A stretch of DNA of 64,000 bases, taken from positions 1 through 64,000 of IMG/VR virus record IMGVR_UViG_3300020171_000022. One strand, 5' to 3'. The first letter of the stretch is position 1. Every line of letters begins with the position of its first letter. Position numbers and translations under genes: made by a program. A model generated the notes under the pieces. That model was not told the DNA's origin and searched no databases. It saw nothing but the letters and a program-made list of their open reading frames with translations. Source of the DNA: a virus. Positions 1 to 64,000 of this stretch are shown here, in pieces.

Positions 1-2
1 TT

Positions 3-2903
3 CGTTATTACACAGAAATTTTAGGTGGGAATAATGCGGGCATTATATTATTTTCTACGGTAAGTGGGATCACTGATTATATTGATGATGTTACTTCAAG
101 GCGTGTCACCGATTGCCCAGTGACCGCTGTCCACATCGTCTCTTCTCTTAATGGGACGGTGAGGAATTGGGCAAGCATAGACAGCGGATTTGATCCAAAT
201 AATATAGTAGATTTTGATATTTATTCAGAGTCACCAAGTATATCGCCTTCTGCTTCTCCGAGTGTAAGTCCCAGTGCAAGCCCAAGTGTAAGTCCTTCAG
301 TAAGTCCAAGTTTATCGCCAAGTGTCAGCCCAAGTATATCTCCCTCACTTAGTCCATCAGCGAGTGTGAGTCCATCTATTTCACCCAGTATTAGTCCTTC
401 AGTATCACCTTCAGTGTCGCCCAGTATATCGCCGAGTATTTCACCCTCAGTGTCTCCGAGTCTGAGTCCGTCAGCAAGCGTGTCACCGTCTGTTAGTCCG
501 TCGATGAGTCCATCACTTTCTCCATCAGCGTCTGTTAGCCCTTCCGAAAGTCCGTCTGTCTCACCCTCAATCAGCCCAAGTATTAGTCCCTCAATTTCAC
601 CCAGTATATCACCTTCGGAGAGTCCAAGTCTTTCTCCGAGTGCATCTATAAGTCCCTCTGCTTCTCCATCAGTGAGTCCCTCGCTTAGCCCAAGTGCTTC
701 CGTAAGTCCCAGCGTTTCTCCAAGTGTAAGTCCTTCTCTGTCACCTTCGGCAAGTGTAAGTCCGTCAGCTTCGCCAAGTGCGTCTCCATCATTAAGTCCC
801 AGTGCTTCACCTTCATTATCTCCATCCGTTAGCCCCAGTGTATCTCCATCCCTTAGCCCCTCGGCTTCTTTAAGTCCGAGTGTCTCCCCAAGCGTAAGTC
901 CGTCAGTTTCACCAAGTATATCGCCCTCGGTAAGTCCATCTGCATCGCCTTCGATGTCTCCATCTTTATCCCCCAGTGCTTCTGTATCACCGAGTGTCTC
1001 ACCGAGCGTTTCGCCTTCGATTAGTCCGTCTGCGAGTCCCTCAGTTAGCCCCTCGGTAAGTCCGAGCGTGTCACCATCTCTCAGTCCCAGTGCAAGCGTT
1101 TCACCATCTGCATCACCGAGCATTTCTCCGAGTATAAGTCCTTCGGCTTCACCAAGCCTAAGTCCATCGATATCCCCTTCGGAGTCACCCAGTTTGTCTC
1201 CGAGTGCGAGTGTTTCACCTTCAGCAAGTCCGTCAATTAGTCCATCCGTATCTCCGTCTGTATCGCCTTCAGTCAGTCCTTCGGTTAGTCCAAGCGTTTC
1301 GCCCTCGCTTTCTCCATCGGCAAGTGTATCTCCGTCAGAGTCACCAAGTGTAAGTCCCAGTATGTCACCGTCATTGAGTCCATCGGCTTCTATCAGTCCT
1401 TCAGTAAGTCCATCTGTTTCACCCTCAATGTCACCGTCTCTTTCACCATCAGCAAGTATGTCACCCTCTATCAGTCCGAGTGTTTCGCCATCGGTGTCTC
1501 CATCACTATCACCATCTGTGAGTCCGTCATTAAGTCCCAGTGCCAGTTTATCACCTTCTGTTAGTCCATCAGTATCACCATCAGTATCGCCAAGTGCCAG
1601 TCCTTCAGCTTCTCCATCTATCTCTCCCAGTGCCAGTCCTTCCCTATCACCATCAGCATCCTTAAGTCCAAGCCTTTCCCCATCGGTAAGTCCCTCGGTA
1701 TCACCGAGTTTATCACCATCTATATCTCCCAGTATAAGCCCTTCGATTTCACCGAGTGCAAGCCCCTCTATGTCTCCAAGTTTAAGCCCAAGTGCCAGCA
1801 TGTCTCCATCGCCGTCACCTTCCCTTTCTCCGAGTCCATCTCCCAGTATTAGCCCTTCATTTAGTCCCAGTGTATCACCTTCGGCATCACCATCCTTAAG
1901 TCCCTCAGCGAGTTTATCTCCTTCGATTTCCCCGTCCGCTTCTCCAAGTGTAAGTCCTTCTATTTCTCCTTCAGTAAGCCCAAGTATATCGCCCTCTATG
2001 TCACCATCCCTTAGTCCATCAGCATCAATGAGTCCAAGTGTATCCCCCTCTGCCAGTCCATCGATAAGTCCTTCTATATCACCTTCTGCTTCGCCAAGCA
2101 TTTCACCGAGTGTATCCCCAAGTCTAAGTCCTTCAGCTTCATTATCTCCCTCAATCTCCCCCTCTGCAAGTCCTTCTCTAAGTCCTAGTGTATCACCCTC
2201 GGTTAGTCCGAGTGCATCACCTTCTATGTCCCCATCGTTAAGTCCGAGTGCCTCAATGTCACCATCGGCTTCTCCTTCTATTTCTCCAAGTGTATCACCA
2301 TCAATCTCTCCTTCAGTTTCCCCAAGTATATCCCTATCGGCGAGTCCGAGTCTATCGCCGAGTGCTTCTATAAGCCCGTCAGCGTCTCCGAGTATCAGTC
2401 CCAGTGTATCTCCTTCTGTGAGTCCATCAGTTTCTCCTTCTATGAGTCCCAGTATTAGTCCCAGTATTTCACCATCCGTATCACCAAGTGTGAGTCCAAG
2501 TCTTTCTCCATCAGCTTCAGTATCTCCATCAATAAGCCCAAGCGTTAGTCCATCGATTAGTCCCTCAATATCACCATCTATTTCTCCGTCTCTAAGTCCC
2601 AGTGCATCAATATCCCCAAGCGTGAGTCCAAGTGAAAGTCCGAGTTTATCCCCTTCGGCTTCCATGTCGCCGAGTGTTTCTCCCTCAATTTCACCATCAG
2701 TAAGTCCATCGTTATCACCATCGGCGAGTATATCTCCATCCATCAGTCCTTCTGCATCACCTTCTGAAGTACCAGGGGAGGATGTCGGAAATTATTATTT
2801 CGGGCAGGAAGAAGTAAGGAGTAATCCTCAAAGTTATCCAATAGGGGATTCATATTATTATGACCAAATATATGTAGCCCAGGAGATTCAACATTATGTC
2901 TGA
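3..2903 (+). CDS. Ser-Pro repeat virion protein, 5' end outside window
   Basis: The frame is open from base 3, so the gene starts before the window; an in-frame GTG at 120 is not a convincing start. About 75 residues of ordinary sequence lead into roughly 845 residues of SPSx tetrapeptides (x is V, I, L, A, M, E, rarely F or P), then a tail of about 45 residues rich in Tyr and Gln. The next gene starts inside its last codons, so the two are translationally linked. The position among tail-type genes suggests a fibre or stalk. No enzymatic domain is visible, so function is inferred from position and composition only. Confidence 0.8.
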   Translation, partial: RYYTEILGGNNAGIILFSTVSGITDYIDDVTSRRVTDCPVTAVHIVSSLNGTVRNWASIDSGFDPNNIVDFDIYSESPSISPSASPSVSPSASPSVSPSVSPSLSPSVSPSISPSLSPSASVSPSISPSISPSVSPSVSPSISPSISPSVSPSLSPSASVSPSVSPSMSPSLSPSASVSPSESPSVSPSISPSISPSISPSISPSESPSLSPSASISPSASPSVSPSLSPSASVSPSVSPSVSPSLSPSASVSPSASPSASPSLSPSASPSLSPSVSPSVSPSLSPSASLSPSVSPSVSPSVSPSISPSVSPSASPSMSPSLSPSASVSPSVSPSVSPSISPSASPSVSPSVSPSVSPSLSPSASVSPSASPSISPSISPSASPSLSPSISPSESPSLSPSASVSPSASPSISPSVSPSVSPSVSPSVSPSVSPSLSPSASVSPSESPSVSPSMSPSLSPSASISPSVSPSVSPSMSPSLSPSASMSPSISPSVSPSVSPSLSPSVSPSLSPSASLSPSVSPSVSPSVSPSASPSASPSISPSASPSLSPSASLSPSLSPSVSPSVSPSLSPSISPSISPSISPSASPSMSPSLSPSASMSPSPSPSLSPSPSPSISPSFSPSVSPSASPSLSPSASLSPSISPSASPSVSPSISPSVSPSISPSMSPSLSPSASMSPSVSPSASPSISPSISPSASPSISPSVSPSLSPSASLSPSISPSASPSLSPSVSPSVSPSASPSMSPSLSPSASMSPSASPSISPSVSPSISPSVSPSISLSASPSLSPSASISPSASPSISPSVSPSVSPSVSPSMSPSISPSISPSVSPSVSPSLSPSASVSPSISPSVSPSISPSISPSISPSLSPSASISPSVSPSESPSLSPSASMSPSVSPSISPSVSPSLSPSASISPSISPSASPSEVPGEDVGNYYFGQEEVRSNPQSYPIGDSYYYDQIYVAQEIQHYV
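231..2766 (+). repeat. SPSx coding repeat tract, about 12-nt unit
   Basis: Tandem Ser-Pro-Ser-x units with freely mixed Ser (TCN and AGY) and Pro codons, so the repeat is degenerate in DNA but strict in protein. About two dozen times the register is shifted by two residues in a fixed context, LSPSASx-SPS. The complementary strand is stop-free over the tract as a by-product of the codon set. Confidence 0.9.
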
Positions 2904-3804
2904 ACACTTTTTAAATATTAAGGCATTTTTAGGAACTGATAATACTTCCGATCTTGCGTCGGTAAGTGTCCCACGCAAGGCTGGATTATTCTTTTATAAA
3001 CTTGATAATGTGGATATTGACGATAACGGTAAGCCTCACCGAAGAGATGGATATGGTGATGCAGTTTATTCAGGAAGTAGTATAAGAAATCTGTGGGCGA
3101 ATGACAAAATACGCTTATTTGCCGATGGAACAAATTTGAAATATCTCAATTCTAATAATATCTCTTTTAACCTTGTTACCGACATTGCTCTAACTGATAC
3201 CTTTTCCTATGTGGAATATGGCAATCTTGTATTTTTTGCATCTAAATCAATTGTCGGATACATTAATGCTGATACAGCAACACCCTATCCTTTCCCCGAT
3301 CCTGCACAGACTTTCAAAGTTAAAATGGTCGGTGGTCAAATTCTTGAGTTCTATAATAGCAGACTCTATGCGGCACATGGTTCTAATCTATTTTTTTCGG
3401 ATGCAACAATACCTACAAGAATGGATACCCGCAAAAATGTCCTTGCATTTCCAAGTCGTATCACTATGGTAAAGGTTGTGGATGACGGTATTTATGTAAG
3501 TGATAGTAATGGAGTTTATTTCATGGCAGGAAGAGACCCAATGTCTGAATTCGTGCAAAGAAAAGTCCTTGATGTTCCTGCCATCGAAGGAATGTCTGCA
3601 ACCGCAAAGATAAAGGGTAAGGTAATAAAGAAAACCGTTTACTGGATGACAAAAAAAGGTGTTTATGCTGGGTATAATGAAGGTTTAGTATTTCCGCAGC
3701 AAAGAGGATTATTTTCTGTTGACGGTTTAGAATCAGGCACAGCCATTATTAAAGATGGAACATATCAGCAATTATTAATGATTGGTAAATATAAGGAGAT
3801 TTAA
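2896..3804 (+). CDS. Tail-associated structural protein, beta-propeller-like N-terminal part
   Basis: This 302-residue protein overlaps the preceding repeat gene by 8 bases and its stop overlaps the next start. The opening (LNIKAFLGTDNTSD, then DNVDIDDNGKPHRRDGY) has the form seen at the start of phage proteins that bind a metadata-like propeller to the tail, followed by recurring short strands such as NGVYF and GVYAGY. The C-terminal half of the following gene continues the same kind of sequence, so the two may together replace one ancestral tail protein. Family assignment is by pattern only. Confidence 0.6.
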   Translation: MSEHFLNIKAFLGTDNTSDLASVSVPRKAGLFFYKLDNVDIDDNGKPHRRDGYGDAVYSGSSIRNLWANDKIRLFADGTNLKYLNSNNISFNLVTDIALTDTFSYVEYGNLVFFASKSIVGYINADTATPYPFPDPAQTFKVKMVGGQILEFYNSRLYAAHGSNLFFSDATIPTRMDTRKNVLAFPSRITMVKVVDDGIYVSDSNGVYFMAGRDPMSEFVQRKVLDVPAIEGMSATAKIKGKVIKKTVYWMTKKGVYAGYNEGLVFPQQRGLFSVDGLESGTAIIKDGTYQQLLMIGKYKEI

Positions 3805-5738
3805 TGGCAGAATTTAAACCAGCCCAAAGTAGCGATGATTGTTATTTAAATGGCAGTCTCATCGACTTAACCAGCAATGATCTTCTTTTTGGAGATATTG
3901 ATGGAGTAAGTCAAGACGCTGGGGTTAGGTTTACCAATGTAACTATTCCACAAGGAGCAACAATACTAGGAGCATACGTTACATTTCAGGCATATACTTC
4001 TTTAAGCGTCGATACATGTATTGTTTTTATAGAAGGAGAAGATGTTGATAATGCAGCAACTTTTTTTACTCAGCCCGATTTTGTAGGTAGGGTGAGAACA
4101 ACCGCCTCTGCAAATGAGGTTATGGGGGCCTGGTCTGCTGATGTTGATTATAATTCTCCGAGTGTCATATCTATTATTCAGGAAATTGTCGATAGAGTTG
4201 GTTGGGTAAGTGGAAATAATTTAGTCTTATTTTTTACAAACTATTTTTCAGGCACTGGTGCCTACAGAGATTTCAAATCTTATGATGTCTCTACAACTTT
4301 ATGTGCTAGATTAACTGTAACCTGGAGTTCTCCGAGCCCAAGTGCATCACCAAGCATATCGCCAAGCAGTTCTCCCAGCCTAAGCCCCAGTGCATCTTTA
4401 AGTCCCAGTGAATCTCCGTCTTTAAGTCCCAGTGCATCTTTAAGTCCTTCGGCAAGTATATCTCCATCTGAATCTCCGTCATTATCTCCATCAGCTTCAG
4501 AAAGTCCAAGCGAATCACCATCTTTATCCCCTTCTGCATCGTTAAGCCCCTCTGAAAGTCCTTCGGAGAGTCCTTCCTTGAGCCCCAGTGCGTCATTATC
4601 GCCAAGTAAGTCTCCTAGCGTATCACCATCATTAAGTCCTTCTTTAAGTCCAAGTGTGAGTCCAAGCAAATCCCCCAGCGCATCACCCTCTTTGAGTCCA
4701 AGTGCCTCTATAAGCCCTAGTGTTTCACCAAGTAGGAGTCCGAGTATATCGCCAAGTGCTTCTCCTTCTCTCAGTCCCAGTGCCTCCGTAAGTCCAAGTA
4801 AATCGCCATCAGCAAGTCCCAGTATATCGCCTAGTAGAAGTCCGAGCGTTTCTCCAAGTATTAGTCCTTCCGAGAGCCCCAGTGCATCGCCGAGTCGTAG
4901 TCCCAGCGTTTCCCCAAGCGCAAGTCCATCTTTAAGTCCAAGTGCTTCAATTTCTCCCAGCAGAAGCCCAAGTATTTCACCAAGTCCGAGTCCTTCTGTC
5001 AGCCCAAGCAAATCTCCGAGCAGAAGCCCAAGTGTTTCACCATCTATAAGTCCTTCTCCGAGCCCTAGTAAATCTCCGAGTGCCAGTCCCAGTAAGTCTC
5101 CTAGTGCCTCTCCATCTGCCAGTTGGAGTAGAAGTCCGTCCAGAAGTCCAAGTGTTTCACCAAGTCCAAGCCCCAGCCCATTGCCATCAATAGTTGTAAG
5201 TCCTTCATTGAGTCCAAGTATGTCACCATCCGTCTCGCCAAGCGCCAGTCCCAGTATAGAACCTGCGGAGACACATAAAGGCATTGCAATGAATTTATTC
5301 AATCAGGCCATATCAACTTATAGCAATTTTAATTTCAATTCCATTGCCTGTTTTAATGGAACATATTTCGGAGCAACAGATACTGGAATATATCCATTAG
5401 GCGGAGATACGGATAATGGAAGCGATATAGATTCAAAGATTAAAACAGGGTCTATGGATTTTGGAGATACGTTGATTAAATATATCAGGGATGTGTGGAT
5501 TACACATAGAGCAGACGGGTATCTTAAACTTAAAATATTCGTGGATGAGGATACGACAACTACGGTTGAGAAACAGACCAGTATTGTCAGTGATGAAGTT
5601 AGAGAGGAAAGAATTAAACCCCCCCGTGGATTAAAGGGTAGATTTTATACGGTAGAACTTCAGAATATCGGAGGTGCAGACTTTGATATTGATAGTTTGA
5701 ATCTGCTTGTGGAATCAATTCAAAGGAAGATTCGTTAG
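3804..5738 (+). CDS. Tail protein with jelly-roll-like N-terminus, Ser-Pro linker and propeller-like C-terminus
   Basis: Residues 1-175 resemble a small beta-sandwich common in surface proteins (TIPQGATILGAYVTF). Residues 176-484 are SPSx repeats with more charged x residues (E, K, R) than the first gene. Residues 485-644 resemble the end of phage propeller tail proteins (YFGATDTGIYPLGGDTD, then a tryptophan- and charge-rich sandwich). The start overlaps the previous stop. The repeat looks like an insertion between two folded modules, so it probably acts as an extended spacer. Role inferred. Confidence 0.65.
   Translation: MAEFKPAQSSDDCYLNGSLIDLTSNDLLFGDIDGVSQDAGVRFTNVTIPQGATILGAYVTFQAYTSLSVDTCIVFIEGEDVDNAATFFTQPDFVGRVRTTASANEVMGAWSADVDYNSPSVISIIQEIVDRVGWVSGNNLVLFFTNYFSGTGAYRDFKSYDVSTTLCARLTVTWSSPSPSASPSISPSSSPSLSPSASLSPSESPSLSPSASLSPSASISPSESPSLSPSASESPSESPSLSPSASLSPSESPSESPSLSPSASLSPSKSPSVSPSLSPSLSPSVSPSKSPSASPSLSPSASISPSVSPSRSPSISPSASPSLSPSASVSPSKSPSASPSISPSRSPSVSPSISPSESPSASPSRSPSVSPSASPSLSPSASISPSRSPSISPSPSPSVSPSKSPSRSPSVSPSISPSPSPSKSPSASPSKSPSASPSASWSRSPSRSPSVSPSPSPSPLPSIVVSPSLSPSMSPSVSPSASPSIEPAETHKGIAMNLFNQAISTYSNFNFNSIACFNGTYFGATDTGIYPLGGDTDNGSDIDSKIKTGSMDFGDTLIKYIRDVWITHRADGYLKLKIFVDEDTTTTVEKQTSIVSDEVREERIKPPRGLKGRFYTVELQNIGGADFDIDSLNLLVESIQRKIR
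4329..5256 (+). repeat. SPSx coding repeat tract with charged x residues
   Basis: Same SPSx unit as in the first gene, including the LSPSASx register shift, but with K, R and E frequent at the variable position, especially in the second half. The variable position therefore differs in charge between the two proteins. Confidence 0.85.
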
Positions 5739-5739
5739 T

Positions 5740-7098
5740 ATGGTTGATGAATGGATGAAACAGTATCCAAGTGTTTGGGTAACTCGATCCCATATAGGAG
5801 ATAGGGAATATGCCAACCTGTTCTATGGAGAAGGGAATAAACTTCTTTACCAGTTGAAGAATCAGATGAAGTTTAGAGATTTGGGTCAGTTAAAAATGAC
5901 AAGGTTATTCACGGATGGAACAGTCCTCACTGCCTCTTCTGTATTTGGACATGATCAAATTATTATTGATGTGTCTAAGTCTATTATTGTCGAAGTAGAT
6001 TATTGTTGCCAAAAGGATCCTGCCGCAAGAGAGGTTTTTATCCTTGCCTTAAGGGAAGTCGTTAATGAATGGAGGGGGGGCTGTGAAGACCGTGGCGATT
6101 GTGAAAGTTACGGAGAATGTGATGAAACTTGGGATTGGTGTCCAGTTCCCGCAGAACTTCCATTTGATTCATTATTAGAAGAAACTTCCTTCCGTGCAAG
6201 ACCCGAAGAAAAAGTGTTAGGTGAAGGGGAAACAAAACCTCCAGGAGATGGATCGTGCCCCCCTTATGTGTGGGAATTTATTAGTTCGGAAAATGTTGGA
6301 AGCATTGAACCAAGCGGAGACTTCAAAGAATCTATGGTATATACTCCTCCAGAAAGTGGTAGTTGCAAAGATGATATAACAATCTCTGTTAAGGATCGAT
6401 GCGAAACAGTCTATCTGGTACATCGATTACCTTGTTGTGATGAGGCTAAAGAGCTTGAAATAGGATATACATCCCTACAGATGTCGGTTAATACATCACA
6501 AACATTAACAGCAGAAGAGGGTTGTGCGCCATATTCTTGGGATTTAACGGTTGGTGGTGGAACACTTACTCCATCTGGGGATACATTAACGGCCCTATAT
6601 ACTGCTCCAAGTTCTAACGTAAATTGCGACCAAAATCCCACAATAGTATTGACTGACTGTTGTGGTAAAACTGCACAGATTAAAATAGGAATTGGAGCAG
6701 GATCTGATATGGCCGGATATCATTATATATTTCAATTAATTGATATTTGTTCAGGAGCATGGTGTTATATAGAGGGTTACTGTCCCGAGATGTTTCCTGG
6801 TTCAATTTACAGAATAAAAGTTGATATGTATAGAATTTTATGTGATAGTACGGAAACATATTTTCAAACTTCTTATGATTTTCCCTTTAAATTAGATGGT
6901 GGATTTAGCTCAATGCATGTATCACCAGGTGGAGATGATATTTATCAAATGTGGAATTTTGCTCCTGGGTGTGGTCTTGGGGAGAGTGTTTGGTTTGGTA
7001 AAAATATTTCCACTCCACAAATGAGTGGGGATTTTTATTATGATTCAAGATCTGCGGAACAAAAACTTAATGGTTGCTGTCCATGGCAATTTGCATAG
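5740..7098 (+). CDS. Cysteine-rich structural protein with Ig-like repeats
   Basis: The ATG at 5740 directly follows the previous stop and has an AGGAAG upstream; an in-frame ATG at 5707 would overlap the previous gene. Of 452 residues, about 170-330 contain two similar blocks built around C-x-PY-x-W and ending in YTPP or YTAPS, a pattern typical of bacterial Ig-like (Big) sandwiches. Cysteine is unusually abundant (CCDE, GCC, CCGK), which may stabilise an extracellular protein. The first 120 residues look like a separate baseplate-type domain. Probably a fibre or tail-tip protein. Confidence 0.6.
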   Translation: MVDEWMKQYPSVWVTRSHIGDREYANLFYGEGNKLLYQLKNQMKFRDLGQLKMTRLFTDGTVLTASSVFGHDQIIIDVSKSIIVEVDYCCQKDPAAREVFILALREVVNEWRGGCEDRGDCESYGECDETWDWCPVPAELPFDSLLEETSFRARPEEKVLGEGETKPPGDGSCPPYVWEFISSENVGSIEPSGDFKESMVYTPPESGSCKDDITISVKDRCETVYLVHRLPCCDEAKELEIGYTSLQMSVNTSQTLTAEEGCAPYSWDLTVGGGTLTPSGDTLTALYTAPSSNVNCDQNPTIVLTDCCGKTAQIKIGIGAGSDMAGYHYIFQLIDICSGAWCYIEGYCPEMFPGSIYRIKVDMYRILCDSTETYFQTSYDFPFKLDGGFSSMHVSPGGDDIYQMWNFAPGCGLGESVWFGKNISTPQMSGDFYYDSRSAEQKLNGCCPWQFA

Positions 7099-7110
7099 TA
7101 TTGAGGAAAT

Positions 7111-7587
7111 ATGGCCTTTAATCCAGAAATACATCAAGTTAAGTTAATCATCATTAAGTGTGGTAAAGCATTGCGTGAAGCCAAAGGATTACCCGAAGAG
7201 AAAAACATCACTACGCTTTACGAAGAAGCCTCGGCCATATTAGGGATGCCTACAATTTCTACGACAACTCAAGATGCTGACCACCTTCCAGCACCACATG
7301 AGATGGTGAGGGAAAATGGGACTCCAATTATTCCTCTTAGAAAGTGTCCCCGGTGTGGAAAAGAAGCAATGCAGATGTTCGGGCTTTGCCATACCTGTAA
7401 GGATGCTGAGGGTGAGAATGGCGAAATAGGAAAATATAAGGTAAAGTTTGAATGTAAGGAATGTCAGTTTCAAGAGAAATCAGATAAACCCATGGTATTA
7501 TGGCTTCAAGAAATGGGTGTGGACTTTGGGATGATGTCTAAGAAGAACCTTGGGATTAAGACCATCACTGATGATGGAATTAAGTAA
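7111..7587 (+). CDS. Zinc-ribbon protein of unknown function
   Basis: A 158-residue protein with CPRCGKEA, CHTC and a later C-x2-C pair (FECKECQF), so one or two treble-clef or rubredoxin-like zinc sites are likely. It starts 12 bases after the preceding gene behind a GAGGAA motif, in a run of late structural genes. I do not recognise the family. It could be a minor virion protein or a regulator of late genes. Confidence 0.6.
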   Translation: MAFNPEIHQVKLIIIKCGKALREAKGLPEEKNITTLYEEASAILGMPTISTTTQDADHLPAPHEMVRENGTPIIPLRKCPRCGKEAMQMFGLCHTCKDAEGENGEIGKYKVKFECKECQFQEKSDKPMVLWLQEMGVDFGMMSKKNLGIKTITDDGIK

Positions 7588-7598
7588 GGAGGTGTATT

Positions 7599-8615
7599 AT
7601 GGCTACAGCAACGGGATTTCAAAAACGTTGGTTTGCATTTGAGGAATCAGCGACGATTGTAAAAGAAAAATTTGAGGATGGAAGGTCATATGCGTTAAAT
7701 GCCTTGAATCAGGCCAATGCAGTTATTGAGGACTTAAGGCAGGTGGGCAAGACATTAAATATAATTGATATTACCACAAGCATCAATTATATTACCCCTC
7801 CCGATTCTGGAAGTTTTACGGGAACCATACCTTCGAGTCCAAATACAGATATTAATCTACCGACTGCTCCATCAGATACGGATGATTTACAGTATGTGGT
7901 GCGTAGTAAAATCATCAATGACATATCGAATCTATCTGCGGCGATTCCTGAATCTGTGGAGACTGCAATATTTAACCGTGAGACTGAACGTGCCTTACTG
8001 GTTCATCAGAATAATCTTGACAATATTAGTGCAGAATGGGCTAAACGTGGATTCACTTTGGCCAATGCAATACTGGGTCAACTTTTGGCTCAGGCTGAAA
8101 TAGATTATGCCAACAAAAGATTGGATATAAGCAGGGATATTGCGATCAAGAATTTTGAACTTTCAGATGCCAATATCAAGTTTGCCGTTCAACAAGGTAT
8201 TTCTTATATTGGATATAAGGTAACAATGTACAGCGCTCAAGTGAACACCGAAATTGCAAGGATTGACTCGATAATCAGGAAATATCTTGGTGACCTTGAT
8301 GCTTATAAAACATCAGCCCAAGTGTTTGCGTCTCTGGCTGAGATTAATGTGAGGGAATTTGAGGCAGAGTTAAAACAAGAGTTAATGAAGGCCGAGTTGC
8401 TTATCAAAAATGTGGAGATAGATATTAAGAATTTTGAGGTAGAAATGAATGTGAGATTGGAAGCGGCCAAGTCTATAGGAGGCATTAATTCTCAGGTAGT
8501 TGCCGGTGCATTGTCAAGCATTAGTGCATCTGCAAGTATATCGGCTGACAACAAAGCTTCGCATAACAGTGCGTATCTGGTTGATTGGAGTTTTTTTGAT
8601 CCATTAACCGTATAA
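7599..8615 (+). CDS. Helical virion protein of unknown function
   Basis: 338 residues, preceded by AAGGAGGTG. The N-terminal 120 residues are mixed; residues 130-300 are almost entirely helical and low in Gly and Pro (for example FNRETERALLVHQ and long A/E/K/I stretches), suggesting coiled coils. The C-terminus is small-residue rich (SSISASASIS). Position between tail and ejection-type genes suggests an internal or tail-associated protein. No enzymatic motif is seen. Confidence 0.55.
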   Translation: MATATGFQKRWFAFEESATIVKEKFEDGRSYALNALNQANAVIEDLRQVGKTLNIIDITTSINYITPPDSGSFTGTIPSSPNTDINLPTAPSDTDDLQYVVRSKIINDISNLSAAIPESVETAIFNRETERALLVHQNNLDNISAEWAKRGFTLANAILGQLLAQAEIDYANKRLDISRDIAIKNFELSDANIKFAVQQGISYIGYKVTMYSAQVNTEIARIDSIIRKYLGDLDAYKTSAQVFASLAEINVREFEAELKQELMKAELLIKNVEIDIKNFEVEMNVRLEAAKSIGGINSQVVAGALSSISASASISADNKASHNSAYLVDWSFFDPLTV

Positions 8616-8630
8616 TTAGTGGAGGAATAT

Positions 8631-11234
8631 ATGAGAACAGATTGGTACAAGGATGTTAATCCTAATTTGGATAGGTTAGCTCAAATCCTTGGGATGGCTA
8701 CACGAGGGGGTGGAGGCGGAATGTCTAAACCTTCGCATGGATATACGATAGCCGAGAAAGCCCCTGAAGTGGTGACAGCTCCTGGGGTCTACTTTCCTGC
8801 GGAAAAGGGAGAAGTTATACCGCTTGAATCCAGACAAGGTGGAGGTAGTGTATTTCCGTCATCATCCAAAGATAACGATACAAGAAAACTGGATATGCTT
8901 GAATCTATCCTTCGCAGTGTAAAACCATCCAATCTTGAGTCAAGGGAATTGGGGGGATTGGTCATCCCTCCACATGGTGAACTGGAAAAATTAAAAATAG
9001 AGCAATCGAAATATGACATCCTCAAGTCAGCCATATCTGTTCTAAAACCACAGGGACAGCAGAAGTCGGCCTCTAACGAACAGGGGCAGAAGAAGTCTCC
9101 TTCCAGCGAAGGGGGTATTCCGCTTGAGTCAAGACAGATGGGGGGAGGTACAAATCCTGGTTTCCGATCTCCAGAAAACCTTTGGGAGAGAAAGCAAATG
9201 AGTGATTGGGGGCCTGGGGCAAGCAGAATAGTCGATGGCAAAAGGGTTCAGTGGCAGGAAGGAATGACTACGCCCTTTGAAGTAAAAGAATCTACGGCAG
9301 ATAAGGGGATAAGTGAAGGTAAAGGGACAATGTCAATCGGTTCAGAGAAGTTGGTTGCGGGTGGAAAACCATATTCAATGTTAAAACCGCCCTCTCTACC
9401 AGGTATCCCCGAACCTCCTACCGCACAAAGCTATGGGATACAGCCAGAAGCCACAAAGTTGGGGGTAGCAGATAAGGGAATAAGCGAAGGGGACTTGTTA
9501 TGGCAGAAGAAAAGGAAGGAAGGTATGGCGGCAGGTCAATGGTCTATACCTATGTTCTCCCGTACTAATGGTGGAGGTGTTAATTCATCTTACGGAGTTA
9601 GGGCAGATGGCACACAAAAAGGTAAGGGATTTTGGGGAGAGTTGCAAGGAGCAGAAGGGAAACCTTCAACCGAACTATCCATCGGTGTAAACTTTGACGG
9701 AAAAGAGACAGAGATACCAACCCTTGTCCCAACACTAACTCAACAAGAAATTGATTATTTGCTTGGTGGTGGAAAACCTACACTTGAAATAGTTGATAAA
9801 GCGGTGGAACATGCCAGACAAAGAATATTTCAAGGGAAGAGTCCATTCGCTCAAGAGGGTGAGCAGAAACCAATGACATTTGAGTCAAGACAATATGGTG
9901 GCACTGTTACGCCTCCCGATGATGAAAACGAACGTAGAAAGAAAGAATTGGCGGAACTTATGACACCTCGTGCCGTTTCAACGCCTTCTCCTACACCTGA
10001 AATATCGATTCCTGCAGGACTCAAAGGGTTTATTACAGACATAAAAGATACGCCGGCTGGGAGGGTTTATGCGGGGCCAGAAGGACAAGCGACTGTCGGG
10101 CCTGAGAGATTCTTTCTTGGAGATAAAGAAGTTCCCGCCGGAACTCCAGGGGCTATAAGTGGAGAAATATTAGCAAAAGAACAGTTATCTGCTGATATAA
10201 AGAAACAGGAGTCAGAGAGAGAATTGATTGCGAAAGGTATGGGTTTTGGAAGAGACCTTGGATACTGGGCGGCTCATCCAGAAGAAAAGGCAATGTATGA
10301 TTTTGAGCAGATGCTTAGTAGGGGCCGTTATGCTGCCCCCCAACGTGCTGAACTTACAAAGCAATATATTGAGAGCAGGGAAGTAAAACCAGCAAAAGCA
10401 CCTGCTCCTCATTTAGTCCAAAATGAAAAAGGTGAATATGTATGGGCGGTTCCTGGGGGAGTATTACCTGCTGGAATTATGGGAAAGCCACTGACTGAAA
10501 CTTTACCAAGTTTTCAAGAGTATAAAAGAATACCTGGGAATGAAGGCAAAACTTATGAAGATTTCAGGAAATGGGAAACAAGTTTAAAAGAAAGAGAAAT
10601 AGTGCCTTCTGGTATACGTGAATTTGAAATGGCGAGTGGGATGGAATCCACCAAAAGAGGGACTCCTGAGTATAGTAAATCTTATTTAGAGTTTCTCGGC
10701 GGGAAAAAAGAAGCAAATCCACTTGAACAAAAAAAATTGGGAGCAAATTTAAGAAAAGAATTTAACAACTTACAACCCGTAAAGGATTATAGAGATATTG
10801 AAACAAGATTTAATATAATGGGCAAAGCAATAAAGGAATCTGAAATTACTAAGAATTTTGTAGCCGTTGATCAGGCATTAATTACTATTTTTAATAAGAT
10901 GACTGATCCCCAATCTGTTGTTAGGGAAAGTGAATATATCAGAACACCACAGGACTTAGCGCTTTGGAATAAGATTAAGGGAAAGGTTTCAAAGATGGCT
11001 GCTGGTGGTGCTGGTCTAACTCCTGATGACAGGAATGCATTATACATAATGGCAAAACAGTTTCAAATCGCATATGAATCGAAATTTAAGGAACTTCGGA
11101 ATGAGTATAGGGGATATGCCGTAGATTATGGTCTTGATCCAGAGACTGTAATTAAATCAAAGACGGAAGTTGTAAAGAAAAAGGATTACAAATCTATGAG
11201 CAATGAGGAGTTATTGAAAGCATTGGAGGAATAA
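8631..11234 (+). CDS. Large Gly-rich virion protein
   Basis: I choose the ATG at 8631 because a GTG at 8619 overlaps the Shine-Dalgarno GGAGG at 8621-8625. The 867-residue protein carries repeated short motifs: PLESRQ-x-GGG occurs several times in the first half and ADKGISEG twice, separated by low-complexity Pro/Gly/Ser segments. The region near residues 330-405 (GVNFDGKETEIPTLVPTL, then a KAVEHARQRIF helix) recurs in phage proteins of unknown role. The C-terminal third is helical. It precedes another ejection-type gene by one base. Possible internal virion protein. Confidence 0.55.
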   Translation: MRTDWYKDVNPNLDRLAQILGMATRGGGGGMSKPSHGYTIAEKAPEVVTAPGVYFPAEKGEVIPLESRQGGGSVFPSSSKDNDTRKLDMLESILRSVKPSNLESRELGGLVIPPHGELEKLKIEQSKYDILKSAISVLKPQGQQKSASNEQGQKKSPSSEGGIPLESRQMGGGTNPGFRSPENLWERKQMSDWGPGASRIVDGKRVQWQEGMTTPFEVKESTADKGISEGKGTMSIGSEKLVAGGKPYSMLKPPSLPGIPEPPTAQSYGIQPEATKLGVADKGISEGDLLWQKKRKEGMAAGQWSIPMFSRTNGGGVNSSYGVRADGTQKGKGFWGELQGAEGKPSTELSIGVNFDGKETEIPTLVPTLTQQEIDYLLGGGKPTLEIVDKAVEHARQRIFQGKSPFAQEGEQKPMTFESRQYGGTVTPPDDENERRKKELAELMTPRAVSTPSPTPEISIPAGLKGFITDIKDTPAGRVYAGPEGQATVGPERFFLGDKEVPAGTPGAISGEILAKEQLSADIKKQESERELIAKGMGFGRDLGYWAAHPEEKAMYDFEQMLSRGRYAAPQRAELTKQYIESREVKPAKAPAPHLVQNEKGEYVWAVPGGVLPAGIMGKPLTETLPSFQEYKRIPGNEGKTYEDFRKWETSLKEREIVPSGIREFEMASGMESTKRGTPEYSKSYLEFLGGKKEANPLEQKKLGANLRKEFNNLQPVKDYRDIETRFNIMGKAIKESEITKNFVAVDQALITIFNKMTDPQSVVRESEYIRTPQDLALWNKIKGKVSKMAAGGAGLTPDDRNALYIMAKQFQIAYESKFKELRNEYRGYAVDYGLDPETVIKSKTEVVKKKDYKSMSNEELLKALEE

Positions 11235-11235
11235 A

Positions 11236-13353
11236 ATGCCTGACTGGGAAGCCTACAAAGAAGCCTATGACAGAGGAGTTTTATCTGAAGAGAAAAAGGG
11301 TTTATATGAAGAGGCCATAAAAAGAAAATTAACTACAGGAGAACCGACAACTTTACAACCTATTCAGGTAGGTGAAGAACCTGCTGGTGGTATGTTTGGT
11401 CTTCTTGGCAAATTAGGACTCAAAGAGAAACAGTTCATCACACCTCCGCCACCAGGAGGGCCTATTGAAGAACCCGGACTTAAACGCCCAGATATTGTCA
11501 GTGATCCAGTAGATGTAATACAAGGTATTTTGACTGGAGGAACTCTTGGGTTACTGAAAACCGGAGGAAAATTAACAAAGCCTGTTGCTGAAGAAGCATT
11601 GGCTTGGGCAACTTACAATGCTCCCGCTTTGGCCAAAAGTATCTATAAAGGCGTTTCTGGTGTAATCCCTGGTCTTTCTGCCAAAGCATTAGAGAAAACC
11701 ATTCCCGTAGAAAAAGCTGCTCCGATAGCAATGCAGGTAGGAGAGAGTTTTCTTAGTAAGATTATACCTGGAATGGCTAAAGCAACCACCCCAGAAATGC
11801 AAGGGATTATTGATTTAGCAAAGAGAGAGAAAGTTTCAATCCTTGCTCCAGATGTTACGGGAAATAGAACACAAGCTCTTCTTTTTAATGCAGCGGATAA
11901 GGCAATAGGCGGTGCTGGTGTTACCCAAAAGGCAGCGGCAAGAACAATTCAGGATATGAATGCTTATGGTCAAAGGGTTTTATCTGGATTGGGAGGAGAA
12001 CTTGAAAAAGCTGGTTTAGGTGAAGTGGCAAGATTTGGGATGAAGACAAAATTTGATCCAGTAGAAAAATTTGGAGATAGTCTCTATGATATTGCAGCAA
12101 AAGAGGCAACAGGAACTCCAACGATCTTGAGTAATACTACAAAAATAGTAGATGAAATTAGGAAAACAAAAGATTTTCAGTATTTACCTGGGCCAATAAG
12201 ATCAGTATTAAATAAAGTTTTTTCTGATATTAGTCCAGTTGCTAAAGTTACCGCTGGTACAAGATATGGAGGTATGCCACAAGATATTTTGGCTAAACTT
12301 CAAGAACAGGGAATTAGTAAAACAATGGATTTCTCCGAACTCGAATCTATCCGAAGGGCTGTCTCAAAATTATCCTTTTATAAAGAAATCTCAGGGGATC
12401 AAGGTAATAGATTTGCCAAACAAGTTCTTGTGGCAATAGATAAGGATATGGATTTAGCTGCCGCCAAGGCTGGTACACTCGCAAAGTCAGCTCTTGATGA
12501 TGCAAGAAAATTCCAAAGGGAAGAAATATTCGGAGTATTTAAGGGTGAAACAGCATTAGGTAAGCCCTCCATTGGTAGAAGGATTTCCACAATTCAAAAT
12601 GAGGATTTCCTAACTATTATCTCAAAGGGGAATCTAACAGAATTAAAAGATATGAAAAAGGTATTGCCTGAATCAACCATTCAAAATGTTAAGCAGGCAT
12701 GGCTAACCGATTTGTTCTCTCGACATCAAAAAGACTTAATGACACCACAGGGTATTGTAAAAGTTTTAAATGTTCCGGCGGCGGGTAGAGAAATAGATAA
12801 ATTTGGGGATTTATACCTTAAAACTTTATTCAATAAACAAGAATTTCAAATGATAGACAACTTCAGAAAATTGTCTCAGCATATAGGGGCTGCCGAAAAA
12901 ATAGCGGGCAACCCATCTGGTACAGCACAGACCATATATACTATCCAACTAATTACAGGAGGATTATTGGCTGGATATGGGACATGGAAGGAAAGCCCTG
13001 TAAGTGCCGCCACGGGGTTAATTCTCACATTTGGAGGCCCCTATGGTATCGCCAAATTTATGACATCCCCGACTGGATTTAGATATATGACTACAGGGAT
13101 CGAGAAATCTCCTCTAATTAGGGATATTATTACTCAATCCCTAAAATCTGCTGCGATTGCGGGAACTCATGCAAATATAGATATAAGGCAAAGAGCTAGT
13201 ATACCGATGGGAAAAACACCAACAGAATCAACCCAGATACCGATAATACCAAGAGCAACCGGAGGCCCTGTTTCTCCTACGATAATAAAGAGTTCTATTG
13301 ACAATATATTACCATTTGGTATTATATCTACAAGGGGGGCATTAAATAAGTGA
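11236..13353 (+). CDS. Probable internal virion/ejection protein with membrane segments
   Basis: 705 residues starting one base after the previous stop. Mostly helical with long charged stretches; residues near 570-590 and 600-620 are hydrophobic enough to span a membrane (TIYTIQLITGGLLAGYG and a following Gly-rich segment). Large helical proteins with late membrane segments at the end of the structural module are typical of ejection proteins of short-tailed phages; this is inference. The tnpB element begins at its stop codon, so the original C-terminus may have been altered by insertion. Confidence 0.5.
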   Translation: MPDWEAYKEAYDRGVLSEEKKGLYEEAIKRKLTTGEPTTLQPIQVGEEPAGGMFGLLGKLGLKEKQFITPPPPGGPIEEPGLKRPDIVSDPVDVIQGILTGGTLGLLKTGGKLTKPVAEEALAWATYNAPALAKSIYKGVSGVIPGLSAKALEKTIPVEKAAPIAMQVGESFLSKIIPGMAKATTPEMQGIIDLAKREKVSILAPDVTGNRTQALLFNAADKAIGGAGVTQKAAARTIQDMNAYGQRVLSGLGGELEKAGLGEVARFGMKTKFDPVEKFGDSLYDIAAKEATGTPTILSNTTKIVDEIRKTKDFQYLPGPIRSVLNKVFSDISPVAKVTAGTRYGGMPQDILAKLQEQGISKTMDFSELESIRRAVSKLSFYKEISGDQGNRFAKQVLVAIDKDMDLAAAKAGTLAKSALDDARKFQREEIFGVFKGETALGKPSIGRRISTIQNEDFLTIISKGNLTELKDMKKVLPESTIQNVKQAWLTDLFSRHQKDLMTPQGIVKVLNVPAAGREIDKFGDLYLKTLFNKQEFQMIDNFRKLSQHIGAAEKIAGNPSGTAQTIYTIQLITGGLLAGYGTWKESPVSAATGLILTFGGPYGIAKFMTSPTGFRYMTTGIEKSPLIRDIITQSLKSAAIAGTHANIDIRQRASIPMGKTPTESTQIPIIPRATGGPVSPTIIKSSIDNILPFGIISTRGALNK

Positions 13354-13371
13354 CTACTCCCCTGAATAAAT

Positions 13372-14484
13372 TCAGGGGCTTCTTGGGACAAGTCCCAGGC
13401 TCTGTAGTCCCAGAGCTAAAATATTTAAGGAGGCATTATAATCTCGATGCAGACGAACATTACAAGTAGGGCATTGATGCCAACGGACAGACAAGTCTTT
13501 TTTGACTATAGTTCCGCATTGGCTACAAGTCTGACTTGTGCCTCTTGGGTTAATTGCTATAAACTGTCGAGCAGCTTCTTCCGCTTTCTGCGACAATATA
13601 TTAGCAAATTGACTCCAGGCCACATCCGAAATAGATTTAGCCAGAAAACCGTTTTGCAACATATTCTTGGTGTTAAGTTTTTCAATACAGATAATGCCAA
13701 ATTTATTGACAATCTTTCTGGTTTCTTGGTGAATGAAATTATGTCGCCTATTAGAGATTCTCTCGTGGATACGAACAACAACTTTTTTAACCTTAGCTCT
13801 TTCAGAAGTGTTTTTAATTTGTTTAGACAATCTCCTTTGAGCCTTTGCAAGAGCCTTTTGGTCTGTCTTAAAAAAGCGAGGGTTCTTAATCTTCTCTTTA
13901 GTGGAAAAGGTGGCAAAATTCTCAAGTCCGACATCTATACCAACTGCTTTGGTAGTTTCAGACAATGGCTTAGGCTCATATTGAATAGAAAAACAGACAT
14001 ACCATTTTCCCGCTTGTTTTCTAATAATGCAAGTTTTAAGAGTTCCAAAAATAGGCCGATGTATTTTGATTTTAACAGAACCTATTTTAGAAAGTTTAAG
14101 ACAATTAGTTTCTATATTCCAACCAAAGTCTGGCTGTTTATAGGTGAAACTGTTATAACGGTCAAAATTTTTAAATCTTGGATACCCAGGGGTTTGTCCT
14201 TGTTTCACTCTACGAAAGAAATTTTGAAAGGCTTTGTCTATTCTGTCAGCCACATTTTGGAGGCTTTGCGAATAGACCTTGTTAAGAGAGGGTCTCTCTT
14301 TTTTCAAAGCAACAATAGATTTGCTTTGCTGAAAGTATCCTATGCTTTTCTTATCTTTTTCCCAGGAGTTCTTGCGTTCCTCCAGAAAATGATTATAGAG
14401 CCAGCGACACTCATCAAGAGTTTCTTGAAGAAGTCTTTGCTGTTTCTTGGTAGGATACAATCTATATTTAAGAGATTTATTCAT
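13372..14484 (-). CDS. tnpB: TnpB RNA-guided nuclease-like protein
   Basis: 370 residues, the usual TnpB size. The RuvC-like residues are in place: Asp in GIDVGLEN, Glu in IEKLN, Asp in HRDYNAS; a four-Cys zinc site (CSQCG and CPTC) lies between the last two. Such proteins are RNA-guided DNA endonucleases that use an RNA from the 3' end of their own gene. No transposase partner is present, so mobility would need TnpA in trans. The ATG lies 7 bases after a strong -10, predicting an almost leaderless mRNA. The catalytic residues are intact, so it may be active. Confidence 0.88.
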   Translation of the reverse strand: MNKSLKYRLYPTKKQQRLLQETLDECRWLYNHFLEERKNSWEKDKKSIGYFQQSKSIVALKKERPSLNKVYSQSLQNVADRIDKAFQNFFRRVKQGQTPGYPRFKNFDRYNSFTYKQPDFGWNIETNCLKLSKIGSVKIKIHRPIFGTLKTCIIRKQAGKWYVCFSIQYEPKPLSETTKAVGIDVGLENFATFSTKEKIKNPRFFKTDQKALAKAQRRLSKQIKNTSERAKVKKVVVRIHERISNRRHNFIHQETRKIVNKFGIICIEKLNTKNMLQNGFLAKSISDVAWSQFANILSQKAEEAARQFIAINPRGTSQTCSQCGTIVKKDLSVRWHQCPTCNVRLHRDYNASLNILALGLQSLGLVPRSP

Positions 14485-14491
14485 ATGTTAG

Positions 14492-14520
14492 ATTATACCT
14501 TAAAGGAAAATAAATGTAAA
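14492..14520 (-). promoter_or_regulatory. Promoter of the first tnpB
   Basis: On the minus strand TTTACA (14515-14520), 17-bp spacer, TATAAT (14492-14497), then 7 bases to the tnpB ATG. The start site would fall at or next to the start codon. Confidence 0.75.
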
Positions 14521-14591
14521 GGGCAATTCATCCCCCGTTTAAAAACAGGGGCTTTCTTGCCCAATTAAATGTAAGAAATAGGGAGGACTAA

Positions 14592-14816
14592 ATGATAACC
14601 TTTGAATGGCTGATCGGAACAGGAATTTCCATTGTTGGGATTATCACAATCATTATGGTATACCAGCATGGCGTTACCAGGAAGTGTCTTAATGCCAAAC
14701 CGGATATAAAGCTTTGCGATGAGAGGCATGATGTGATAGACAGGGCCCTCGAAAAGCTTGACAGGATTAACGATATAGTGGTGAGGATAGAGACGATATT
14801 GAATGGGAAACGATAA
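14592..14816 (+). CDS. Small membrane protein in the lysis region
   Basis: 74 residues with one N-terminal membrane segment (about residues 6-24, LIGTGISIVGIITIIMVY) and a charged helical tail (LEKLDRINDIVVRIETIL). The stop overlaps the start of the endolysin gene. This single-span plus coiled-coil plan is common for small accessory proteins next to phage endolysins, such as holin partners or spanin-like proteins, but the exact role is not determined. GGGAGG precedes the start. Confidence 0.6.
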   Translation: MITFEWLIGTGISIVGIITIIMVYQHGVTRKCLNAKPDIKLCDERHDVIDRALEKLDRINDIVVRIETILNGKR

Positions 14817-15175
14817 TGGGAGATTTAACAGAGAGCTTTTCACGTAAAGAGTTCGCCTGCCGTTGTCAATGCGGATTTGATGCTATCAATATTGGTTTAG
14901 TACATCGACTTCAGGTGGTGAGGGATATTGCGAGAGTGCCTATCAAGATACTTTCTGCCTGTAGGTGTCCAAAGCATAATGAAAAAGTGGGTGGTAAACC
15001 AGAAAGTTATCATCTAAAAGGGGATGCTATAGATTGGTGTTTCTTTGATGAGGAAGATAGTCTGCTTGAAAAGTTATGCACTAAACTCCTTGATAATTGG
15101 GCAGGTGGGTTTCATCACTACCCTCAAGGGAATTTTTGTCATTCGGATGTTGGGCCAAGAAGAAGATGGGTATGA
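14816..15175 (+). CDS. Endolysin, peptidase M15 family
   Basis: 119 residues matching the compact M15 peptidase fold: SYHLKGDAIDW holds the first zinc ligands (H-x6-D) and HSDVG the last His, with the typical NEKVGG and S-x-C-R-C-P stretch before them. These enzymes cut peptide cross-links in peptidoglycan, here to release progeny. There is no signal peptide, so it needs a holin. It overlaps the upstream membrane protein gene by one base and a tiny gene begins in its stop codon. Confidence 0.85.
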   Translation: MGDLTESFSRKEFACRCQCGFDAINIGLVHRLQVVRDIARVPIKILSACRCPKHNEKVGGKPESYHLKGDAIDWCFFDEEDSLLEKLCTKLLDNWAGGFHHYPQGNFCHSDVGPRRRWV

Positions 15176-15255
15176 GCGGTCTTAACTTCCCCTGGTATCT
15201 GCGACTAATTTGCTGGATTGCGGGGAAGATTGAGAAATTATTGGGAAGGAGGTGA
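15172..15255 (+). CDS. Tiny hydrophobic peptide, 27 residues
   Basis: The ATG overlaps the endolysin stop (ATGA) and the frame runs to 15255. The peptide is hydrophobic in its centre (YLRLICWIAGKIEKLL) and could be an amphipathic or membrane helix. Translational coupling to the endolysin is the main support. It could equally be a chance frame. Confidence 0.35.
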   Translation: MSGLNFPWYLRLICWIAGKIEKLLGRR

Positions 15256-15261
15256 ATTGAG

Positions 15262-15426
15262 ATGCTACAAGGAAACAGAACTTATTTGATGGCGGTGGTG
15301 ATTATCATTCACCAAATCCTTAACGCTATGGGGATGAAGGATATTACTGGAGAACAATTATCGATGGCGATTGATGTTATTCTGGGGATAGGAGTTTTCA
15401 TCTTCAGGAAACTTGCAAAAAAATGA
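15262..15426 (+). CDS. Holin-like protein with two membrane segments
   Basis: 54 residues starting behind GGAGGTGAATTGAG. Two hydrophobic stretches (residues 8-22 and 33-48) are separated by a short turn containing MKDITGE, and the C-terminus is basic (RKLAKK). Size, two-span topology and location just after the endolysin fit a small class II type holin, which would form the hole for endolysin release. Its stop overlaps the leader of the next gene. Assigned by context, not by family match. Confidence 0.6.
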   Translation: MLQGNRTYLMAVVIIIHQILNAMGMKDITGEQLSMAIDVILGIGVFIFRKLAKK

Positions 15427-15437
15427 AAGGAGGAGTT

Positions 15438-15986
15438 ATGAAAAGAAAAATCAGTCTATTTCTGGTGATGGCGGTAATGATGGCGATGGTGGTATCCTGT
15501 ACAGGGGTGCAGGAGAAATGGAACGCTCTCACTCCTGATGAGAAGGCTAGGGTCGTGGTTAGCGACATCCAGGCTCAACTCAATACCCTTTTTGATACCG
15601 GAAAGGCTTATGTGACGGCTAATCCAAAGTATCAAGAAAAGTGGAAAGGACAGATCGTTCCAGCTTTCGATGTGGCAAACAAAGCCCTTGCTTCTTCCAT
15701 GATTCTTGCTAAAGCAGGAAAAATTACTCCAGATCAGGTTTATGCTCAAGTTCAACCTGTTCTAAATTCAGTTATTACCTTATTGGTATCTATTGGAGCA
15801 GTTAAACCTATTACAGCAGCCGTAGATATTATGATTGTTTTGGCTCTGATTAACGGGTTGATGGGATTAGCCTATAACGCATGGTCAACCATTAATAAGG
15901 TTAAGGGTGATCAGAAGATACCGACCTGGGATGAGATTTTAGAGGAAAATAAGAAATTACAGGACAAAATTGATGCGGAGAAATAG
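15438..15986 (+). CDS. Lipoprotein in the lysis region
   Basis: The ATG at 15438 follows AAAGGAGGAG; an upstream in-frame ATG at 15423 overlaps that site. The 182-residue product starts with a signal peptide and lipobox ending in VVSC (Cys 21), so it should be lipid-anchored. A second hydrophobic region near residues 110-150 may associate with the membrane. A lipoprotein at the end of a lysis cassette could act as an outer spanin subunit or in superinfection exclusion; I cannot choose. An intrinsic terminator follows. Confidence 0.65.
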   Translation: MKRKISLFLVMAVMMAMVVSCTGVQEKWNALTPDEKARVVVSDIQAQLNTLFDTGKAYVTANPKYQEKWKGQIVPAFDVANKALASSMILAKAGKITPDQVYAQVQPVLNSVITLLVSIGAVKPITAAVDIMIVLALINGLMGLAYNAWSTINKVKGDQKIPTWDEILEENKKLQDKIDAEK

Positions 15987-15996
15987 TCCGTGCGGT

Positions 15997-16038
15997 GCAG
16001 GGCTTCTTTGCTACAGGCAGGGAGGCCCTTGCTTTTTT
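15997..16038 (+). terminator. Intrinsic terminator after the lysis genes
   Basis: GCAGGGC near the left arm pairs with GGCCCTTGC near the right arm and is followed by six T. It ends the rightward late genes and also separates them from the convergent left cassette array. Confidence 0.75.
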
Positions 16039-16039
16039 C

Positions 16040-16067
16040 TGACATTCCGCTTATTGCACTGTTAGCC
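16040..16067 (-). repeat. LA10, terminal attC half-site
   Basis: Minus strand GGCTAAC followed by AGTGCAATAAGC. The 5' core matches the start of its cassette (GTTAGCC) exactly. No second arm or GTT core follows before the terminator. The right array ends with nearly the same half-site. Confidence 0.55.
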
Positions 16068-16247
16068 CTTTATTAATGAACGATAATCTTTTAATTTTTC
16101 CCTAAATCTTTGCTTCATCATATATGCATCGTAATCATAATTCCAATGATCATATTTCCGAGCCATATAGGATTCGGCAATATCTAACAACTGGGCTAAC
16201 AAGTCATTCGAGCGGACGTTTGATAGTCCACTATTTTCTTTGGTCAT
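16062..16247 (-). CDS. Cassette protein with attC-encoded leader
   Basis: 61 residues. The first 16 (MTKENSGLSNVRSNDLL) are encoded inside site LA9 and are shared with two unrelated cassette proteins; the cassette itself has no early start codon. The rest is helical, with an aromatic and charged segment (ARKYDHWNYDYDAYMMKQRF). GGAAGAGG lies 5 bases before the ATG inside the site. The stop TAA lies in the 5' core of LA10. No known domain. Confidence 0.65.
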   Translation of the reverse strand: MTKENSGLSNVRSNDLLAQLLDIAESYMARKYDHWNYDYDAYMMKQRFREKLKDYRSLIKG

Positions 16248-16279
16248 AAATGCCTCTTCCGCTCAATTCTGCGTTATGT
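16194..16279 (-). repeat. LA9, 86-bp attC-type site carrying RBS, ATG and leader
   Basis: Minus strand: ACATAAC core, GAGCGGAAGAGG arm, ATG at 16247-16245, GTCCGCTC arm, GTTAGCC core. It carries the same 16-codon leader as LA5 and LA8. Against LA5 the leader codons differ at three bases, all synonymous. Confidence 0.85.
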
Positions 16280-16459
16280 TGATTCTAATTTACTACCACA
16301 CTCAGGACAAAAATTAACATTTACTATTGATGCAGAATTTTCTTTGTCTGGATATCCTGGTAAATATTTCTGCCAAATGGGTTGAGGATTTATTAATTCA
16401 CACCAACATAACAATTCATTCGAGCGGACGTTTGATAGTCCACTATTTTCTTTGGTCAT
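16274..16459 (-). CDS. Cassette zinc-finger protein with attC-encoded leader
   Basis: 61 residues. After the shared leader from site LA8 (ending NELL) comes CWCELINPQPIWQKYL and a C-terminal FCPECGSKL, a pattern of very small phage zinc proteins. The first Cys codon is the third codon after the recombination point, so a start inside the preceding attC is needed for a complete zinc site. The stop codon TAA is part of the 5' core of LA9. Role unknown. Confidence 0.7.
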   Translation of the reverse strand: MTKENSGLSNVRSNELLCWCELINPQPIWQKYLPGYPDKENSASIVNVNFCPECGSKLEST

Positions 16460-16491
16460 AAATGCCTCTTCCGCTCAATTCTGCGTTATAT
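16406..16491 (-). repeat. LA8, 86-bp attC-type site carrying RBS, ATG and leader
   Basis: Minus strand ATATAAC core to GTTATGT core, with the same internal ATG and leader as LA9 (one conservative change, Asp to Glu). The cassette that follows starts GTTATGTTG and ends CAACATAAC, a perfect 9-base reverse complement. Confidence 0.85.
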
Positions 16492-16494
16492 GGA

Positions 16495-16692
16495 TTAAAT
16501 TCTAAATGTAGGTTGATCTTTCCCTTCTCTCCAGAAAATGAATCGTTGCCACCAAAATTCTTTGGAAGCATAATTATATTCACACACAGGGCAAGTATAA
16601 AGATTTGGAGCATCTGAATTGCACCGAGGACAAAAACCAAACACAAGTCTTATCTTGCCCAAAATTCTATTCCTATTTGTTTGCAGTGACAT
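16495..16692 (-). CDS. Cassette zinc-ribbon protein
   Basis: 65 residues from the ATG at 16692, which is preceded by GGAGG at 9 bases; an in-frame ATG at 16716 lies in the attC core and is possible. FCPRCNSD and CPVCEYNY form a rubredoxin-like zinc knuckle pair, followed by an aromatic helix (FWWQRFIFWREG). Such proteins are common in mobile DNA and may bind nucleic acid or protein partners. Function unknown. Confidence 0.65.
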   Translation of the reverse strand: MSLQTNRNRILGKIRLVFGFCPRCNSDAPNLYTCPVCEYNYASKEFWWQRFIFWREGKDQPTFRI

Positions 16693-16706
16693 AAAAGGAA
16701 GCCTCC

Positions 16707-16762
16707 GTATAATCATTTATTCCAGCCGATGCTAAAAAGCACGGCTGACCTCTACGTTATAC
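16707..16762 (-). repeat. LA7, 56-bp attC-type site
   Basis: Minus strand GTATAAC core, GTAGAGGTCAGCC arm, GGCTGGAAT arm, ATTATAC core. The G of the expected GTT is A here (ATTATAC), so this site may recombine poorly or not at all. Confidence 0.75.
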
Positions 16763-17299
16763 CTCAAAATAATGAATCTCATTACCCCATTGTTCCCAAC
16801 CTTCACGTTGCTCTCTACTGAATACATCCATCTTCACGGCTTCAGGATACCAAAGGCTTATCATCTTATACGCAATGTCAGGCTTCCTGCTGTGCTGTCT
16901 TGCCGGTTCTCTTATCACTGTCATAAACTTACCCCTTGTCTCAGTGCTCACTGGCTGAAATTTTGGTTTGTAGAACCATGTTAAGTATTCATGAGCATAC
17001 CGAACAGAGAAGGCGGGAGCTACACCGTTGCATTTATCCCATATCAGCCTTGCATGTCTGCGATAGCCTCTCTGCTCCATCGCCAGTTCGCCTATCATCA
17101 AAAACTCGTCAATGCCCCACAGAAAAACAGAATGCGTCTTTGTCGCCATTGGGAAAACTTCCTTGTCTAAAAGCCCGAAAATTGCCATAACATCAAGCGT
17201 GGCGTAATCAAGGTTTTTCCCTTGCCGTGGCCTTGCACTTCTCAGACCCCCCTTCTTTTTAGGCCAAGGGGGATCAATAACGAAAATATTAAATGACAT
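16757..17299 (-). CDS. Cassette MT-A70-type adenine methyltransferase
   Basis: 180 residues. DPPW near residue 9 is the catalytic motif of MT-A70 family N6-adenine methyltransferases; SVFLWGIDEFL and ARLIWDKCNGVAP match later conserved strands. The Walker-like SAM site is not separately visible. The ATG is formed by the 3' core of LA6 and the stop TAA by the 5' core of LA7, so the gene fills the whole cassette. Likely modifies phage DNA to resist host restriction (inference). The right array carries a second, divergent MT-A70 gene. Confidence 0.8.
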   Translation of the reverse strand: MSFNIFVIDPPWPKKKGGLRSARPRQGKNLDYATLDVMAIFGLLDKEVFPMATKTHSVFLWGIDEFLMIGELAMEQRGYRRHARLIWDKCNGVAPAFSVRYAHEYLTWFYKPKFQPVSTETRGKFMTVIREPARQHSRKPDIAYKMISLWYPEAVKMDVFSREQREGWEQWGNEIHYFEV

Positions 17300-17355
17300 A
17301 ACCAGCCAATCAACCCGACCGGGAATAGTCCTGGCGGGTTATCCGCACGTTATTT
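17296..17355 (-). repeat. LA6, 60-bp attC-type site
   Basis: Minus strand AAATAAC core, GTGCGGATAACCCG arm, CGGGTTGATTGG arm, GTTATGT core. The arms resemble RA6 of the right array rather than its left-array neighbours. The GTTATG core supplies the ATG of the downstream methyltransferase. Confidence 0.8.
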
Positions 17356-17460
17356 TTCCTCTTCTTCCCCTTCACACTCATGCCCAATTTCGCCTGAAGT
17401 ATCCGCCCCACATTTTAGGCAGACATACCCAGGCCCATTATCGATGAAAAATGAATACAT
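17350..17460 (-). CDS. Tiny zinc-knuckle protein, 36 residues
   Basis: Last gene of a five-gene cassette. VCLKCGAD and a later HEC give a possible C-x2-C...H-x-C zinc site, followed by an acidic tail (EGEEEEK). The TAA stop lies in the 5' core of LA6. GAGGAAAAG precedes the start. Function unknown. Confidence 0.5.
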   Translation of the reverse strand: MYSFFIDNGPGYVCLKCGADTSGEIGHECEGEEEEK

Positions 17461-17465
17461 ATCTA

Positions 17466-17609
17466 TTACTTTTCCTCTTTGTCATCAATTATTCGCCATC
17501 TAAGATGATAGGCAGCTATTTTTTTGATGTCGAACAAATGCCCATTTAATACCTTCAATTCTTTGATTAATGCCTCAATCATTGGCAGAATCTTCTCTAA
17601 GTCAAGCAT
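17466..17609 (-). CDS. Small helical protein, 47 residues
   Basis: Starts behind GAGGTGAGAG. Predicted to be one or two helices (IEALIKELKVLNGHLFDIKKIAAYH) and charged at the end. Part of the five-gene cassette between LA5 and LA6, spaced tightly with its neighbours. No recognisable domain. Confidence 0.5.
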   Translation of the reverse strand: MLDLEKILPMIEALIKELKVLNGHLFDIKKIAAYHLRWRIIDDKEEK

Positions 17610-17620
17610 CTCTCACCTCA

Positions 17621-17806
17621 TCAATCTGGCAATTTGATATTGAAATCTCCCAATGCCTGATTCACTTTCAATAACAATTCTTTTCCATTTTCTATAAATT
17701 TTGCTTGCTCTTCGTTAATCGGGTCCTGACTTATCATCCAAAGCAATTTTGTTCGACAGTCAAGAAGGGCATTAATGAGCTCTTTGATTTCCGTGTTGGT
17801 CAACAT
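17621..17806 (-). CDS. Small helical protein, 61 residues
   Basis: The ATG directly abuts the stop of the upstream gene (TAAATG), indicating coupled translation. The sequence is amphipathic helix throughout (TEIKELINALLDCRTKLLW) and lacks cysteine clusters. It could be a dimerising coiled coil. Function unknown. Confidence 0.55.
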   Translation of the reverse strand: MLTNTEIKELINALLDCRTKLLWMISQDPINEEQAKFIENGKELLLKVNQALGDFNIKLPD

Positions 17807-17986
17807 TTATCTCCCCACCTCCCCCCTGTAAAGATCCTTCCAGTTATCCCTTGACTCCTTTAGGTTGGCAACCTCTGCCTCCAACTCCTTGATAATTGTC
17901 TCATCCCAATCATGCTTGGCAAGCAACTCCTTGATACGTTGAGTAAGTTGTTTTACATATTCATAATTTTTAGGCTTAGGTCTCAT
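17807..17986 (-). CDS. Small coiled-coil protein, 59 residues
   Basis: Start supported by GGGGGAAGAG. A basic N-terminus (MRPKPKNYEYVK) precedes a heptad-like helix (TIIKELEAEVANLKESRDNW) and ends DLYRGE. Translationally coupled to the next gene. Probably oligomeric; role unknown. Confidence 0.55.
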   Translation of the reverse strand: MRPKPKNYEYVKQLTQRIKELLAKHDWDETIIKELEAEVANLKESRDNWKDLYRGEVGR

Positions 17987-18004
17987 CTCTTCCCCCTTTA
18001 TGTT

Positions 18005-18214
18005 CTAAATAGGAGTAGTCTCGTTATTGTTCACATTCTTTCGCCCCCTGAATCGCAATTCAAGGGCATTAGGCGTATTTCTGTATGCATCACACCTGTC
18101 CATGCGAATATGATCTTTTAGTCCAATCAAATCAAAATCTTTCTCACCGCAAAAGGGGCAACATAACAAGTCATTAGAGCGGACGTTTGATAGCCCGCTA
18201 TTTTCTTTGGTCAT
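18005..18214 (-). CDS. Cassette Lar-like zinc protein with attC-encoded leader
   Basis: 69 residues. The shared leader from site LA5 runs directly into CCPFCGEKDFDLIG and a later DRCDAYRN, the pattern of Lar-type small zinc proteins (CPFCG). In Lar of Rac prophage the family alleviates type I restriction, but most members are untested. The first Cys follows the recombination point by two codons, so the leader start in attC is needed. GGAGG lies 5 bases before the ATG. Confidence 0.7.
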   Translation of the reverse strand: MTKENSGLSNVRSNDLLCCPFCGEKDFDLIGLKDHIRMDRCDAYRNTPNALELRFRGRKNVNNNETTPI

Positions 18215-18246
18215 TCATACCTCCGCCGCTCAATTTTACGTTGGGC
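18161..18246 (-). repeat. LA5, 86-bp attC-type site carrying RBS, ATG and leader
   Basis: Minus strand GCCCAAC core, GAGCGGCGGAGG arm with Shine-Dalgarno, ATG at 18214-18212, GTCCGCTC arm, GTTATGT core. The leader has the same amino acids as LA9 with synonymous differences. Confidence 0.85.
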
Positions 18247-18249
18247 GGA

Positions 18250-18423
18250 TCAATCATGGACATAATCCATAATCTCTCCGGTTGAACAAACACCCTCAAG
18301 TAGTTCGGCATTAGTGGGTGTAATAATCACCGAAACATGGGGGTGACAATTATCGCACAGGAATTTAAGTAATGGGCGGCAAATGGTGTCAAACTCGGAT
18401 CTTTGTTGGTCTGTCAGTATCAT
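18250..18423 (-). CDS. Small cassette protein with Cys/His residues, 57 residues
   Basis: The ATG at 18423 follows AAAGGAG at 6 bases; an in-frame ATG 6 bases earlier is too close to that site. TICRPLLKFLCDNCHPHVSVI contains three Cys and two His and could bind metal. It fills a cassette flanked by LA4 and LA5 with perfectly matching ends (GTTGGGC and GCCCAAC). Function unknown. Confidence 0.6.
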   Translation of the reverse strand: MILTDQQRSEFDTICRPLLKFLCDNCHPHVSVIITPTNAELLEGVCSTGEIMDYVHD

Positions 18424-18459
18424 GGTCATCTCCTTTTAAATTAAGGTTCTGGGCAAATC

Positions 18460-18516
18460 GCCCAACCAGCGGGTCCAGCGGATGGCCAAGAGCCACCCCT
18501 GACCCAGACGTTATGT
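18460..18516 (-). repeat. LA4, 57-bp attC-type site
   Basis: Minus strand ACATAAC core, GTCTGGGTCAGGGG arm, CCGCTGGACCCGCTG arm, GTTGGGC core, a full GTTRRRY match. Confidence 0.8.
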
Positions 18517-18672
18517 GGAACTAAATGTTGGTTCTTCATCTCTCATCACTATTGCCGATTGTTTGCCCTCACACTCGTCTGGGCATGTATAAATATCAAA
18601 TCTTGAAAGTGGGTATAGTTGTCTTCCAAAAACCATTTCCTTTCCACATTGTGGACATTTGGGTATTTCCAT
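18511..18672 (-). CDS. Cassette zinc-ribbon protein, 53 residues
   Basis: Start at 18672 behind GGAG. IPKCPQCGKEM and YTCPDECEG form two Cys pairs of a small zinc ribbon with PLSRFDIY between. Its stop TAA is in the 5' core of LA4. The cassette begins GTTATGTGG and ends CCACATAAC, nine bases perfectly complementary. Function unknown. Confidence 0.65.
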   Translation of the reverse strand: MEIPKCPQCGKEMVFGRQLYPLSRFDIYTCPDECEGKQSAIVMRDEEPTFSST

Positions 18673-18704
18673 GGTAATCTCCATTAAAAAATGATAAGAC
18701 CTCC

Positions 18705-18839
18705 ACATAACAAGTCAATCCAGCGGACGGTCAATAAGCAGGTATCTCGGCCCAAACATCATCCTGACCTTCTGTTATGCTTTCGCATTGGGCAAGGTGC
18801 TTTCGCCACTATTGGCCGCCGCTGATCTCTACGTTATCT
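18705..18839 (-). repeat. LA3, 135-bp long attC-type site
   Basis: Minus strand AGATAAC core, GTAGAGATCAGCGGCGG arm, GTCCGCTGGATTGACTT arm, GTTATGT core, with about 85 bp between the arms. Sites of this length are known from chromosomal integrons (Vibrio repeat type). Confidence 0.75.
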
Positions 18840-19064
18840 GATAAAAATTGCGAACAATCCCCCAATGGTGCATCCAACCAGAGCAGATCCGCCACCAATG
18901 CATTGCGCAACGATTGCGGAGGTTTCTGTCGTAAGCAATAAATGTGATCCAAGTAATGTAAAAAATGCACCAAAAATAATAATACAAGAACAAAGAAAAA
19001 GAAGAGTATGATTATCCCGACAGATAACAACGGCATCGATCAGACGCCGAATAAAACTTGTCAT
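18834..19064 (-). CDS. Cassette membrane protein, two spans
   Basis: 76 residues with membrane segments at about 19-40 and 51-75, the second rich in Gly (CIGGGSALVGCTIGGLFAIF). A short basic start (MTSFIRRL) suggests the N-terminus stays inside. Small two-span proteins in cassettes can be holin-like, toxins or transport factors; the sequence does not decide. The stop lies in the 5' core of LA3. Confidence 0.6.
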   Translation of the reverse strand: MTSFIRRLIDAVVICRDNHTLLFLCSCIIIFGAFFTLLGSHLLLTTETSAIVAQCIGGGSALVGCTIGGLFAIFIR

Positions 19065-19065
19065 T

Positions 19066-19109
19066 TTTTACCATCCCTTCTCCGGCGCAGATCATGCCGG
19101 ACGTTAGGT
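19066..19109 (-). repeat. LA2, short degenerate attC-type site
   Basis: Minus strand ACCTAAC core followed by TCCGGC...GCCGGA arms; the expected GTT core is replaced by GGTAAAAA. Recognised mainly from its position between cassette genes. Confidence 0.5.
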
Positions 19110-19382
19110 GTCACAAATCAATAATTTGACTTTTGCATCGACAAGTCGCCTTTTTAAAAAGCTTATATCCCGCTCGAAACGCCGGATGATATATTGCCAT
19201 GCATCATGTTTGCTTTGATAAATATCCCCGATGCGAAGACATTTTTTGATGCCATCAAGATAAAGCCATCCAGATTTAGTTGTTTTAAGTATTAAATATG
19301 GTCCCTTGGGTTCTTGGCCCTCAATAATCCAACACCTAACAATCGGCTGCACTTGAGCCTTAACAACTCTTTTAGATTTCAT
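19104..19382 (-). CDS. Cassette protein of unknown function, 92 residues
   Basis: Starts behind AAGGAACC. The product is basic with a likely small beta domain (IIEGQEPKGPYLILKTTKSGWLYLDG) followed by a helix (DISFLKRRLVDAKVKLL). It might bind nucleic acid. First gene of the left array. The stop TAA overlaps the 5' core of LA2. Confidence 0.55.
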   Translation of the reverse strand: MKSKRVVKAQVQPIVRCWIIEGQEPKGPYLILKTTKSGWLYLDGIKKCLRIGDIYQSKHDAWQYIIRRFERDISFLKRRLVDAKVKLLICDT

Positions 19383-19387
19383 GGTTC

Positions 19388-19421
19388 CTCCTTACCGGCC
19401 AAGTGAGCCGGAACGTTATCT
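19388..19421 (-). repeat. LA1, truncated attC-type site at array entrance
   Basis: Minus strand AGATAAC core, GTTCCGGC...GCCGG arms, GTAAGGA in place of the GTT core. It marks the start of the array, 66 bases after the exonuclease gene. Confidence 0.5.
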
Positions 19422-19486
19422 GACATTAAACAATTCATTCTCAAAAAATATATATGATATGATGATGGAGAATGGTAGGTTCATGT

Positions 19487-20116
19487 TTATCCTTTTTTAA
19501 TCTGTTTATTAAGATAATAAAAGTCTAAAAGTTTTAAAAATGCCTCAAAATGGAGGGATAAATCTGTTTTAACTTCTTCCTTGAAAGACTCATCCTCTGT
19601 CCGGGGAATGTTTAGGATACGATATCTCTGGATAGGTTCTGTAATCAATTTGCCATACCCTGCCACCTGAAGCCACATCTCCTCATAAATCCCACTCCCA
19701 GTTTTAAAATCTACAATCTCAAGGGTTCCATCAATAAACCCATATAAATCAAAGGCCCCACCATATTTATATTCTTCCGACACCGCTTGATGTTCCATTA
19801 AAATAGGTTCAATTTTATGCTGTTTCTCCCATTCCAAATAGGACAAGAATGAATTTTCGGCGGCATCAATCTGATTCTTGCTGTAATCCTCTGTCTCTGG
19901 TTCACGCTTCGAGAGATGGGCAAGAATCATCTCGTGGGCAAGAGTTCCAATATCAGCTTTATCGTCTCGAAATTTACTTGAATCAATTCCTGCAAGTCCT
20001 AATTTATTCGCCCATATAATCAGGGCAGGTTTTGAAAGTTGACCCGTAACAGTCGTTACACCAACGACTATTTCCCCTGATTCAAGTTTATATCTCTGAT
20101 GTGCTTTAGATTTCAT
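19487..20116 (-). CDS. RecB/Cas4-type PD-(D/E)XK exonuclease
   Basis: 209 residues with the nuclease motifs in order: TLAHEMI (His near 70), GGAFDLYGF (Asp), EIVDFKTGS (the D-x-K core) and LQVAGY (Gln helix). Next to an ERF annealase and an SSB-like protein it forms a phage recombination set, in which the exonuclease makes single-stranded ends for annealing. It is the last leftward gene before the left cassette array. Substrate polarity cannot be read from the sequence. Confidence 0.8.
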   Translation of the reverse strand: MKSKAHQRYKLESGEIVVGVTTVTGQLSKPALIIWANKLGLAGIDSSKFRDDKADIGTLAHEMILAHLSKREPETEDYSKNQIDAAENSFLSYLEWEKQHKIEPILMEHQAVSEEYKYGGAFDLYGFIDGTLEIVDFKTGSGIYEEMWLQVAGYGKLITEPIQRYRILNIPRTEDESFKEEVKTDLSLHFEAFLKLLDFYYLNKQIKKG

Positions 20117-20124
20117 CTATCCTC

Positions 20125-20373
20125 CTAAAAGGGAACATTTTGTTCATCATCCTTCAGTGATTGCTTATTCTGTTTTCCACCAAGAATATCCATTAAAAAT
20201 CCTTTAAATTTCTCAAGGTGCTCATGCTTAATCGTGAGATTTTGATACTTTTTGTTTTCCTTGAAGGTTGTAATTTTCTTTAAACTTACAAACGAATATT
20301 CTCTGCCATCCTTCTTGAAAGTAGCATCCTCATCCCATTCATATTCAATTGTATCAAGGTGTAGCCTTAGCAT
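20125..20373 (-). CDS. Putative SSB-like small protein
   Basis: 82 residues, encoded between ERF and exonuclease with a start overlapping the ERF stop. A short beta-rich body (EYEWDEDATFKKDGREYSF) is followed by a Lys/Gln linker and an acidic-hydrophobic end, DDEQNVPF, which resembles the C-terminal tip used by single-stranded DNA binding proteins to recruit partners. The size is below that of a full OB fold, so the assignment is tentative. Confidence 0.5.
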   Translation of the reverse strand: MLRLHLDTIEYEWDEDATFKKDGREYSFVSLKKITTFKENKKYQNLTIKHEHLEKFKGFLMDILGGKQNKQSLKDDEQNVPF

Positions 20374-21047
20374 TATTTCTTCTCCTCTGCAAATTGACTT
20401 TTTAGATGATCTTTGTAGGCCACCAGTTCGTTAAACTCTACCGCTGGTAATAGTTTTATGTCCGCTCCATGCTTCTTCCACCAGTTTTGTAATTCAAAAA
20501 TGCTTTTAATATCATGCATTCGATTTTGATATTCTTCAAACGTTGAAGAGGCGGGCGGAGGCTGGTCACTGGAATCTTTTCTTATCCCCTTCGTCTCTTT
20601 TTTTAACTTATTCTTTGTCTCAATTCCCCTTCCCACAGCCCCCTCACCGTCATCATCTTCGGGCGCAATCCCCGCAATCGCAGCCAAAGTATACCTACGG
20701 GCATAGGTTAGGGCAGACCCAAGACTTTGGGGATCTTCTGATGCAGTCCAACCCTCCCCCTGTTTCTGTCTCATCGGATTAATGGGATATATTCCTGAAA
20801 TGGATTCCCCACTAATATGAGAAAGGATTGTTTCAAGGTATAATTTCCCTTCGATCATTTTTGTAATCTGGATGACTGCAAGACCATTATCCGTCAATGG
20901 TTTTCGACAGGCTTCCCAGACGGAGGCAAGGTCGGCATATGAAGCCTTGAAATATGGGTTTTCAGAGTCTTTTATGGCTCCCTGAATTATGGATTGTGCT
21001 TTACTAAGAGCTTCGGTTAATTTACTTAACGCCTTACTCTCTTCCAT
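20373..21047 (-). CDS. erf: ERF-family single-strand annealing protein
   Basis: 224 residues. NPYFKASYADLASVW, TDNGLAVIQ and LTYARRYTLAAIAGIAPEDDDG are the characteristic ERF blocks. ERF anneals complementary single strands in phage recombination and genome circularisation. The linker after residue 145 is charged and a small helical C-terminal domain follows (FELQNWWKKHGADI). It is transcribed with the exonuclease. The start overlaps the end of the HNH gene upstream, which appears inserted. Confidence 0.85.
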   Translation of the reverse strand: MEESKALSKLTEALSKAQSIIQGAIKDSENPYFKASYADLASVWEACRKPLTDNGLAVIQITKMIEGKLYLETILSHISGESISGIYPINPMRQKQGEGWTASEDPQSLGSALTYARRYTLAAIAGIAPEDDDGEGAVGRGIETKNKLKKETKGIRKDSSDQPPPASSTFEEYQNRMHDIKSIFELQNWWKKHGADIKLLPAVEFNELVAYKDHLKSQFAEEKK

Positions 21048-21567
21048 CTTCTTCCTCCTTTCTTATTTTTTCGTGAAGTTCACGATGGCAATTTGAGCAA
21101 AGAGAAATACATTTTTTTAATTCTTTTAATGTTCGTTCTGTCGGTTTACTTGAAAAAATTTTTCCGCTCGGAGTTTCTTTTTGTCCGGGATTTATATGGT
21201 GAAGATCAATTGCACAAAATGAACGATTATATCCGCACACTGAACAATGAATAAGATCGAGTTTATTTAATATTTGCATCCAATATTCTTTGTTTTTTTT
21301 GTAAAAATTAGCATTATGTTTTTTTTGAATCTCTCTGTTTCCAGGTATGGAAAGCCACATATTTCTATGTTTAAGACGACCCTTTAAATTACAATCCTTA
21401 CATTTTTTGGGATAACGGCGCTTGGGTTCATATCTTTTATATTTTTTAATAAAAAATTCATTTAATGATTTTATTTCTCCGCACTTTGTGCATCTTTTCT
21501 CGGTCAAAGTAATACGACTTGCATTTAGGACACCTTCTAACATCGGAACATCTGGGATACCATCCAT
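21034..21567 (-). CDS. HNH endonuclease with N-terminal zinc knuckle
   Basis: The HNH core is IDLHHINPGQ with LCSNCHRELH, plus a C-x2-C pair (CSVCGY). A second knuckle at the start (RCTKCGEIKSLNEFF) is usual for this subgroup. The true start is unclear: the first 20 or so residues overlap the zinc-ribbon gene at 21458 in another frame, so a TTG near 21505 may be used. Probably a free-standing homing endonuclease that spreads into phage relatives. Its end overlaps erf. Confidence 0.7.
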   Translation of the reverse strand: MDGIPDVPMLEGVLNASRITLTEKRCTKCGEIKSLNEFFIKKYKRYEPKRRYPKKCKDCNLKGRLKHRNMWLSIPGNREIQKKHNANFYKKNKEYWMQILNKLDLIHCSVCGYNRSFCAIDLHHINPGQKETPSGKIFSSKPTERTLKELKKCISLCSNCHRELHEKIRKEEEDGRE

Positions 21568-21610
21568 GACCGCACCTCAGACATTTGACACTTTGAATTT
21601 TAATCTTCAT
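21458..21610 (-). CDS. Small zinc-ribbon protein preceding an HNH gene
   Basis: 50 residues: KCLRCGHGWYPR and RRCPKCKSYYF form a four-Cys zinc ribbon with a basic surface, a type often found near phage HNH genes. The ATG is 6 bases after a strong -10, so the mRNA should be leaderless. The 3' end overlaps the HNH gene. A paralogue at 47236 has the same promoter arrangement and also precedes an HNH gene. Confidence 0.75.
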   Translation of the reverse strand: MKIKIQSVKCLRCGHGWYPRCSDVRRCPKCKSYYFDREKMHKVRRNKIIK

Positions 21611-21616
21611 GGTTTA

Positions 21617-21645
21617 ATTGTATCCCTTATAAGTAAGTTTGTCAA
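21617..21645 (-). promoter_or_regulatory. Promoter for zinc-ribbon/HNH unit
   Basis: Minus strand TTGACA (21640-21645), 17-bp spacer, TACAAT (21617-21622), then TAAACC and the ATG at 21610. The transcription start should coincide with the A of ATG. Confidence 0.85.
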
Positions 21646-21668
21646 GTTTTATTTTTCCATCGAAAATG

Positions 21669-21715
21669 CCCGCCTCCGGATCCCCTCTTCTAAGTTCCGG
21701 TTAAAGCCAGGCGGG
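21669..21715 (-). promoter_or_regulatory. Stem-loop after the small leftward genes
   Basis: Nested hairpin: CCCGCCT with AGGCGGG outside and CCGG with CCGG inside. It follows the stop of the 21722 gene. There is no real U-tract, so it is at best a weak terminator or an RNA-stabilising element before the inserted unit. Confidence 0.45.
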
Positions 21716-21721
21716 GATGGC

Positions 21722-21946
21722 TTATTTGTCCCACTCTGCACGTTTAGAAATTTCAGCCTCGATTAGGGGCAATATTCTTTTTATTTCCCGAATTCTAATT
21801 TCAAAAGAGCTTAACAAACCCTTTCCATCCTTTAAGGATTCTTGCCAACCCTCTAGGGTTAAATACCCATATTGATCTTTTTTCCAATGCCAACTGAAAT
21901 GCCACGAGGAATCTATGATGTCATAAATTTCAGATTCTAAGCTCAT
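21722..21946 (-). CDS. Small protein of unknown function, 74 residues
   Basis: Starts behind GGGAG. The first half is aromatic (SSWHFSWHWKKDQYGYLTLEGW), the second a helix (FEIRIREIKRILPLIEAEISKRA). Member of the leftward early operon. No domain recognised. Confidence 0.55.
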   Translation of the reverse strand: MSLESEIYDIIDSSWHFSWHWKKDQYGYLTLEGWQESLKDGKGLLSSFEIRIREIKRILPLIEAEISKRAEWDK

Positions 21947-21958
21947 CTCCCTGTCTCC

Positions 21959-22147
21959 TTATTTCTTAATCTTCAAGGTCGTCTCTAAACCCGTTATCCT
22001 TCCTGTCAAACTCCCAATGTCTTTATCGTTCTGGTATACCATTTTTCTTATCTCATCTGCTTTCCAATCTCGCCAAATATAGCCTGCTTCAAAACTTGAC
22101 AACATAAGGGCCAAGATAAATATTATCCAAACAATTGTCTCTCTCAA
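21959..22147 (-). CDS. Small membrane-anchored coiled-coil protein
   Basis: 62 residues: one membrane span (about 5-24, IVWIIFILALMLSSFEAGYI) then a helical region with heptad spacing (IGSLTGRITGLETTL). It overlaps the upstream gene of the same plan. The two could form a complex at the membrane. Function unknown. Confidence 0.6.
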   Translation of the reverse strand: MRETIVWIIFILALMLSSFEAGYIWRDWKADEIRKMVYQNDKDIGSLTGRITGLETTLKIKK

Positions 22148-22334
22148 GTTCCATCACCTCCAGCGCTAAATTTAATTCCTGAAGCTTCAGGGCTATCTCC
22201 GCCTGCATCTCAAGCAGAACCCCAATATCCCCCTGGAAAGACTGATCGATTTGGAGGCTTCTCCAGGTGAAGCCTATTGCAACCCCCAGAAGCAATATCA
22301 GGAATATTTTTATAACTTTCTCCCACATAAACAT
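22089..22334 (-). CDS. Small membrane-anchored coiled-coil protein
   Basis: 81 residues with a span near residues 8-25 (IKIFLILLLGVAIGFTW) and a coiled-coil tail (LLEMQAEIALKLQELNLALEVMELER). Start behind AAGGAGG. It overlaps the next gene by about 60 bases. In size and plan it resembles small spanin- or holin-partner proteins but lies in an early operon. Function unknown. Confidence 0.6.
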   Translation of the reverse strand: MFMWEKVIKIFLILLLGVAIGFTWRSLQIDQSFQGDIGVLLEMQAEIALKLQELNLALEVMELERDNCLDNIYLGPYVVKF

Positions 22335-22412
22335 TCAACCTCCTTAATAGCCATAAGATAAGTTTGAGCTTCCGATAATGGATGAAATTTTTGATTCTAA
22401 ACATCAAACGAA

Positions 22413-22760
22413 TCATTCTATTCCCTCGTCGGTGGGTTCATATGGGGCAACTTTTTTCTTTCTCCCTTTTTTCGGTTTGACATAAAAAGGACTTTTATCT
22501 TCGGAAAGACTTTTTAACGTTTCAGGAAACTTTTCGGCATGTTCTACGGGAGGAACATCCCGAAATCTTCCAGAATCAGAAGTTCCTTTTGCCGCCTCAA
22601 TTTCTGCCTTCTTCCGCCTATTTCTTCTTGGCTTCGGAGGTTCCGGGCGATTGATTTCGCCGATGAGAACTTTGGTTTCGATGGCATGAAGAGCAATTGC
22701 AAGAGACCTTTGCGCCTCCAATATAAGCCGCTTGATTTCCGATAAGTTAATCGTTTCCAT
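22413..22760 (-). CDS. Basic protein with helical N-terminus
   Basis: 115 residues: N-terminal helix (LSEIKRLILEAQRSLAIALHAI), then a Lys/Arg/Pro-rich stretch (PEPPKPRRNRRKKAEIEAAK) and another basic motif (KKGRKKKVAPYEP). It could bind DNA or RNA non-specifically. Start overlaps the 3' end of the preceding zinc-finger gene and has AAGGAGG upstream. Confidence 0.55.
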   Translation of the reverse strand: METINLSEIKRLILEAQRSLAIALHAIETKVLIGEINRPEPPKPRRNRRKKAEIEAAKGTSDSGRFRDVPPVEHAEKFPETLKSLSEDKSPFYVKPKKGRKKKVAPYEPTDEGIE

Positions 22761-22941
22761 GATTTACCTCCTTTTTATGTTTTGTGATATGGTAATTATT
22801 ACATCTTGGGCACTGATAAATCTTAAAGCTCGTCCAGTCCGCCGTTTTTTGACCATACTTCATTTTGGTAGCAATTGCGGTGACAGCATCAATCTCTGAA
22901 TCGTAACTTTGCTTCTTCCCGCAGAGGCCTTTTGATAGAAT
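22747..22941 (-). CDS. Small zinc-ribbon protein, probable non-ATG start
   Basis: The sequence KGLCGKKQSYDSEIDAV...YQCPRCNNYHITK matches a widespread small zinc-ribbon pattern of phages and plasmids. No ATG, GTG or TTG precedes it in frame; the only ATG is after the first half. GGAAGGAGG lies 8-9 bases before an ATT codon at 22941, so I propose an ATT start (64 residues). First gene of the leftward operon. The start is uncertain. Confidence 0.55.
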   Translation of the reverse strand: MLSKGLCGKKQSYDSEIDAVTAIATKMKYGQKTADWTSFKIYQCPRCNNYHITKHKKEVNHGND

Positions 22942-23160
22942 CTCTTTTACCTCCTTCCTGGGCAGGCATCCTTGACTTTAGACACCTGCCCCTTTGCTAG
23001 CCTCCCCCTTCTGCCGACTCTCACGACTTGAAGGTTAACCCCTCCGTTGCCTTATCGGCTGTCCCCTGCCCCTGCCCCGAAGGTCGATGAGGTCTTATGT
23101 ATGGACACGGAGGTGATGGTCGTTTATATGCCTTTTGCCTTCCCTTTTCCTTTTGTTTAC

Positions 23161-23189
23161 ATTAAAGCATATTTTTTACCTGTTGTCAA
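23161..23189 (-). promoter_or_regulatory. Leftward early promoter
   Basis: Minus strand TTGACA (23184-23189), 17-bp spacer, TTTAAT (23161-23166). The transcript would carry a leader of about 215 bases before the first gene at 22941; I see no clear gene in that leader. It drives recombination genes and probably the left array. Confidence 0.8.
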
Positions 23190-23229
23190 GAGAAATCTTC
23201 ACTTTTTAAAAAATAATTCAACAAGGGTA

Positions 23230-23258
23230 TTGACAAGAACTAAAAAGTATGATATATG
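23230..23258 (+). promoter_or_regulatory. Rightward early promoter
   Basis: TTGACA (23230-23235), 17-bp spacer, TATATG (23253-23258), then AATTAC and the ATG of the HTH gene at 23265. Divergent from the leftward promoter with 40 bp between the -35 boxes, an AT-rich stretch that could hold operators. Confidence 0.75.
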
Positions 23259-23264
23259 AATTAC

Positions 23265-23441
23265 ATGAAACAATTAGAATTGGCTAAAAAGATAGGCATT
23301 TCAAGGACTTATTTGAACGGTATCTTGAATGAAAAAAGGATTCCTGGAATTGAATTAGCAAAAAGAATAAGTAAAATTACCGGCAAAGATTTCTTTGAGA
23401 TGAGAAAAGATATAAAAAAATTGTTAAAGGAGCTACTGTAG
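23265..23441 (+). CDS. Cro/XRE-type HTH regulator
   Basis: 58 residues forming an HTH of the XRE type: QLELAKKIGISRTYLNGILNEKR, with helix 3 at RTYLNGI. I start at 23265 because the in-frame ATG at 23256 is inside the -10 box. It lies directly at the divergent early promoters, so it probably binds them as a Cro-like repressor. No opposing CI-like gene is visible in the window, so lysogeny is not implied. Confidence 0.8.
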   Translation: MKQLELAKKIGISRTYLNGILNEKRIPGIELAKRISKITGKDFFEMRKDIKKLLKELL

Positions 23442-23442
23442 A

Positions 23443-24267
23443 ATGAATGAACTTCAAACTCAAATAAACCTTAAACAAAAATTAGATAAGATCGATAAAC
23501 AGGTCTACGGAGAAGTGTTTGAGGGTTTCTGTGGATCAAGGTTGAGAATCTTAATTGCAATGTGGGAGAAGGGGGAGGTGATTATTTCGGATTTTAGGGG
23601 AGGTAAAATCCGAACTTGGAATAAATTATCCATTGAAACTGGTAGGAGTGATAAATCTCTCAAACGCTGGCATGATCTTTATAAGAAATGTCCTGATAAG
23701 GAAAAATATATAAGAATCGCAGAAAAGCAAGCCGAGGAATGGACGGAAAAGGTGTTAAAACTTGGCTGGGAAGCCCTTCTATTGTCCGGTTCAAAGGAAT
23801 GGTATACACCAAAGGAATATATCGATTCGGTTTATGAAGTCCTATCCGAAATAGATTTAGACCCCGCCTCATGTAAAGAAGCTAATCGAACCGTTAAAGC
23901 CAAGAAATTTTATTCAAAAGAAGATGATGCTCTCTCTTGTTCATGGATAGGTAAGATATTTTTAAATCCACCATACGGCAATGACGGCCCTCCTTTTGTT
24001 GAAAAGTTAATTCAAGAAATTAAAGCCGGAAATGTTATCGAAGCTATCTTACTGGTCAATTCCAGGGCCACAGATGCAGAATGGTATCAACCTCTTTATA
24101 ATGGACTTATTTGTTTTACGGATCACCGTATAGATTTTGATTCACCTGATGAAAAAAATACGAGTTCGACTCATGGCAGTTGTTTTATTTATTTTGGGCC
24201 TAATGAAAAAAAATTTGCTGATTCATTTTCAAAACATGGAAGCATTTTAAAGAGATTTAATGGGTAA
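23443..24267 (+). CDS. Phage-type N6-adenine DNA methyltransferase
   Basis: 274 residues. YTPKEYIDSVYEVL, DLDPASCKEANR and FLNPPYG (the NPPY catalytic motif) are the hallmarks of the phage Dam-like family. Residues 1-115 form a separate, basic N-terminal part (SDKSLKRWHDLYKK, KQAEEWTEKVL) that may bind DNA. It starts two bases after the HTH gene. Likely protects phage DNA or adjusts host regulation. Confidence 0.85.
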   Translation: MNELQTQINLKQKLDKIDKQVYGEVFEGFCGSRLRILIAMWEKGEVIISDFRGGKIRTWNKLSIETGRSDKSLKRWHDLYKKCPDKEKYIRIAEKQAEEWTEKVLKLGWEALLLSGSKEWYTPKEYIDSVYEVLSEIDLDPASCKEANRTVKAKKFYSKEDDALSCSWIGKIFLNPPYGNDGPPFVEKLIQEIKAGNVIEAILLVNSRATDAEWYQPLYNGLICFTDHRIDFDSPDEKNTSSTHGSCFIYFGPNEKKFADSFSKHGSILKRFNG

Positions 24268-24658
24268 TATAAAGAATCAAAAAGCACATTCTGAAATAAG
24301 GGTGGATTGGGAATTTTTAAACGATTGTTTTCCAAGAAATATTCGGGTTACAGATTTGGATGGTTTTATCGAAATAAATTCCAGGGTTTTAATTTTGGAA
24401 CATAAACAAAAAAATCAAGAAATTCCATATGGACAGGCAATGGCGTTTACGAAGATAATAGAAAAAAATAAAATTAAAGTGATTGTTTTCTGGGCAGATT
24501 TAGATAATATGGGAAATATAGTTAAACTTTATCAAACAAGAATTTTTGATTCAACAGATTCAAATGTTTCGATAAAAAATGATTATTGGCCAAATATCCA
24601 GAATTTAAAAGACAAAATTAAAGCATGGGTAAAATGGGCGGAGGAACAAGAAAAATAA
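24260..24658 (+). CDS. PD-(D/E)XK-like nuclease-fold protein
   Basis: 132 residues. CFPRNIRVTDLDGFIE followed by RVLILEHKQ places an Asp and an E-x-K at the spacing of restriction-like nuclease cores, and IKVIVFW forms the next strand. Proteins of this pattern are frequent in phages and generally untested. The start overlaps the methyltransferase gene, suggesting they act together. Confidence 0.6.
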   Translation: MGNIKNQKAHSEIRVDWEFLNDCFPRNIRVTDLDGFIEINSRVLILEHKQKNQEIPYGQAMAFTKIIEKNKIKVIVFWADLDNMGNIVKLYQTRIFDSTDSNVSIKNDYWPNIQNLKDKIKAWVKWAEEQEK

Positions 24659-24697
24659 GTGACTTTATCATTCTACGGAAGGCTATCGGGATAACCC

Positions 24698-24874
24698 ATG
24701 AATCCCATAACCACGGTTTATCGCCTAAAATTAAGGGGTTATAATCTCGCCGATATTGCAAGGGAGGTAAAAACATCACGGCAACTTGTGCGGGCAACCA
24801 TTTATACGAATCCGCAGAGGGGAAAGATAATGATGAAGATCAGGAAAAGGATTGAGGAAATCCTGAATAATTAA
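24698..24874 (+). CDS. Small HTH DNA-binding protein, 58 residues
   Basis: The sequence LRGYNLADIAREVKTSRQLVRATIY is a clear HTH, similar in form to Ner/Nlp-like regulators, followed by a basic helix (KIMMKIRKRIEEIL). The ATG at 24698 follows a weak site. It lies in the rightward early operon shortly upstream of the cassette array and could regulate it. Confidence 0.65.
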   Translation: MNPITTVYRLKLRGYNLADIAREVKTSRQLVRATIYTNPQRGKIMMKIRKRIEEILNN

Positions 24875-24884
24875 AGGAGGTAAC

Positions 24885-24980
24885 ATGTTCTTAACCGGAC
24901 TCATCATCGGCCTATTTATTGGAGCATTTATAGGCATCCTCACGGTGTGCATATTGAGGGTGAGCAACGACGATGCCTAA
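24885..24980 (+). CDS. Tiny single-span membrane peptide
   Basis: 31 residues: MFLTGLIIGLFIGAFIGIL is a Gly-zipper type membrane helix, followed by a short charged tail. AAAGGAGG lies 4 bases before the ATG, and the stop overlaps the next gene. Function unknown. Confidence 0.55.
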   Translation: MFLTGLIIGLFIGAFIGILTVCILRVSNDDA

Positions 24981-25179
24981 ATGCTTCTTCTGCCAGGCTC
25001 TGATCGATCCCCTCACTTCGAGATGCATAAATGGTCATTCAATCGATGTCGCCTACGTTTTGAGAGTTCGAGCCGAACAGGCCAAGCATACCATTAAACG
25101 CCATACCTTCTGGGGAGACTATAAAACTCGGAAGAGGGGAAGGAAGAAAAAATTAGATAAACTTTTAGAAAAGGATTAA
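24973..25179 (+). CDS. Small zinc-finger protein, basic C-terminus
   Basis: 68 residues. KCFFCQALIDPLTSRCINGH gives a C-x2-C...C-x3-H zinc site; the C-terminus is strongly basic (YKTRKRGRKKKLDKLL). The same KCFFC opening recurs in the protein at 29645. Probably nucleic-acid binding. The right cassette array starts 17 bases after its stop. Confidence 0.6.
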   Translation: MPKCFFCQALIDPLTSRCINGHSIDVAYVLRVRAEQAKHTIKRHTFWGDYKTRKRGRKKKLDKLLEKD

Positions 25180-25195
25180 GGGAGATCATCGAGGG

Positions 25196-25314
25196 CATCT
25201 ACTTCTAGTGAGTTGCGGCCAATAGGGTGAAAACCAAAATAAGAGATTGCATAAGACAATCCATATGAGTGAAAGGCTCTTCTATTGGCCGTCAACTCCA
25301 GTGATTTGTTATCT
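25196..25314 (+). repeat. RA1, 119-bp long attC-type site
   Basis: Starts CATCTAC, has a strong long stem (AGTTGCGGCCAATAG with CTATTGGCCGTCAACT) around a 45-base AT-rich loop, and ends AGTGATTT-GTTATCT. Its 5' core departs from consensus. It is the first site of the right array. Confidence 0.65.
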
Positions 25315-25427
25315 TGCTTGACTCAATAGGAATGACAAAAAGTGCTAACCCGAATAACACTGACAAATCATTCGGCTGACGGGCAGCAAACCGGAACCGT
25401 AATAGTTTCGGGGTTAAGCAAGATAAC
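25309..25427 (+). other. Cassette without a clear gene
   Basis: The insert between RA1 and RA2 holds only a 15-codon frame (25332-25379, MTKSANPNNTDKSFG). Its ends match over ten bases (GTTATCTTGC and GCAAGATAAC). GCTAACCCGAA near the start can pair with TTTCGGGGTTAAGC near the end, so the insert may encode a folded RNA or be regulatory. Confidence 0.5.
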
Positions 25428-25475
25428 GTAGAGGTCAGCGGCGCTTTGGGTGTCCGCTGGAGTGATTGGTTATGC
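25421..25475 (+). repeat. RA2, 55-bp attC-type site
   Basis: AGATAAC core, GTAGAGGTCAGCGG arm, TCCGCTGGAGTGATTG arm, GTTATGC core. GGAG in the right arm is 9 bases before the ATG contained in the core. Confidence 0.85.
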
Positions 25476-25657
25476 CAGATATAATCCAAGAGATCCACCA
25501 AATCGAAGAAATTGCGTGGCAATGGTTTGCAGAGATATATCCACATGAATGCTATGCCAGTTGGCCTGACCGATTCTGGGACTTCTTCCATATCAAATGT
25601 CCTAATGTGACACGTGAACAGATGGAACGGATACTTTCAGAAACGGATGATGCATAA
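25472..25657 (+). CDS. Cassette protein of unknown function, 61 residues
   Basis: The ATG is the last part of the GTTATGC core of RA2 and the stop TAA is in the GCATAAC core of RA3, so the frame spans the entire cassette. The product is acidic and aromatic (IEEIAWQWFAEIYPHECYASW, FWDFFHIKCP). No known domain. Translation would use the GGAG in the attC arm. Confidence 0.65.
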   Translation: MPDIIQEIHQIEEIAWQWFAEIYPHECYASWPDRFWDFFHIKCPNVTREQMERILSETDDA

Positions 25658-25706
25658 CGTAGAGGTCAGCGGCGCTTTGGGTGTCCGCTGGAGTGATTGG
25701 TTAGGC
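25652..25706 (+). repeat. RA3, 55-bp attC-type site
   Basis: GCATAAC core to GTTAGGC core, with arms identical to RA2 over most of their length. GTTAGGC fits GTTRRRY exactly. Confidence 0.85.
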
Positions 25707-25728
25707 GAAAACCACGAAAGGAGATTAT

Positions 25729-25917
25729 ATGGAAGATAACGAAAAATGTACAGTGCAATGTGACTCAAGGGTTGGTTCAGTATGTATGAAATATGCAAAA
25801 ATGATTATGCGAAATAAAGAATCAAATAAATATGACCATGTTAATTCCACAGAAGTAGGGATAAAAGTCCCGCAATGTTTATTTGCCGATAGTAAACGGC
25901 AAGGACACGTTGCCTAA
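25729..25917 (+). CDS. Cassette Cys-containing protein, 62 residues
   Basis: Starts behind AAGGAGATTAT. Contains KCTVQCDSRVGSVCMKYAKM and a later QCLF, four Cys that could bind metal. Ends GHVA with the stop in the GCCTAAC core of RA4. Cassette ends match exactly (GTTAGGC and GCCTAAC). Function unknown. Confidence 0.6.
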   Translation: MEDNEKCTVQCDSRVGSVCMKYAKMIMRNKESNKYDHVNSTEVGIKVPQCLFADSKRQGHVA

Positions 25918-25968
25918 CGTAGAAATCAGCGGGAGCCTTTGGCAATCCGCTGGATTGACTGGTTAGGT
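25912..25968 (+). repeat. RA4, 57-bp attC-type site
   Basis: GCCTAAC core, GTAGAAATCAGCGGG arm, TCCGCTGGATTGACTG arm, GTTAGGT core. The AGGTGA across the core is placed to act as ribosome binding site for the next gene (ATG at 25974). Confidence 0.85.
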
Positions 25969-25973
25969 GATTT

Positions 25974-26192
25974 ATGACCTTTGAATTATTTAATTGCACC
26001 CAAGTTCTTTTACGAGAGATTGCCATGCCCAAAGTAAGGCAAAAAGATATTTCTGCTACCTATGCTCTTGCGCTGCGGAGTTCCGATCCAACTGATTGGA
26101 AATCTGTAAATGAGGCAATCATAAAAAGATGGAGCCTATCTGGGTTAAAGCGAATTAAAGATATGGCTTGGTCTGGAAAATGTTTCACCTAA
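25974..26192 (+). CDS. Cassette protein of unknown function, 72 residues
   Basis: Start 3 bases after AGGTGA in the RA4 core. A short N-terminal part precedes VRQKDISATYALALRSSDPTDWKSV, and helical sequence with basic residues follows. No domain recognised. The stop TAA is in the ACCTAAC core of RA5; cassette ends match exactly. Confidence 0.6.
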   Translation: MTFELFNCTQVLLREIAMPKVRQKDISATYALALRSSDPTDWKSVNEAIIKRWSLSGLKRIKDMAWSGKCFT

Positions 26193-26241
26193 CGCAAAGG
26201 TCAGCGGCGTGTCGCACGTCCGCTGGAGTGACTTGTTATAT
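26187..26241 (+). repeat. RA5, 55-bp attC-type site
   Basis: ACCTAAC core, GCAAAGGTCAGCGG arm, TCCGCTGGAGTGACTT arm, GTTATAT core. Confidence 0.85.
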
Positions 26242-26266
26242 TTTTTATTAAAGTGAGGGAAGAAAA

Positions 26267-26413
26267 ATGAAATGCACCGATTGCGGCAAAGAACTTTCCA
26301 AGGAACAAGAAAAACATAATGAAGAAATAGCAGTAAAATCAGGAACAAAGAAATTAGATATGTGTGGTAATTGTTGGGCAGATTATTGCCGGCACGCTGA
26401 AACGGGTCAATGA
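26267..26413 (+). CDS. Cassette zinc-ribbon protein, 48 residues
   Basis: KCTDCGKEL and MCGNCWADYC give two Cys pairs of a small zinc ribbon around a charged helix. Preceded by GAGGGAAG. The stop is just before the ATATAAC core of RA6; ends match exactly (GTTATAT and ATATAAC). Similar small zinc proteins recur in both arrays. Function unknown. Confidence 0.65.
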   Translation: MKCTDCGKELSKEQEKHNEEIAVKSGTKKLDMCGNCWADYCRHAETGQ

Positions 26414-26470
26414 ATATAACGTGCGGATAACCCGCCGCTATTGGCGGTCGGGTTGATTGACTGGTTATAC
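26414..26470 (+). repeat. RA6, 57-bp attC-type site
   Basis: ATATAAC core, GTGCGGATAACCCGCCG arm, CGGGTTGATTGACTG arm, GTTATAC core. Its arms are of a different subtype, shared with LA6 of the left array. Confidence 0.85.
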
Positions 26471-26479
26471 GGAGGTCTT

Positions 26480-26632
26480 ATGTCTTTATTTTCTGATGAA
26501 GAGATTTGTATCGGTTGTAAATATGCCATGTTTCACGATTGTTGCCATAAATTTTGTTTTTGTGATGAAAACCATGAAAGTGATAGAGACCATGTTTGTG
26601 GCAAGTGCCCATATAAAATTAATTCCACATAA
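26480..26632 (+). CDS. Cassette Cys-rich protein, 50 residues
   Basis: Starts behind GGAGG. Eight Cys and several His (ICIGCKYAMFHDCCHKFCFC, then CGKCPY) indicate a multi-metal or iron-sulphur-type small protein. A longer frame on the same strand covers this region but is a shadow. The ends of this cassette match only partly (GTTATAC and ACATAAC). Function unknown. Confidence 0.65.
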   Translation: MSLFSDEEICIGCKYAMFHDCCHKFCFCDENHESDRDHVCGKCPYKINST

Positions 26633-26681
26633 CGTAGAGATCAGCGGTGCTTTAAGCATCCGCTGGAGTGATTGGTTATCT
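26627..26681 (+). repeat. RA7, 55-bp attC-type site
   Basis: ACATAAC core, GTAGAGATCAGCGG arm, TCCGCTGGAGTGATTG arm, GTTATCT core. Confidence 0.85.
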
Positions 26682-26702
26682 GATCTTTATACGGGAGGAT
26701 AT

Positions 26703-26873
26703 ATGACTGATAAAGAAAAATTGGTGGGGATACGACAAGCATTGAAAGACATAATAGCCTATCCTAAAGAAGGGGGTTATCCTTCCGAGGTAGTTTACGA
26801 TAAGTTTGCGTATAAACGTATCGTGAAATCGTATCGTGATGGGCTTAAACAAGTTCTTCGTGACTACAGATAA
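26703..26873 (+). CDS. Small cassette protein, 56 residues
   Basis: The ATG at 26703 follows GGGAGGATAT. Basic helical protein (DKEKLVGIRQALKDII, YKRIVKSYRDGLKQVL). The stop is in the AGATAAC core of RA8, and cassette ends match exactly. No domain recognised. Confidence 0.6.
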   Translation: MTDKEKLVGIRQALKDIIAYPKEGGYPSEVVYDKFAYKRIVKSYRDGLKQVLRDYR

Positions 26874-26954
26874 CGATGAAGATAAGCGGGCGGGCACAAA
26901 TGATGAATGAAAATAAAAGGGCTATTTCCGCTCCGCTTGATCGCCTTGTTATAC
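26868..26954 (+). repeat. RA8, 87-bp attC-type site containing a start codon
   Basis: AGATAAC core, AAGCGGGCGGG arm, ATGs at 26900 and 26903, CCGCTCCGCTTGATCGCC arm, GTTATAC core. Length and internal ATG resemble LA5, LA8 and LA9, and the frame runs through the core into the methyltransferase cassette. Confidence 0.75.
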
Positions 26955-27496
26955 CTCATGGGGGTTTCCGGTGTATCGTGGCCGATCCGCCGTGGCATTA
27001 TGGCGTATGGGGCGGGGGTAGCGGAAGAGGATCGCGAGGTCTTGTTTTGGATGGGAAAAGTGTTCCGATGCCTTATCCAACTATGACAATTGATGAAATC
27101 GCCGCACTCCCCGTTGATAGATGCGCCGCAAATAATTGCGACCTGTATCTATGGACAACGCAGAAATACTTGCCAGATGGTTTCAGGATTATGCAAATAT
27201 GGGGCTTCCGGTATTGTCAAACCTTGACTTGGTGTAAGATTCCGCGAGGACTTGGGCAAGGCGGATTGTTCTGTCCGACAACAGAATTTATACTATTGGG
27301 GCGCAAAGGAACAATGCCACAGGGTAAGCGGCGTATTGATTCGACATGGTGGCAAGTCAAACGCCCGCATAACTCGCACAGCACAAAGCCTGAATTTTTT
27401 CAAGATTTGATTGAACAGGTGAGCAATGAGCCACGGCTGGAATTGTTTGCCCGCCGTTTTCGTTTAGGATGGACGGTATGGGGTAATGAGGTATAA
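26900..27496 (+). CDS. Cassette MT-A70-type adenine methyltransferase, starts inside attC
   Basis: 198 residues from the ATG at 26900 inside RA8 (26903 is also possible). DPPWHYG is the catalytic motif; YLWTTQKYLPDGFRI, LTWCKIPRGLGQGG and the final LFARRFRLGWTVWGNEV are typical of MT-A70 phage proteins. The first 18 residues are encoded by the attC site. The stop is in the GTATAAC core of RA9, and ends match over ten bases. Likely DNA adenine methylation against restriction. Confidence 0.85.
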   Translation: MMNENKRAISAPLDRLVIPHGGFRCIVADPPWHYGVWGGGSGRGSRGLVLDGKSVPMPYPTMTIDEIAALPVDRCAANNCDLYLWTTQKYLPDGFRIMQIWGFRYCQTLTWCKIPRGLGQGGLFCPTTEFILLGRKGTMPQGKRRIDSTWWQVKRPHNSHSTKPEFFQDLIEQVSNEPRLELFARRFRLGWTVWGNEV

Positions 27497-27546
27497 CGTA
27501 GAGGTCAGCCGCACTTTTGAGTGTCGGCTGGAGTGACTGGTTATAC
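27491..27546 (+). repeat. RA9, 56-bp attC-type site
   Basis: GTATAAC core, GTAGAGGTCAGCCG arm, GTCGGCTGGAGTGACTG arm, GTTATAC core. The arms carry compensating changes (CAGCCG with CGGCTG) relative to the other sites, supporting selection for the folded stem. Confidence 0.85.
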
Positions 27547-27577
27547 GTTTTTTAATTTTATCATGGAGGTTAAAAAC

Positions 27578-27823
27578 ATGGCAACACAATTATCAAGAGA
27601 GAAAGTAGCACAAGCATGGTGCAAGCCTACAACGAGTCATAAAGTGATGGATGTAGAGTTGGCAGAAGCCTTCGCCGAGATTCTTGATGAAATATGGTCT
27701 AAGCCCTGGCTCGGAAATGCCACTACGGACGAATTGCTGACTGAAATCAGAACACGCATTGAGATGGATGGTAAACTTCAATACCGAACTATTGATGTAG
27801 TTTTTACATCTCATTCTGTATAA
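27578..27823 (+). CDS. Small cassette protein, 81 residues
   Basis: Start at 27578, 8 bases after GGAGG; an upstream in-frame ATG overlaps that site. Helical protein with AQAWCKPTTSHKVMDVELAEAFAEIL. The pattern is common among small phage proteins of unknown role. The stop is in the GTATAAC core of RA10 and ends match exactly. Confidence 0.6.
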   Translation: MATQLSREKVAQAWCKPTTSHKVMDVELAEAFAEILDEIWSKPWLGNATTDELLTEIRTRIEMDGKLQYRTIDVVFTSHSV

Positions 27824-27842
27824 CAGTGTAATAAGCTGGCAG
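27818..27842 (+). repeat. RA10, terminal attC half-site
   Basis: GTATAAC followed by AGTGTAATAAGC, nearly identical to LA10 at the end of the left array. No matching second arm is seen in the 230 bases before the next gene, which otherwise show no clear feature. Confidence 0.55.
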
Positions 27843-28071
27843 AGATGATGAGGAAGATTTAGGGGAGATTCACGTGGGCATCCTACTCCGCAAAGCCGGT
27901 CCCCTGGAAAAGGGGAAGGGACGAGCGAACCTGGAATCTTTCCTGACGTTGCCTGACGAAAAACAGGATGGGCCACCTTCCGGCGTAACCTGATTAAAGT
28001 AGGTATGGTGGGACGGCCATGGGCCAATCACATCATTAAGCCGGTCATTTAAAATAAGGGCCTGATTCTTT

Positions 28072-29472
28072 ATGATAATAAAAGCTGATTCTCGACATAT
28101 CCCATTATCTGACCAGTCCGTGAACTGCATTATCACATCTCCACCTTATTGGTCTTTGCGGAAATATGACATTCCCGATTTGATTTGGGATGGGGATGAA
28201 AAATGTGAACATAATTTTGATTTGAAGAGTTTGGAAATCCCTACTGGAACTGGTGGAAATTGGCAACAAGCAAATAACGGTCCTGGATTGGCAATGGGTA
28301 AAGATCAGACTCGCTTTAAAGGTGATTGCAGAGAAGCAAATAAAGTCGACACGGTAAAGATTCAACAAGGGTTCTGTCTTAAATGTAGTGCCTGGCGTGG
28401 TCAACTTGGCCTTGAACCCACCATTGAACTCTACCTGAAACATCTTCTTCAGATTATGGATGAGTGTAAGAGAGTGCTGAGGGATGATGGGACGATGTTT
28501 ATCAACTTAGGCGACTCCTATTATGGTGGTAAGGGCATGAGTTCTCAGGCATGGTCAACAGATCATCAGGATCGCGAAACTCTTCAAAAGTCTCAACATC
28601 AAATTTGTGGAATGGGTGAAGCAAGACCAGCAGATTTACCGCAAGGAAATATTCTTCCTAAATCCCTCTGCCTCATTCCTGAACGGTTCGCTATTGAGAT
28701 GGTCAACCAGGGATGGATACTCAGAAATAAGATAATATGGAAAAAGCCAAATTGTATGCCTTCGTCAGCAAAAGATAGATTTACGGTCGACTGGGAAGGA
28801 ATTTTCTTCTTTGTGAAGAGTAAGAAATATTGGTTTGAGCAACAGTATGAACCTTTTTTGACAGAAAGTAATGCCGAGCGTCCACGAATGGGACAGGGAA
28901 ATCAAACTATTTACAATCAAAAAAGGCGGGGTTTAATAAAAGGCAATGTTCAAATAGGAAGCGAACAGAGACACTCCGCCAATATAAATTACGGCTTAAA
29001 GGGCCGTAACCGTCGCTGTGTCTGGACAATAAGCACGGCCGCTTACTCCGAGGCCCATTTTGCAACCTTCCCAGAAGCCCTTGTCGAACCGATGATTAGG
29101 GCAGGATGTCCTAAATTCGTTTGTAATAAGTGTGGGAAGGCGAGGGAGAAGATTGTTGATGTTGAATATATTAAAAATAGACCGTCGGCGGGCAACGATC
29201 CACGAAGTAGGAATGAGGATAAACTGGCTGGAGGTAGGGGACCAGGTGGATATCGTGGGAATAATCTTCTTAAACAAACTAAAGAAATTGGCCTCACCGA
29301 TTGCGGTTGTAACGCTGGTTTCCGGCCTGGAATAGTCCTTGATCCATTCTGCGGAAGTGGAACAGTCTTAAGGGTAGCTGAGAGGTTAGGCAGGCAGGTT
29401 ATAGGGATTGACTTGGGATATGAGGAATTAGCAGATAAGAGAATATCTTGGAATCAGATGGAGTTAATTTAA
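28072..29472 (+). CDS. DNA methyltransferase with TSPPYW motif
   Basis: 466 residues. ITSPPYWSLRKYD is the catalytic motif and LDPFCGSGTVLRVAERLGRQVIGIDL the SAM-binding part, in the order of beta-class N4-cytosine or N6-adenine methyltransferases. The central part is long and has a C-x2-C pair (CNKCGKAREK), a possible zinc-dependent recognition region. It has no restriction partner in the window, so it is probably an anti-restriction enzyme. Confidence 0.85.
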   Translation: MIIKADSRHIPLSDQSVNCIITSPPYWSLRKYDIPDLIWDGDEKCEHNFDLKSLEIPTGTGGNWQQANNGPGLAMGKDQTRFKGDCREANKVDTVKIQQGFCLKCSAWRGQLGLEPTIELYLKHLLQIMDECKRVLRDDGTMFINLGDSYYGGKGMSSQAWSTDHQDRETLQKSQHQICGMGEARPADLPQGNILPKSLCLIPERFAIEMVNQGWILRNKIIWKKPNCMPSSAKDRFTVDWEGIFFFVKSKKYWFEQQYEPFLTESNAERPRMGQGNQTIYNQKRRGLIKGNVQIGSEQRHSANINYGLKGRNRRCVWTISTAAYSEAHFATFPEALVEPMIRAGCPKFVCNKCGKAREKIVDVEYIKNRPSAGNDPRSRNEDKLAGGRGPGGYRGNNLLKQTKEIGLTDCGCNAGFRPGIVLDPFCGSGTVLRVAERLGRQVIGIDLGYEELADKRISWNQMELI

Positions 29473-29481
29473 AATTATCTC

Positions 29482-29510
29482 TTGACATTTGGATGTGAAT
29501 GGTTTAGGAT
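29482..29510 (+). promoter_or_regulatory. Promoter before structured RNA candidate
   Basis: TTGACA (29482-29487), 17-bp spacer, TAGGAT (29505-29510). Transcription would start near 29517, directly at the folded region. Confidence 0.65.
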
Positions 29511-29516
29511 GGGGAT

Positions 29517-29626
29517 AGGCGGTGTAAGATGGACAGGAACCATAAAACTAAAATTAGCCGATTAAAGACCTCCTCACGGAAGCACCGCCAATGCTTACTG
29601 TCCAAACCGTGTAGGGGGTTTTTTTT
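29517..29626 (+). ncRNA. Candidate structured RNA or attenuator ending in a terminator
   Basis: GGCGGTG (29518-29524) is complementary to CACCGCC (29583-29589), and GGACAG (29531-29536) to CTGTCC (29598-29603); the order makes these two helices cross, as in a pseudoknot. Both 3' partners lie in the loop of a strong intrinsic terminator (CCTCCTCACGG with CCGTGTAGGGGG, then eight T). So the 5' part and the terminator can interact. It may be an attenuator for the genes from 29645 or an independent small RNA. No known riboswitch class is recognised. Confidence 0.5.
29569..29626 (+). terminator. Strong intrinsic terminator
   Basis: An 11-bp stem with one bulge (CCTCCTCACGG and CCGTGTAGGGGG) closes a 27-base loop and is followed by eight T at 29619-29626. 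Confidence 0.75.
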
Positions 29627-29644
29627 CGGCTATTGAGGTAAACC

Positions 29645-30001
29645 ATGCCCACCTTTAAATGCTTCTTTTGTGATCAGCCTGCCTCGTTAGTTGCTTTCTA
29701 CAGTAAAGCCTGTGGGTCCCGAATGGGTCGAACGCTAGAAAATCCTGAGTTGGTCTGTGAGACCTGCTACCGATCCCCTCGAATAATTAATCAACTATCC
29801 CCTATGCGTGGTGGGGATGAAGGGATGTTCTCTTTTAAATTTGAAGCTATCGCAAGATGGAGCAAGAAAGAATTGGCTTGGCATCTATCAAAGAAGTTTT
29901 ATGAGATAAACCATTTATCGAGTAAGCATTGGAGACGTATAATATGGAGAATTTTCTATCTTCATCAGAAACCAAAAAAGGTTCCGAATGAAATCACTTA
30001 A
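29645..30001 (+). CDS. Small zinc-finger protein, 118 residues
   Basis: Starts behind GAGGTAAACC. FKCFFCDQPASLV and CETCYRSPR make a zinc site; the C-terminal half is basic and aromatic (HLSSKHWRRIIWRIFYLHQKPKK). The KCFFC start is shared with the gene at 24973. Its end overlaps the following methyltransferase. Function unknown. Confidence 0.6.
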   Translation: MPTFKCFFCDQPASLVAFYSKACGSRMGRTLENPELVCETCYRSPRIINQLSPMRGGDEGMFSFKFEAIARWSKKELAWHLSKKFYEINHLSSKHWRRIIWRIFYLHQKPKKVPNEIT

Positions 30002-30773
30002 AGATTATCTCTTTTATCAAGATTGTTGGGCAACGATCTATTGTGGAGATTGTCTTGAAGTGATGCCGATGCTTGAGGAAAAAATTAATATGATACTCTG
30101 CGATTTACCTTACGGAACTACCGCCTGTTCGTGGGATACCATAATTCCTTTTGAGTCGCTTTGGAAGGAATATAAGCGGCTAATAAAGGATAACGGAGCG
30201 ATTATCCTGACGGCAAGCCAACCATTCACAAGTGCACTGGTGATGAGTAATATCAAGATGTTTAAGTATGAATGGATATGGGAAAAAGACAAAGGGGCAA
30301 ATTTTGCGTTGTGTAAAAAAACACCAATGAAAACGCACGAAAATATATTAGTGTTTGGTGGTGGGAAATACTTCCCTCAAATGAAAGAAAGGCCACCTGA
30401 AAATATTAGGCAAAATAAACCACGAGTGAACAAGTCAAGCCAGACAGGAACGGTGTGGCTTTGTGGAAAAAGCAAAGGTTCTCTTATTATGAAATATCCA
30501 GAAAGCATTTTGAACTTTAATGCTTGCCGTGAATATCTTCACCCCACCCAGAAGCCCGTTGCCCTCTTTGAATACCTTATTCACACCTACACGAATGAAG
30601 GGGATACGGTGATAGATAACTGTTTGGGAAGTGGCACAACCCTTGTAGCATCAACAAACCTCAACCGGAAGTCCATTGGTATAGAGATTAACCCAAAATA
30701 CTGTGAGATAGCAGTTAAGAGATTGCGCCAAGAGGTATTCGACTTTAGGAAATTGCATGAACCAATTCCTTGA
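29988..30773 (+). CDS. N6-adenine DNA methyltransferase, DxPY type
   Basis: 261 residues. MILCDLPYGTTACSWD carries the catalytic motif (DLPY), followed by the usual W-x-TIIPFESLWKEYKRL; NCLGSGTTLVASTNLNRKSIGIEI holds the SAM site. This catalytic-first order marks the beta class. It overlaps genes on both sides, within a replication-linked operon. One of five predicted DNA methyltransferases in the window. Confidence 0.88.
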   Translation: MKSLKDYLFYQDCWATIYCGDCLEVMPMLEEKINMILCDLPYGTTACSWDTIIPFESLWKEYKRLIKDNGAIILTASQPFTSALVMSNIKMFKYEWIWEKDKGANFALCKKTPMKTHENILVFGGGKYFPQMKERPPENIRQNKPRVNKSSQTGTVWLCGKSKGSLIMKYPESILNFNACREYLHPTQKPVALFEYLIHTYTNEGDTVIDNCLGSGTTLVASTNLNRKSIGIEINPKYCEIAVKRLRQEVFDFRKLHEPIP

Positions 30774-32397
30774 ATCTGCATTAAAATATCAGGCAAAAGG
30801 TTATTCCGTTATTCCTGTCAATCCTTCGATGGAAAAGGATAAGGGTAAGAAACCTCTCGTTAAGTGGGAATGGTTTCAGTCAAGGATCGCCTCCGAGGAT
30901 GAAATTACAGCATGGTGGGTGAAATATCCAAAGGCAATGATCGGGGTGGTGTGCGGTAAAACTTCAAACATAATATCCATTGATGCCGATACCCCAGAAG
31001 CAATTGAGAAGATGGAAGGATTTTTACCGGATAGTCTGATCGTTCCTACCGTCCAAACTCCAAGGGGAGGACGACATTACGATTTTCAATATACCAGCGG
31101 GATAAGAAACTCAAATAATGGCTTATTACATACACGGGGCGAGGGTGGATTTATCATCGTTCCCCCATCATGCAGGAGCGATGGCGTACCTTATGTGTGG
31201 ATATGCGAGGGCGATCCGCCCATCCTGCCCGAAATACTCTTGAAGTATTTAAAAGATATGCAAGGTTTATATATATGGGAACAAGAAAAAACATCTTCCT
31301 TGTCGTCAGAAGTCGTCAGGATGTTTGGAGATCATAGGAAGGATGAAGACCTTTTTCATACTGCTAATTGCCTAATAAAAGGTGGAATGCCTATTCGAGA
31401 AATCTCTCAAGTTCTTGAAGCTATTATGAATTCTTGGGGGGAAGGGTTTGATGAAAAATGGAGAGAAGAAAAAATTCAAAGTGCTTTGAAACGTGCAGAA
31501 AAGAAAGAAAGAAATTTAGCAGAAGAGGTTAGAGAATGGATTTTGTCGTCATCTGGCGTCTTTTTGTCGTCAGAAGTCGTCAGGAGTCTACATTTGTCGT
31601 CAAGAGACGAGGGAAAAAATCTGTCAAAAACACTAGAAAGGCTTTGTGAACAAGGACTTATAGAGAAATATGGTAACAAGAGGGGAAACTTTAGAACAGT
31701 AGAGAAAGACTGCCAAGAAATAAACTTCCTCGATGTCGAGGATAACCCTGTTAATATTCAATGGCCCTTTGAGATCGAACGGTATGTGTTAACCTATCCT
31801 AAAAATATCGTTGTGATAGCCGGAGTCCAGAATGCGGGTAAGACTGGATTCCTTCTCAATACTGCACTTGCGAATAAAGAGAGATTTAAGATTAACTATT
31901 TCTCTTCGGAGATGGGAGCAATGGAGTTAAAGATAAGACTCCAAAAGTTTAGGGAGCCTTTAAAACAATGGAAGACCGTAAATTTCAGGGAGCGATCCTC
32001 AAATTTCGTTGATGTGGTAGAGCCGGATGAAGTAAATATTATCGATTTTCTTGAAATTACAGAGGAATTTTATAAAATTGCCGCTATTTTAAAGGAAATT
32101 TATGAGAAATTAAAGAATGGAATAGCCATTATTGCAATCCAGAAAGATCCCAAAAAAGAATATGGCAGGGGTGGAACAATGGGACTTGAGAAGCCGAGGC
32201 TTTATCTTAATATCGAATATGGAAAGTTGGAGATTATAAAGGCTAAAAACTGGGCCAACGTAGAAATCAATCCAAATGGATTATCAAGGGAGTTTAAGAT
32301 AGTCCAGGGAGCAAAGTTTATTATGATGGATGAATGGAAATCGAAAGATTCCAAAAAACCCGAAAGGAAATCGTGGTATGAAGGGAGGAATGAATGA
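30757..32397 (+). CDS. Primase-polymerase/helicase fusion
   Basis: 546 residues. Residues 1-160 fit the bifunctional primase-polymerase fold (YSVIPVNP, IISIDADTPEA with the acidic pair, PRGGRHYDF). A winged-helix-like linker (about 255-330) precedes a RecA-type ATPase with Walker A AGVQNAGKT near residue 365. The ATPase lacks some residues of classic DnaB, so it may be a loader or a reduced helicase. It is the main replication protein visible here. Confidence 0.8.
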   Translation: MNQFLESALKYQAKGYSVIPVNPSMEKDKGKKPLVKWEWFQSRIASEDEITAWWVKYPKAMIGVVCGKTSNIISIDADTPEAIEKMEGFLPDSLIVPTVQTPRGGRHYDFQYTSGIRNSNNGLLHTRGEGGFIIVPPSCRSDGVPYVWICEGDPPILPEILLKYLKDMQGLYIWEQEKTSSLSSEVVRMFGDHRKDEDLFHTANCLIKGGMPIREISQVLEAIMNSWGEGFDEKWREEKIQSALKRAEKKERNLAEEVREWILSSSGVFLSSEVVRSLHLSSRDEGKNLSKTLERLCEQGLIEKYGNKRGNFRTVEKDCQEINFLDVEDNPVNIQWPFEIERYVLTYPKNIVVIAGVQNAGKTGFLLNTALANKERFKINYFSSEMGAMELKIRLQKFREPLKQWKTVNFRERSSNFVDVVEPDEVNIIDFLEITEEFYKIAAILKEIYEKLKNGIAIIAIQKDPKKEYGRGGTMGLEKPRLYLNIEYGKLEIIKAKNWANVEINPNGLSREFKIVQGAKFIMMDEWKSKDSKKPERKSWYEGRNE

Positions 32398-32654
32398 AGA
32401 GCTGCCAAAATTGTCGGTGGGATAGATTAAATTCACAAAACCAGAAAATGATTTCCTGTGAGCAAGGCCATATAAGGACGTTTCAAGGGATAATTAAAGA
32501 TTGTCATGCTTGGGGGGAAAAGAAAATACTCGCCTGCAAGCTCATCAATCCTCAAGGCCAATGCCAGGACTGGGAGTTAAAGATTCAAAAGAATTGGTGT
32601 AAAGAATGTATAAACCACATTTTTGTAATGCCCAAATTAGAGGAGGAAACATGA
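32394..32654 (+). CDS. Cys-rich small protein, 86 residues
   Basis: Seven Cys arranged as SCQNCRWDR, SCEQGH, DCHAWG, LACKL, QCQDW and WCKECINH, suggesting two small zinc sites. Overlaps the primase gene by 4 bases. No family recognised. Confidence 0.6.
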   Translation: MKSCQNCRWDRLNSQNQKMISCEQGHIRTFQGIIKDCHAWGEKKILACKLINPQGQCQDWELKIQKNWCKECINHIFVMPKLEEET

Positions 32655-32872
32655 TCTGTAAAGCATGTAGGGCCGATGCCCTAATCCATGTGGCAAGGTA
32701 TGGGAATATGCCAAAAAAGATCGAATGTTCTCATGGATTGTGTTGGTGCGCTTATCCAAAAGATAAACGCAATAATTGGAATGTGTCTGTGCAGGATACA
32801 GAAGGTGTCCCGGATCCTGTCTGGGAGATCGTTTTTTGTCCTATCTGTGGTCGGAAATTGGAAGGGAACTGA
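32651..32872 (+). CDS. Small zinc protein, 73 residues
   Basis: ATG at 32651 follows AGGAGGAAAC and overlaps the previous gene. MICKACRAD and FCPICGRKL flank a CSHGLCWCAYP segment. The plan, N-terminal knuckle, aromatic loop and C-terminal CPxCG, resembles the cassette zinc protein at 16274. Function unknown. Confidence 0.65.
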   Translation: MICKACRADALIHVARYGNMPKKIECSHGLCWCAYPKDKRNNWNVSVQDTEGVPDPVWEIVFCPICGRKLEGN

Positions 32873-33226
32873 ATGACATCAAATCGTTCTAAAGGCTTAG
32901 CCTATATCCGTGAGGTGCGGAAAATATTGGAGGTTCACGGACATACTTGCGAAGGCCCTGGGTATGCTCCAATGTGGACACCAAAAGGTATGATAGCCTG
33001 CCATCGAGATTATTTTGATGTCTGGGATTTGCTTTCCTTTACTGATACCAACGGAATTCACGGCCACCAGGTCTGCACAAAGGATAATAAATTGAGAAAT
33101 GTGAAGAAAATTCAGGCAGTTGGATTATCGGGATACCTTTGGGTTAGGCTGCCAGGTGGAAAATATGATAAATATTGGGTGGAAAAGGACAAGATAACCA
33201 TCGAAGAATGGGAAAAAGACCCATAA
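32873..33226 (+). CDS. Holliday-resolvase-like PD-(D/E)XK nuclease
   Basis: 117 residues. KGLAYIREVRKILEVHG is the entry helix; ACHRDYFDVWDLLSF provides the catalytic Asp and GHQVCTKDN the strand with the last Lys, in the order of small phage nucleases related to Holliday junction resolvases and VRR-type enzymes. It lies at the end of the replication operon, which fits a role in resolving DNA branches. Confidence 0.6.
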   Translation: MTSNRSKGLAYIREVRKILEVHGHTCEGPGYAPMWTPKGMIACHRDYFDVWDLLSFTDTNGIHGHQVCTKDNKLRNVKKIQAVGLSGYLWVRLPGGKYDKYWVEKDKITIEEWEKDP

Positions 33227-33293
33227 AAGCGCCTCCAGTGAAGCAGGAGACCCCTCTATGACGATATTTCATCATGAGTTTGTCAATACCCTC

Positions 33294-33503
33294 CTAACAC
33301 TTCCCGCAGCCAGGGCACTCCCCCATAATCTCTGTGCACAATTCCATTTCCTCTTTGGCAAGATCAGACAGTAAGGAATGCGCCTTGTCTTTCGCTTCTA
33401 TGAACCTTTCAATGTAAAGGGGATATTTCTCCACGTCCACTACGGCGCAAAAGGCTTGCCACATTTCGTTTAAACATTCCATAAACTCCTGTTTTTTATT
33501 CAT
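33294..33503 (-). CDS. Small protein with C-terminal Cys motif
   Basis: 69 residues, last gene of a leftward operon of about twelve tiny genes. A helical body (FIEAKDKAHSLLSDLAKEEMEL) ends in CPGCGKC. Start behind GGGAGGG. Function unknown. Confidence 0.55.
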   Translation of the reverse strand: MNKKQEFMECLNEMWQAFCAVVDVEKYPLYIERFIEAKDKAHSLLSDLAKEEMELCTEIMGECPGCGKC

Positions 33504-33506
33504 TTT

Positions 33507-33761
33507 TCATTCCCTCCCTTCTTTATATCCCAACTTATCAAAACATTTAGGACATAATGTTTTATATGTTTCGCTGGTCAATTCCGAATCTGGTGTTTCG
33601 AGCCATCTTCGAGCGGTTCCGTTGTCGAAATCTTTCCAAGGTATAAACTTCCCGCAAATATCACATTTCAGCGTTACTGGAAATGCCCTGTTATATGACC
33701 TAATATCAAGCCTTACGGTTCCATCTTTATCAATTTCTGCTCCTGTTAATCTGTCTTTCAT
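33507..33761 (-). CDS. Small zinc-ribbon protein, 84 residues
   Basis: LKCDICGKFIPWKDF and LCPKCFDKLGY are a four-Cys ribbon common in phages. The N-terminal part is beta-like (DKDGTVRLDIRSYNRAFPV). Four bases from the next gene. Function unknown. Confidence 0.65.
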   Translation of the reverse strand: MKDRLTGAEIDKDGTVRLDIRSYNRAFPVTLKCDICGKFIPWKDFDNGTARRWLETPDSELTSETYKTLCPKCFDKLGYKEGRE

Positions 33762-33762
33762 T

Positions 33763-33948
33763 TCATTCCCTCCCTTCTAATTCATTTTTGTCAAAACCTG
33801 CATAAAAGGCATCCCCATCCAGCAGGACGCCATAGTCATATATTTTGGCTTTGTGTGATTCAAACCCTATCCGAGCAATCACCCCCTCATGGCCTGCCTT
33901 CCAATATCCATGATCCACTTTAATTTTGATCTTATCTCCTATTTCCAT
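33763..33948 (-). CDS. Small SH3/KOW-like protein, 61 residues
   Basis: The sequence GDKIKIKVDHGYWKAGHEGVIARIG has the strand and Gly pattern of KOW or SH3-like barrels, continuing to YGVLLDGDAFYAGF. Such folds bind nucleic acid or protein. Member of the leftward small-gene operon, behind GGGAGGGGTG. Confidence 0.55.
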   Translation of the reverse strand: MEIGDKIKIKVDHGYWKAGHEGVIARIGFESHKAKIYDYGVLLDGDAFYAGFDKNELEGRE

Positions 33949-33951
33949 CCC

Positions 33952-34281
33952 TCACCCCTCCTTTTTAACTGGTTCGATCCAGTCAATGTCTAAACTAATT
34001 CTGCCGCCATAATCGCCATTCCTTCCTGTCCGTTCCTGCACTTCTCTTGATAGTTTGCTGTATTCCTCTTGCCATTTGTTTTTGCACAGATGACATCGGT
34101 CAATCTGCCCATACTGGTTAAATTTGCAATAACAATCCTGAGGCCGGTGGATATAAACCGCAATGCCCAACCAACCCCAAGCAGTTCCGCGGTGATGATG
34201 GACTTTTACATTCTCATACCTTTGGGAAATCAAGAATTTCTTAACCTCTTTTGATTCAGTCTTTCGGTCTGTCCATTTCAT
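33952..34281 (-). CDS. Small protein with central Cys pair, 109 residues
   Basis: Contains VKVHHHRGTAWGWLGIAVYI, a beta-rich His/Trp segment, and CYCKF...RCHLCKNKW, a possible zinc site in the middle, ending in an acidic IDWIEPV. Overlaps the upstream gene by four bases. No family recognised. Confidence 0.55.
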   Translation of the reverse strand: MKWTDRKTESKEVKKFLISQRYENVKVHHHRGTAWGWLGIAVYIHRPQDCYCKFNQYGQIDRCHLCKNKWQEEYSKLSREVQERTGRNGDYGGRISLDIDWIEPVKKEG

Positions 34282-34463
34282 TTTATCCTCCCTTCTGCCT
34301 TATTTATGGCTTGTTGTAAAATGTCAAGACATTTCTGGGGTGGCGTAACTGTTTGAATATCATCGGCTACCATTTTGGAAACATATCTCACCGCCAGCTT
34401 ACAGGCCCTCAATAACTCCTGGAATATTTCATCCTTTTTCTCTTTAAATTCTTGTGTTTCCAT
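34278..34463 (-). CDS. Small helical protein, 61 residues
   Basis: Entirely helical (FKEKKDEIFQELLRACKLAVRYV, KCLDILQQAINKAEG). Start behind GACGGAGG. Function unknown. Confidence 0.5.
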   Translation of the reverse strand: METQEFKEKKDEIFQELLRACKLAVRYVSKMVADDIQTVTPPQKCLDILQQAINKAEGRIK

Positions 34464-34511
34464 TTTATCCTCCGTCCCGGTGATCTGTCGGGTGAGTCTG
34501 GGGTTAAAAGG

Positions 34512-34721
34512 TTAAACCGGTATAATCCACTGAAAACCTGGTAATTGCTCGACTTGTGCGAATAGCCTGGCTGCCGCTGTGTATTGCTGTTTGACATCAT
34601 TCAGATAATGCCCTTTATTCATTAATTTGATTGCTCTTTCAGGTTCATTACAAATGGCTACATCAAAACTTTCATACTGATCAAATTGAACTATCTTCTT
34701 TCCGACTGCCTTATATTCCAT
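34512..34721 (-). CDS. Small protein of unknown function, 69 residues
   Basis: ATG at 34721 follows GGGAGGAAATAAA. The sequence KKIVQFDQYESFDVAIC is beta-like and is followed by a helical part with QQYTAAARLFAQVEQL. Upstream extensions of this frame overlap the neighbouring gene and are not needed. Function unknown. Confidence 0.55.
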   Translation of the reverse strand: MEYKAVGKKIVQFDQYESFDVAICNEPERAIKLMNKGHYLNDVKQQYTAAARLFAQVEQLPGFQWIIPV

Positions 34722-34722
34722 T

Positions 34723-34926
34723 TTATTTCCTCCCTTCTCCCCGTATGGCCATGGGGTCACAATTTTTACAATCTTTTCCAAACAATCCCTTTGATGGGCA
34801 GACTGAAGGACGATGTTTAATTTTTAATATCTCTTGGTAATGATCCATATGACATTTTCCCCAAATATTATGAAGATTTCTCTTACACACTCCACATGAA
34901 ATTATTAATCCTTTTTTACATTTCAT
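34723..34926 (-). CDS. Small Cys-rich protein, 67 residues
   Basis: ATG at 34926 is 6 bases after GGAG. CKKGLIISCGVCKRNL, KCHMDH and DCKNCDP provide about eight Cys, suggesting one or two zinc sites. Function unknown. Confidence 0.55.
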   Translation of the reverse strand: MKCKKGLIISCGVCKRNLHNIWGKCHMDHYQEILKIKHRPSVCPSKGLFGKDCKNCDPMAIRGEGRK

Positions 34927-34974
34927 CTCAATCTCCATTCTCCCCGTGCGGCCGATAGGACAGCCGGTTCTGAG

Positions 34975-35157
34975 TTAGTTGATTCTGATCGTTTCAAATT
35001 CATTCGCCTTTTCGATCTTGGCTTCTGCTGTTGGATTCCCGTTTCTAAGATCATGTAAGCGATAACAAGGCCAGCAGGCCACGAGGCCAACAGCCTTATA
35101 GCCATCACAAAGCGGACATCGATTTGAAGCCCTCACATTTTCGTTGTCAATTTTCAT
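34975..35157 (-). CDS. Small zinc-knuckle protein, 60 residues
   Basis: RCPLCDGYKAVGLVACWPCYRLHDLR is a compact four-Cys knuckle. Start behind AAGGAGGTTTAAA. It is followed by one of the hairpin-bearing spacers of this operon. Function unknown. Confidence 0.6.
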   Translation of the reverse strand: MKIDNENVRASNRCPLCDGYKAVGLVACWPCYRLHDLRNGNPTAEAKIEKANEFETIRIN

Positions 35158-35197
35158 TTTAAACCTCCTTCTCTGTCATGCCGAGGACAGTCTAAGG

Positions 35198-35425
35198 TTA
35201 GATTGTCTCTGCAATTTCTTTTATTGTGGATTCAAGATGTTTGGATATAATATGTCGGAGATTAGTAATTTTATAACCAAGTTCCCATAGACGGCATTGA
35301 AGTTTATCTTCCTTTTCCGTCCATCCACAAGTTTGGGCTTCTTTTATTGTTAACCCTGCAAATCTTTCAAGAGCCTTTTTGATGGCCAGAGCTTCCGCCT
35401 CATACTCTCTTAATATATCTTTCAT
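35198..35425 (-). CDS. Small helical protein, 75 residues
   Basis: Predicted helices throughout (LREYEAEALAIKKALERFAGL, LWELGYKITNLRHIISKHL). Start behind AAAGAGG. No domain recognised. Followed by a spacer containing TAACCTTAGACTGTC and a small hairpin. Confidence 0.55.
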   Translation of the reverse strand: MKDILREYEAEALAIKKALERFAGLTIKEAQTCGWTEKEDKLQCRLWELGYKITNLRHIISKHLESTIKEIAETI

Positions 35426-35478
35426 TTTATACCTCTTTCTAGGCAGTTTATTGACTTGCCTAGGTCAAGGTTGAGGGT

Positions 35479-35625
35479 TTATTCAGGTAATTTATTAATA
35501 ATTCTTGAGCAATAATATTGCCCTGCGGTCTTTCTAAGATAATCACATTTTTTGCTTTTCTTCGATGAATTAGAAAAGCAATGTTTAGTTTTGCAATATT
35601 CTATAATCTCTTTTAAACTCTTCAT
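35479..35625 (-). CDS. Tiny Cys-containing protein, 48 residues
   Basis: MKSLKEIIEYCKTKHC, KKCDYL and YYCSRII carry four Cys in a basic, helical context. Start behind AAAGGGGATTAAG. It lies between two similar hairpin-bearing spacers. Function unknown. Confidence 0.5.
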   Translation of the reverse strand: MKSLKEIIEYCKTKHCFSNSSKKSKKCDYLRKTAGQYYCSRIINKLPE

Positions 35626-35683
35626 CTTAATCCCCTTTCCAGCAGTTTTGTGTCATGCTGAGGACGGCTGAGGGTTAATCCCC

Positions 35684-35848
35684 TTAGCTATTATTTGATG
35701 GTTTGAATTGAGAAGCCTTTCTTAACATTGCTAATCCTTCTCGTGCTCCTTCACCGATAGGATCATATTTTCTTTTGGGTTTTGGGGTTAATCTTTTTAA
35801 CCCCTCTATTTTCCCAAACTCTTTTAAAATTTGTTTTCTTCTATTCAT
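35684..35848 (-). CDS. Tiny basic protein, 54 residues
   Basis: ATG at 35848 behind GGGGAAGAA. Very basic N-terminal half (RRKQILKEFGKIEG, KPKRKYDP) and a short helix (EGLAMLRKA). May bind nucleic acid. Function unknown. Confidence 0.5.
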   Translation of the reverse strand: MNRRKQILKEFGKIEGLKRLTPKPKRKYDPIGEGAREGLAMLRKASQFKPSNNS

Positions 35849-35883
35849 TTTCTTCCCCTTATCACCCTGGTGCGGCAAGCCAA

Positions 35884-35970
35884 TTATTGGGCTTTACCAC
35901 ACCACGTACACCAGGTCTGGGTCCCGTATACCGGCATCCCGCAGTGCCGGCAAGGTTTAGATTTGATCAT
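35884..35970 (-). CDS. Tiny zinc-ribbon peptide, 28 residues
   Basis: ATG at 35970 is preceded by AAAAGGAGGAAAAG. CRHCGMPVYGTQTWCTWCG is a minimal four-Cys zinc ribbon. Probably the first gene of the leftward small-gene operon. A longer upstream frame exists but has no good start signal. Confidence 0.55.
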   Translation of the reverse strand: MIKSKPCRHCGMPVYGTQTWCTWCGKAQ

Positions 35971-36222
35971 CTTTTCCTCCTTTTTAGTTTTTACTTTATT
36001 AATATCTGCATGAGCCGTGCCAAAAACTTTATTCTTTTTTTCACACCCATTATCGTTGAAATCATTAAGCAATTCCCTTTTTTGAATGTCTGATAATATT
36101 TCCGATATTCCAAAAGTGACGCAATTTGCGGCTCAAGTGACAATTTTTGTACGATTGAATCTAAAAAAACTCTTAAAAAGGAACCTGCGCTCACGCGTCT
36201 ATCAGGCACAGGCTCGAGGGCC
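35971..36222. other. Intergenic region between divergent operons
   Basis: About 250 bases without a supported gene. A hairpin at 36184-36212 (CCTGCGC with GGCACAGG) is followed by T5 on the minus strand. I did not find a convincing leftward promoter, although one must exist here or nearby. Confidence 0.4.
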
Positions 36223-36250
36223 TTGACAAAACAAAATAATGTTTTATAAT
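36223..36250 (+). promoter_or_regulatory. First of two tandem promoters before HNH/terminase
   Basis: TTGACA (36223-36228), 16-bp spacer, TATAAT (36245-36250), both boxes matching consensus. Confidence 0.75.
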
Positions 36251-36272
36251 GTTGAACACTAAAAAAAATCTC

Positions 36273-36300
36273 TTGACAAATCAAAAAAAAGGTTTAAGAT
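36273..36300 (+). promoter_or_regulatory. Second tandem promoter
   Basis: TTGACA (36273-36278), 16-bp spacer with an A tract, TAAGAT (36295-36300). Placed 50 bases after the first promoter. Confidence 0.65.
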
Positions 36301-36316
36301 AGATGGTAATGAAGAT

Positions 36317-36368
36317 CCGCTATGCTGGTAGCGGAATAAAAGCCATCCAGCAGGCTTAACCGAGCCTG
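36317..36368 (+). promoter_or_regulatory. Folded leader with two hairpins
   Basis: Hairpin CCGCTA/TAGCGG (36317-36334) and hairpin CAGGCT/AGCCTG (36351-36368). The loop of the first (GCTGG) can pair with CCAGC just before the second. The leader extends to the HNH start at 36420 and could control it; no known class recognised. Confidence 0.45.
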
Positions 36369-36419
36369 AGCCATGAGACGTCGAACATACGTAGTTGCCT
36401 CTATTAATCGGTAAATAAT

Positions 36420-36872
36420 ATGGGTAGACTCCTACAAAACACCTGGATTTACAGACTTCACAACGAGCCTAATAATAGAACCCTGCCTTTTGGACGTAAG
36501 AAGCACCGTAAAAGAACTCAATTAAATTCCGTCTCTTTAAGAGAATGTGCAGTTGAAAAACAGGAGAGAACATCGGCTCGTTACTGGAACTGGCGAAAGA
36601 GAGTATTGACCCGTGACCATTTCGCCTGCACAGTATGCGGGAATACGGGACGCAAAGTAAAATTAGAAGCACATCATATCAAACCCTGGTTCGACTTCCC
36701 CGCTAAACGCTTCATGCTGGATAACGGAATAACACTCTGCTTTGATTGCCACAACTCAAAACATCCTTGGAGATTTGATAAACCCACTAAAATTATTCAA
36801 CAATTCGATCATATAACACAAGAACTCATTAAAAAAAGACTGTCTAAAATGCCTTTATGGATGAATAAATAA
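36420..36872 (+). CDS. HNH endonuclease upstream of terminase
   Basis: 150 residues. RVLTRDHFACTVCGNTG, LEAHHIKPW and GITLCFDCHNSKH form a complete HNH with its zinc knuckles. HNH proteins next to terminase genes assist terminase cleavage in some long-tailed phages, while others are homing enzymes; the location just before the small terminase favours the first, tentatively. No Shine-Dalgarno is evident at the start. Confidence 0.8.
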   Translation: MGRLLQNTWIYRLHNEPNNRTLPFGRKKHRKRTQLNSVSLRECAVEKQERTSARYWNWRKRVLTRDHFACTVCGNTGRKVKLEAHHIKPWFDFPAKRFMLDNGITLCFDCHNSKHPWRFDKPTKIIQQFDHITQELIKKRLSKMPLWMNK

Positions 36873-36952
36873 TCACTCTTACACCTTGCCTCCATCACAC
36901 AACCATAACCCCACAAACAATCCATCATCGCACACCATCCCCAAAATAACTC

Positions 36953-36983
36953 TTGACAACCCTAAAAAAATATGTTTTATACT
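36953..36983 (+). promoter_or_regulatory. Promoter before small terminase gene
   Basis: TTGACA (36953-36958) and TATACT (36978-36983) with a long 19-base spacer (TTATAC one base earlier gives 18). Only five bases separate it from the ATG at 36989. Confidence 0.5.
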
Positions 36984-36988
36984 CGATT

Positions 36989-37441
36989 ATGGTAAAATTA
37001 ACACTGAAACAACGTAAATTTTGGAAACATTACCAGATTCATCATAATGGCGCTGCCGCTGCTAAATATGCTGGTAGCAATGGTAAAAATGGGAATAGCC
37101 TAAAAGTTGCAGGGTCACTACTTTTAACATCGTTAAACCTATCGATGCCAGAACTACTTAATGCACAGGGATTAACCGATGAAGCCTTAGCTCAGCCCCT
37201 CAAGGATGGGATGCAGGCCAAGAAGCCTCTAATCGCTACCTGGGAAGGTAAGATCACAGACCGGATCGACGTTGATGATCATCCTACCCGCCTCAAGGCT
37301 GCGGAATTAATCGGGAGGATGAAAGGAGTTTTCGTCGACCGACACGAGTTGACCGGCAGGGATGGAGGGGATATCATCCTCCAAGTTAAGATCCCTAAAG
37401 GTAAGGGGCACCGGCAAACCATCGAGGTGGGGGAGGAGTGA
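36989..37441 (+). CDS. Probable terminase small subunit
   Basis: 150 residues from the ATG at 36989; an upstream frame overlaps the promoter. LTLKQRKFWKHYQIHHNGAAAAKYAG is the N-terminal DNA-binding helix set of small terminases, followed by an oligomerisation region (RIDVDDHPTRLKAAELIGRMKGVF) and a basic C-terminus. It recognises the packaging site and delivers DNA to the large subunit encoded next. Predicted to be leaderless. Confidence 0.7.
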   Translation: MVKLTLKQRKFWKHYQIHHNGAAAAKYAGSNGKNGNSLKVAGSLLLTSLNLSMPELLNAQGLTDEALAQPLKDGMQAKKPLIATWEGKITDRIDVDDHPTRLKAAELIGRMKGVFVDRHELTGRDGGDIILQVKIPKGKGHRQTIEVGEE

Positions 37442-37857
37442 GACATTTTGTCTTCGATTTCAACATTTTCCTAGAACTCACAATGTGACAACCATGCATG
37501 TTTGCGGGTCGTTTATAATGTGGATAAGTAAGGATGCTGTAACCATGCGGGTTAGCGGGTGAAAATTAATAACATAATGTCCGTTATCAGACGCTATGTA
37601 AGTATATTTCACATCATTTTTGGCAGGCGGTGTGATCGGGCAGGTGCATCAGTGGGGTCAAATACGGTGATCGATATCGGGGGGCCAGAATCAAAAACCC
37701 ATATTGACCCCCTTCTTCCTCGCCGGTATACATATATATTACCCCCTTCATATATCCAGTCTTTTCAGTCTCTCCCAGAATTTTTTTCTTACAGGATTCA
37801 TCTGAAATTTTTTTATCTTTTGGATTGGCTGAAAAATTTTCTATATAGAGAGGATTT
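37442..37857 (+). other. Spacer between terminase genes, candidate packaging-site region
   Basis: 416 bases without a convincing gene. It holds two similar segments (ACCATGCATGTTTGCGGG and ACCATGCGGGTTAGCGGG near 37492 and 37541), an inverted repeat GGGGTCAAATA (37654-37664) with TATTGACCCCC (37702-37712), and a T-rich run before the large subunit. Packaging sites often lie near terminase genes, but this assignment is inference. Confidence 0.4.
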
Positions 37858-40470
37858 ATGGGTTTACCAATTAGGGTATCGTTTGAGCCATCGGAGACGC
37901 AGTGGGAGTTTATAAGTTGTCAGAAGCCGGAGGTTTGTTTGGTGGGGCCCCGGGGCGAGGGGAAATCGGATTCTGGAATTATGGCGATGAGTTATCATGC
38001 TTCGTTGCAGGACAAGAAGTATAAGCCTATTCCTTGGGCGATAGTAAGGGATACCTGGAAGAATTTAGAGAGGACGACGTTGAGGAGTTTTCTTTTTCCA
38101 TCTGAGAAGTCATTTATGGCACAAATTAGAAGTAGGCTCAGGATGCGGGATGGGGGGAGGTTTTTGGAGTTGCCTGGGGTATGGACGGCGTTTTTATTTG
38201 GGGTGGATACACCGGACGATCTTAATCAGCTTCAGTCCATGCAGTTGGGGGGGCTTTGGATAGAGGAGGCGGCTCCGGCGATGCAGGAGGAGATTGGGAG
38301 AGGGGTAGCGGAAGAGGTTTGGAGTATTGGGATTACTTCTCTTAGGCATCCGCTTATGTCAGAAAATGCTTCTGGGTGGCTAAAAGAAGTTTGCCTGCCT
38401 GTGCTCTGGCAGACAGGCCTGCCTGTGCTTGTCCGCACGCAGGCGGGCGGGAACAATGGTGGATTGGGACTTCTTAATCCGAAAGAGATTAAAGAAGGTT
38501 TGCTTCTTGGTGCATTAACGAGAGATCCCGAGGGGGGATTGGTTATAAGAAATAGGAGGGCTCAGCTTACCCAAAACTATCCTTCGGAAGACCATTGGAG
38601 TTGGATGAGGTTTCATGAAGATCCTACCCCCGATAGGGCATTGTTCAGGATTCCCCGCGGCGAAAATATTTATGTGGACGATCAGTATCGTGAGACGATG
38701 AAAAGGGCCCTGGAGAATAGGCCAGATTTACTAGATCGCCTTGTTATCGGTAGACCAGCTCACGTGCAGGTTGGGGAAAAAGTTACTCCTGAGTATAATG
38801 AAAGTTTACATCGTTCTAAAGAAAATCTAAATCCTATGCCCCAGTTAACAACTTTCAGATTTTGGGACGGGGGACTTTCTCCAAGTTGCGTTTTTGCTCA
38901 ACTTACTTCACGGGGTAAATTTATCGTTACCGATACTTTGCGTGGATCAAATGTCGGGATGAAACAGTTTATAGGAATGTTCGTGAAACCTCTTTTGGCG
39001 GAAAGGTATGTTAAGATAGATAAATGGAGAGACATAGGAGACCCATCCTTAAAAGAACGTGACCAGAGTGATTCTACCGTAACGGCGGCAAAAATTATCG
39101 AGGAAGAGCTTCAAACTACGTTTGAGGCAGGGATAGCCTCATGGCAGTCAAGACTGGAAGCCATGAGAGAATTACTTTCAAGATTGGTAGATGGTGAACC
39201 GATGTTTGTGGTGAGTAAACATGAGAGAATACTGCACAGGGCGCTCTCTGGAGGATGGCATTATCATAGGGATTCGGCAGGGAGAGTTTTAAGAGACCTT
39301 CCCGTTAAAGACGTCCACTGTGTCGATGAGAAAACAGAATGTCTTACTGTGGATGGATGGAAAAATTATAATGGAATTAAATTGGGGCAGAAAATCTACG
39401 GATACGATTTTAAATCTGGGGACTTAACGTTGGATGAAATTAAGGATGTTCATTATTATGAGGGAAACCATCCTGTTTTATCTTTTAAAAACTTACAGAT
39501 GGATATGGTATGCACTCCAAAACACAACTGTGTTATGGCAAGAAGAACAAGAAATCATAATGGGACTGAAAATTTTTATCCTCCAGCTTTTGTCCTTGCC
39601 CAAAATATCCACACTGGTCATCAACATCTAAGGGTTGCTCCAATTTCTCAATATGTAAGGCGTCCAAAAGATAAAGAGTATTCAAATGAATTTATACGAC
39701 TATGTGCATGGGTAATGACAGAAGGAACATATAGAGATACAGGACAAATCTGGATTTCTCAATCATTTTGTGCTAATCCAGAATATTGCGAACAGATTAA
39801 GCGATTAATTAAAGTATTCCCCAATACATATTTCAGGACTGAAAAAAAAGGATCAAGACCAATGCTTAATGCGATCCTAAAGTGGGAGATTGCATATCTG
39901 ATTAAAAAACTTATGCCAGATAAATATCCTTCTCCAGAGTTTATTTCTCAAATGACTAATTCACAAAAAAGATTATTTCTGTTTGAAGCAATTAAGGGAG
40001 ACGGGGATAATCCCATAGTACTTCCAGATATACGTAATATTTCTCGATTAAGAGATTTTTGGCATCAAGATACAACCCCCCGAATAGCAAATGGCAATAA
40101 GGGGGAGTCGGACGCCATTCAGCATATAGCTACACTTGTTGGTATCCGTTCGATTCTGCACGAAAAAAAAGGAAGAGGTTGTAGCCATGTATCATTAACA
40201 AAACTTGGGCAATATAGTCATTATAAGGAAAAACCCGTTCGGGGTGAAGTTAATGGAATTTGGTGTCCAGAAACAATAACCCATACATGGATAGCCAGAA
40301 GGAATGGGCAGGTATTTATTACTGGTAATTCTCACCCCTCAGATGCCCTCTCGCATGGGATCGCTAAAATATTCAGGTATCAGAATGAGGCAAAAATAAA
40401 ACTGCCTGCGTCGAGGAAGAATATAGCCATAGGATCATCGGTGCAACCGTTATTCGTAAGCGGGAGGTAG
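37858..40470 (+). CDS. terL: Terminase large subunit with intein
   Basis: 870 residues, 533 after removal of an intein. Walker A is VGPRGEGKS (residues 28-36) and Walker B is LGGLWIEEA; the nuclease Asp cluster includes RFWDGGLSPS, WRDIGDPS and the last DALSH. It pumps DNA into the head and cuts the concatemer. The intein splits the last nuclease motif (VH joined to SHPSDALSH), a common choice at a functionally essential site. A 60-base GC-rich hairpin repeat lies in frame in the linker region. Start supported by AGAGAGGATTT. Confidence 0.9.
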   Translation: MGLPIRVSFEPSETQWEFISCQKPEVCLVGPRGEGKSDSGIMAMSYHASLQDKKYKPIPWAIVRDTWKNLERTTLRSFLFPSEKSFMAQIRSRLRMRDGGRFLELPGVWTAFLFGVDTPDDLNQLQSMQLGGLWIEEAAPAMQEEIGRGVAEEVWSIGITSLRHPLMSENASGWLKEVCLPVLWQTGLPVLVRTQAGGNNGGLGLLNPKEIKEGLLLGALTRDPEGGLVIRNRRAQLTQNYPSEDHWSWMRFHEDPTPDRALFRIPRGENIYVDDQYRETMKRALENRPDLLDRLVIGRPAHVQVGEKVTPEYNESLHRSKENLNPMPQLTTFRFWDGGLSPSCVFAQLTSRGKFIVTDTLRGSNVGMKQFIGMFVKPLLAERYVKIDKWRDIGDPSLKERDQSDSTVTAAKIIEEELQTTFEAGIASWQSRLEAMRELLSRLVDGEPMFVVSKHERILHRALSGGWHYHRDSAGRVLRDLPVKDVHCVDEKTECLTVDGWKNYNGIKLGQKIYGYDFKSGDLTLDEIKDVHYYEGNHPVLSFKNLQMDMVCTPKHNCVMARRTRNHNGTENFYPPAFVLAQNIHTGHQHLRVAPISQYVRRPKDKEYSNEFIRLCAWVMTEGTYRDTGQIWISQSFCANPEYCEQIKRLIKVFPNTYFRTEKKGSRPMLNAILKWEIAYLIKKLMPDKYPSPEFISQMTNSQKRLFLFEAIKGDGDNPIVLPDIRNISRLRDFWHQDTTPRIANGNKGESDAIQHIATLVGIRSILHEKKGRGCSHVSLTKLGQYSHYKEKPVRGEVNGIWCPETITHTWIARRNGQVFITGNSHPSDALSHGIAKIFRYQNEAKIKLPASRKNIAIGSSVQPLFVSGR
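38392..38451 (+). repeat. GC-rich hairpin insert inside terL
   Basis: Two adjacent imperfect palindromes built on GCCTGCCTGTGC (one facing GGCAGACAGGC, one facing GCACGCAGGCGGGC) keep the reading frame and add about 20 residues. Much richer in GC than the flanks and resembling dispersed bacterial hairpin repeats. Confidence 0.65.
39319..40329 (+). other. Intein with LAGLIDADG-type homing domain
   Basis: Residues 488-824. It begins with Cys (CVDEKTECLTVDGW, block A), has block B at MVCTPKHN, ends THTWIARRNGQVFITGN with the terminal Asn and a Ser as the first extein residue. Two LAGLIDADG-like helices are seen, RLCAWVMTEGTYRD and LFEAIKGDGDN. The penultimate residue is Gly instead of the usual His, which is tolerated in some inteins. 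Splicing would restore a normal-length terminase. Confidence 0.9.
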
Positions 40471-40506
40471 CCCCATGAATGGGTTAAAAGATGTATCCAA
40501 AGTAAA

Positions 40507-41622
40507 CTACCCCACAGTAGAACTGTGGGGCATTGCAGTTCCAAGAGAAAGAGATTTTAGAGATTCAGGGTGGACTGCGATAGGCAAGTTTACGCTTGCC
40601 CTTTGAGAAATATTAATAGCGCCATTGAGGTCGGCATGACAAGAAAAACCACAACATTGGCAGACAAACTCGGATTGAGACTTACGATTGGATTTGGAGA
40701 TATGGCCACAATCGGAACACATCCTGGAAGTATTTCTTGGATTAACGAAAGATACTGGAATTCCTGCCAATTTAGCCTTATAGGAGATAAATTTTCCAAG
40801 CTCGTCAAACGACCATTTTCCGAATTGCTCTCTTTGCTGTTTCCTAACCGAGACCCGAAATCCTTTAAGATTTTCAAGGGCTATTCCCCTTCGGGTGTCT
40901 TTAGCAATTTGAACAATTTTCTTCGCAATGGTGTGATTGATTTGTTTCTTGAAGCGTCGCTCCCTTCCAGAAATTTTTTTCAGATGTCTTTTAGCAGATT
41001 TGGAACCTTTCTTTTGCAAAGCTTTTTTGATTTTAGTCATTTTCTTGCGAACAGTATCAACCTCTTCACCGGAAAAGTTTTCTCCATCAGAAGTGGTGGC
41101 AAGATTTACGATTCCCAAATCTACTCCGATAAAACTTTCAATATCCTTAACATTATCTTCGGGAACCTCGCAAACCTGAAACAGATAAAATTTCCCCTTC
41201 TTGCAGATAAGATCAGCCTCTCCCTTAATGTAAGGCAGATATTTAGGATTGTGGCAGATAAAAGGGATTCTCAATCTATTATCAATAGACCAGATGGAAA
41301 TAGAATCTTCTTTATAGGAGAGGATACGAATATCGTAAGTAATTGCACCAGTTGGCTTAAAGACTCGCTTCGATTTCTTATCGGGTTTGTAAGCGTTAAC
41401 CACTTTAGAAATACATCTTACGACCATTTGTGCCGAAAGATTAGAAGAATCACGGATGATACGATAAATAAGATGGTGAAGCCTGAATTGATTAAATTCT
41501 CTCTTCTCCCACGCAACGTCAGAAATCTTATTGCAGGCAACATTGGAAACCTTCATGGTATCCAAAAGAGATTGTGCCTGTTCTTTGGTCGGGAGAAGTT
41601 TTATCTGAAGGGTCAGTTTCAT
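40507..41622 (-). CDS. tnpB: TnpB RNA-guided nuclease-like protein
   Basis: 371 residues. Catalytic residues are Asp in GVDLGIVN, Glu in ALENLKG and Asp in HADLNGA; zinc Cys pairs are CSDCG and CQCCG. It differs from the first TnpB in the N-terminal domain and in the zinc region, so the two came independently. No TnpA. The ATG is 6 bases after TATATT, predicting a leaderless mRNA. The active site is intact. Confidence 0.88.
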   Translation of the reverse strand: MKLTLQIKLLPTKEQAQSLLDTMKVSNVACNKISDVAWEKREFNQFRLHHLIYRIIRDSSNLSAQMVVRCISKVVNAYKPDKKSKRVFKPTGAITYDIRILSYKEDSISIWSIDNRLRIPFICHNPKYLPYIKGEADLICKKGKFYLFQVCEVPEDNVKDIESFIGVDLGIVNLATTSDGENFSGEEVDTVRKKMTKIKKALQKKGSKSAKRHLKKISGRERRFKKQINHTIAKKIVQIAKDTRRGIALENLKGFRVSVRKQQREQFGKWSFDELGKFISYKAKLAGIPVSFVNPRNTSRMCSDCGHISKSNRKSQSEFVCQCCGFSCHADLNGAINISQRASVNLPIAVHPESLKSLSLGTAMPHSSTVG

Positions 41623-41628
41623 AGTTTA

Positions 41629-41657
41629 AATATAACTCATATATTTGAGATTGTCAA
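41629..41657 (-). promoter_or_regulatory. Promoter of the second tnpB
   Basis: Minus strand TTGACA (41652-41657), 17-bp spacer, TATATT (41629-41634), then TAAACT and the ATG at 41622, the same geometry as at 21617 and 47374. Confidence 0.8.
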
Positions 41658-41729
41658 GAATAGATTTGGGAAGGGGGCGCGGGCATTCCTCCCCGCAGTA
41701 AACTGACGGGGTATCCTGCCCGAAATTTT

Positions 41730-41918
41730 ATGACGGATACTGAGAGAAAGATTGAATCAGGAATTGATGCCCAGAGGAGAGCCAATAATTGTTTGGTGGA
41801 TATTAAGAATGTTCTTGCCAAATGGAAATGCACCATTGATCCTATTATTCAGATATCCAGTCAGGGGATCGGGAGAAGTTATGCGATTATTCCGTTAGTG
41901 GAGAGGCCGATGGGATGA
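41730..41918 (+). CDS. Small conserved-looking phage protein, 62 residues
   Basis: Helical N-terminus (ERKIESGIDAQRRANNCL) then VKNVLAKWKCTIDPII and a Gly-containing end. The gene ends overlapping the next start. No recognised domain. Between tnpB and the portal operon. Confidence 0.5.
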   Translation: MTDTERKIESGIDAQRRANNCLVDIKNVLAKWKCTIDPIIQISSQGIGRSYAIIPLVERPMG

Positions 41919-42097
41919 ATTGTCGATGCGGGAGACCAACGCTTACCGATGATACGCTCTGTGCAAGATGTAGATATTACCAGAATGTGTTCAGTCCTCC
42001 AACGCCTTTGTTTGAAAGTAAAAGAGAGAGGGCGTTAAAGGCGATAACGATGAAGAGGATGATGAAAAGTTCATCCAAAATAATGGTGGTGGAATGA
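41915..42097 (+). CDS. Small zinc-ribbon protein, 60 residues
   Basis: NCRCGRPTLTDDTLCARCRYY is a compact zinc ribbon; a basic tail follows (KRERALKAITMKRMMKSS). Overlaps both neighbours by four bases. Probably a nucleic-acid-associated protein. Confidence 0.6.
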   Translation: MNCRCGRPTLTDDTLCARCRYYQNVFSPPTPLFESKRERALKAITMKRMMKSSSKIMVVE

Positions 42098-42315
42098 AAG
42101 GCAAATGGACGGAAATATTCACCCGTTGCAAGAAATGTATTCTGGAAATTCGTTTGTACTTTAGTGATTTTTTATTGGAACTTGCATTTTTGGTTGTTCC
42201 AAAAAATAGAGAAGATATAGAGTTTATTAAGAAATCCTGCGAATGGCATCTATGGAATGTTAAAGATTTTATGAAATGTAAATGGGAGTTATTTATTGAA
42301 AGGAAAGTGGACTGA
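42094..42315 (+). CDS. Small protein sharing its N-terminus with the next gene
   Basis: 73 residues beginning MKGKWTEIFTR, almost the same 11 residues as the next gene. The remainder is hydrophobic and aromatic (LYFSDFLLELAFLVV) and Cys-containing, unlike the neighbour. It may be a partial duplication with a diverged body. Confidence 0.5.
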   Translation: MKGKWTEIFTRCKKCILEIRLYFSDFLLELAFLVVPKNREDIEFIKKSCEWHLWNVKDFMKCKWELFIERKVD

Positions 42316-42547
42316 AATTTATACTCGTCGAGAAAAGGACATCTCTGGTCATTTAGAAAAGACAGACGGGATTGACCACGGGCAGGGATGGGCTTGCACC
42401 TGTGGATGTAATAAACGTGTGCCTCATCGAAAACATAGTGATGGACAACCAAAGGATGTTTGTGTTAATGGATATATACCGACTACGGGTGGAGCGAGTG
42501 AGATGTATCGGGAAAATTACGATCTGATAGATTGGTCAATTGAATGA
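42296..42547 (+). CDS. Small Cys-containing protein with TTG start
   Basis: 83 residues from a TTG at 42296 behind GGGAG; the first residues KGKWTEIYTR equal those of the preceding gene, so the TTG start is homologous to its ATG. WACTCGCNKRVPHRKH is a possible zinc knuckle. Function unknown. Confidence 0.55.
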   Translation: MKGKWTEIYTRREKDISGHLEKTDGIDHGQGWACTCGCNKRVPHRKHSDGQPKDVCVNGYIPTTGGASEMYRENYDLIDWSIE

Positions 42548-42600
42548 AATGTAAACGGTGTGAATGCGAATTGGAAGATATGGGGGATTATGAGCGATGA
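42544..42600 (+). CDS. Tiny Cys peptide, 18 residues
   Basis: MKCKRCECELEDMGDYER, overlapping the preceding stop and the following start. A C-x2-C-x-C motif hints at metal binding. Supported only by tight packing between neighbours. Confidence 0.35.
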   Translation: MKCKRCECELEDMGDYER

Positions 42601-42686
42601 GCGAATTCGAGAAGAAACTCATTATTGATATTTTAAAGGCATTAAAAGGAGTACAAAAGAAACTTCAAGAATTAATAAGTAAGTAG
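42597..42686 (+). CDS. Tiny helical peptide, 29 residues
   Basis: MSEFEKKLIIDILKALKGVQ and a short end, an amphipathic helix. Its ATG overlaps the preceding stop (ATGA). A terminator follows. Function unknown. Confidence 0.4.
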   Translation: MSEFEKKLIIDILKALKGVQKKLQELISK

Positions 42687-42715
42687 CCTAACACTCAGTA
42701 ATGCACGAGACTAAA

Positions 42716-42749
42716 GGCCGCACGGTGTGAACCGATGTGGTCTTTTTTT
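42716..42749 (+). terminator. Intrinsic terminator before the portal gene
   Basis: GGCCGCAC pairs with TGTGGTC with two G-U pairs and is followed by seven T. It separates the terminase region from the head genes. Confidence 0.65.
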
Positions 42750-42763
42750 ATGGAAGGAATGAG

Positions 42764-44659
42764 ATGGCAGAAAATATAGAGAATATTGACGACAAAGAAT
42801 TGAAGGAACGAGAAGAAGCGACAGATGCTCTTGCAGGAGAAGACGAGAAACATTTCGTTGATTATTGCATCGAATCAGCAAGGGAGTCCCGTGATTCCCG
42901 CAGGGATGTCCTCAACGCTATGTCCCTTCTCTGGGATGCCTACCAGAACATGATGGATTTCGGAGATAAGGAAGAATGGCAGTCCAGGGTGGTGACGAAC
43001 AAACCATTTGCTGCAGTAGAGCGTGCCATCGCCATTATCCGCAAGGCGTTTAAGAATCCCAATTATATTACCGCTGAAGGAATAGAGGTTGAGGACAAGG
43101 ATATGTCCGAGGAAGTAAAGAAGGCCATGATTTACTGGTGTTCTCCTCAGAAAGTAGACTTCCCCAGAAAGTTCTCCAACGCAGGCAGGATGGCAATGGC
43201 GGTTGGGCTGTCCCTGGAATTAATTCCAAGATGGGAAAATCAACTTGTGTTGGATTGGACGGAACCGTGGAAGATACTTCGTGACCCTGATGCACTTCCT
43301 GGGGAACCCTGGTCTGGAAATTACTGGATTCACGAAGAATGGATAGACAAATGGAAACTGGAGGAAGAAGGTAAAAAAGGATACTACATTAATATTGATG
43401 AGGTAAAAGAAGGGGGAACGGAAACTGGTCTGGAATCCAACAAGGAAGAAATTGAGAGACGGAAGAAGATGTTCTGGACGAGATCATCCTTCAGAAAATC
43501 CGTCCTTGTTCGAGAATTTAACGGTGTGGTGCTTGATAAAAAAGGCAAATTGCTTCTTCCTAACGCCAAATATACAGTAGCGGCAGAAACACTTATTCGT
43601 AAACCCTCCGTCATTCCTTTCGTTAATATCCGGTGGCCTGGCAGTTCTTTTTCTCCGCTTCCTCATATCCTTCGTTATGATGGTAGGGGATTGATCGAAG
43701 GCGTTTTTGAGATTTGGAAGATGCTTAACAAAATGCTGTCTCTTACGATGGATGATTTTTCATGGGTCGTGAACAGGATGAGGGAAATAGTTCCCGAATT
43801 ACTCCTTGATCCCACCGATTTGGAGATATATCCAGGAAAAGACTTATATCGTTCCACCGACCAGTTGGATCAACCCGTAGTTCGTGACCTTCTTGTAAAC
43901 TCCAACATTGATAAAATCCTTGCCGTTGCGCAATACATGGCTCAGCAGATTGATAATGGAGACTTTGTATCCGAATTTGTATCAGGACTGCCCGGGAGCC
44001 GGTCACAAATTACAAAAGGAGAGGTAGAGATTAAGACGGAGCAGAATCTTGGAATATTTGACTCCATCGGGACAGAGGTGGAGTCTGGCGCTGTAAATGC
44101 GGGTTATGCAATGTATGAGACTATGATACTAAATTGGAATAAGGAATCTCGTCCATCTCCAGTCAGAGTGTTGGGAGAAAATCCATTTACACTATTTCTC
44201 GAAGGTGCGAGTCTCGATGAGAAGAAGGAGTTCCTGAAAGAGAATTGCGATATCCGTATTGTAGGGATTTCAGCACAGTTACAGAGAGAGGAAAAAGTGA
44301 AACTGTTAATGGCTCTGAAACAATATGCGGAGAGTCCGTTATTTAATCCTTTCTTCAAACCAAAAGAATTACTGGATGAGACGGTTGGAGCATTAGGAAT
44401 GTATCGAGCACCATTTATTAAGACAGAACAAGAATTAATGCAGACACAAACCGGACAACAATTAGTTGAGATTCTCGGTAAGTTGGCCGCCTCCGGTGGG
44501 CCTGAAGTTAAGGCAAGGATACAGCAGTTCATAAGTTCGGTTTCTGGAGGCGGTGGAATGGCTCCAGAGGTTGGCGGAGGTAATGGTGGAGAGGCTGGTG
44601 GAGGTTTACCCACTGGTGGTGAAATTCCAGTTCCTCCAGAACAAACACCTACCGTATAA
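42764..44659 (+). CDS. Portal protein
   Basis: 631 residues from the ATG at 42764. Order and content fit a portal of P22/N4-like short-tailed phages: an acidic helical start, LLWDAYQNMMDFGDKEEWQSR, a long wing region, the central helix region (VEIKTEQNLGIFDSIGTEVESG) and a C-terminal Gly/Pro-rich end. It would form the dodecameric gate used for DNA packaging. Follows terminase and precedes scaffold and coat genes. Confidence 0.75.
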   Translation: MAENIENIDDKELKEREEATDALAGEDEKHFVDYCIESARESRDSRRDVLNAMSLLWDAYQNMMDFGDKEEWQSRVVTNKPFAAVERAIAIIRKAFKNPNYITAEGIEVEDKDMSEEVKKAMIYWCSPQKVDFPRKFSNAGRMAMAVGLSLELIPRWENQLVLDWTEPWKILRDPDALPGEPWSGNYWIHEEWIDKWKLEEEGKKGYYINIDEVKEGGTETGLESNKEEIERRKKMFWTRSSFRKSVLVREFNGVVLDKKGKLLLPNAKYTVAAETLIRKPSVIPFVNIRWPGSSFSPLPHILRYDGRGLIEGVFEIWKMLNKMLSLTMDDFSWVVNRMREIVPELLLDPTDLEIYPGKDLYRSTDQLDQPVVRDLLVNSNIDKILAVAQYMAQQIDNGDFVSEFVSGLPGSRSQITKGEVEIKTEQNLGIFDSIGTEVESGAVNAGYAMYETMILNWNKESRPSPVRVLGENPFTLFLEGASLDEKKEFLKENCDIRIVGISAQLQREEKVKLLMALKQYAESPLFNPFFKPKELLDETVGALGMYRAPFIKTEQELMQTQTGQQLVEILGKLAASGGPEVKARIQQFISSVSGGGGMAPEVGGGNGGEAGGGLPTGGEIPVPPEQTPTV

Positions 44660-44678
44660 AAAATAGGAGGATCGTAAA

Positions 44679-45179
44679 ATGGGTATAGGAAGATATATAG
44701 TAACAGGTTGCGATAGTTCCGAAATAACCTCGAACAAAGATGGTTCAGTAATGGAAAGACTTGAGGAATTGCGTAATCTCATATTGTTTATAGGGGGAAA
44801 AGGTTCTCCGAGCCTGAGTCCATCGGTCTCTCCGTCGGTATCCCCAAGTGGGTCTCCATCTGTGTCTCCATCTATATCACCAAGTTTATCTCCGTCGGAA
44901 TCGCCAAGTGGATCGCCCTCAGTTTCGCCATCTTTTTCTCCAAGTGTGAGTCCTTCAGGGTCTCCGTCAGAATCACCGAGTTTGTCGCTGAGTCTCAGTC
45001 CCTCTGAATCACCATCTGAGTCACCGAGTCTCAGTCCAAGTGCTTCTGAGTCTCCAAGTGTATCAGCCTCGGCGAGTCCAAGTGAATCTCCCAGTGAATC
45101 TCCAAGTCTGAGTCCAAGTGCTTCAGTATCGCCTTCTGAATCACCCTCAGCATCACCGTCAGTTTCACCCAGTACTTAA
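44679..45179 (+). CDS. Ser-Pro repeat protein, small
   Basis: 166 residues. A 48-residue head (helix VMERLEELRNLILFIG) anchors an SPSx tract from residue 49 to the end, again with LSPSASx shifts and mostly V, E, A and G at the variable position. Start behind AGGAGGATCG. Its place after the portal suggests a head or neck appendage. Ends exactly where the next gene starts. Confidence 0.7.
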   Translation: MGIGRYIVTGCDSSEITSNKDGSVMERLEELRNLILFIGGKGSPSLSPSVSPSVSPSGSPSVSPSISPSLSPSESPSGSPSVSPSFSPSVSPSGSPSESPSLSLSLSPSESPSESPSLSPSASESPSVSASASPSESPSESPSLSPSASVSPSESPSASPSVSPST

Positions 45180-45544
45180 TGGGAGATAATAGAGTGGAAA
45201 ATAACGTAACAAGTTCAGGTAGTTGTCGCAGATGCGGAAATTGTTGTAGATATCATATTTTTGAGCCATGGCAGTTCAAAAATGATATGGAATGGCTAAA
45301 AGTTAGACAGGGTTGGATGTCTGGCAAACTTGCCGTAGTTCCAACACTCCCGTGTCAACATCTCAAGGGTAATGATTGTATGATTCACGACCGTAAACCC
45401 TCATTTTGTAAGGATTATCCTGGTAAGCAAGAGGACTGTATCCCTGAGTGGATGGATGCAATGGGATGTAAATTCTTTGAGGAGGAAGAGAATGGGAAAA
45501 AAGAGTTTAAAAGGACAGAAGAAAGTGCAAGTAGTAATGCATGA
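45179..45544 (+). CDS. YkgJ-type cysteine cluster protein
   Basis: 121 residues with the family pattern RRCGNCCRYHIF, then PCQHLKGNDCMIHDRKPSFCKDYPG. Members of this zinc or iron cluster family occur widely in bacteria, mostly without assigned function. Unusual in a run of virion genes. Starts in the stop of the preceding repeat gene. Confidence 0.75.
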   Translation: MGDNRVENNVTSSGSCRRCGNCCRYHIFEPWQFKNDMEWLKVRQGWMSGKLAVVPTLPCQHLKGNDCMIHDRKPSFCKDYPGKQEDCIPEWMDAMGCKFFEEEENGKKEFKRTEESASSNA

Positions 45545-45716
45545 ATTCAAAAAAGGAACTCTTCATTCTGGTAGTGGGGAGATAGTTAAAAACCCAAAAC
45601 AGGCGATAGCAATCGCAATGTCTGAAGCAGGATTAAGCAAATCACAAAAGAAATCAACCAAAGGCAGTCCAGAATTCACCGATACAGAAATGTGTCAAGG
45701 TTACAGAAAAATATAG
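45492..45716 (+). CDS. Small basic protein, DUF6496-like
   Basis: 74 residues from the ATG at 45492 behind GGAGGAAGAG. KGQKKVQVVMHEFKKGTLHSG followed by KQAIAIAMSEAGLSK is the pattern of a small conserved protein seen in phages and bacteria. Very basic, so likely DNA-binding. Overlaps the YkgJ-type gene. Confidence 0.65.
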   Translation: MGKKSLKGQKKVQVVMHEFKKGTLHSGSGEIVKNPKQAIAIAMSEAGLSKSQKKSTKGSPEFTDTEMCQGYRKI

Positions 45717-45727
45717 GAGGTAGAAAG

Positions 45728-45940
45728 ATGGCAAAGCAGAGTGTGGAATCAGATGTATCGAGCGTAGAGGGAGCGTTGGCCCAGGTAAACCAGACAACTG
45801 GAGCAAGGAAGCCGAGAAGTAAAATCCTTGCACAAAATGATCCCGTAACCCCGAAGGGATATACCAAGTTGGGATCAGGTGGGTTTCCCAGAGACGGTAA
45901 ACCTCATGCCACGGACAATCGTGGGGAGGGAAGTGCATGA
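45728..45940 (+). CDS. Small protein, 70 residues
   Basis: Starts behind AGGAGG. Low complexity in the second half (TPKGYTKLGSGGFPRDGKPH). No domain recognised; in the head-gene operon. Its stop overlaps the next start. Confidence 0.5.
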   Translation: MAKQSVESDVSSVEGALAQVNQTTGARKPRSKILAQNDPVTPKGYTKLGSGGFPRDGKPHATDNRGEGSA

Positions 45941-46380
45941 TGGCCGACTTGTACGGCTATTCAACCAGAGAACCTTTTGAATCGGAGACAAAGTATTTTA
46001 GTGAGAATCCGAATATTGCGGGGATGGGCACCGAGGACAAAAAGATAATACTTAATCCCCACAGGACTTTTACTGATGTTGAGAAACAATCTGTACTCAA
46101 GAATGAGGCAATCAGGTTATGGATGAAGGACAGAAATATAACTCCAGATTTTGAACTTACCCCTGAGCAGGTGAAGACATTTAAGGGGACTCCTTACGAG
46201 AAGGATGAACTGGCTCTCAAACACTCTATCATATCAAGGATATTGAGTGGAGATCCTTCTGCGGGGGTTATAACTCCAGATCAACAGGGTTGGGCTGACA
46301 AGGTAAAGGTAATGCTGGAGAAAAAGGACACCTTAGGGGGCATGATTGATTCTGTTAATAATTCACGAATTTTAAAGTGA
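45937..46380 (+). CDS. Conserved-looking head-region protein, 147 residues
   Basis: Begins MMADLYGYSTREPFESE and contains NPNIAGMGTEDKKIILNP, ELTPEQVKTFKGTPYEKDE and SRILSGDPSAGVIT. The regular motifs suggest a folded structural or assembly protein. I do not recognise the family. Confidence 0.55.
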   Translation: MMADLYGYSTREPFESETKYFSENPNIAGMGTEDKKIILNPHRTFTDVEKQSVLKNEAIRLWMKDRNITPDFELTPEQVKTFKGTPYEKDELALKHSIISRILSGDPSAGVITPDQQGWADKVKVMLEKKDTLGGMIDSVNNSRILK

Positions 46381-46389
46381 GGCGACATT

Positions 46390-46698
46390 GTGACTGAAGT
46401 TAATCCGGTAACCGGATACCCGAAGGAAGAATCAGAGAAGGATGGTAACGTCGAGAAGTATAATCGGCTTAATGACCAGAAGGGGCGGTCTGACCAGTTA
46501 CAGGCCGATTTGGAAAGCGAAAGCGGGAAGACGATCCTTAACTGTATTCAGGAGCAATTATTGGCGAGGGTGAATCATCTCATAGAATCTGACCCAGAAT
46601 CCATGGCTCTGAAGAGACTTATTATCTCAATGGGTTTGACGCTAAATATTGGGGCGAAAGCGGTAGAATCATTAATGAAAATTTTAACTAAGAAATAG
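46390..46698 (+). CDS. Helical protein of unknown function, 102 residues
   Basis: GTG start behind GAGGCGAC. Charged N-terminal part, then helices (QEQLLARVNHLIESDPESMALKRLIISMGLTLNI). The C-terminus overlaps the convergent HNH gene, which marks an insertion. Function unknown. Confidence 0.5.
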   Translation: MTEVNPVTGYPKEESEKDGNVEKYNRLNDQKGRSDQLQADLESESGKTILNCIQEQLLARVNHLIESDPESMALKRLIISMGLTLNIGAKAVESLMKILTKK

Positions 46699-47232
46699 AT
46701 TGGGATAGTGTTTTTTATTATAGTATCTGTTTCTTTCGTATTGGATAGCACAGACTTTGTGGTAAGAATTGGAGACGTTTTGTGGCTGGTCATATTGCTT
46801 ACAGTATTTACACTTGCGCCAGTTGGAATGTCCACAGGCGTTTAATGCTCTCATTCGTTGGTGTAGCACCCTATGATAGGCATCACTTTCACATATAATC
46901 AAATCGGTAGCGTTTTTTATCGAGGGATGATGATGAATGACAACGCCTCTCGGAAGTGGGTGACCGAGGACTTTTTCGGCAATCAAGATATGCTCAAATA
47001 CATACCCCCTGCTTGCCCTTGGGTGATTCGGAGATTTGACCATTACATAGCCTTGGCGTTTTACGCTTTTTCCACCATTCCAGTTGTGATGTTTTGGGCC
47101 ACGATAAGACGTATTTTTATGGGATTCGCTCATCTTTTGTCTTGTCTCAAACGAGAGAATTGTTCCTTCTTTAGCTTCACTAAGTTTTTTCTTGGTTTCA
47201 TCAGAATGGTGAAATCCTTTAGCTCTGGGCAT
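46684..47232 (-). CDS. HNH homing endonuclease with NUMOD3 motifs
   Basis: 182 residues. Two NUMOD3-like segments at the start (GFHHSDETKKKLSEAKEG and SFETRQKMSESHK) mark homing nucleases; the HNH core is YVFEHILIAEKVLG, GVVIHHHPSIKNATD and a C-terminal zinc pair (CKYCKQ). It is oppositely oriented within the head operon and preceded by the zinc-ribbon gene at 47236. Likely a mobile unit inserted between 46699 and 47402. Confidence 0.85.
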   Translation of the reverse strand: MPRAKGFHHSDETKKKLSEAKEGTILSFETRQKMSESHKNTSYRGPKHHNWNGGKSVKRQGYVMVKSPNHPRASRGYVFEHILIAEKVLGHPLPRGVVIHHHPSIKNATDLIICESDAYHRVLHQRMRALNACGHSNWRKCKYCKQYDQPQNVSNSYHKVCAIQYERNRYYNKKHYPNLFLS

Positions 47233-47235
47233 ATC

Positions 47236-47367
47236 TTATTTCTCCTTTTTCGCTTTGTCCCACCAAGCCGTTTTACACTTGGGGCATTTGCGAACATCTT
47301 CCATTCTTGGAATCCAAGAATAGTTGCATCGTTTACAATGAAGTTTTGGAGGAAGTTTTATTTTCAT
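47236..47367 (-). CDS. Small zinc-ribbon protein preceding an HNH gene
   Basis: 43 residues: HCKRCNYSWIPR and RKCPKCKTAWW form the same ribbon as the product of 21458. The ATG is 6 bases from the -10. It is followed by the HNH gene after 3 bases. It may aid HNH target recognition or repress it (inference). Confidence 0.75.
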   Translation of the reverse strand: MKIKLPPKLHCKRCNYSWIPRMEDVRKCPKCKTAWWDKAKKEK

Positions 47368-47373
47368 ACTTTT

Positions 47374-47402
47374 ACTATACCTTATAAGGAATATTTTGTC
47401 AA
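47374..47402 (-). promoter_or_regulatory. Promoter for zinc-ribbon/HNH unit
   Basis: Minus strand TTGACA (47397-47402), 17-bp spacer, TATAGT (47374-47379), then AAAAGT and the ATG. Same geometry as the promoter at 21617. Confidence 0.85.
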
Positions 47403-47540
47403 GTGGGCCTGAATAAGATACCCCACATTATTGGAAGTGGCCCCGAAAGGATACGCCAAGACGATTAACAATTTGATGCTCCGAAGTCTAACGGGAGATT
47501 TTATGCTCCCAAGCGATAAGGGGAATAAGGAGAAAATAAA

Positions 47541-47951
47541 ATGGCAGAGTCAGCAAGTTTAAGTCCAAGTGTAAGCCCAAGTGTATCGCCAAGCGCAAGT
47601 CCCAGCGCAAGTCCCAGTGCTTCACCTTCTCCGATTCCTGCTGCTGGAGTAACTTATACGATTCGTGAAAGGATAAGGATTGGGAAAAAATATATGGTTT
47701 TTGCTGCAATAGTATTCGGGGGCACTAACGAATATTATCCAAATGGTGGGATAGCATTAACGACAGGAAGCCTTGGATTAAGAGATACTGTGAATGCTGT
47801 AGTAATCCTGGAGTCTAATGCAACCGCATATGATTATGAATGGGATAGATCAGCAAACACTATTCGCATGAAAGATAATACTCATGCGGAGATTGATGAT
47901 GCTTCATTAGCATCGGAGATCACTCTTGAATTACTAGTGATTGGCTGGTAG
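47541..47951 (+). CDS. Head protein with N-terminal Ser-Pro repeat
   Basis: 136 residues. Residues 1-33 are SPSx repeats; residues 40-136 form a beta-rich domain (VTYTIRERIRIGKKYMVFAAIVFGG to ITLELLVIG) like those between portal and scaffold in short-tailed phages. The repeat is therefore grafted onto an otherwise ordinary protein. Start behind AAGGAG. Confidence 0.65.
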   Translation: MAESASLSPSVSPSVSPSASPSASPSASPSPIPAAGVTYTIRERIRIGKKYMVFAAIVFGGTNEYYPNGGIALTTGSLGLRDTVNAVVILESNATAYDYEWDRSANTIRMKDNTHAEIDDASLASEITLELLVIGW

Positions 47952-48036
47952 TAAAATCTTAACCCAGCGAACCTTTATGTAGATACTTCGCTGGAAATAT
48001 CCCCCCAGTCAATGGGATACGGATAAGGAGGATAAT

Positions 48037-48900
48037 ATGGCAGGAAAAGTATTAACAGAAGACGATTTCAACAAAGGTGGAGACCCTACGAAAGAGGATA
48101 CTTCTTCACAATCCATACCCGCCGATCAGAAGTTTGATCAAGACGGTAAGGCAATTGTAGAAGAACCCGAAAAGGTTGAGACTCCCAAAGAGGAAGAAGC
48201 CAAGGTAGAACCTCTACCTAAACCTTCAGATGAATTTAAACCCAAACATAAAACTTGGGAAGAAACGGAAAAGGCTCGCGTAGAACTGGAACGGGGATTT
48301 CACGATAAGTCCATGCGAGCATCTGAGCTTGAGAAGAAGGTTGCTCAATACGAGAAACCTGTGGAGAAGCCAGTTCCCACCGAGGATGAACGTATTGCTG
48401 AGATCACGGATGAAGCACTTGCGAAGATCAATGCCTTACCTGCGGACTCTCTAACAAGGGATAGGGATGCGGCTATCGTTTGGGGAAAGGCTCAACGCAA
48501 GATATCCAGATTAGAGATTGATGAAACCAACAAACAGTTTCAGTCCGAGAGAGAGATAGTGACTAAGACATACGAAAAAGCGCAGAGAGAAGGCATTAAG
48601 ACAGACGCGGAACTTCGTATTCTTGGTTTTGAGTATTCAAAAACAGACGCATTTCTTGGTTCGGATGAAAGAATCAATCAAGCCGTGGAGAGCACCAAAG
48701 GGATTCTGGCACAGATTCGTGAAGGGTTTGTCAGAGATCAGGAACGGGATAAAAAAGAGAAAGATGATCTGAAGGTATTAGGTAGGGGTTCTACCCGAAA
48801 GGAAACAAAAGAAGAAAAAGAAGGTAAGCCAGTAACGATGTCACAACAGCTGGCTGAACTTAACGAGAAGCGGAGGATGACGAAAGATGACCTCCGCTAA
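48037..48900 (+). CDS. Probable scaffolding protein
   Basis: 287 residues, highly charged and helical, with a Pro/Glu-rich first third (KVETPKEEEAKVEPLPK) and a basic C-terminus (EKRRMTKDDLR). Its position directly before the coat protein and its composition fit a scaffold that guides capsid assembly and then leaves. No sequence family is needed for this inference, so it is moderate. Confidence 0.65.
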   Translation: MAGKVLTEDDFNKGGDPTKEDTSSQSIPADQKFDQDGKAIVEEPEKVETPKEEEAKVEPLPKPSDEFKPKHKTWEETEKARVELERGFHDKSMRASELEKKVAQYEKPVEKPVPTEDERIAEITDEALAKINALPADSLTRDRDAAIVWGKAQRKISRLEIDETNKQFQSEREIVTKTYEKAQREGIKTDAELRILGFEYSKTDAFLGSDERINQAVESTKGILAQIREGFVRDQERDKKEKDDLKVLGRGSTRKETKEEKEGKPVTMSQQLAELNEKRRMTKDDLR

Positions 48901-48917
48901 TAAAAAGGAGGATTATT

Positions 48918-49877
48918 ATGGGTGCTTTTACATGGGTAGGATCATTTGCAAGTGGTGTGCTGAAAAGCCACGCTCTTTCAAAAGAATTAAGATATGCGGC
49001 AGTTGCAGAATTTGAAATTGCTCAGTTCTGTCGCTCGGAACCAGGTTTCGGCCGCAAATTGGGTGATACTATCACTATCACAAAAATCAAGAACCTTGCT
49101 GTCCCTACTTCGGCAGCATTGTCGGAACATGAGGACATTCCGATTGATACTTTGTCAATCGGGACAACCGGAATCACAGTGGCAGCCCTCGGTCGTGGGG
49201 TTGAATACACATCCCTCGCTGATGAATTGTCATTCTTCGAGATCAAGACTCCGATTCAGAAGAAGTTACGGGATCAGTTATCGCAGGTCAACGATAACCT
49301 CGCAGCCACAGCCTTCAAGACTACTTATGTTGTTGCCACTCCAGTCTCAGCCACCGGAATTACATGGTTGAAAGATGGAACAGCTACTACGGTTGCAACA
49401 AACAATATGAGCGTGGCTCATTGTGGGGTAATAAGGGATTATCTCAAGGATACCCTACTTGTTCCTGCATATGAGAAGGGTAACTTCATCGGACTTGGTT
49501 CCACAAAGTTACTTCGTGGAATTAAAAACGACCCCGATTTTCAAATCTGGAGACAGTGGCTCCGGCCTGGGGATGTTCTGTTCAACTCCGAAGTTGGGAT
49601 GGTTGAGCAGATCAGGTGGATCGAGATCAACAACACATCCGCCCTTTCCAATGCTAAGGGAGTCGCAGGAGTATTAGGTGAAGGACTCGTTTTCGGGGAT
49701 GATGGAGTAGCGCTCGCCGAGGTGGAAACACCAGAGTTAAGGGCTGCAATCCCTGGTAACTTCGGTAGGTATCAAGCAGTAGCGTGGTACGGAGTTTTAG
49801 CTTACGGCTTGATATGGTCATTAACGAGTTCGGCAGGTGAGTGCAGAGTGGTGTATATAACTGGAGCCGCTGCGTAA
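48918..49877 (+). CDS. Major capsid protein, probable HK97 fold
   Basis: 319 residues. Pattern of P22/N4-type coat proteins: FGRKLGDTITITKIKNL, ISTEH-like SEHEDIPIDTLSIGTTGITV, ELSFFEIKTPIQKKLRDQL, then LDP-like STKLLRGIKNDPDF and a C-terminal core. It forms the icosahedral shell. Strong ribosome site AAAAGGAGG. Follows the scaffold by 17 bases. Confidence 0.75.
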   Translation: MGAFTWVGSFASGVLKSHALSKELRYAAVAEFEIAQFCRSEPGFGRKLGDTITITKIKNLAVPTSAALSEHEDIPIDTLSIGTTGITVAALGRGVEYTSLADELSFFEIKTPIQKKLRDQLSQVNDNLAATAFKTTYVVATPVSATGITWLKDGTATTVATNNMSVAHCGVIRDYLKDTLLVPAYEKGNFIGLGSTKLLRGIKNDPDFQIWRQWLRPGDVLFNSEVGMVEQIRWIEINNTSALSNAKGVAGVLGEGLVFGDDGVALAEVETPELRAAIPGNFGRYQAVAWYGVLAYGLIWSLTSSAGECRVVYITGAAA

Positions 49878-49944
49878 GCCTTGACATTCCTTTCCCAACT
49901 TGAAACTGAGTTGGCAAAACTAAAAGAGTAAAAGGAGGTTTATT

Positions 49945-50406
49945 ATGTGGGGTGGAAAGCAATTGAAAACATTTGAAGGAGGAGGTGCGGCAGGAGCTGC
50001 ACAGTCACTTACGTCAGGTGCTACAATTCATACGTGGACAATTCCGGTTAGGTGTAGACCTATCCGAGTTGGGTTCACTCTAACAACCGCTGTCACAGTC
50101 CAGTCTGCTATTCTGCGGTTCGATGTGATTAATCGTACGGTTGCCGCAGTTGCACAGACCACTACGTCTGGAGGTTGTGGCACAATTACCATGCCCGTTT
50201 CTACGGCAGGAATTGGGAAAGCCTATTACGAAAATACCGACTATGTTGCAGCAGGGACAGGAGCATGGAACGAGTATCTTGAAGAAGGTGATCGGGTTGC
50301 CGCCGTGGTTAGTCAGGCATCTACGGCAGGTGCAGGAGTTCCTTTCCTGGTTGTAGAAATTGATCCCGAACAACCTGCTAACAATAGTTCGATGATTGCT
50401 GGCTAA
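49945..50406 (+). CDS. Probable head decoration or fibre protein
   Basis: 153 residues, Ala/Gly/Thr-rich and beta-like (TLTTAVTVQSAILRFDVINRTVAAVAQTTT), ending EQPANNSS. The gene directly follows the coat protein, the usual place for a decoration protein. Start behind AAAAGGAGG. Role inferred from position. Confidence 0.55.
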   Translation: MWGGKQLKTFEGGGAAGAAQSLTSGATIHTWTIPVRCRPIRVGFTLTTAVTVQSAILRFDVINRTVAAVAQTTTSGGCGTITMPVSTAGIGKAYYENTDYVAAGTGAWNEYLEEGDRVAAVVSQASTAGAGVPFLVVEIDPEQPANNSSMIAG

Positions 50407-50486
50407 TCGTCAGTAAGTATTTAATCAATGGGGGAGGATACGAGGTTCGCCTCCCCTCCCTCAAATTTAATTAAACGGGAGGTTTT

Positions 50487-51221
50487 ATGGCACAGGCACA
50501 AGTAAGGACGTTCCCTGGATATGGTGTGGTTTATCCAGATGGGGTATCAGGGATTAAAGTGGTAGGAACATTTACGCAGGGGCCGTTGAAGATTGTCAAT
50601 CCAGACGGTAGTGTGGCGTATACTACTCCTGCTCCCACTATCCATGAACTATTCGGAGGTGGTTTTGTATATTCCAGTGGTAGTCCCGTAACCAAAAGAG
50701 AACATCTGGAGATATTGCCAGGTGGAATGCGTGAGAGAGCACTTAAATGGTTTGATGGGAGTGGGGAACTATCGGTTGTTGCAAAGGAAGATATTCCACC
50801 TCTCAATCTGGATGAGAAGCAAAGGCCTGAACCTGTTTATGTACTTTCTTCTGAATTACCTATGAAGAAGGATGTAATAAGAGAAGATTTAGATATTCAG
50901 GCATTAAGCGGTCCGCCTCCAGTCGATTTTCCAAAAATAATTAATTCGGTTTTTGATGCAATTAAAGACCTTACTAATACGTTAAGGGAACAGGGGAAGC
51001 AAATAGTGGAACTCAAGAAACGTCCGAAGGCTCCGAGAAGGATGGCTATCAGCGAAGCAAAGCATGGTAAACAATCTTTGGCAATGAAAGCCAGATGGGC
51101 TGATCCTGTGTATAAAGCCAAGATGACCTCCAAAGGAATGTTGGCAAAATGGAAGGATAAGGGGGTAGGAGAGAATTTAAGAGATAAAAAGAGGGATGAG
51201 AATGGGAAAGACGCTACCTAA
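50487..51221 (+). CDS. Virion protein of unknown function, 244 residues
   Basis: An N-terminal beta region (TFPGYGVVYPDGVSGIKVV), then Pro-rich linkers, a helix (IINSVFDAIKDLTNTLREQ) and a basic tail (KMTSKGMLAKWKDKG). Starts behind GGGAGG. May be a head-tail or head-surface component. Confidence 0.5.
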   Translation: MAQAQVRTFPGYGVVYPDGVSGIKVVGTFTQGPLKIVNPDGSVAYTTPAPTIHELFGGGFVYSSGSPVTKREHLEILPGGMRERALKWFDGSGELSVVAKEDIPPLNLDEKQRPEPVYVLSSELPMKKDVIREDLDIQALSGPPPVDFPKIINSVFDAIKDLTNTLREQGKQIVELKKRPKAPRRMAISEAKHGKQSLAMKARWADPVYKAKMTSKGMLAKWKDKGVGENLRDKKRDENGKDAT

Positions 51222-51312
51222 ACCAGTTAAGATATGTAGGAAGTGTAAACAGATTTTTGTGGACGATGACTTGTATCGTGGAACTTGCCCAAACTGCGGG
51301 AGTAAATCGTGA
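51202..51312 (+). CDS. Tiny zinc-ribbon protein, 36 residues
   Basis: KICRKCKQIFVDDDLYRGTCPNCGSK is a classic four-Cys ribbon. It overlaps the previous gene by 20 bases and the next start by four. Start at 51202 behind GAGGG. Function unknown. Confidence 0.6.
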   Translation: MGKTLPKPVKICRKCKQIFVDDDLYRGTCPNCGSKS

Positions 51313-51863
51313 TCGTGGGAAATGGGGATATCGCAACTGCTATACGAGATGGAGGTTTAGATAAGGATAAATTTATCTTCTTCTGTTCAGGGGTTTCTAA
51401 TAGTGCAGAAATTCGTGAATCCGAATATCAGAGGGAGATTGACTTGCTCTGGGAACAGGATATATCAAAACATCTGGTTTACTTTAGTTCATTATCAATT
51501 TTTTATTCTGATTCTCGTTATGCACATCATAAGAAGAAAATGGAATTATTGGTTAAGGGAAGTTTTGAACACTACACAATTACCAGGATGGGAAATATCA
51601 CATGGGGCTCAAATCCCTGCACTCTTATAAACTTTATAAGGAACAAAATCAGAACCCGAGAGCCATTCGATGTCAAGGATGTCTACCGATACGTTCTGGA
51701 AAAGGATGAGTTTCTTTACTGGATTAATCTGATTCCCGATTGGTCATGCGAGATGAATATTATTGGAAAACGCATGAAGGTTAAAGACATCATCAAGGAA
51801 TATTGTTATCCATGGAGATTCGATGGCTCTATTGAGTATAATTATACCTTCTCGCAACTGTAA
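51309..51863 (+). CDS. Short NAD-dependent epimerase/reductase-like protein
   Basis: 184 residues from a GTG. IVGNGDIATAI at the start is a Rossmann-type G-x-G-x2-A turn, and the short YFSSLSIFYSDSRYAHHKKKME resembles the Ser and Y-x3-K positions of SDR enzymes. It is shorter than typical epimerases, so function is uncertain. First gene of the sugar block; it overlaps the next gene. Confidence 0.55.
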   Translation: MIVGNGDIATAIRDGGLDKDKFIFFCSGVSNSAEIRESEYQREIDLLWEQDISKHLVYFSSLSIFYSDSRYAHHKKKMELLVKGSFEHYTITRMGNITWGSNPCTLINFIRNKIRTREPFDVKDVYRYVLEKDEFLYWINLIPDWSCEMNIIGKRMKVKDIIKEYCYPWRFDGSIEYNYTFSQL

Positions 51864-52815
51864 ATATGTCTCAAGAACTGTAGATGACATTTTTGAGAAT
51901 GCCACAGGCTTGATCGAGTGCATAGTCCTTTTAGATGGATACTGGCCTGACCCACCCATCAAAGATTATCCAAATCTAACAATCATCCATAAGGCAGAAG
52001 TAACGGGGATGCGAAACAGTGTCAACCTTGGGGCCAATCTCGCCAAGGGTAAATATATAATGAAGTGTGATGACCATTGCATGTTTGGTAAGGGATTTGA
52101 TGAAATACTTCAGAAGGATATGCAGGATGATTGGCTGGTGAATCCCAGTCGATATGCCATGGATGTTGAGAAATGGGAAAGAACACGTGGGCCTACGGAA
52201 TATCTATTTATAACCTATCCTTACATCAAGGATAATCTCTATGGCAATGGACTCCACGGGAAGAAATGGATTGGTGAAGATGGTATTGGAATCAATATGG
52301 GAGTTCAGCAATTCTACTGGAAGGAAGATCACCGAAGGAATATTCCCATTGACGATATGATGACATTTCAGGGAAGTTGTTGGTTTATGAGCAGGGATCA
52401 TTATTTTAGAATCGGGGGACTTGATGAAAAACACTGTGACTTGATGGAGAATGAACCTCAAGAATTAGGATTTAAGACTTGGTTATCCGGTGGTCGGTGC
52501 GTGGTGAACAAAACTGCCTGGTATGCCCATATGCACAAGAACGAAAGGGAACTGGATAATCGTGGTAGGAGTTGGAAACTTTCTTGGGAAGCAATGAGGG
52601 CTACGGGAAGATTCCAGACATGGTATTGGATGAACGATAAGTGGCCATTGGCAACAAGAAAGATGAAATGGTTTGTAGACCATTTTTGGCCGATTCCTGG
52701 ATGGCCGGAGAACTGGGAAGAGGACAAGATACGATACGAGAAAGAGCATCCTGAATTTTGTGGGAACTTCAGAATATTTGATGAGGATGGGATAGATTCA
52801 CTTCAATGGACATAA
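51823..52815 (+). CDS. Family 2 glycosyltransferase
   Basis: 330 residues. LSIIIPSRNCKYVSRTVDDIF and the D-x-D-like YIMKCDDHCMF identify a GT-A fold of family 2. The C-terminus is long and aromatic. It is homologous in plan to the first part of the gene at 60773. It adds a sugar from a nucleotide donor; the acceptor is unknown, perhaps a virion protein or a host glycan. Confidence 0.8.
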   Translation: MALLSIIIPSRNCKYVSRTVDDIFENATGLIECIVLLDGYWPDPPIKDYPNLTIIHKAEVTGMRNSVNLGANLAKGKYIMKCDDHCMFGKGFDEILQKDMQDDWLVNPSRYAMDVEKWERTRGPTEYLFITYPYIKDNLYGNGLHGKKWIGEDGIGINMGVQQFYWKEDHRRNIPIDDMMTFQGSCWFMSRDHYFRIGGLDEKHCDLMENEPQELGFKTWLSGGRCVVNKTAWYAHMHKNERELDNRGRSWKLSWEAMRATGRFQTWYWMNDKWPLATRKMKWFVDHFWPIPGWPENWEEDKIRYEKEHPEFCGNFRIFDEDGIDSLQWT

Positions 52816-53483
52816 GCATCTTATACTATACTTGTAATAGGATTGATGAATCTTTTGCCAATAGGGTGAGGAATCATCTGTTGGAGTCATCTAATGGAAT
52901 TCCTATTATCAGCGTCTCTCATAAAGGTTTAGATTTCGGAGAGAATATTCGTGTGATAGATTTTGAGTCTTGCATCTACAATGTTTATAAGCAGATCCTC
53001 ATTGGAGTTAAGATAGTTGAAACTAAATTTGTGGCTTGTGTGGAAGATGATTCTCTTTATACTCCAGAGCATTTTGCTTTCAGGCCGAAAGAAGATGCGT
53101 TTTATTATAATGCAAACAGATGGATGGTTCTTAACGATTCGTTTATGTTTAAACATCGAAAGGGAGCAACGTCCACGGGTATGTGGAATTGTATTGCACC
53201 AACGGAACTTATGGTTAAGACTCTCGGACTAAGATATGAGAAATATCCAGTTAAAGGGTCTCAGATTGGTTGGGGAGAACCCGGAAGGTATGAGTATAAA
53301 TTAGGACTTCCTCCCGTGAAAGCATTGGCCTTTAGGACAGAGATTCCTAATATTACCTTTGCACATAGGACAAGTTTGGGAGGGATTAGAAGAATAGGCC
53401 CAAACGATACCATATCAAAAGAATTGCCTTACTGGGGAAGTGCAAGAGAGTTAAGGGAAAGAATGTGGAATGGAACTGGATGA
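52806..53483 (+). CDS. Glycosyltransferase-like protein
   Basis: 225 residues (ISILYYTCNRIDESFANRV, GLDFGENIRVIDFES, KFVACVEDDSLYTPEHFAF with an E-D-D in place of D-x-D). It overlaps the preceding glycosyltransferase gene and resembles the C-terminal part of the gene at 60773, where the two types are joined. Donor and acceptor unknown. Confidence 0.65.
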   Translation: MDISILYYTCNRIDESFANRVRNHLLESSNGIPIISVSHKGLDFGENIRVIDFESCIYNVYKQILIGVKIVETKFVACVEDDSLYTPEHFAFRPKEDAFYYNANRWMVLNDSFMFKHRKGATSTGMWNCIAPTELMVKTLGLRYEKYPVKGSQIGWGEPGRYEYKLGLPPVKALAFRTEIPNITFAHRTSLGGIRRIGPNDTISKELPYWGSARELRERMWNGTG

Positions 53484-54054
53484 CTTAATAGTTAAGAGAT
53501 TCAAGATAATACAAATGGATTCGTTGCCGTTTAAATCCGATGGAGGAACAAGGGAAATGCTTGCTGAGTTTATGGGTGAGATAGGATATAAGACAGGTGC
53601 GGAGATAGGAGTCAATAGGGGGGCATACTCGGAAGTCCTTTGTAGGTCAATTTCTAGCCTGAAATTAAAATGTATTGACCCATGGGCTCCGTTCAGGAGA
53701 AATTCCAAAGAAAAAATGGAAGGACATTTTATCCGTGCCTGCAAGAGATTGAGATCCTATGATGCAGAGATTATCAGAAAACCAAGCATGGAAGCCGTCA
53801 GGGACATTCCAGATAAGTCCCTTGACTTTATTTACATTGATGCGATGCACGAATTCGACCCCGTGATGCTTGACCTTATTCTCTGGAGCGACAAGATCCG
53901 ACCTGGCGGTATGGTTGCAGGACATGATTATTCTGAACCTAATTGGTGGAATGGTGTGATGTCGGCAGTGAATAACTATACCAAGGAACACAATATCTTG
54001 AAGTGGTACATAACAGATGAAGAAGACCCGTCATTTTTTTGGATAAAAGCATAA
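53470..54054 (+). CDS. SAM-dependent methyltransferase, class I
   Basis: 194 residues. YKTGAEIGVNRGAYSEVLC is the SAM-binding strand and loop; DFIYIDAMHEFDPVMLDLILW gives the following acidic motif. It matches the small sugar-biosynthesis methyltransferases. In this block it may methylate a glycan or sugar intermediate. Confidence 0.7.
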   Translation: MELDDLIVKRFKIIQMDSLPFKSDGGTREMLAEFMGEIGYKTGAEIGVNRGAYSEVLCRSISSLKLKCIDPWAPFRRNSKEKMEGHFIRACKRLRSYDAEIIRKPSMEAVRDIPDKSLDFIYIDAMHEFDPVMLDLILWSDKIRPGGMVAGHDYSEPNWWNGVMSAVNNYTKEHNILKWYITDEEDPSFFWIKA

Positions 54055-54557
54055 TGGATGGTCTATGTTATGGATTGATGGGAAGTTTCGTCAGAAGATA
54101 TTTGAGGAAAAAGAGAGGATTATTTGTTTGTGATATTGGAAGTTGTGATATTAATGGATCATTCAAACCCTTATTTGGGAGACATAAATATTTGGGGTTA
54201 GATATCAAAGAGGGGCCGAATGTTGATATTATCTCAGAAGATTTATACAGATATCCATTTGAGAATGAGACATTTGATGTCGTTATCTCTGGTTCTACGG
54301 TTGAGCATGTGAAGAATATGTTTAGATGGATTGTGGAACTGAAAAGAATCGTAAAAAGAGAAGGTTTAATTTGCATTATTGCACCATCGGTATTTCGTAT
54401 GAATCATCCGCATCCAGTGGACTGTTGGAGGATTTATCCAGATGGGATGAGGTTCTTATTGGAAATGATTGCAGGACTTGAAGTGTTGAAGATAAGAAGT
54501 AGTGGCTCAAAAAGAGGAACGATAATGTGTATGGGAATAGGTAAGAAATATGATTGA
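54054..54557 (+). CDS. SAM-dependent methyltransferase, type 11-like
   Basis: 167 residues from the ATG at 54054, which overlaps the previous stop. FVCDIGSCDINGSF, YLGLDIKEG and FDVVISGSTVEHVKNM show the class I order. The C-terminal half is less typical. Probably acts on the same glycan as its neighbours. Confidence 0.65.
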   Translation: MDGLCYGLMGSFVRRYLRKKRGLFVCDIGSCDINGSFKPLFGRHKYLGLDIKEGPNVDIISEDLYRYPFENETFDVVISGSTVEHVKNMFRWIVELKRIVKREGLICIIAPSVFRMNHPHPVDCWRIYPDGMRFLLEMIAGLEVLKIRSSGSKRGTIMCMGIGKKYD

Positions 54558-55266
54558 TGCATTGGTTATATCCATAGACGAACCTCAACTTAACAGATGC
54601 TTAAAGGCTGTAGAAAACCAGACCGTTCCGTTCTTAAGGGTCATTCATATAAACGGGATTGTGCCTGAAAGTGAGGCCGTGAACCATGCCCTAAAAAAGG
54701 TTTCTTCGGAATGGGTGATGAAGGTGGACGGAGACATTATTCTTTATCCCAATGCCCTTGAAACTGTCATGAAATACATGGAAAAGGACTTGTCTCCTCA
54801 GGTATGCGGATATTACTTCGGACTAAAGGATACCTTTATGGATTGCGATATTGGTTTCTGTGGAGTCCTGAGAACTCAACCTTATCGGTCCGTGAAGCGT
54901 AAAGATAAGATGAATGGGGATTTAAACGTGGTGATCGAACTTCGTAAACAGGGCTGGTTTGTCCGAAAGTTACTCAAGGAAGGGATCATTATCGGGACTC
55001 ACTTTGATAAGCCAGATGAATTTCAGGTGTTTGGGAGATTTTATCGCAGCGGGAAAAGAGCAGATGACAATACATTTGAGATAAATCAGTTGACTGGACT
55101 CTTAAATAAGACTGGTAATTCTCTATATGGAATTGCTCTTGATGCTATTCGGTTCGCAAAGACAAAGGACAGGTATTATATAGGAAGTCGAAACGTGGAC
55201 TTTGATAAAAAGTTGTATGAGGAATTCAAAGATAATGAAAATTTCTGTGGTTATAGCCGTGCTTAA
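54550..55266 (+). CDS. Glycosyltransferase-like protein, family 2
   Basis: 238 residues. VISIDEPQLNRCLKAVENQ and WVMKVDGDIILYPNALET (D-G-D in the metal motif) fit a truncated family 2 GT-A domain. The C-terminus contains NGIAL-like helices. It overlaps genes on both sides. Confidence 0.6.
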   Translation: MIDALVISIDEPQLNRCLKAVENQTVPFLRVIHINGIVPESEAVNHALKKVSSEWVMKVDGDIILYPNALETVMKYMEKDLSPQVCGYYFGLKDTFMDCDIGFCGVLRTQPYRSVKRKDKMNGDLNVVIELRKQGWFVRKLLKEGIIIGTHFDKPDEFQVFGRFYRSGKRADDNTFEINQLTGLLNKTGNSLYGIALDAIRFAKTKDRYYIGSRNVDFDKKLYEEFKDNENFCGYSRA

Positions 55267-55987
55267 TTCTCATGAAGTTGTCAGAAGGCAAATTGAGCAT
55301 TTTAAGATGATGAATTTGTCTGATGAGGTTGAGTTTATTTTCGTGGATGATGGGAGCGAACCACCATTAAATAATGGAATGGTAAAAGGTGAGATAAAGA
55401 ATTTGAGTTTCTATTTTACTAACGATAAACGTCCATGGACACAGGGATTGGCAAGGAACATGGGAGCATCTAAGGCAACAGGAGAATACCTATTCTTTAC
55501 GGATATTGACCACATTATTACAAAGGAAGTCATAGATGACGTCCTCAGATTCGATGGAGATAAGATGGTATTTCCACGATACTTTGGGATACTGGATGAA
55601 AAAGGAAACATTGTCAGTGATGCTGAATCCATGATTGAATTTGGGTTGCATCCAAGAAGACTAAGGACTCGCAGGGGAATTATGTGTGCAGGATTCCATG
55701 GAAATACCTATGCCATAAGGAAGACCATTTTTGAAAAGATGGGAGGGTATGATCCCCGTTATTGTCAGTCCATGTTTCATGTTGGTGGAAGATTTCAGTC
55801 TGAGGAAAGCAAGTTTAATAGCAAGTATAGACAACTTATTATCAGGGGAGAAGTTGAAGGAGATGTTGTTGGTTCAAAGCTTTACTGTTATCCAGTGAGT
55901 AAGTTTAGGGTTGACAGAGATAATAATCCATTTGGCCTATTCCATAATTTAAGTTTGGAGCAGGTTCCGCAACCAATGATGAAGTGA
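55235..55987 (+). CDS. Family 2 glycosyltransferase
   Basis: 250 residues from the ATG at 55235 behind GAGGAA; an earlier in-frame start overlaps the neighbour heavily. ISVVIAVLNSHEVVRRQIEHF, FIFVDDGSEPP and LFFTDIDHIITKEVI are the conserved donor and metal motifs. Likely builds a phage- or host-associated glycan. Confidence 0.75.
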   Translation: MKISVVIAVLNSHEVVRRQIEHFKMMNLSDEVEFIFVDDGSEPPLNNGMVKGEIKNLSFYFTNDKRPWTQGLARNMGASKATGEYLFFTDIDHIITKEVIDDVLRFDGDKMVFPRYFGILDEKGNIVSDAESMIEFGLHPRRLRTRRGIMCAGFHGNTYAIRKTIFEKMGGYDPRYCQSMFHVGGRFQSEESKFNSKYRQLIIRGEVEGDVVGSKLYCYPVSKFRVDRDNNPFGLFHNLSLEQVPQPMMK

Positions 55988-55988
55988 G

Positions 55989-56603
55989 ATGGAAACTTAC
56001 GAACATAAAAATTATGAATGGTATACGGCAGTTCAAAAAAAACTTACTGCAAAGAAAACTGATCATGGCAACAGTTCTTTGTCATGGATTGATGAGGAGG
56101 GTTTGGTGGTGGTAAATAAATTGATACATTCTCATGTTAACGACATCAAAGTCGTTGTATGTCATGGATGCAGGAGCGGGGTTGAGGTGGATGTTCTTCA
56201 GAGATTAAATCCAGACGCAAGAGTATTCGGAACTGATCTGTATGGTGAAGCCTATAAGTACAACAGAACATATTTTAGGGAGATGGACTTCGATGATGTT
56301 CCACCAGAATGGGTAGGATACTTCGATGTCATTTATTCTAATTCCATAGACCATAGTAGGAATCCCATAAATACCCTGATGGCATGGAAATCTGAATTGA
56401 AAAATAATGGAATTTGCTTTGTAAATTTTCATTGGGGAAGAGGAGTAAGCAGGGAAGATTGCTTTCACCTTGATCCGGCAAGATATGAGGAAGAAATCAA
56501 GGAAATAGCCGAAAAGATTGGGATGAAGGTTCTCTATATTTCAACCCCATATTCATTTGCTGATGGGGCCAGTTGTGCGGATGTAATTCTGGAGAAGGCA
56601 TGA
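55989..56603 (+). CDS. SAM-dependent methyltransferase-like protein
   Basis: 204 residues. VVVCHGCRSGVEVDVLQRL replaces the classic G-x-G loop, VFGTDLY is the acidic strand end and YFDVIYSNSIDHSRNPINTL the following motif. The loop has Cys and Arg at unusual positions. Might be a degenerate methyltransferase. The start abuts the previous stop. Confidence 0.6.
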   Translation: METYEHKNYEWYTAVQKKLTAKKTDHGNSSLSWIDEEGLVVVNKLIHSHVNDIKVVVCHGCRSGVEVDVLQRLNPDARVFGTDLYGEAYKYNRTYFREMDFDDVPPEWVGYFDVIYSNSIDHSRNPINTLMAWKSELKNNGICFVNFHWGRGVSREDCFHLDPARYEEEIKEIAEKIGMKVLYISTPYSFADGASCADVILEKA

Positions 56604-57553
56604 AAGCACTTGTTACGGGTGGATGCGGATTTATCGGTTCTTACTTGTGCGAATATCTAATTAATAAAGGATATTCGGTTAAAGTGATTGATGACCTTTC
56701 AACGGGACGTTATGAGAATATTGCACATTTGGAAGATAATGAAAGGTTTGAACTCATTATTGACACCATATTAAATAAATCTTTGGTTGAAAAGTTAGTC
56801 AGGGAAGTTGATGTTATTTTCCACTTGGCTTCGGCGGTAGGAGTAAGACTTATCATCGAAAAACCCGTTAAAACAATAGAGACGATTATCGAGGGAACAA
56901 ATATTATTTTATCCCAAGCAAGAAAATATCGAAAAAATGTTCTCATTACTTCATCTTCGGAAGTTTACGGTAAGGGTAGTAAAATTCCATTTTCAGAACA
57001 AGATGATACCTTATTAGGCTATACAGGCACACGGCGATGGGCTTATGGAGCGGCTAAAGGAATAAATGAATTCCTTGCCTTTGCACATTGGCACGAGACA
57101 AAGTTGCCTGTCATCTGTGTTCGCTTATTTAATACCGTAGGCCCTCGACAGACAGGTCAGTATGGAATGGTTATTCCAACTTTCATTGAACAGGCATTGC
57201 AAGGAAAGGATATTACGGTATATGGACATGGTTGTCAAACTCGTTCATTCTGTGATGTTAGGGATGTAGTTCCTGCTTTATTTGATTTGATGAATTGTGA
57301 GGATGCTGTTGGCAGGGTAGTCAATATAGGGAGTGATGAAGAGGTTTCGATCAATCATCTTGCAGAGAGAATAAAGGAACTTACTGGATCAACATCTCAA
57401 ATAATCTATATTCCCTACGAAAAGGCTTATATGGAAGGATTTGAGGATATGGTGAGAAGGGTTCCTAATATAAATTTGGCTAAAAAACTCATAGGATTCA
57501 AGCCTCAATATAGTCTTGATGAAACTTTAAAATTCATTTTAGATAGATATTAA
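56600..57553 (+). CDS. NAD-dependent nucleotide-sugar epimerase/dehydratase
   Basis: 317 residues from the ATG at 56600. GGCGFIGSYLCE binds NAD, TSSSEVYGKG holds the catalytic Ser/Thr and Y-G-A-A-K the Tyr/Lys pair; RTFCDV-like RSFCDVRDVVPAL follows. Closest in pattern to UDP-glucose epimerase/decarboxylase-type SDRs. It would modify a nucleotide sugar for the adjacent transferases. Confidence 0.8.
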   Translation: MKALVTGGCGFIGSYLCEYLINKGYSVKVIDDLSTGRYENIAHLEDNERFELIIDTILNKSLVEKLVREVDVIFHLASAVGVRLIIEKPVKTIETIIEGTNIILSQARKYRKNVLITSSSEVYGKGSKIPFSEQDDTLLGYTGTRRWAYGAAKGINEFLAFAHWHETKLPVICVRLFNTVGPRQTGQYGMVIPTFIEQALQGKDITVYGHGCQTRSFCDVRDVVPALFDLMNCEDAVGRVVNIGSDEEVSINHLAERIKELTGSTSQIIYIPYEKAYMEGFEDMVRRVPNINLAKKLIGFKPQYSLDETLKFILDRY

Positions 57554-58305
57554 TGGAAAAGATAACTGTTATCTCCCATTTTTATAACGAAGAACTTCTT
57601 GCTCCATTGTTCTTTAATCATTACAGATATTGTGATGAAGTACGCATTCTGCTTGATACGGATACCAATGATAGGACAAGGGAGATAGCGTCAGGGTATC
57701 CCAATGTCATCATTCAGGACGTTCATTGTCCTGATAATATGGACAATATTCAGATGCTTGCCAACATCAATCAGTCTATCTCTGAAGTTAAAGATGGTTG
57801 GATATATATGGTAGATGCGGATGAGTTCATCTTTCCAGAATACCATGAAGACCCGCAGACCTTCTTGGCAAGGCAGACTGCCGAGGTGGTGAATTGTCTT
57901 TATTTTCATGTTTACCGCCATGTTACGGAGAAGGATATTGATTATATGCAAGACCCTATTCCGCAAAGAGTCCATGCTTATGGTTGGGGAGAAAACTTCA
58001 GGGATTACTTTGTGAAGCCCAGTGTGTTTAGGGCTTCCACTAAGATTGTCTTAACCATTGGGAACCATGGTTATGTGGGAATACATTCAGTATCCAGCGA
58101 GAGATACATAGGCGCTCATTGGAAGCAGGCTGATTATGAAATTTGTATCCGTAGAAGATTATCTAACAAAATAAGACATAGTCAGCATGACCATAAGAAA
58201 GGATGGGGAAATCACGATTTTAATATCACGGAAGAGAGGTTAAGGGCACAGTTGGAGAAGAACTCCAATCTTCCGGAGTTGAAGTATTTTACGGAGAGAA
58301 GATAA
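57553..58305 (+). CDS. Glycosyltransferase-like protein
   Basis: 250 residues. VISHFYNEELLAPLFFNHYR, LLDTDTNDRTREIA and MVDADEFIFPEYHED give the donor and metal motifs of the family 2 group that handles host-type glycans. Start and stop overlap its neighbours by one base, showing a tight operon. Confidence 0.7.
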   Translation: MEKITVISHFYNEELLAPLFFNHYRYCDEVRILLDTDTNDRTREIASGYPNVIIQDVHCPDNMDNIQMLANINQSISEVKDGWIYMVDADEFIFPEYHEDPQTFLARQTAEVVNCLYFHVYRHVTEKDIDYMQDPIPQRVHAYGWGENFRDYFVKPSVFRASTKIVLTIGNHGYVGIHSVSSERYIGAHWKQADYEICIRRRLSNKIRHSQHDHKKGWGNHDFNITEERLRAQLEKNSNLPELKYFTERR

Positions 58306-58781
58306 TGCTAAGATCAGAAGTAAGGAAAAATGCAGAGTCATTTATGTTGCGTTATAAGGATTTTTTCGATGGGAAAAGAGTAATAGATTTTGGTGCTGGT
58401 CGTTTCAGGCAATACAAAGATTTTTTCAATTATGCCGAATATATTCCGTTAGACAAAGCCCTTAATGGTGTAGACATCTGTAAAAAGATGGATGTAGTCG
58501 GAGATTGCGGAATCTGTATCGCAGTTCTTGAACATTGTATAGACCCAGTTTCGGCACTCAAGAACATTAAGGAATGTATCGGGAATGGCTATTTCTTGCT
58601 TTCTGTTTCGGTAAAATATGTGCCTCATATGCTTCCAGATGACTATTATAGATTTACCCCAGAGTTCTGGAGAGTGGTAGAAAGTTGTGGATTTAAAGTA
58701 ATTGATAAGGCTGAAGTAACAGGAAAGGGTTTAGACGGTAGTGAAAGTTCGATGCTGACAATGTTTTGCAAGGGGAAATAA
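58305..58781 (+). CDS. Methyltransferase-like protein, 158 residues
   Basis: VIDFGAGRFRQYKDF resembles a SAM-binding loop, and CIAVLEHCIDPVSALKNIKECI the strand and helix after it, with YRFTPEFWRVVESCGFKV late in the sequence, as in small methyltransferases of surface glycan loci. Short for the family. Function inferred. Confidence 0.6.
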   Translation: MLRSEVRKNAESFMLRYKDFFDGKRVIDFGAGRFRQYKDFFNYAEYIPLDKALNGVDICKKMDVVGDCGICIAVLEHCIDPVSALKNIKECIGNGYFLLSVSVKYVPHMLPDDYYRFTPEFWRVVESCGFKVIDKAEVTGKGLDGSESSMLTMFCKGK

Positions 58782-59659
58782 TGAAAATTCTATTAGTTGG
58801 TTTAGGAAGATGGGGAAAGAATCACCTACAGGTATTGAAAACTCTGGTAGATGAGGTCTACGTGGCCGAATCAGACATGGACCGATTAATGAGTTGTGAA
58901 GGAATTCCTCCCTATCATTTATTTACAGATTACTTTGAAGCCTTGGAAGATGTAGATTGTGTTGACGTAGTAACTCCTGCTGACAGTCATTTTGAGATTG
59001 TAATGGAGAGTCTATCGGCTGGCAAGGATGTGTTTGTTGAGAAACCTATCGCTATGACTACGGCTGAGGCCAGAGAGATGATGCGATGTCAAGATGGACA
59101 TATACTCCAAGTGGGACATATCTACCGCTATCATCCAATAGTGATAGAAATAAAAAAAATTCTTAATGAGGGACAACTTGGGAAAATTCAATATGCGTCT
59201 GCCCATTTTCTTGATTGTAAGCCACCGAGGAAAGATGTAGGTGTGATACAGACAGATGCAATTCATTTCTTTGATATGTTTAACTACCTATTTTATGAGA
59301 CTCCAGATTCAGTGACATCGGTTGTAGGGAACCATATTGCGGGTTCCACGTTTGACAATGTTTCTATGTCGATTCTCCATTATTCAGACAAGGCAGTTCA
59401 TATCGAGGCAAGCTGTATGGCACACGAGAGACAACGGGATTTCTGTATTGTGGGAGATAAGGGGTCTATTTACCGAAACCTTCTTCTTCCCGTATATTCC
59501 CCTTCACCTCTGGAAACTGAACTCAGGGCTTTCATTGATTCAGTAAAGAATAGAACCACACCTCTTGCCGACTGGAAAGCAGGCTACAATGCATTGAAAA
59601 TCGTTGAGGCGTGTTATGAGTCCTCAATCACAGGAAGGAGAATAGCGATTCAATGGTAA
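58781..59659 (+). CDS. Gfo/Idh/MocA-type oxidoreductase
   Basis: 292 residues. ILLVGLGRWGKNHLQ is the Rossmann entry, VVTPADSHFEI and DVFVEKPIA with the catalytic Lys (EKP) are the family signature, followed by the QVGHIYRYHP segment. With the adjacent aminotransferase it matches the pair that oxidises and then aminates a sugar at C3, as in diamino-sugar pathways. The ATG overlaps the previous stop. Confidence 0.8.
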   Translation: MKILLVGLGRWGKNHLQVLKTLVDEVYVAESDMDRLMSCEGIPPYHLFTDYFEALEDVDCVDVVTPADSHFEIVMESLSAGKDVFVEKPIAMTTAEAREMMRCQDGHILQVGHIYRYHPIVIEIKKILNEGQLGKIQYASAHFLDCKPPRKDVGVIQTDAIHFFDMFNYLFYETPDSVTSVVGNHIAGSTFDNVSMSILHYSDKAVHIEASCMAHERQRDFCIVGDKGSIYRNLLLPVYSPSPLETELRAFIDSVKNRTTPLADWKAGYNALKIVEACYESSITGRRIAIQW

Positions 59660-60771
59660 TCCCTCTTTCAAAACCATATGTGGATCAGGAAATCAAAGAC
59701 AGTATTCTGAAAGTCATTGATTCAGGGCATTATGTCCTTGGAAACGAATGTAAGGCGTTTGAGAAGGAATTTGCCCAGTTTATTGGTGTAAAACATGCGA
59801 TTCTCACTTCTTCTGGGACATCTGCCATTTTTTTATGTTTGAAGGCGCTTGGAGTTGGCCCTGGCGATGGAATTCTTGTGCCTTCCCTTACGGCCTTCCC
59901 CACAATTGAACCTATCTTCCATGTGGGAGCCAAACCTATTTTTGTCGATATTGATGAGACATTTACGATGGATTCTCAATACATAGAAGTTATTTTAGAG
60001 AATAGTCGTTCATGGTCGGGAAAGATAAAAGGAATTTTGCCTGTTCACCTCTATGGGCATCCGGCAGATATGGGATCAATACTTCATTTGGCAAGGCAAT
60101 ATGGACTTTTTGTTCTGGAGGATTGCTGCCAGGCCCATGGAGCAAGGTATAAAGGAAAACGGGTAGGATCAATGGGAATTGCTGGTTGTTTCTCATTTTA
60201 TCCTTCAAAGAACTTAACGGTTCTTGGAGACGGGGGAATGATTGTTACGTTGGATGATAGGATAGCTGAGATTTGCCGAATGCTAAGAGATCATGGGCGA
60301 AGAGAAAAGTACGAACATGAATTGATCGGGTACAATTTGAGATTTAATGAGATCCAAGCGGCGATAGGTTGTCTTCAGCTTCGCAAGTTGGATGAATTTA
60401 ATGAAATGAGGAGGGATATTGCTCGATGGTACAATGATGGGTTGAGGGGAACCCCTATAATCACGCCCAAGGTAAAGGGTTGGGCTGAATCTGTTTACCA
60501 TCTCTATGTGATTCAGACCCCTGACAGGGATAAACTTACTACTTTTTTAAGAGAGAAGGAGATTCAAACAGGAATCCATTATCCTATTCCTTGTCATCAG
60601 CAGCCACCCGTTCGGAATGTTCTTGGCCCACAGCGGAAATTAGTGAAGACCGAAGAAACAGTTAACAAAATTCTTTCTCTCCCAATGTATCCAGGGCTTA
60701 GGAGAGAAGATGTGGATTATATTTGTGATAATATTAAGGAGTTTTTTAGAGACCCAATATCGGAGCGATGA
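59653..60771 (+). CDS. DegT/DnrJ/EryC1-type sugar aminotransferase
   Basis: 372 residues. The PLP Lys is in FSFYPSKNLTVLGDGG; TSSGTSAIFLCLKAL, LEDCCQAHGARYKG and HLYGHPADM are standard. The family transfers an amino group to a keto-sugar. Paired with the upstream oxidoreductase it should give an amino-sugar nucleotide for the transferases here. The start overlaps the oxidoreductase stop. Confidence 0.88.
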   Translation: MVIPLSKPYVDQEIKDSILKVIDSGHYVLGNECKAFEKEFAQFIGVKHAILTSSGTSAIFLCLKALGVGPGDGILVPSLTAFPTIEPIFHVGAKPIFVDIDETFTMDSQYIEVILENSRSWSGKIKGILPVHLYGHPADMGSILHLARQYGLFVLEDCCQAHGARYKGKRVGSMGIAGCFSFYPSKNLTVLGDGGMIVTLDDRIAEICRMLRDHGRREKYEHELIGYNLRFNEIQAAIGCLQLRKLDEFNEMRRDIARWYNDGLRGTPIITPKVKGWAESVYHLYVIQTPDRDKLTTFLREKEIQTGIHYPIPCHQQPPVRNVLGPQRKLVKTEETVNKILSLPMYPGLRREDVDYICDNIKEFFRDPISER

Positions 60772-60772
60772 A

Positions 60773-63019
60773 ATGGCAAAAATTGATTTGAGTATTATAA
60801 TTCCCAGCAGGCAGGAGATGTTCCTGAAAAGAACCGTAGAGGACATTCTCAAGAATATGAGGGGAAATTCGGAAGTTATAGTCGGCTTAGATGGCGATTG
60901 GGCTGACCCTCCATTGGACGATCATCCCAAAGTCCATATCATTCATCATAGTAAGTCTATTGGACAAAGGGCAATTTGTAATGAGATGGCCAGGTTATCG
61001 AGGGCAAAATATTTAATGAAGTGTGATGCACATTGTTCTTTTGATGAAGGTTTTGACATAAAGCTGATACAGGACATGCAACCAGATTGGTGTTTAGTGC
61101 CCGTGATGAGAAACCTTTGGGTGTTCTCATGGATTTGTCCAGATGGACATACGAGATATCAAGGACCTTCTGGGGTCTGCAAAGAATGTGGGAAGCCTAC
61201 GACGATGGAAATTAAGTGGGTTGCAAAGACAAACCCACAAAGTACCTTCTATGTGTTCGACCCGGAACCTCATTTCCAGTACGGAAATGCCATCAAAAGC
61301 AGGCCCGAGTATAAGAAAGCGATCGTGGAAACAGGCCTAACAGAAACGATGTCTCTACAAGGTTCGTGCTTCATGATAGAAAGGGATAGATACCTCGAAC
61401 TGAATTTGAATGATGAGGCTTTCGGGAGTTGGGGTAGCCAAGGCTTGGAGACTGCAATTAAAGTTTGGACAAGTGGGGGAAGAGTACTATGTAGTCACAA
61501 AACTTGGTATGGTCATTGCTTTAGAACTCAAGGTGGCGATTTTGGTTTCCCTTATGAAATATCCGGGAGACAGGTAGAGCGTGCTAAAAAACGGGCAAGG
61601 CGGATTTTCTTTGAGGAAAAGTGGGGGCCTCGGCAGGTACATCCTGTGTCATGGTTGGTGGAAAGATTTTGGCCTACTCCCTTTTGGAAGGAAGAAGACT
61701 TAAGGGTTCTCAAGGAGAAGGAGGCGAAGTTTTTCTCTACGCCTTTTATCATAGACTCTTCTTTCAATAAGGTGAGTATGATCGTAGTCCCTCTTGCAAA
61801 TTATGCAAGTCCGCATGAGGCGGCCGGTGGTGTTGATACGCTTATGTGTAGGCAAGAGATGCCCTCTGATACAGTGGGTCTTTCTTCTATTGATGGCGGC
61901 TCCGACAGTGGAACGAAACATATTGTCGGAATCACTGACCAGGGTAACATGAAAGGGGTTGCAACACGAAGTATTGTTACAAACAGTATGGTCAAGGACG
62001 GGAATGCTCTTGCACCTGCCCTTGGGGAGAGAACCAATGAGCCAAGCATACGTGAATCGGTGAGAGAGGATATGTTCATTAAACCAGAAACGTCCGTATC
62101 CTTGCTTGTCCCTAAAGTTCTTCCAAATCCAACACCCAGTATGTTCTTCGACTCTGACCTTAGAAAAAAAGCGATCAATAACTCTTGTGGAAAGGGTAGG
62201 AATAATGAGATAATCAATATCAGCCATGATTCATCCTCCAGTGATGGATTAGGGTTAGGAATGGAACGGTGCGATGAACATCGTTCCATTCTGAACACTA
62301 TAACACAAGACAAAAAAATACGCAAGTGCGTGATATATTATTCTGATTGCCGCCTTGATCCAACGATCATGCAGGCAGTCCAAAAAAAACTACTTAAATC
62401 CCTCAATGGCAACGAACTAATCTCTATAACCCTCAAACCAATAGACTTCGGTAGAAATATTGTCCTTCCTCTTCAACGTAGCCACTTGAGTATGGCACGC
62501 CAACAACTTGCAGGGTTGGAAGCAACCACAGCAGACGTAATATTTTTTGCGGAACATGATTGCCTATATCCAAAAGAGCATTTTTACTTTACACCTCCAA
62601 GGAAAGATATCTTCTGGTATGACCTGAACTGGTGGAAAGTAAGAACGAGTGACGGTCAAGCTCTCCATTTTAAGGCCAAACAGGTATCAGGATTATGTGC
62701 CTATAGGGATATTCTGATTGACTACTACCGTAAAAGGGTCGCAATGATAGAGATTGGGGAGATTGGTGGCAGGAGGCACTTTGAACCTGGGGGTCATCAT
62801 CGCGATGCTTACAATAAACTCACCAATTTAGGTTTTGATACTTGGTTTTCGGAGATTCCCTATGTGGATATTAGACATGATACAACCGTAACCAGAAACA
62901 TTTTTGACCCATCAGGATACAGGGGTCAAGTAACGGACTGGACTATGGCTGACGAAATTCCTGGGTGGGGTAGAACTAAAGGACGTTTCAACGACTTCTT
63001 AAGGGAGATTACTGCATGA
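60773..63019 (+). CDS. Fused glycosyltransferase frame with an antisense HNH gene inside
   Basis: 748 residues. Residues 1-325 are a family 2 glycosyltransferase (LSIIIPSRQEMFLKRTV, YLMKCDAHCSF) related to the gene at 51823; residues 515-748 match the gene at 52806 (KCVIYYSDCRLDPT, DVIFFAEHDCLYPKEHF). Residues 310-485 lie opposite an HNH gene on the other strand, yet the frame stays open. Either a real fusion or two genes joined by chance; a separate start at 62261 (ATG, weak AGGA) is possible. The zinc-like CKECGK segment sits in the first domain. Confidence 0.7.
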   Translation: MAKIDLSIIIPSRQEMFLKRTVEDILKNMRGNSEVIVGLDGDWADPPLDDHPKVHIIHHSKSIGQRAICNEMARLSRAKYLMKCDAHCSFDEGFDIKLIQDMQPDWCLVPVMRNLWVFSWICPDGHTRYQGPSGVCKECGKPTTMEIKWVAKTNPQSTFYVFDPEPHFQYGNAIKSRPEYKKAIVETGLTETMSLQGSCFMIERDRYLELNLNDEAFGSWGSQGLETAIKVWTSGGRVLCSHKTWYGHCFRTQGGDFGFPYEISGRQVERAKKRARRIFFEEKWGPRQVHPVSWLVERFWPTPFWKEEDLRVLKEKEAKFFSTPFIIDSSFNKVSMIVVPLANYASPHEAAGGVDTLMCRQEMPSDTVGLSSIDGGSDSGTKHIVGITDQGNMKGVATRSIVTNSMVKDGNALAPALGERTNEPSIRESVREDMFIKPETSVSLLVPKVLPNPTPSMFFDSDLRKKAINNSCGKGRNNEIINISHDSSSSDGLGLGMERCDEHRSILNTITQDKKIRKCVIYYSDCRLDPTIMQAVQKKLLKSLNGNELISITLKPIDFGRNIVLPLQRSHLSMARQQLAGLEATTADVIFFAEHDCLYPKEHFYFTPPRKDIFWYDLNWWKVRTSDGQALHFKAKQVSGLCAYRDILIDYYRKRVAMIEIGEIGGRRHFEPGGHHRDAYNKLTNLGFDTWFSEIPYVDIRHDTTVTRNIFDPSGYRGQVTDWTMADEIPGWGRTKGRFNDFLREITA
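61700..62227 (-). CDS. HNH_3-type homing endonuclease inside a glycosyltransferase frame
   Basis: 175 residues. RFFSKVRVEEHTGCWIWKNF, YGRFWFNEHILSHRFTYAWL and VLDHTVCNNTSCCNPFH are the HNH_3 family blocks with intact His and Asn, followed by a zinc tail (CIICKR). Start behind GGAGGATGAATC. It is oriented against the operon and has its own promoter, so it is likely a mobile insertion. Confidence 0.85.
   Translation of the reverse strand: MADIDYLIIPTLSTRVIDRFFSKVRVEEHTGCWIWKNFRDKQGYGRFWFNEHILSHRFTYAWLIGSLPKGRCKSIPVLDHTVCNNTSCCNPFHVTLVSDSDNMFRSTVGAAINRRKTHCIRGHLLPTHKRINTTGRLMRTCIICKRDYDHTHLIERRVYDKRRREKLRLLLLENP
62297..62325 (-). promoter_or_regulatory. Promoter for the HNH_3 gene
   Basis: Minus strand TTGCGT (62320-62325), 17-bp spacer, TATAGT (62297-62302). 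The leader to the HNH ATG (about 65 bases) can form a hairpin from AATGGAACG and CGTTCCATT. Confidence 0.65.
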
Positions 63020-63291
63020 CATATGAATGTGAATGGTGTGATGGAGAACTAAGGGAGATCATTAATAGCAAAAAGGCTATCTGTTCTCAATGTATGGCCG
63101 AACACTATTGGAATGACTCTGTATATAAACCTGTTTGGAAAAACCATCATACAATATGTCAGATACTCCGAGAAATCCATTCATTAACAGAGAATGAAGA
63201 AATTCGATCAAGATGCAAGTTGGCCATAACAATGTCCAAAAAGATGCACGAAAAATTAAAACAATATAAATCTAAGGAAATTTCAGAATGA
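63016..63291 (+). CDS. Small zinc-knuckle and helix protein, 91 residues
   Basis: CEWCDGELREI and ICSQCMAEHYW form a knuckle; the C-terminal helix HTICQILREIHSLTENEEIRS resembles the next protein. Overlaps the upstream frame by 4 bases. Function unknown. Confidence 0.6.
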   Translation: MTYECEWCDGELREIINSKKAICSQCMAEHYWNDSVYKPVWKNHHTICQILREIHSLTENEEIRSRCKLAITMSKKMHEKLKQYKSKEISE

Positions 63292-63521
63292 TAGATGGAA
63301 TCCCTGAACCTGTTAGTAGAAGAGAAATGAGAACTACGAAATTCGTAGGGAACAGCACTATTTGCCAGACATTAAGGGATATATACGCTATAACAAAAAG
63401 AAAGAGAATTAAGACGAAGTGTAGGATTGCAATGGCTATGGCGAAGGCTATGGATAATAAGTTGCAAGAATATAAAATGATAATGGATTTGACTAATGGA
63501 ATTAGAAGAAGCAATGAGTAA
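63288..63521 (+). CDS. Small helical protein, 77 residues
   Basis: STICQTLRDIYAITKRKRIKT and AMAMAKAMDNKLQEYK repeat the C-terminal part of the preceding protein, so one arose by duplication. It lacks the zinc knuckle. Overlaps both neighbours. Confidence 0.6.
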   Translation: MIDGIPEPVSRREMRTTKFVGNSTICQTLRDIYAITKRKRIKTKCRIAMAMAKAMDNKLQEYKMIMDLTNGIRRSNE

Positions 63522-63978
63522 AAGGAAATCTGTGAGAAGTTTTAGCGATGAACCATTATCCAAAGAGGATATTAATCAGCTTCTCTGGGCAGGTTTGAAG
63601 TGTCCGTCGGCAGGAGGAATCCATCCACTTATGATTCTTGTGATTAACGATAAGGAAACAAAGGAAAAGCTATGTATTGCGGCTCTTAATCAGGAAGCTA
63701 TTAGGAGAGCTCCCGTAGTTCTTGTGGTAGCTGCCGATTTCGCAAGGATGGTTAATCGCTATCACAAGAGGGGATACCGCTATTGCTATATGGAAGCAGG
63801 ACATATAGGACAAAACATATCCTTAATGGCTGTATCACTTGGATTGGGATGTGTAATGATTGGAGCTTTCAGGGATGCGGAAGTGAAAACAGTATTAGGT
63901 ATTGAGGAAGATCCAATATACATTATTCCGGTTGGGAGGATGAAAAATGCCTTATCAACGTCGGTCTCCCGTTCCTGA
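63496..63978 (+). CDS. Nitroreductase-family protein
   Basis: 160 residues. KRKSVRSFSDEPLSKEDINQLLWAG, LKCPSAGGIHPLMILVI and YMEAGHIGQNISLMAVSLGLG with GIEEDPIYIIPVG are the flavin-binding segments. The family reduces nitro compounds, quinones or thioester intermediates using FMN. Rare in phages and at the end of the sugar block; substrate unknown. Confidence 0.75.
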   Translation: MELEEAMSKRKSVRSFSDEPLSKEDINQLLWAGLKCPSAGGIHPLMILVINDKETKEKLCIAALNQEAIRRAPVVLVVAADFARMVNRYHKRGYRYCYMEAGHIGQNISLMAVSLGLGCVMIGAFRDAEVKTVLGIEEDPIYIIPVGRMKNALSTSVSRS

Positions 63979-64000
63979 ATCCGAGATGGATAGGACAATA
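63947..64000 (+). CDS. Gene start, truncated by the window end
   Basis: ATG at 63947 follows GGAGGATGAAAA and the frame is open to the last base (MPYQRRSPVPESEMDRTI). The rest lies outside. It overlaps the nitroreductase gene end. No function can be given. Confidence 0.5.
   Translation, partial: MPYQRRSPVPESEMDRTI

What the first reader, a model, noticed from the sequence alone, without database searches (positions are those of the whole stretch)
16194..18246. attC sites that encode an RBS, ATG and a 16-residue leader for unrelated cassettes
Sites LA5, LA8 and LA9 contain a Shine-Dalgarno, an ATG and codons for MTKENSGLSNVRSN(D/E)LL, in frame with three different downstream proteins, two of which have zinc Cys right after the junction and no start of their own. 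LA5 and LA9 leaders differ at three bases, all synonymous, which suggests that the peptide is translated and selected. The site thus acts as recombination site, ribosome binding site and common N-terminus.
Basis: partly seen in the sequence, partly recalled or inferred. Interest (0 to 1): 0.95.

Follow-up and report, generated by a model that had tools for sequence, protein, structure and literature searches.

The report
Phage integron sites that start genes
In this phage and at least seven related virus records, some gene-cassette recombination sites (attC) carry a ribosome binding site, a start codon and 13 to 28 codons that run in frame into the next cassette, which usually has no usable start of its own, so the DNA-shuffling site also acts as the start of the protein.

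Summary
The three sites are true attC sites: a covariance model trained only on leaderless attCs finds them full length (E 5e-10 to 2e-9). Each holds a Shine-Dalgarno, an ATG and MTKENSGLSNVRSN(D/E)L, in frame with three unrelated downstream ORFs. Three more window sites read through the same way, and leader attCs occur in seven further IMG/VR records. Among 12 attCs with SD+ATG in the loop, 10 are open at least 42 codons past the crossover, against 1 of 24 other frames (p=3e-6). ATG-to-crossover length varies (39-84 nt) while phase is kept. In 11 of 15 cases the stop is the TAA of the next R'' box. One leader sequence sits before different cassettes, with identity ending at R'. So the attC supplies translation start and N-terminus to start-less cassettes. 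Closest precedents are attI1 ORF-11, fused cassettes and engineered protein-coding attCs: a new variant of a known kind. Expression and recombination are untested.

The parts
18161..18246 (-).
   Evidence: CM R2 hit E 4.6e-10, full length; sequence
18005..18214 (-). ORF MTKENSGLSNVRSNDL|LCCPFCGEKDFD..., start-less zinc-finger-like cassette fused to the attC leader (phase 0)
   Evidence: weak zf match only
16406..16491 (-).
   Evidence: CM R2 hit E 1.9e-9
16274..16459 (-). ORF MTKENSGLSNVRSNEL|LCWCELINPQ...CPECGSKLEST; no Met after the junction; stop TAA lies in the next R''
16194..16279 (-).
   Evidence: CM R2 hit E 1.1e-9
16062..16247 (-). ORF MTKENSGLSNVRSNDL|LAQLLDIAESYMARKYDHW...
19334..19421 (-). 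Leader attC of a second subtype (AAGGAGGAACC-ATG, MKSKRVVKAQVQPIV|R), phase 1
   Evidence: CM R2 E 5e-6; same subtype in virus L028 before another cassette
19104..19382 (-). ORF MKSKRVVKAQVQPIV|RCWIIEGQEPK..., no start within 30 codons after the junction; stop in next R''
19025..19106 (-). Leader attC (weak SD), MTSFIRRLIDAVV|ICRDN...; long L''/L' helix; not found by CM R2
   Evidence: arm score 36; no hit in shuffled sequence at threshold 22; DNA fold z -3.3
18834..19064 (-). ORF MTSFIRRLIDAVV|ICRDNHTLLFLCSC...; the homologous cassette in L123 has its own SD and ATG
   Evidence: tblastn 47% identity, E 2e-8
26868..26954 (+). Leader attC of the second array; starts at 26900/26903 (no clear SD), ...MMNENKRAISAPLDRLV|IPHGG
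   Evidence: CM R2 E 7.6e-10
26876..27496 (+). MT-A70 methyltransferase ORF whose N-terminus is encoded inside the attC
   Evidence: PF05063 E 4.5e-23
16707..16762 (-). Ordinary leaderless attC; its cassette has its own SD and ATG
17296..17355 (-). Ordinary attC; the R' box GTTATG supplies the ATG of the next cassette (MT-A70 ORF 17299..16757)
18460..18516 (-). Ordinary leaderless attC
18705..18839 (-). Long attC with SD-ATG in the loop whose frame stops inside L' (the one closed case in the window)
25421..27546 (+). Second attC array: seven leaderless sites (25421, 25652, 25912, 26187, 26414, 26627, 27491) plus the leader site at 26868
   Evidence: CM R2

Best explanation
In these phage cassette arrays a class of long-looped attC sites ('leader attCs') doubles as a translation start. 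SD and ATG lie in the attC loop just after L''. The ribosome then reads through L' and R' and, without stopping, into the next cassette, whose ORF begins at the recombination crossover and usually has no usable start of its own. The attC thus gives 13-28 N-terminal residues to whatever cassette is joined at R'. Two reading phases exist: TTG^TTA (VRSNDL|L) and G^TT-Rxx ((D/Q)xVV|x). Start-less cassettes sit behind a leader of the matching phase. What is conserved is start signal, open frame and phase, together with the attC fold; the exact peptide is mostly incidental. Shown by sequence: attC anatomy, SD/ATG, frame, lack of other starts, reuse of one leader before different cassettes with identity breaking at R'. 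Inferred: actual translation, present recombination, and benefit (expression of cassettes without their own start).
For: The leader sites are attCs: CM R2 from 34 leaderless sites (pairs supported by covariation 0.265 against at most 0.084 when slid) finds them end to end (E 1e-12 to 5e-6). Frame: of 102 unique CM-found attCs, 12 have SD+ATG in the loop, and 10 are open at least 42 codons past the crossover in that frame, against 1 of 24 other frames, p=2.7e-6; in a curated set 15/16 against 4/30, p=1e-7. ATG-to-crossover lengths of 39, 48, 60, 81 and 84 nt all keep phase 0, and 37, 43 and 49 nt keep phase 1. In 11/15 the leader-frame stop is the TAA of the following R''. In 14/15 there is no SD-preceded start in the first 30 codons after the crossover. 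MTKEN leaders precede four cassettes in two viruses and MKSKR leaders two cassettes in two viruses: site identity 85-99%, flanks 22-37%. The cassette domain begins at the crossover: Lar (PF14354) in G001b matches from residue 27, above cut-off. A homologue of the 19106 cassette has its own SD and ATG elsewhere. The scans that brought in these contigs did not select for leaders.
Against: No transcript, ribosome-profiling or proteome data. The sites are few and partly related, so p-values are optimistic. One window site (18705) has SD-ATG that stops inside the attC, and L086 (bacterial) is open only 15 codons. G005b also has its own SD and ATG 6 codons after the crossover, and in L017/L117 the same leader and cassette share a different 5' half, so there the leader travels with the gene. 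No tyrosine recombinase in the 66 kb record. The 19106 and L019 sites are not found by CM R2, and the 2740 site of L028 only weakly (E 0.13).
Confidence: 0.78

Rival explanations
1. The leader peptide itself is a selected functional tag (for example for stability, targeting or solubility) shared by cassette proteins.
For: In five MTKEN-type copies 6 of 8 variable positions are third codon positions (p=0.02) and pN/pS is about 0.25. Among four copies the part from the ATG on varies at 4/51 positions against 11/29 before the ATG (p=0.002).
Against: Only five related copies; two of the three original synonymous changes form one hairpin pair; in the MKSKR subtype changes between ATG and crossover are 6 nonsynonymous, 0 synonymous. 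Leaders of the same attC backbone have unrelated N-terminal halves and different lengths; VRSNDL is fixed by L'-R' DNA (L054).
Confidence: 0.12
2. These are relic gene fusions: start-less ORFs once became joined to an upstream start across an attC that no longer recombines, so the site is not a portable start module.
For: No integrase in the record. The MLNRD leader stays with its gene although the 5' half of the site differs.
Against: The attC boxes and arms are intact. One leader precedes several cassettes with the break at R'. CALIN attCs of phages are recombined by IntI1 in the laboratory (PMC9892861).
Confidence: 0.2
3. The leader is only a short ORF that loads ribosomes, which terminate and re-initiate downstream (as attI1 ORF-11, or short ORFs in attC), or the ATG in the loop is chance.
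For: Such mechanisms are known for attI1 and proposed for attC (PMC8876359). One loop SD-ATG in the window (18705) does stop inside the site.
Against: The frame does not stop: 10/12 run on for at least 42 codons, and 11/15 to the next R''; 14/15 have no SD-preceded downstream start.
Confidence: 0.06

Closest known systems
attI1 ORF-11 / ORF-17 / ORF-18 of class 1 integrons (reviewed in PMC8876359)
   Same: A recombination site carries SD, ATG and a short reading frame at or across the crossover point and helps cassettes poor in translation signals.
   Different: That is attI, one fixed place. ORF-11 stops in the R box, and the cassette is re-initiated at its own start. Here the site is attC, the frame continues as one protein, and the cassettes mostly have no usable start.
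Short ORF in attC with termination-reinitiation (Jacquier et al. 2009, as cited in PMC8876359)
   Same: Translation across an attC that affects the next cassette.
   Different: That ORF ends before the next cassette's start; here it fuses to the next cassette.
Fused gene cassettes (e.g. blaGES-1/aacA4, PMC4670013)
   Same: A downstream gene uses translation signals of an upstream cassette.
   Different: [quoted passage not shown] here the attC is complete and itself holds the start.
Synthetic attCs embedded in protein-coding genes (Nivina et al., as cited in PMC8618304)
   Same: attC folds can be kept while encoding peptide, because structure rather than sequence is constrained.
   Different: Engineered; these are natural and also carry the ribosome binding site and start codon.
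CALINs in phage genomes (Qi et al. 2023, PMC9892861)
   Same: attC arrays without integrase in phages, with methyltransferase cassettes.
   Different: Start codons or leaders in attC were not found in that paper by a term search.

Membership tests
Integron attC site | R''/R' boxes (YAAC...GTTR) and paired L''/L' with conserved spacing | tested here: met
   CM R2, full-length hits for leader sites; covariation of the arms
Integron attC site | Tandem array of cassettes separated by such sites | tested here: met
   Two arrays in the window
Integron attC site | Bottom strand folds into the R/L hairpin | tested here: inconclusive
   MFE shows the R/L stem for 16276, 19106, 26871 and L041, but 18243 and L052 prefer another fold, with mostly modest z-scores
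Integron attC site | Recombination at G^TT by an IntI | not testable with these tools
   Identity between leader copies ends at R', which is consistent only
CALIN | At least two attCs and no integron integrase nearby | tested here: met
   No PF00589 match in the 66,448-base record
attI1 ORF-11-type leader | Located in attI, ends at or near the R box, cassette re-initiates | tested here: not met
   Located in attC; frame continues at least 42 codons
Fused cassette | attC between the two genes partly or wholly lost | tested here: not met
   Complete attC by CM, model positions 1-56
Lar restriction-alleviation protein (some downstream cassettes) | PF14354 above gathering score | tested here: inconclusive
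   Met for L030 (45.1 bits) and G001b (28.9 against 28.6); not met for the window cassettes

The most novel reading that the evidence does not exclude
Leader attCs are portable, phase-coded start modules: integrase-driven shuffling joins start-less cassettes to interchangeable N-termini. Two reading-phase classes act as compatibility groups, so cassette exchange in phages makes new N-terminal protein variants and switches cassettes on or off by frame.
Probability: 0.42. Interest if true: 0.88.

Novelty: new variant of a known kind. Interest (0 to 1): 0.78.

Why it matters
In the textbook integron a cassette brings its own ORF, and the attC is a non-coding hairpin that hinders ribosomes. Here the attC is the start of the protein, so cassettes can do without a start and a recombination event fixes both expression and N-terminus. 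It would be a natural counterpart of engineered coding attCs. It would also be a source of missed or mis-started genes in phage arrays, since annotation may drop ORFs that begin inside attC. And it gives a direct test of whether attC loop sequence, usually treated as free, is under translational selection.

Tried and rejected
(1) The peptide motif MTKENSG as DNA pattern in viruses gave three chance hits in ordinary genes. (2) A MTKEN-specific DNA pattern in 84,980 species genomes gave none. (3) The L''-half pattern in genomes gave a few genuine attCs but no convincing leader. (4) TTGTTATG-CCPFCG hits: L029 and L032-L036 are probably ordinary Lar-like genes that encode Leu-Leu as TTGTTA, because no attC could be shown at the match; not counted. 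L030/L031 look like attC by eye and arm score but are not strong CM hits; not counted in the statistics. (5) L114 (phase 2) and L112, L113, L115, L116, L118-L122 look like normal gene starts without attC. (6) Known phages and plasmids: no close DNA relatives, and no protein relatives of two cassettes in the phage collection. (7) RNA folding of the leaders: no consistent occlusion or exposure of SD. (8) The first consensus structure for the attC model had only 4 pairs and was replaced. (9) A broad search of a bacterial phylum for leader attCs failed on a handle error and was not repeated.
Full report
What the window is. The window lies in a 66,448-base virus record of IMG/VR, with head, connector and terminase genes matching PHROGs. 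It holds two cassette arrays: one on the minus strand from 19,421 down to about 16,060, and one on the plus strand from about 25,250 to 27,830. No tyrosine recombinase was found in the record, so these are clusters of attC without an integrase (CALIN), a class already described in phages (PMC9892861).

Are the sites attC? I aligned 34 short, leaderless sites from the window and related virus contigs. The R''/R' and L''/L' pairing is supported by covariation: score 0.265 against at most 0.084 when partners are slid. A covariance model from these alone finds the three reported sites from end to end at 18161-18246 (E 4.6e-10), 16406-16491 (1.9e-9) and 16194-16279 (1.1e-9), and also 26868-26954 (7.6e-10) and 19334-19421 (5e-6). 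The same sites appear with all filters off. The leader is therefore an enlarged loop in an otherwise ordinary attC.

The leader. In all three reported sites an SD lies just after L'', the ATG is base 30 of the 80-base site, and the frame runs MTKENSGLSNVRSN(D/E)L up to the crossover G^TTA and then into three unrelated ORFs. Three further sites in the window read through in the same way: MKSKRVVKAQVQPIV|RCWII (site 19418), MTSFIRRLIDAVV|ICRDN (site 19106) and MMNENKRAISAPLDRLV|IPHGG, an MT-A70 methyltransferase (site 26871, no clear SD).

Relatives. Leader-neutral DNA scans for attC half-sites in IMG/VR brought in contigs with more leader attCs. L041/L123 has MTKENRGLSNVRSNDL|LDGHSV..., MKRNIHDEVYWTEKQQEAHLLGIRSNDL|LCCPFC... 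and MAQKKKEQKGRLSAVRSNDL|LCESEI.... L039 has MDDPYKRIFNIQVDKDADLSDVRSNEL|LGCPFCG.... L052 has MTDKKDGSLPVRSNDW|LSVFW.... L028 has MKSKRAIPAQVQSVV|SEKDL..., MLNRDEEVERIFLSDL|LDGGF and MPRKIKESVLNDL|LCCPYCG. L019 has MKKQKSIPHRVDAVV|IRFNN. L129 and L127 have MKETKTKKNNGLSNVRSNDL|LSEVDCC. The few attCs of this backbone in bacterial genomes have no convincing leader.

Frame test. Over the fetched viral loci searched plus a set of bacterial ones, the model gives 102 unique attCs, 33 of them with long loops. Twelve have an SD-preceded ATG in the loop. In ten the frame is open at least 42 codons beyond the crossover, against 1 of 24 in the other two frames of the same sites (Fisher p=2.7e-6). The ten include one doubtful case (L040). 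In a curated set of 16 long sites with a loop ATG the figures are 15/16 against 4/30 (p=1e-7). Loop lengths from ATG to crossover differ (39, 48, 60, 81, 84 nt) but keep phase 0; a second group (37, 43, 49 nt) keeps phase 1. In 11 of 15 the stop of the leader frame is the TAA of the next R'' box, so the ORF fills the whole cassette. In 14 of 15 no SD-preceded start follows within 30 codons; the exception is MLNRD...|LDGGF. Sites are partly related, so these p-values overstate the evidence.

Modularity. The four MTKEN sites of the window and L123 are 85-99% identical to one another, yet their 60-base flanks on both sides are at about chance level (22-37%). Identity on the right ends at R', the crossover. 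The two MKSKR sites show the same. A cassette that is start-less behind site 19106 has a homologue in L123 with its own SD and ATG, so both expression modes exist for one cassette family. Where a downstream domain is recognised, it begins at the crossover: Lar in L030 and G001b.

Is the peptide selected? For five MTKEN-type leaders 6 of 8 variable positions are third codon positions (p=0.02), with pN about a quarter of pS. In four of them the part from the ATG on is less variable than the part before it (4/51 against 11/29, p=0.002). But copies are few and related. In the MKSKR subtype the codons between the ATG and the crossover differ only by nonsynonymous changes (6 to 0; one further change, AGG/AGC, lies past the crossover). 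VRSNDL is a translation of conserved L'-R' DNA that is also present in a leaderless attC (L054). I conclude that start signal, openness and phase are kept, and that selection on the sequence of the peptide is unproven.

Mechanism and comparison. Most likely the mRNA of the array is entered by ribosomes at the attC loop, and the protein is made as leader plus cassette. Known precedents are ORF-11 in attI1, which ends in the R box and works by re-initiation; short ORFs proposed in attC; cassettes fused by loss of attC; and engineered attCs that encode protein (PMC8876359, PMC4670013, PMC8618304). I found no report of natural attCs that supply the start codon and an in-frame N-terminus to the next cassette (paper searches; most subscription papers are not covered). 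Hence a new variant of a known kind. Translation and recombination have not been shown.

Noticed in passing
window 17296-17355(-) and 25421-25475(+): At two leaderless attCs the R' box itself reads GTTATG and gives the start codon of the next cassette (MSFNIFVIDPPW, MPDIIQEIHQ); at 25421 the L' GGAG sits at SD distance. A second way in which an attC supplies translation signals.
   Followed up: partly
window 16066-16050(-) and 27820-27836(+): Both arrays end with nearly the same sequence, TAACAGTG[C/T]AATAAGC, an R'' half without a following R'; it may mark an array boundary.
   Followed up: no
window 16757-17299(-) and 26876-27496(+): Each array carries an MT-A70 methyltransferase cassette (PF05063); further DNA methyltransferases lie at 23443-24267, 28072-29472 and 29988-30773, so counter-restriction may be a theme.
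   Followed up: partly
window 120-5738 and 44679-45179: Long runs of Ser-Pro-Ser/Thr type repeats in ORFs of the structural gene region, with a long open frame on the opposite strand (221-2743, 840 aa) that is probably an artefact of the repeat.
   Followed up: no
window 13372-14484(-): A 370-aa ORF that looks like a TnpB-type transposon protein sits between late genes and the array (from the sequence only, no family search).
   Followed up: no
L017/L132 and L117/L135: The MLNRD leader and its cassette are nearly the same as in L028 but behind a different R''-L'' half, so here leader and cassette travel together.
   Followed up: partly
L133, about 320 bases downstream of the leader attC: An ORF ...GDGQVQPVVQRLSSGW continues a phase-1-like leader tail (CAAGTGCAGCCGGTTGTT) although R' reads GTTC; perhaps a decayed leader attC.
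   Followed up: no
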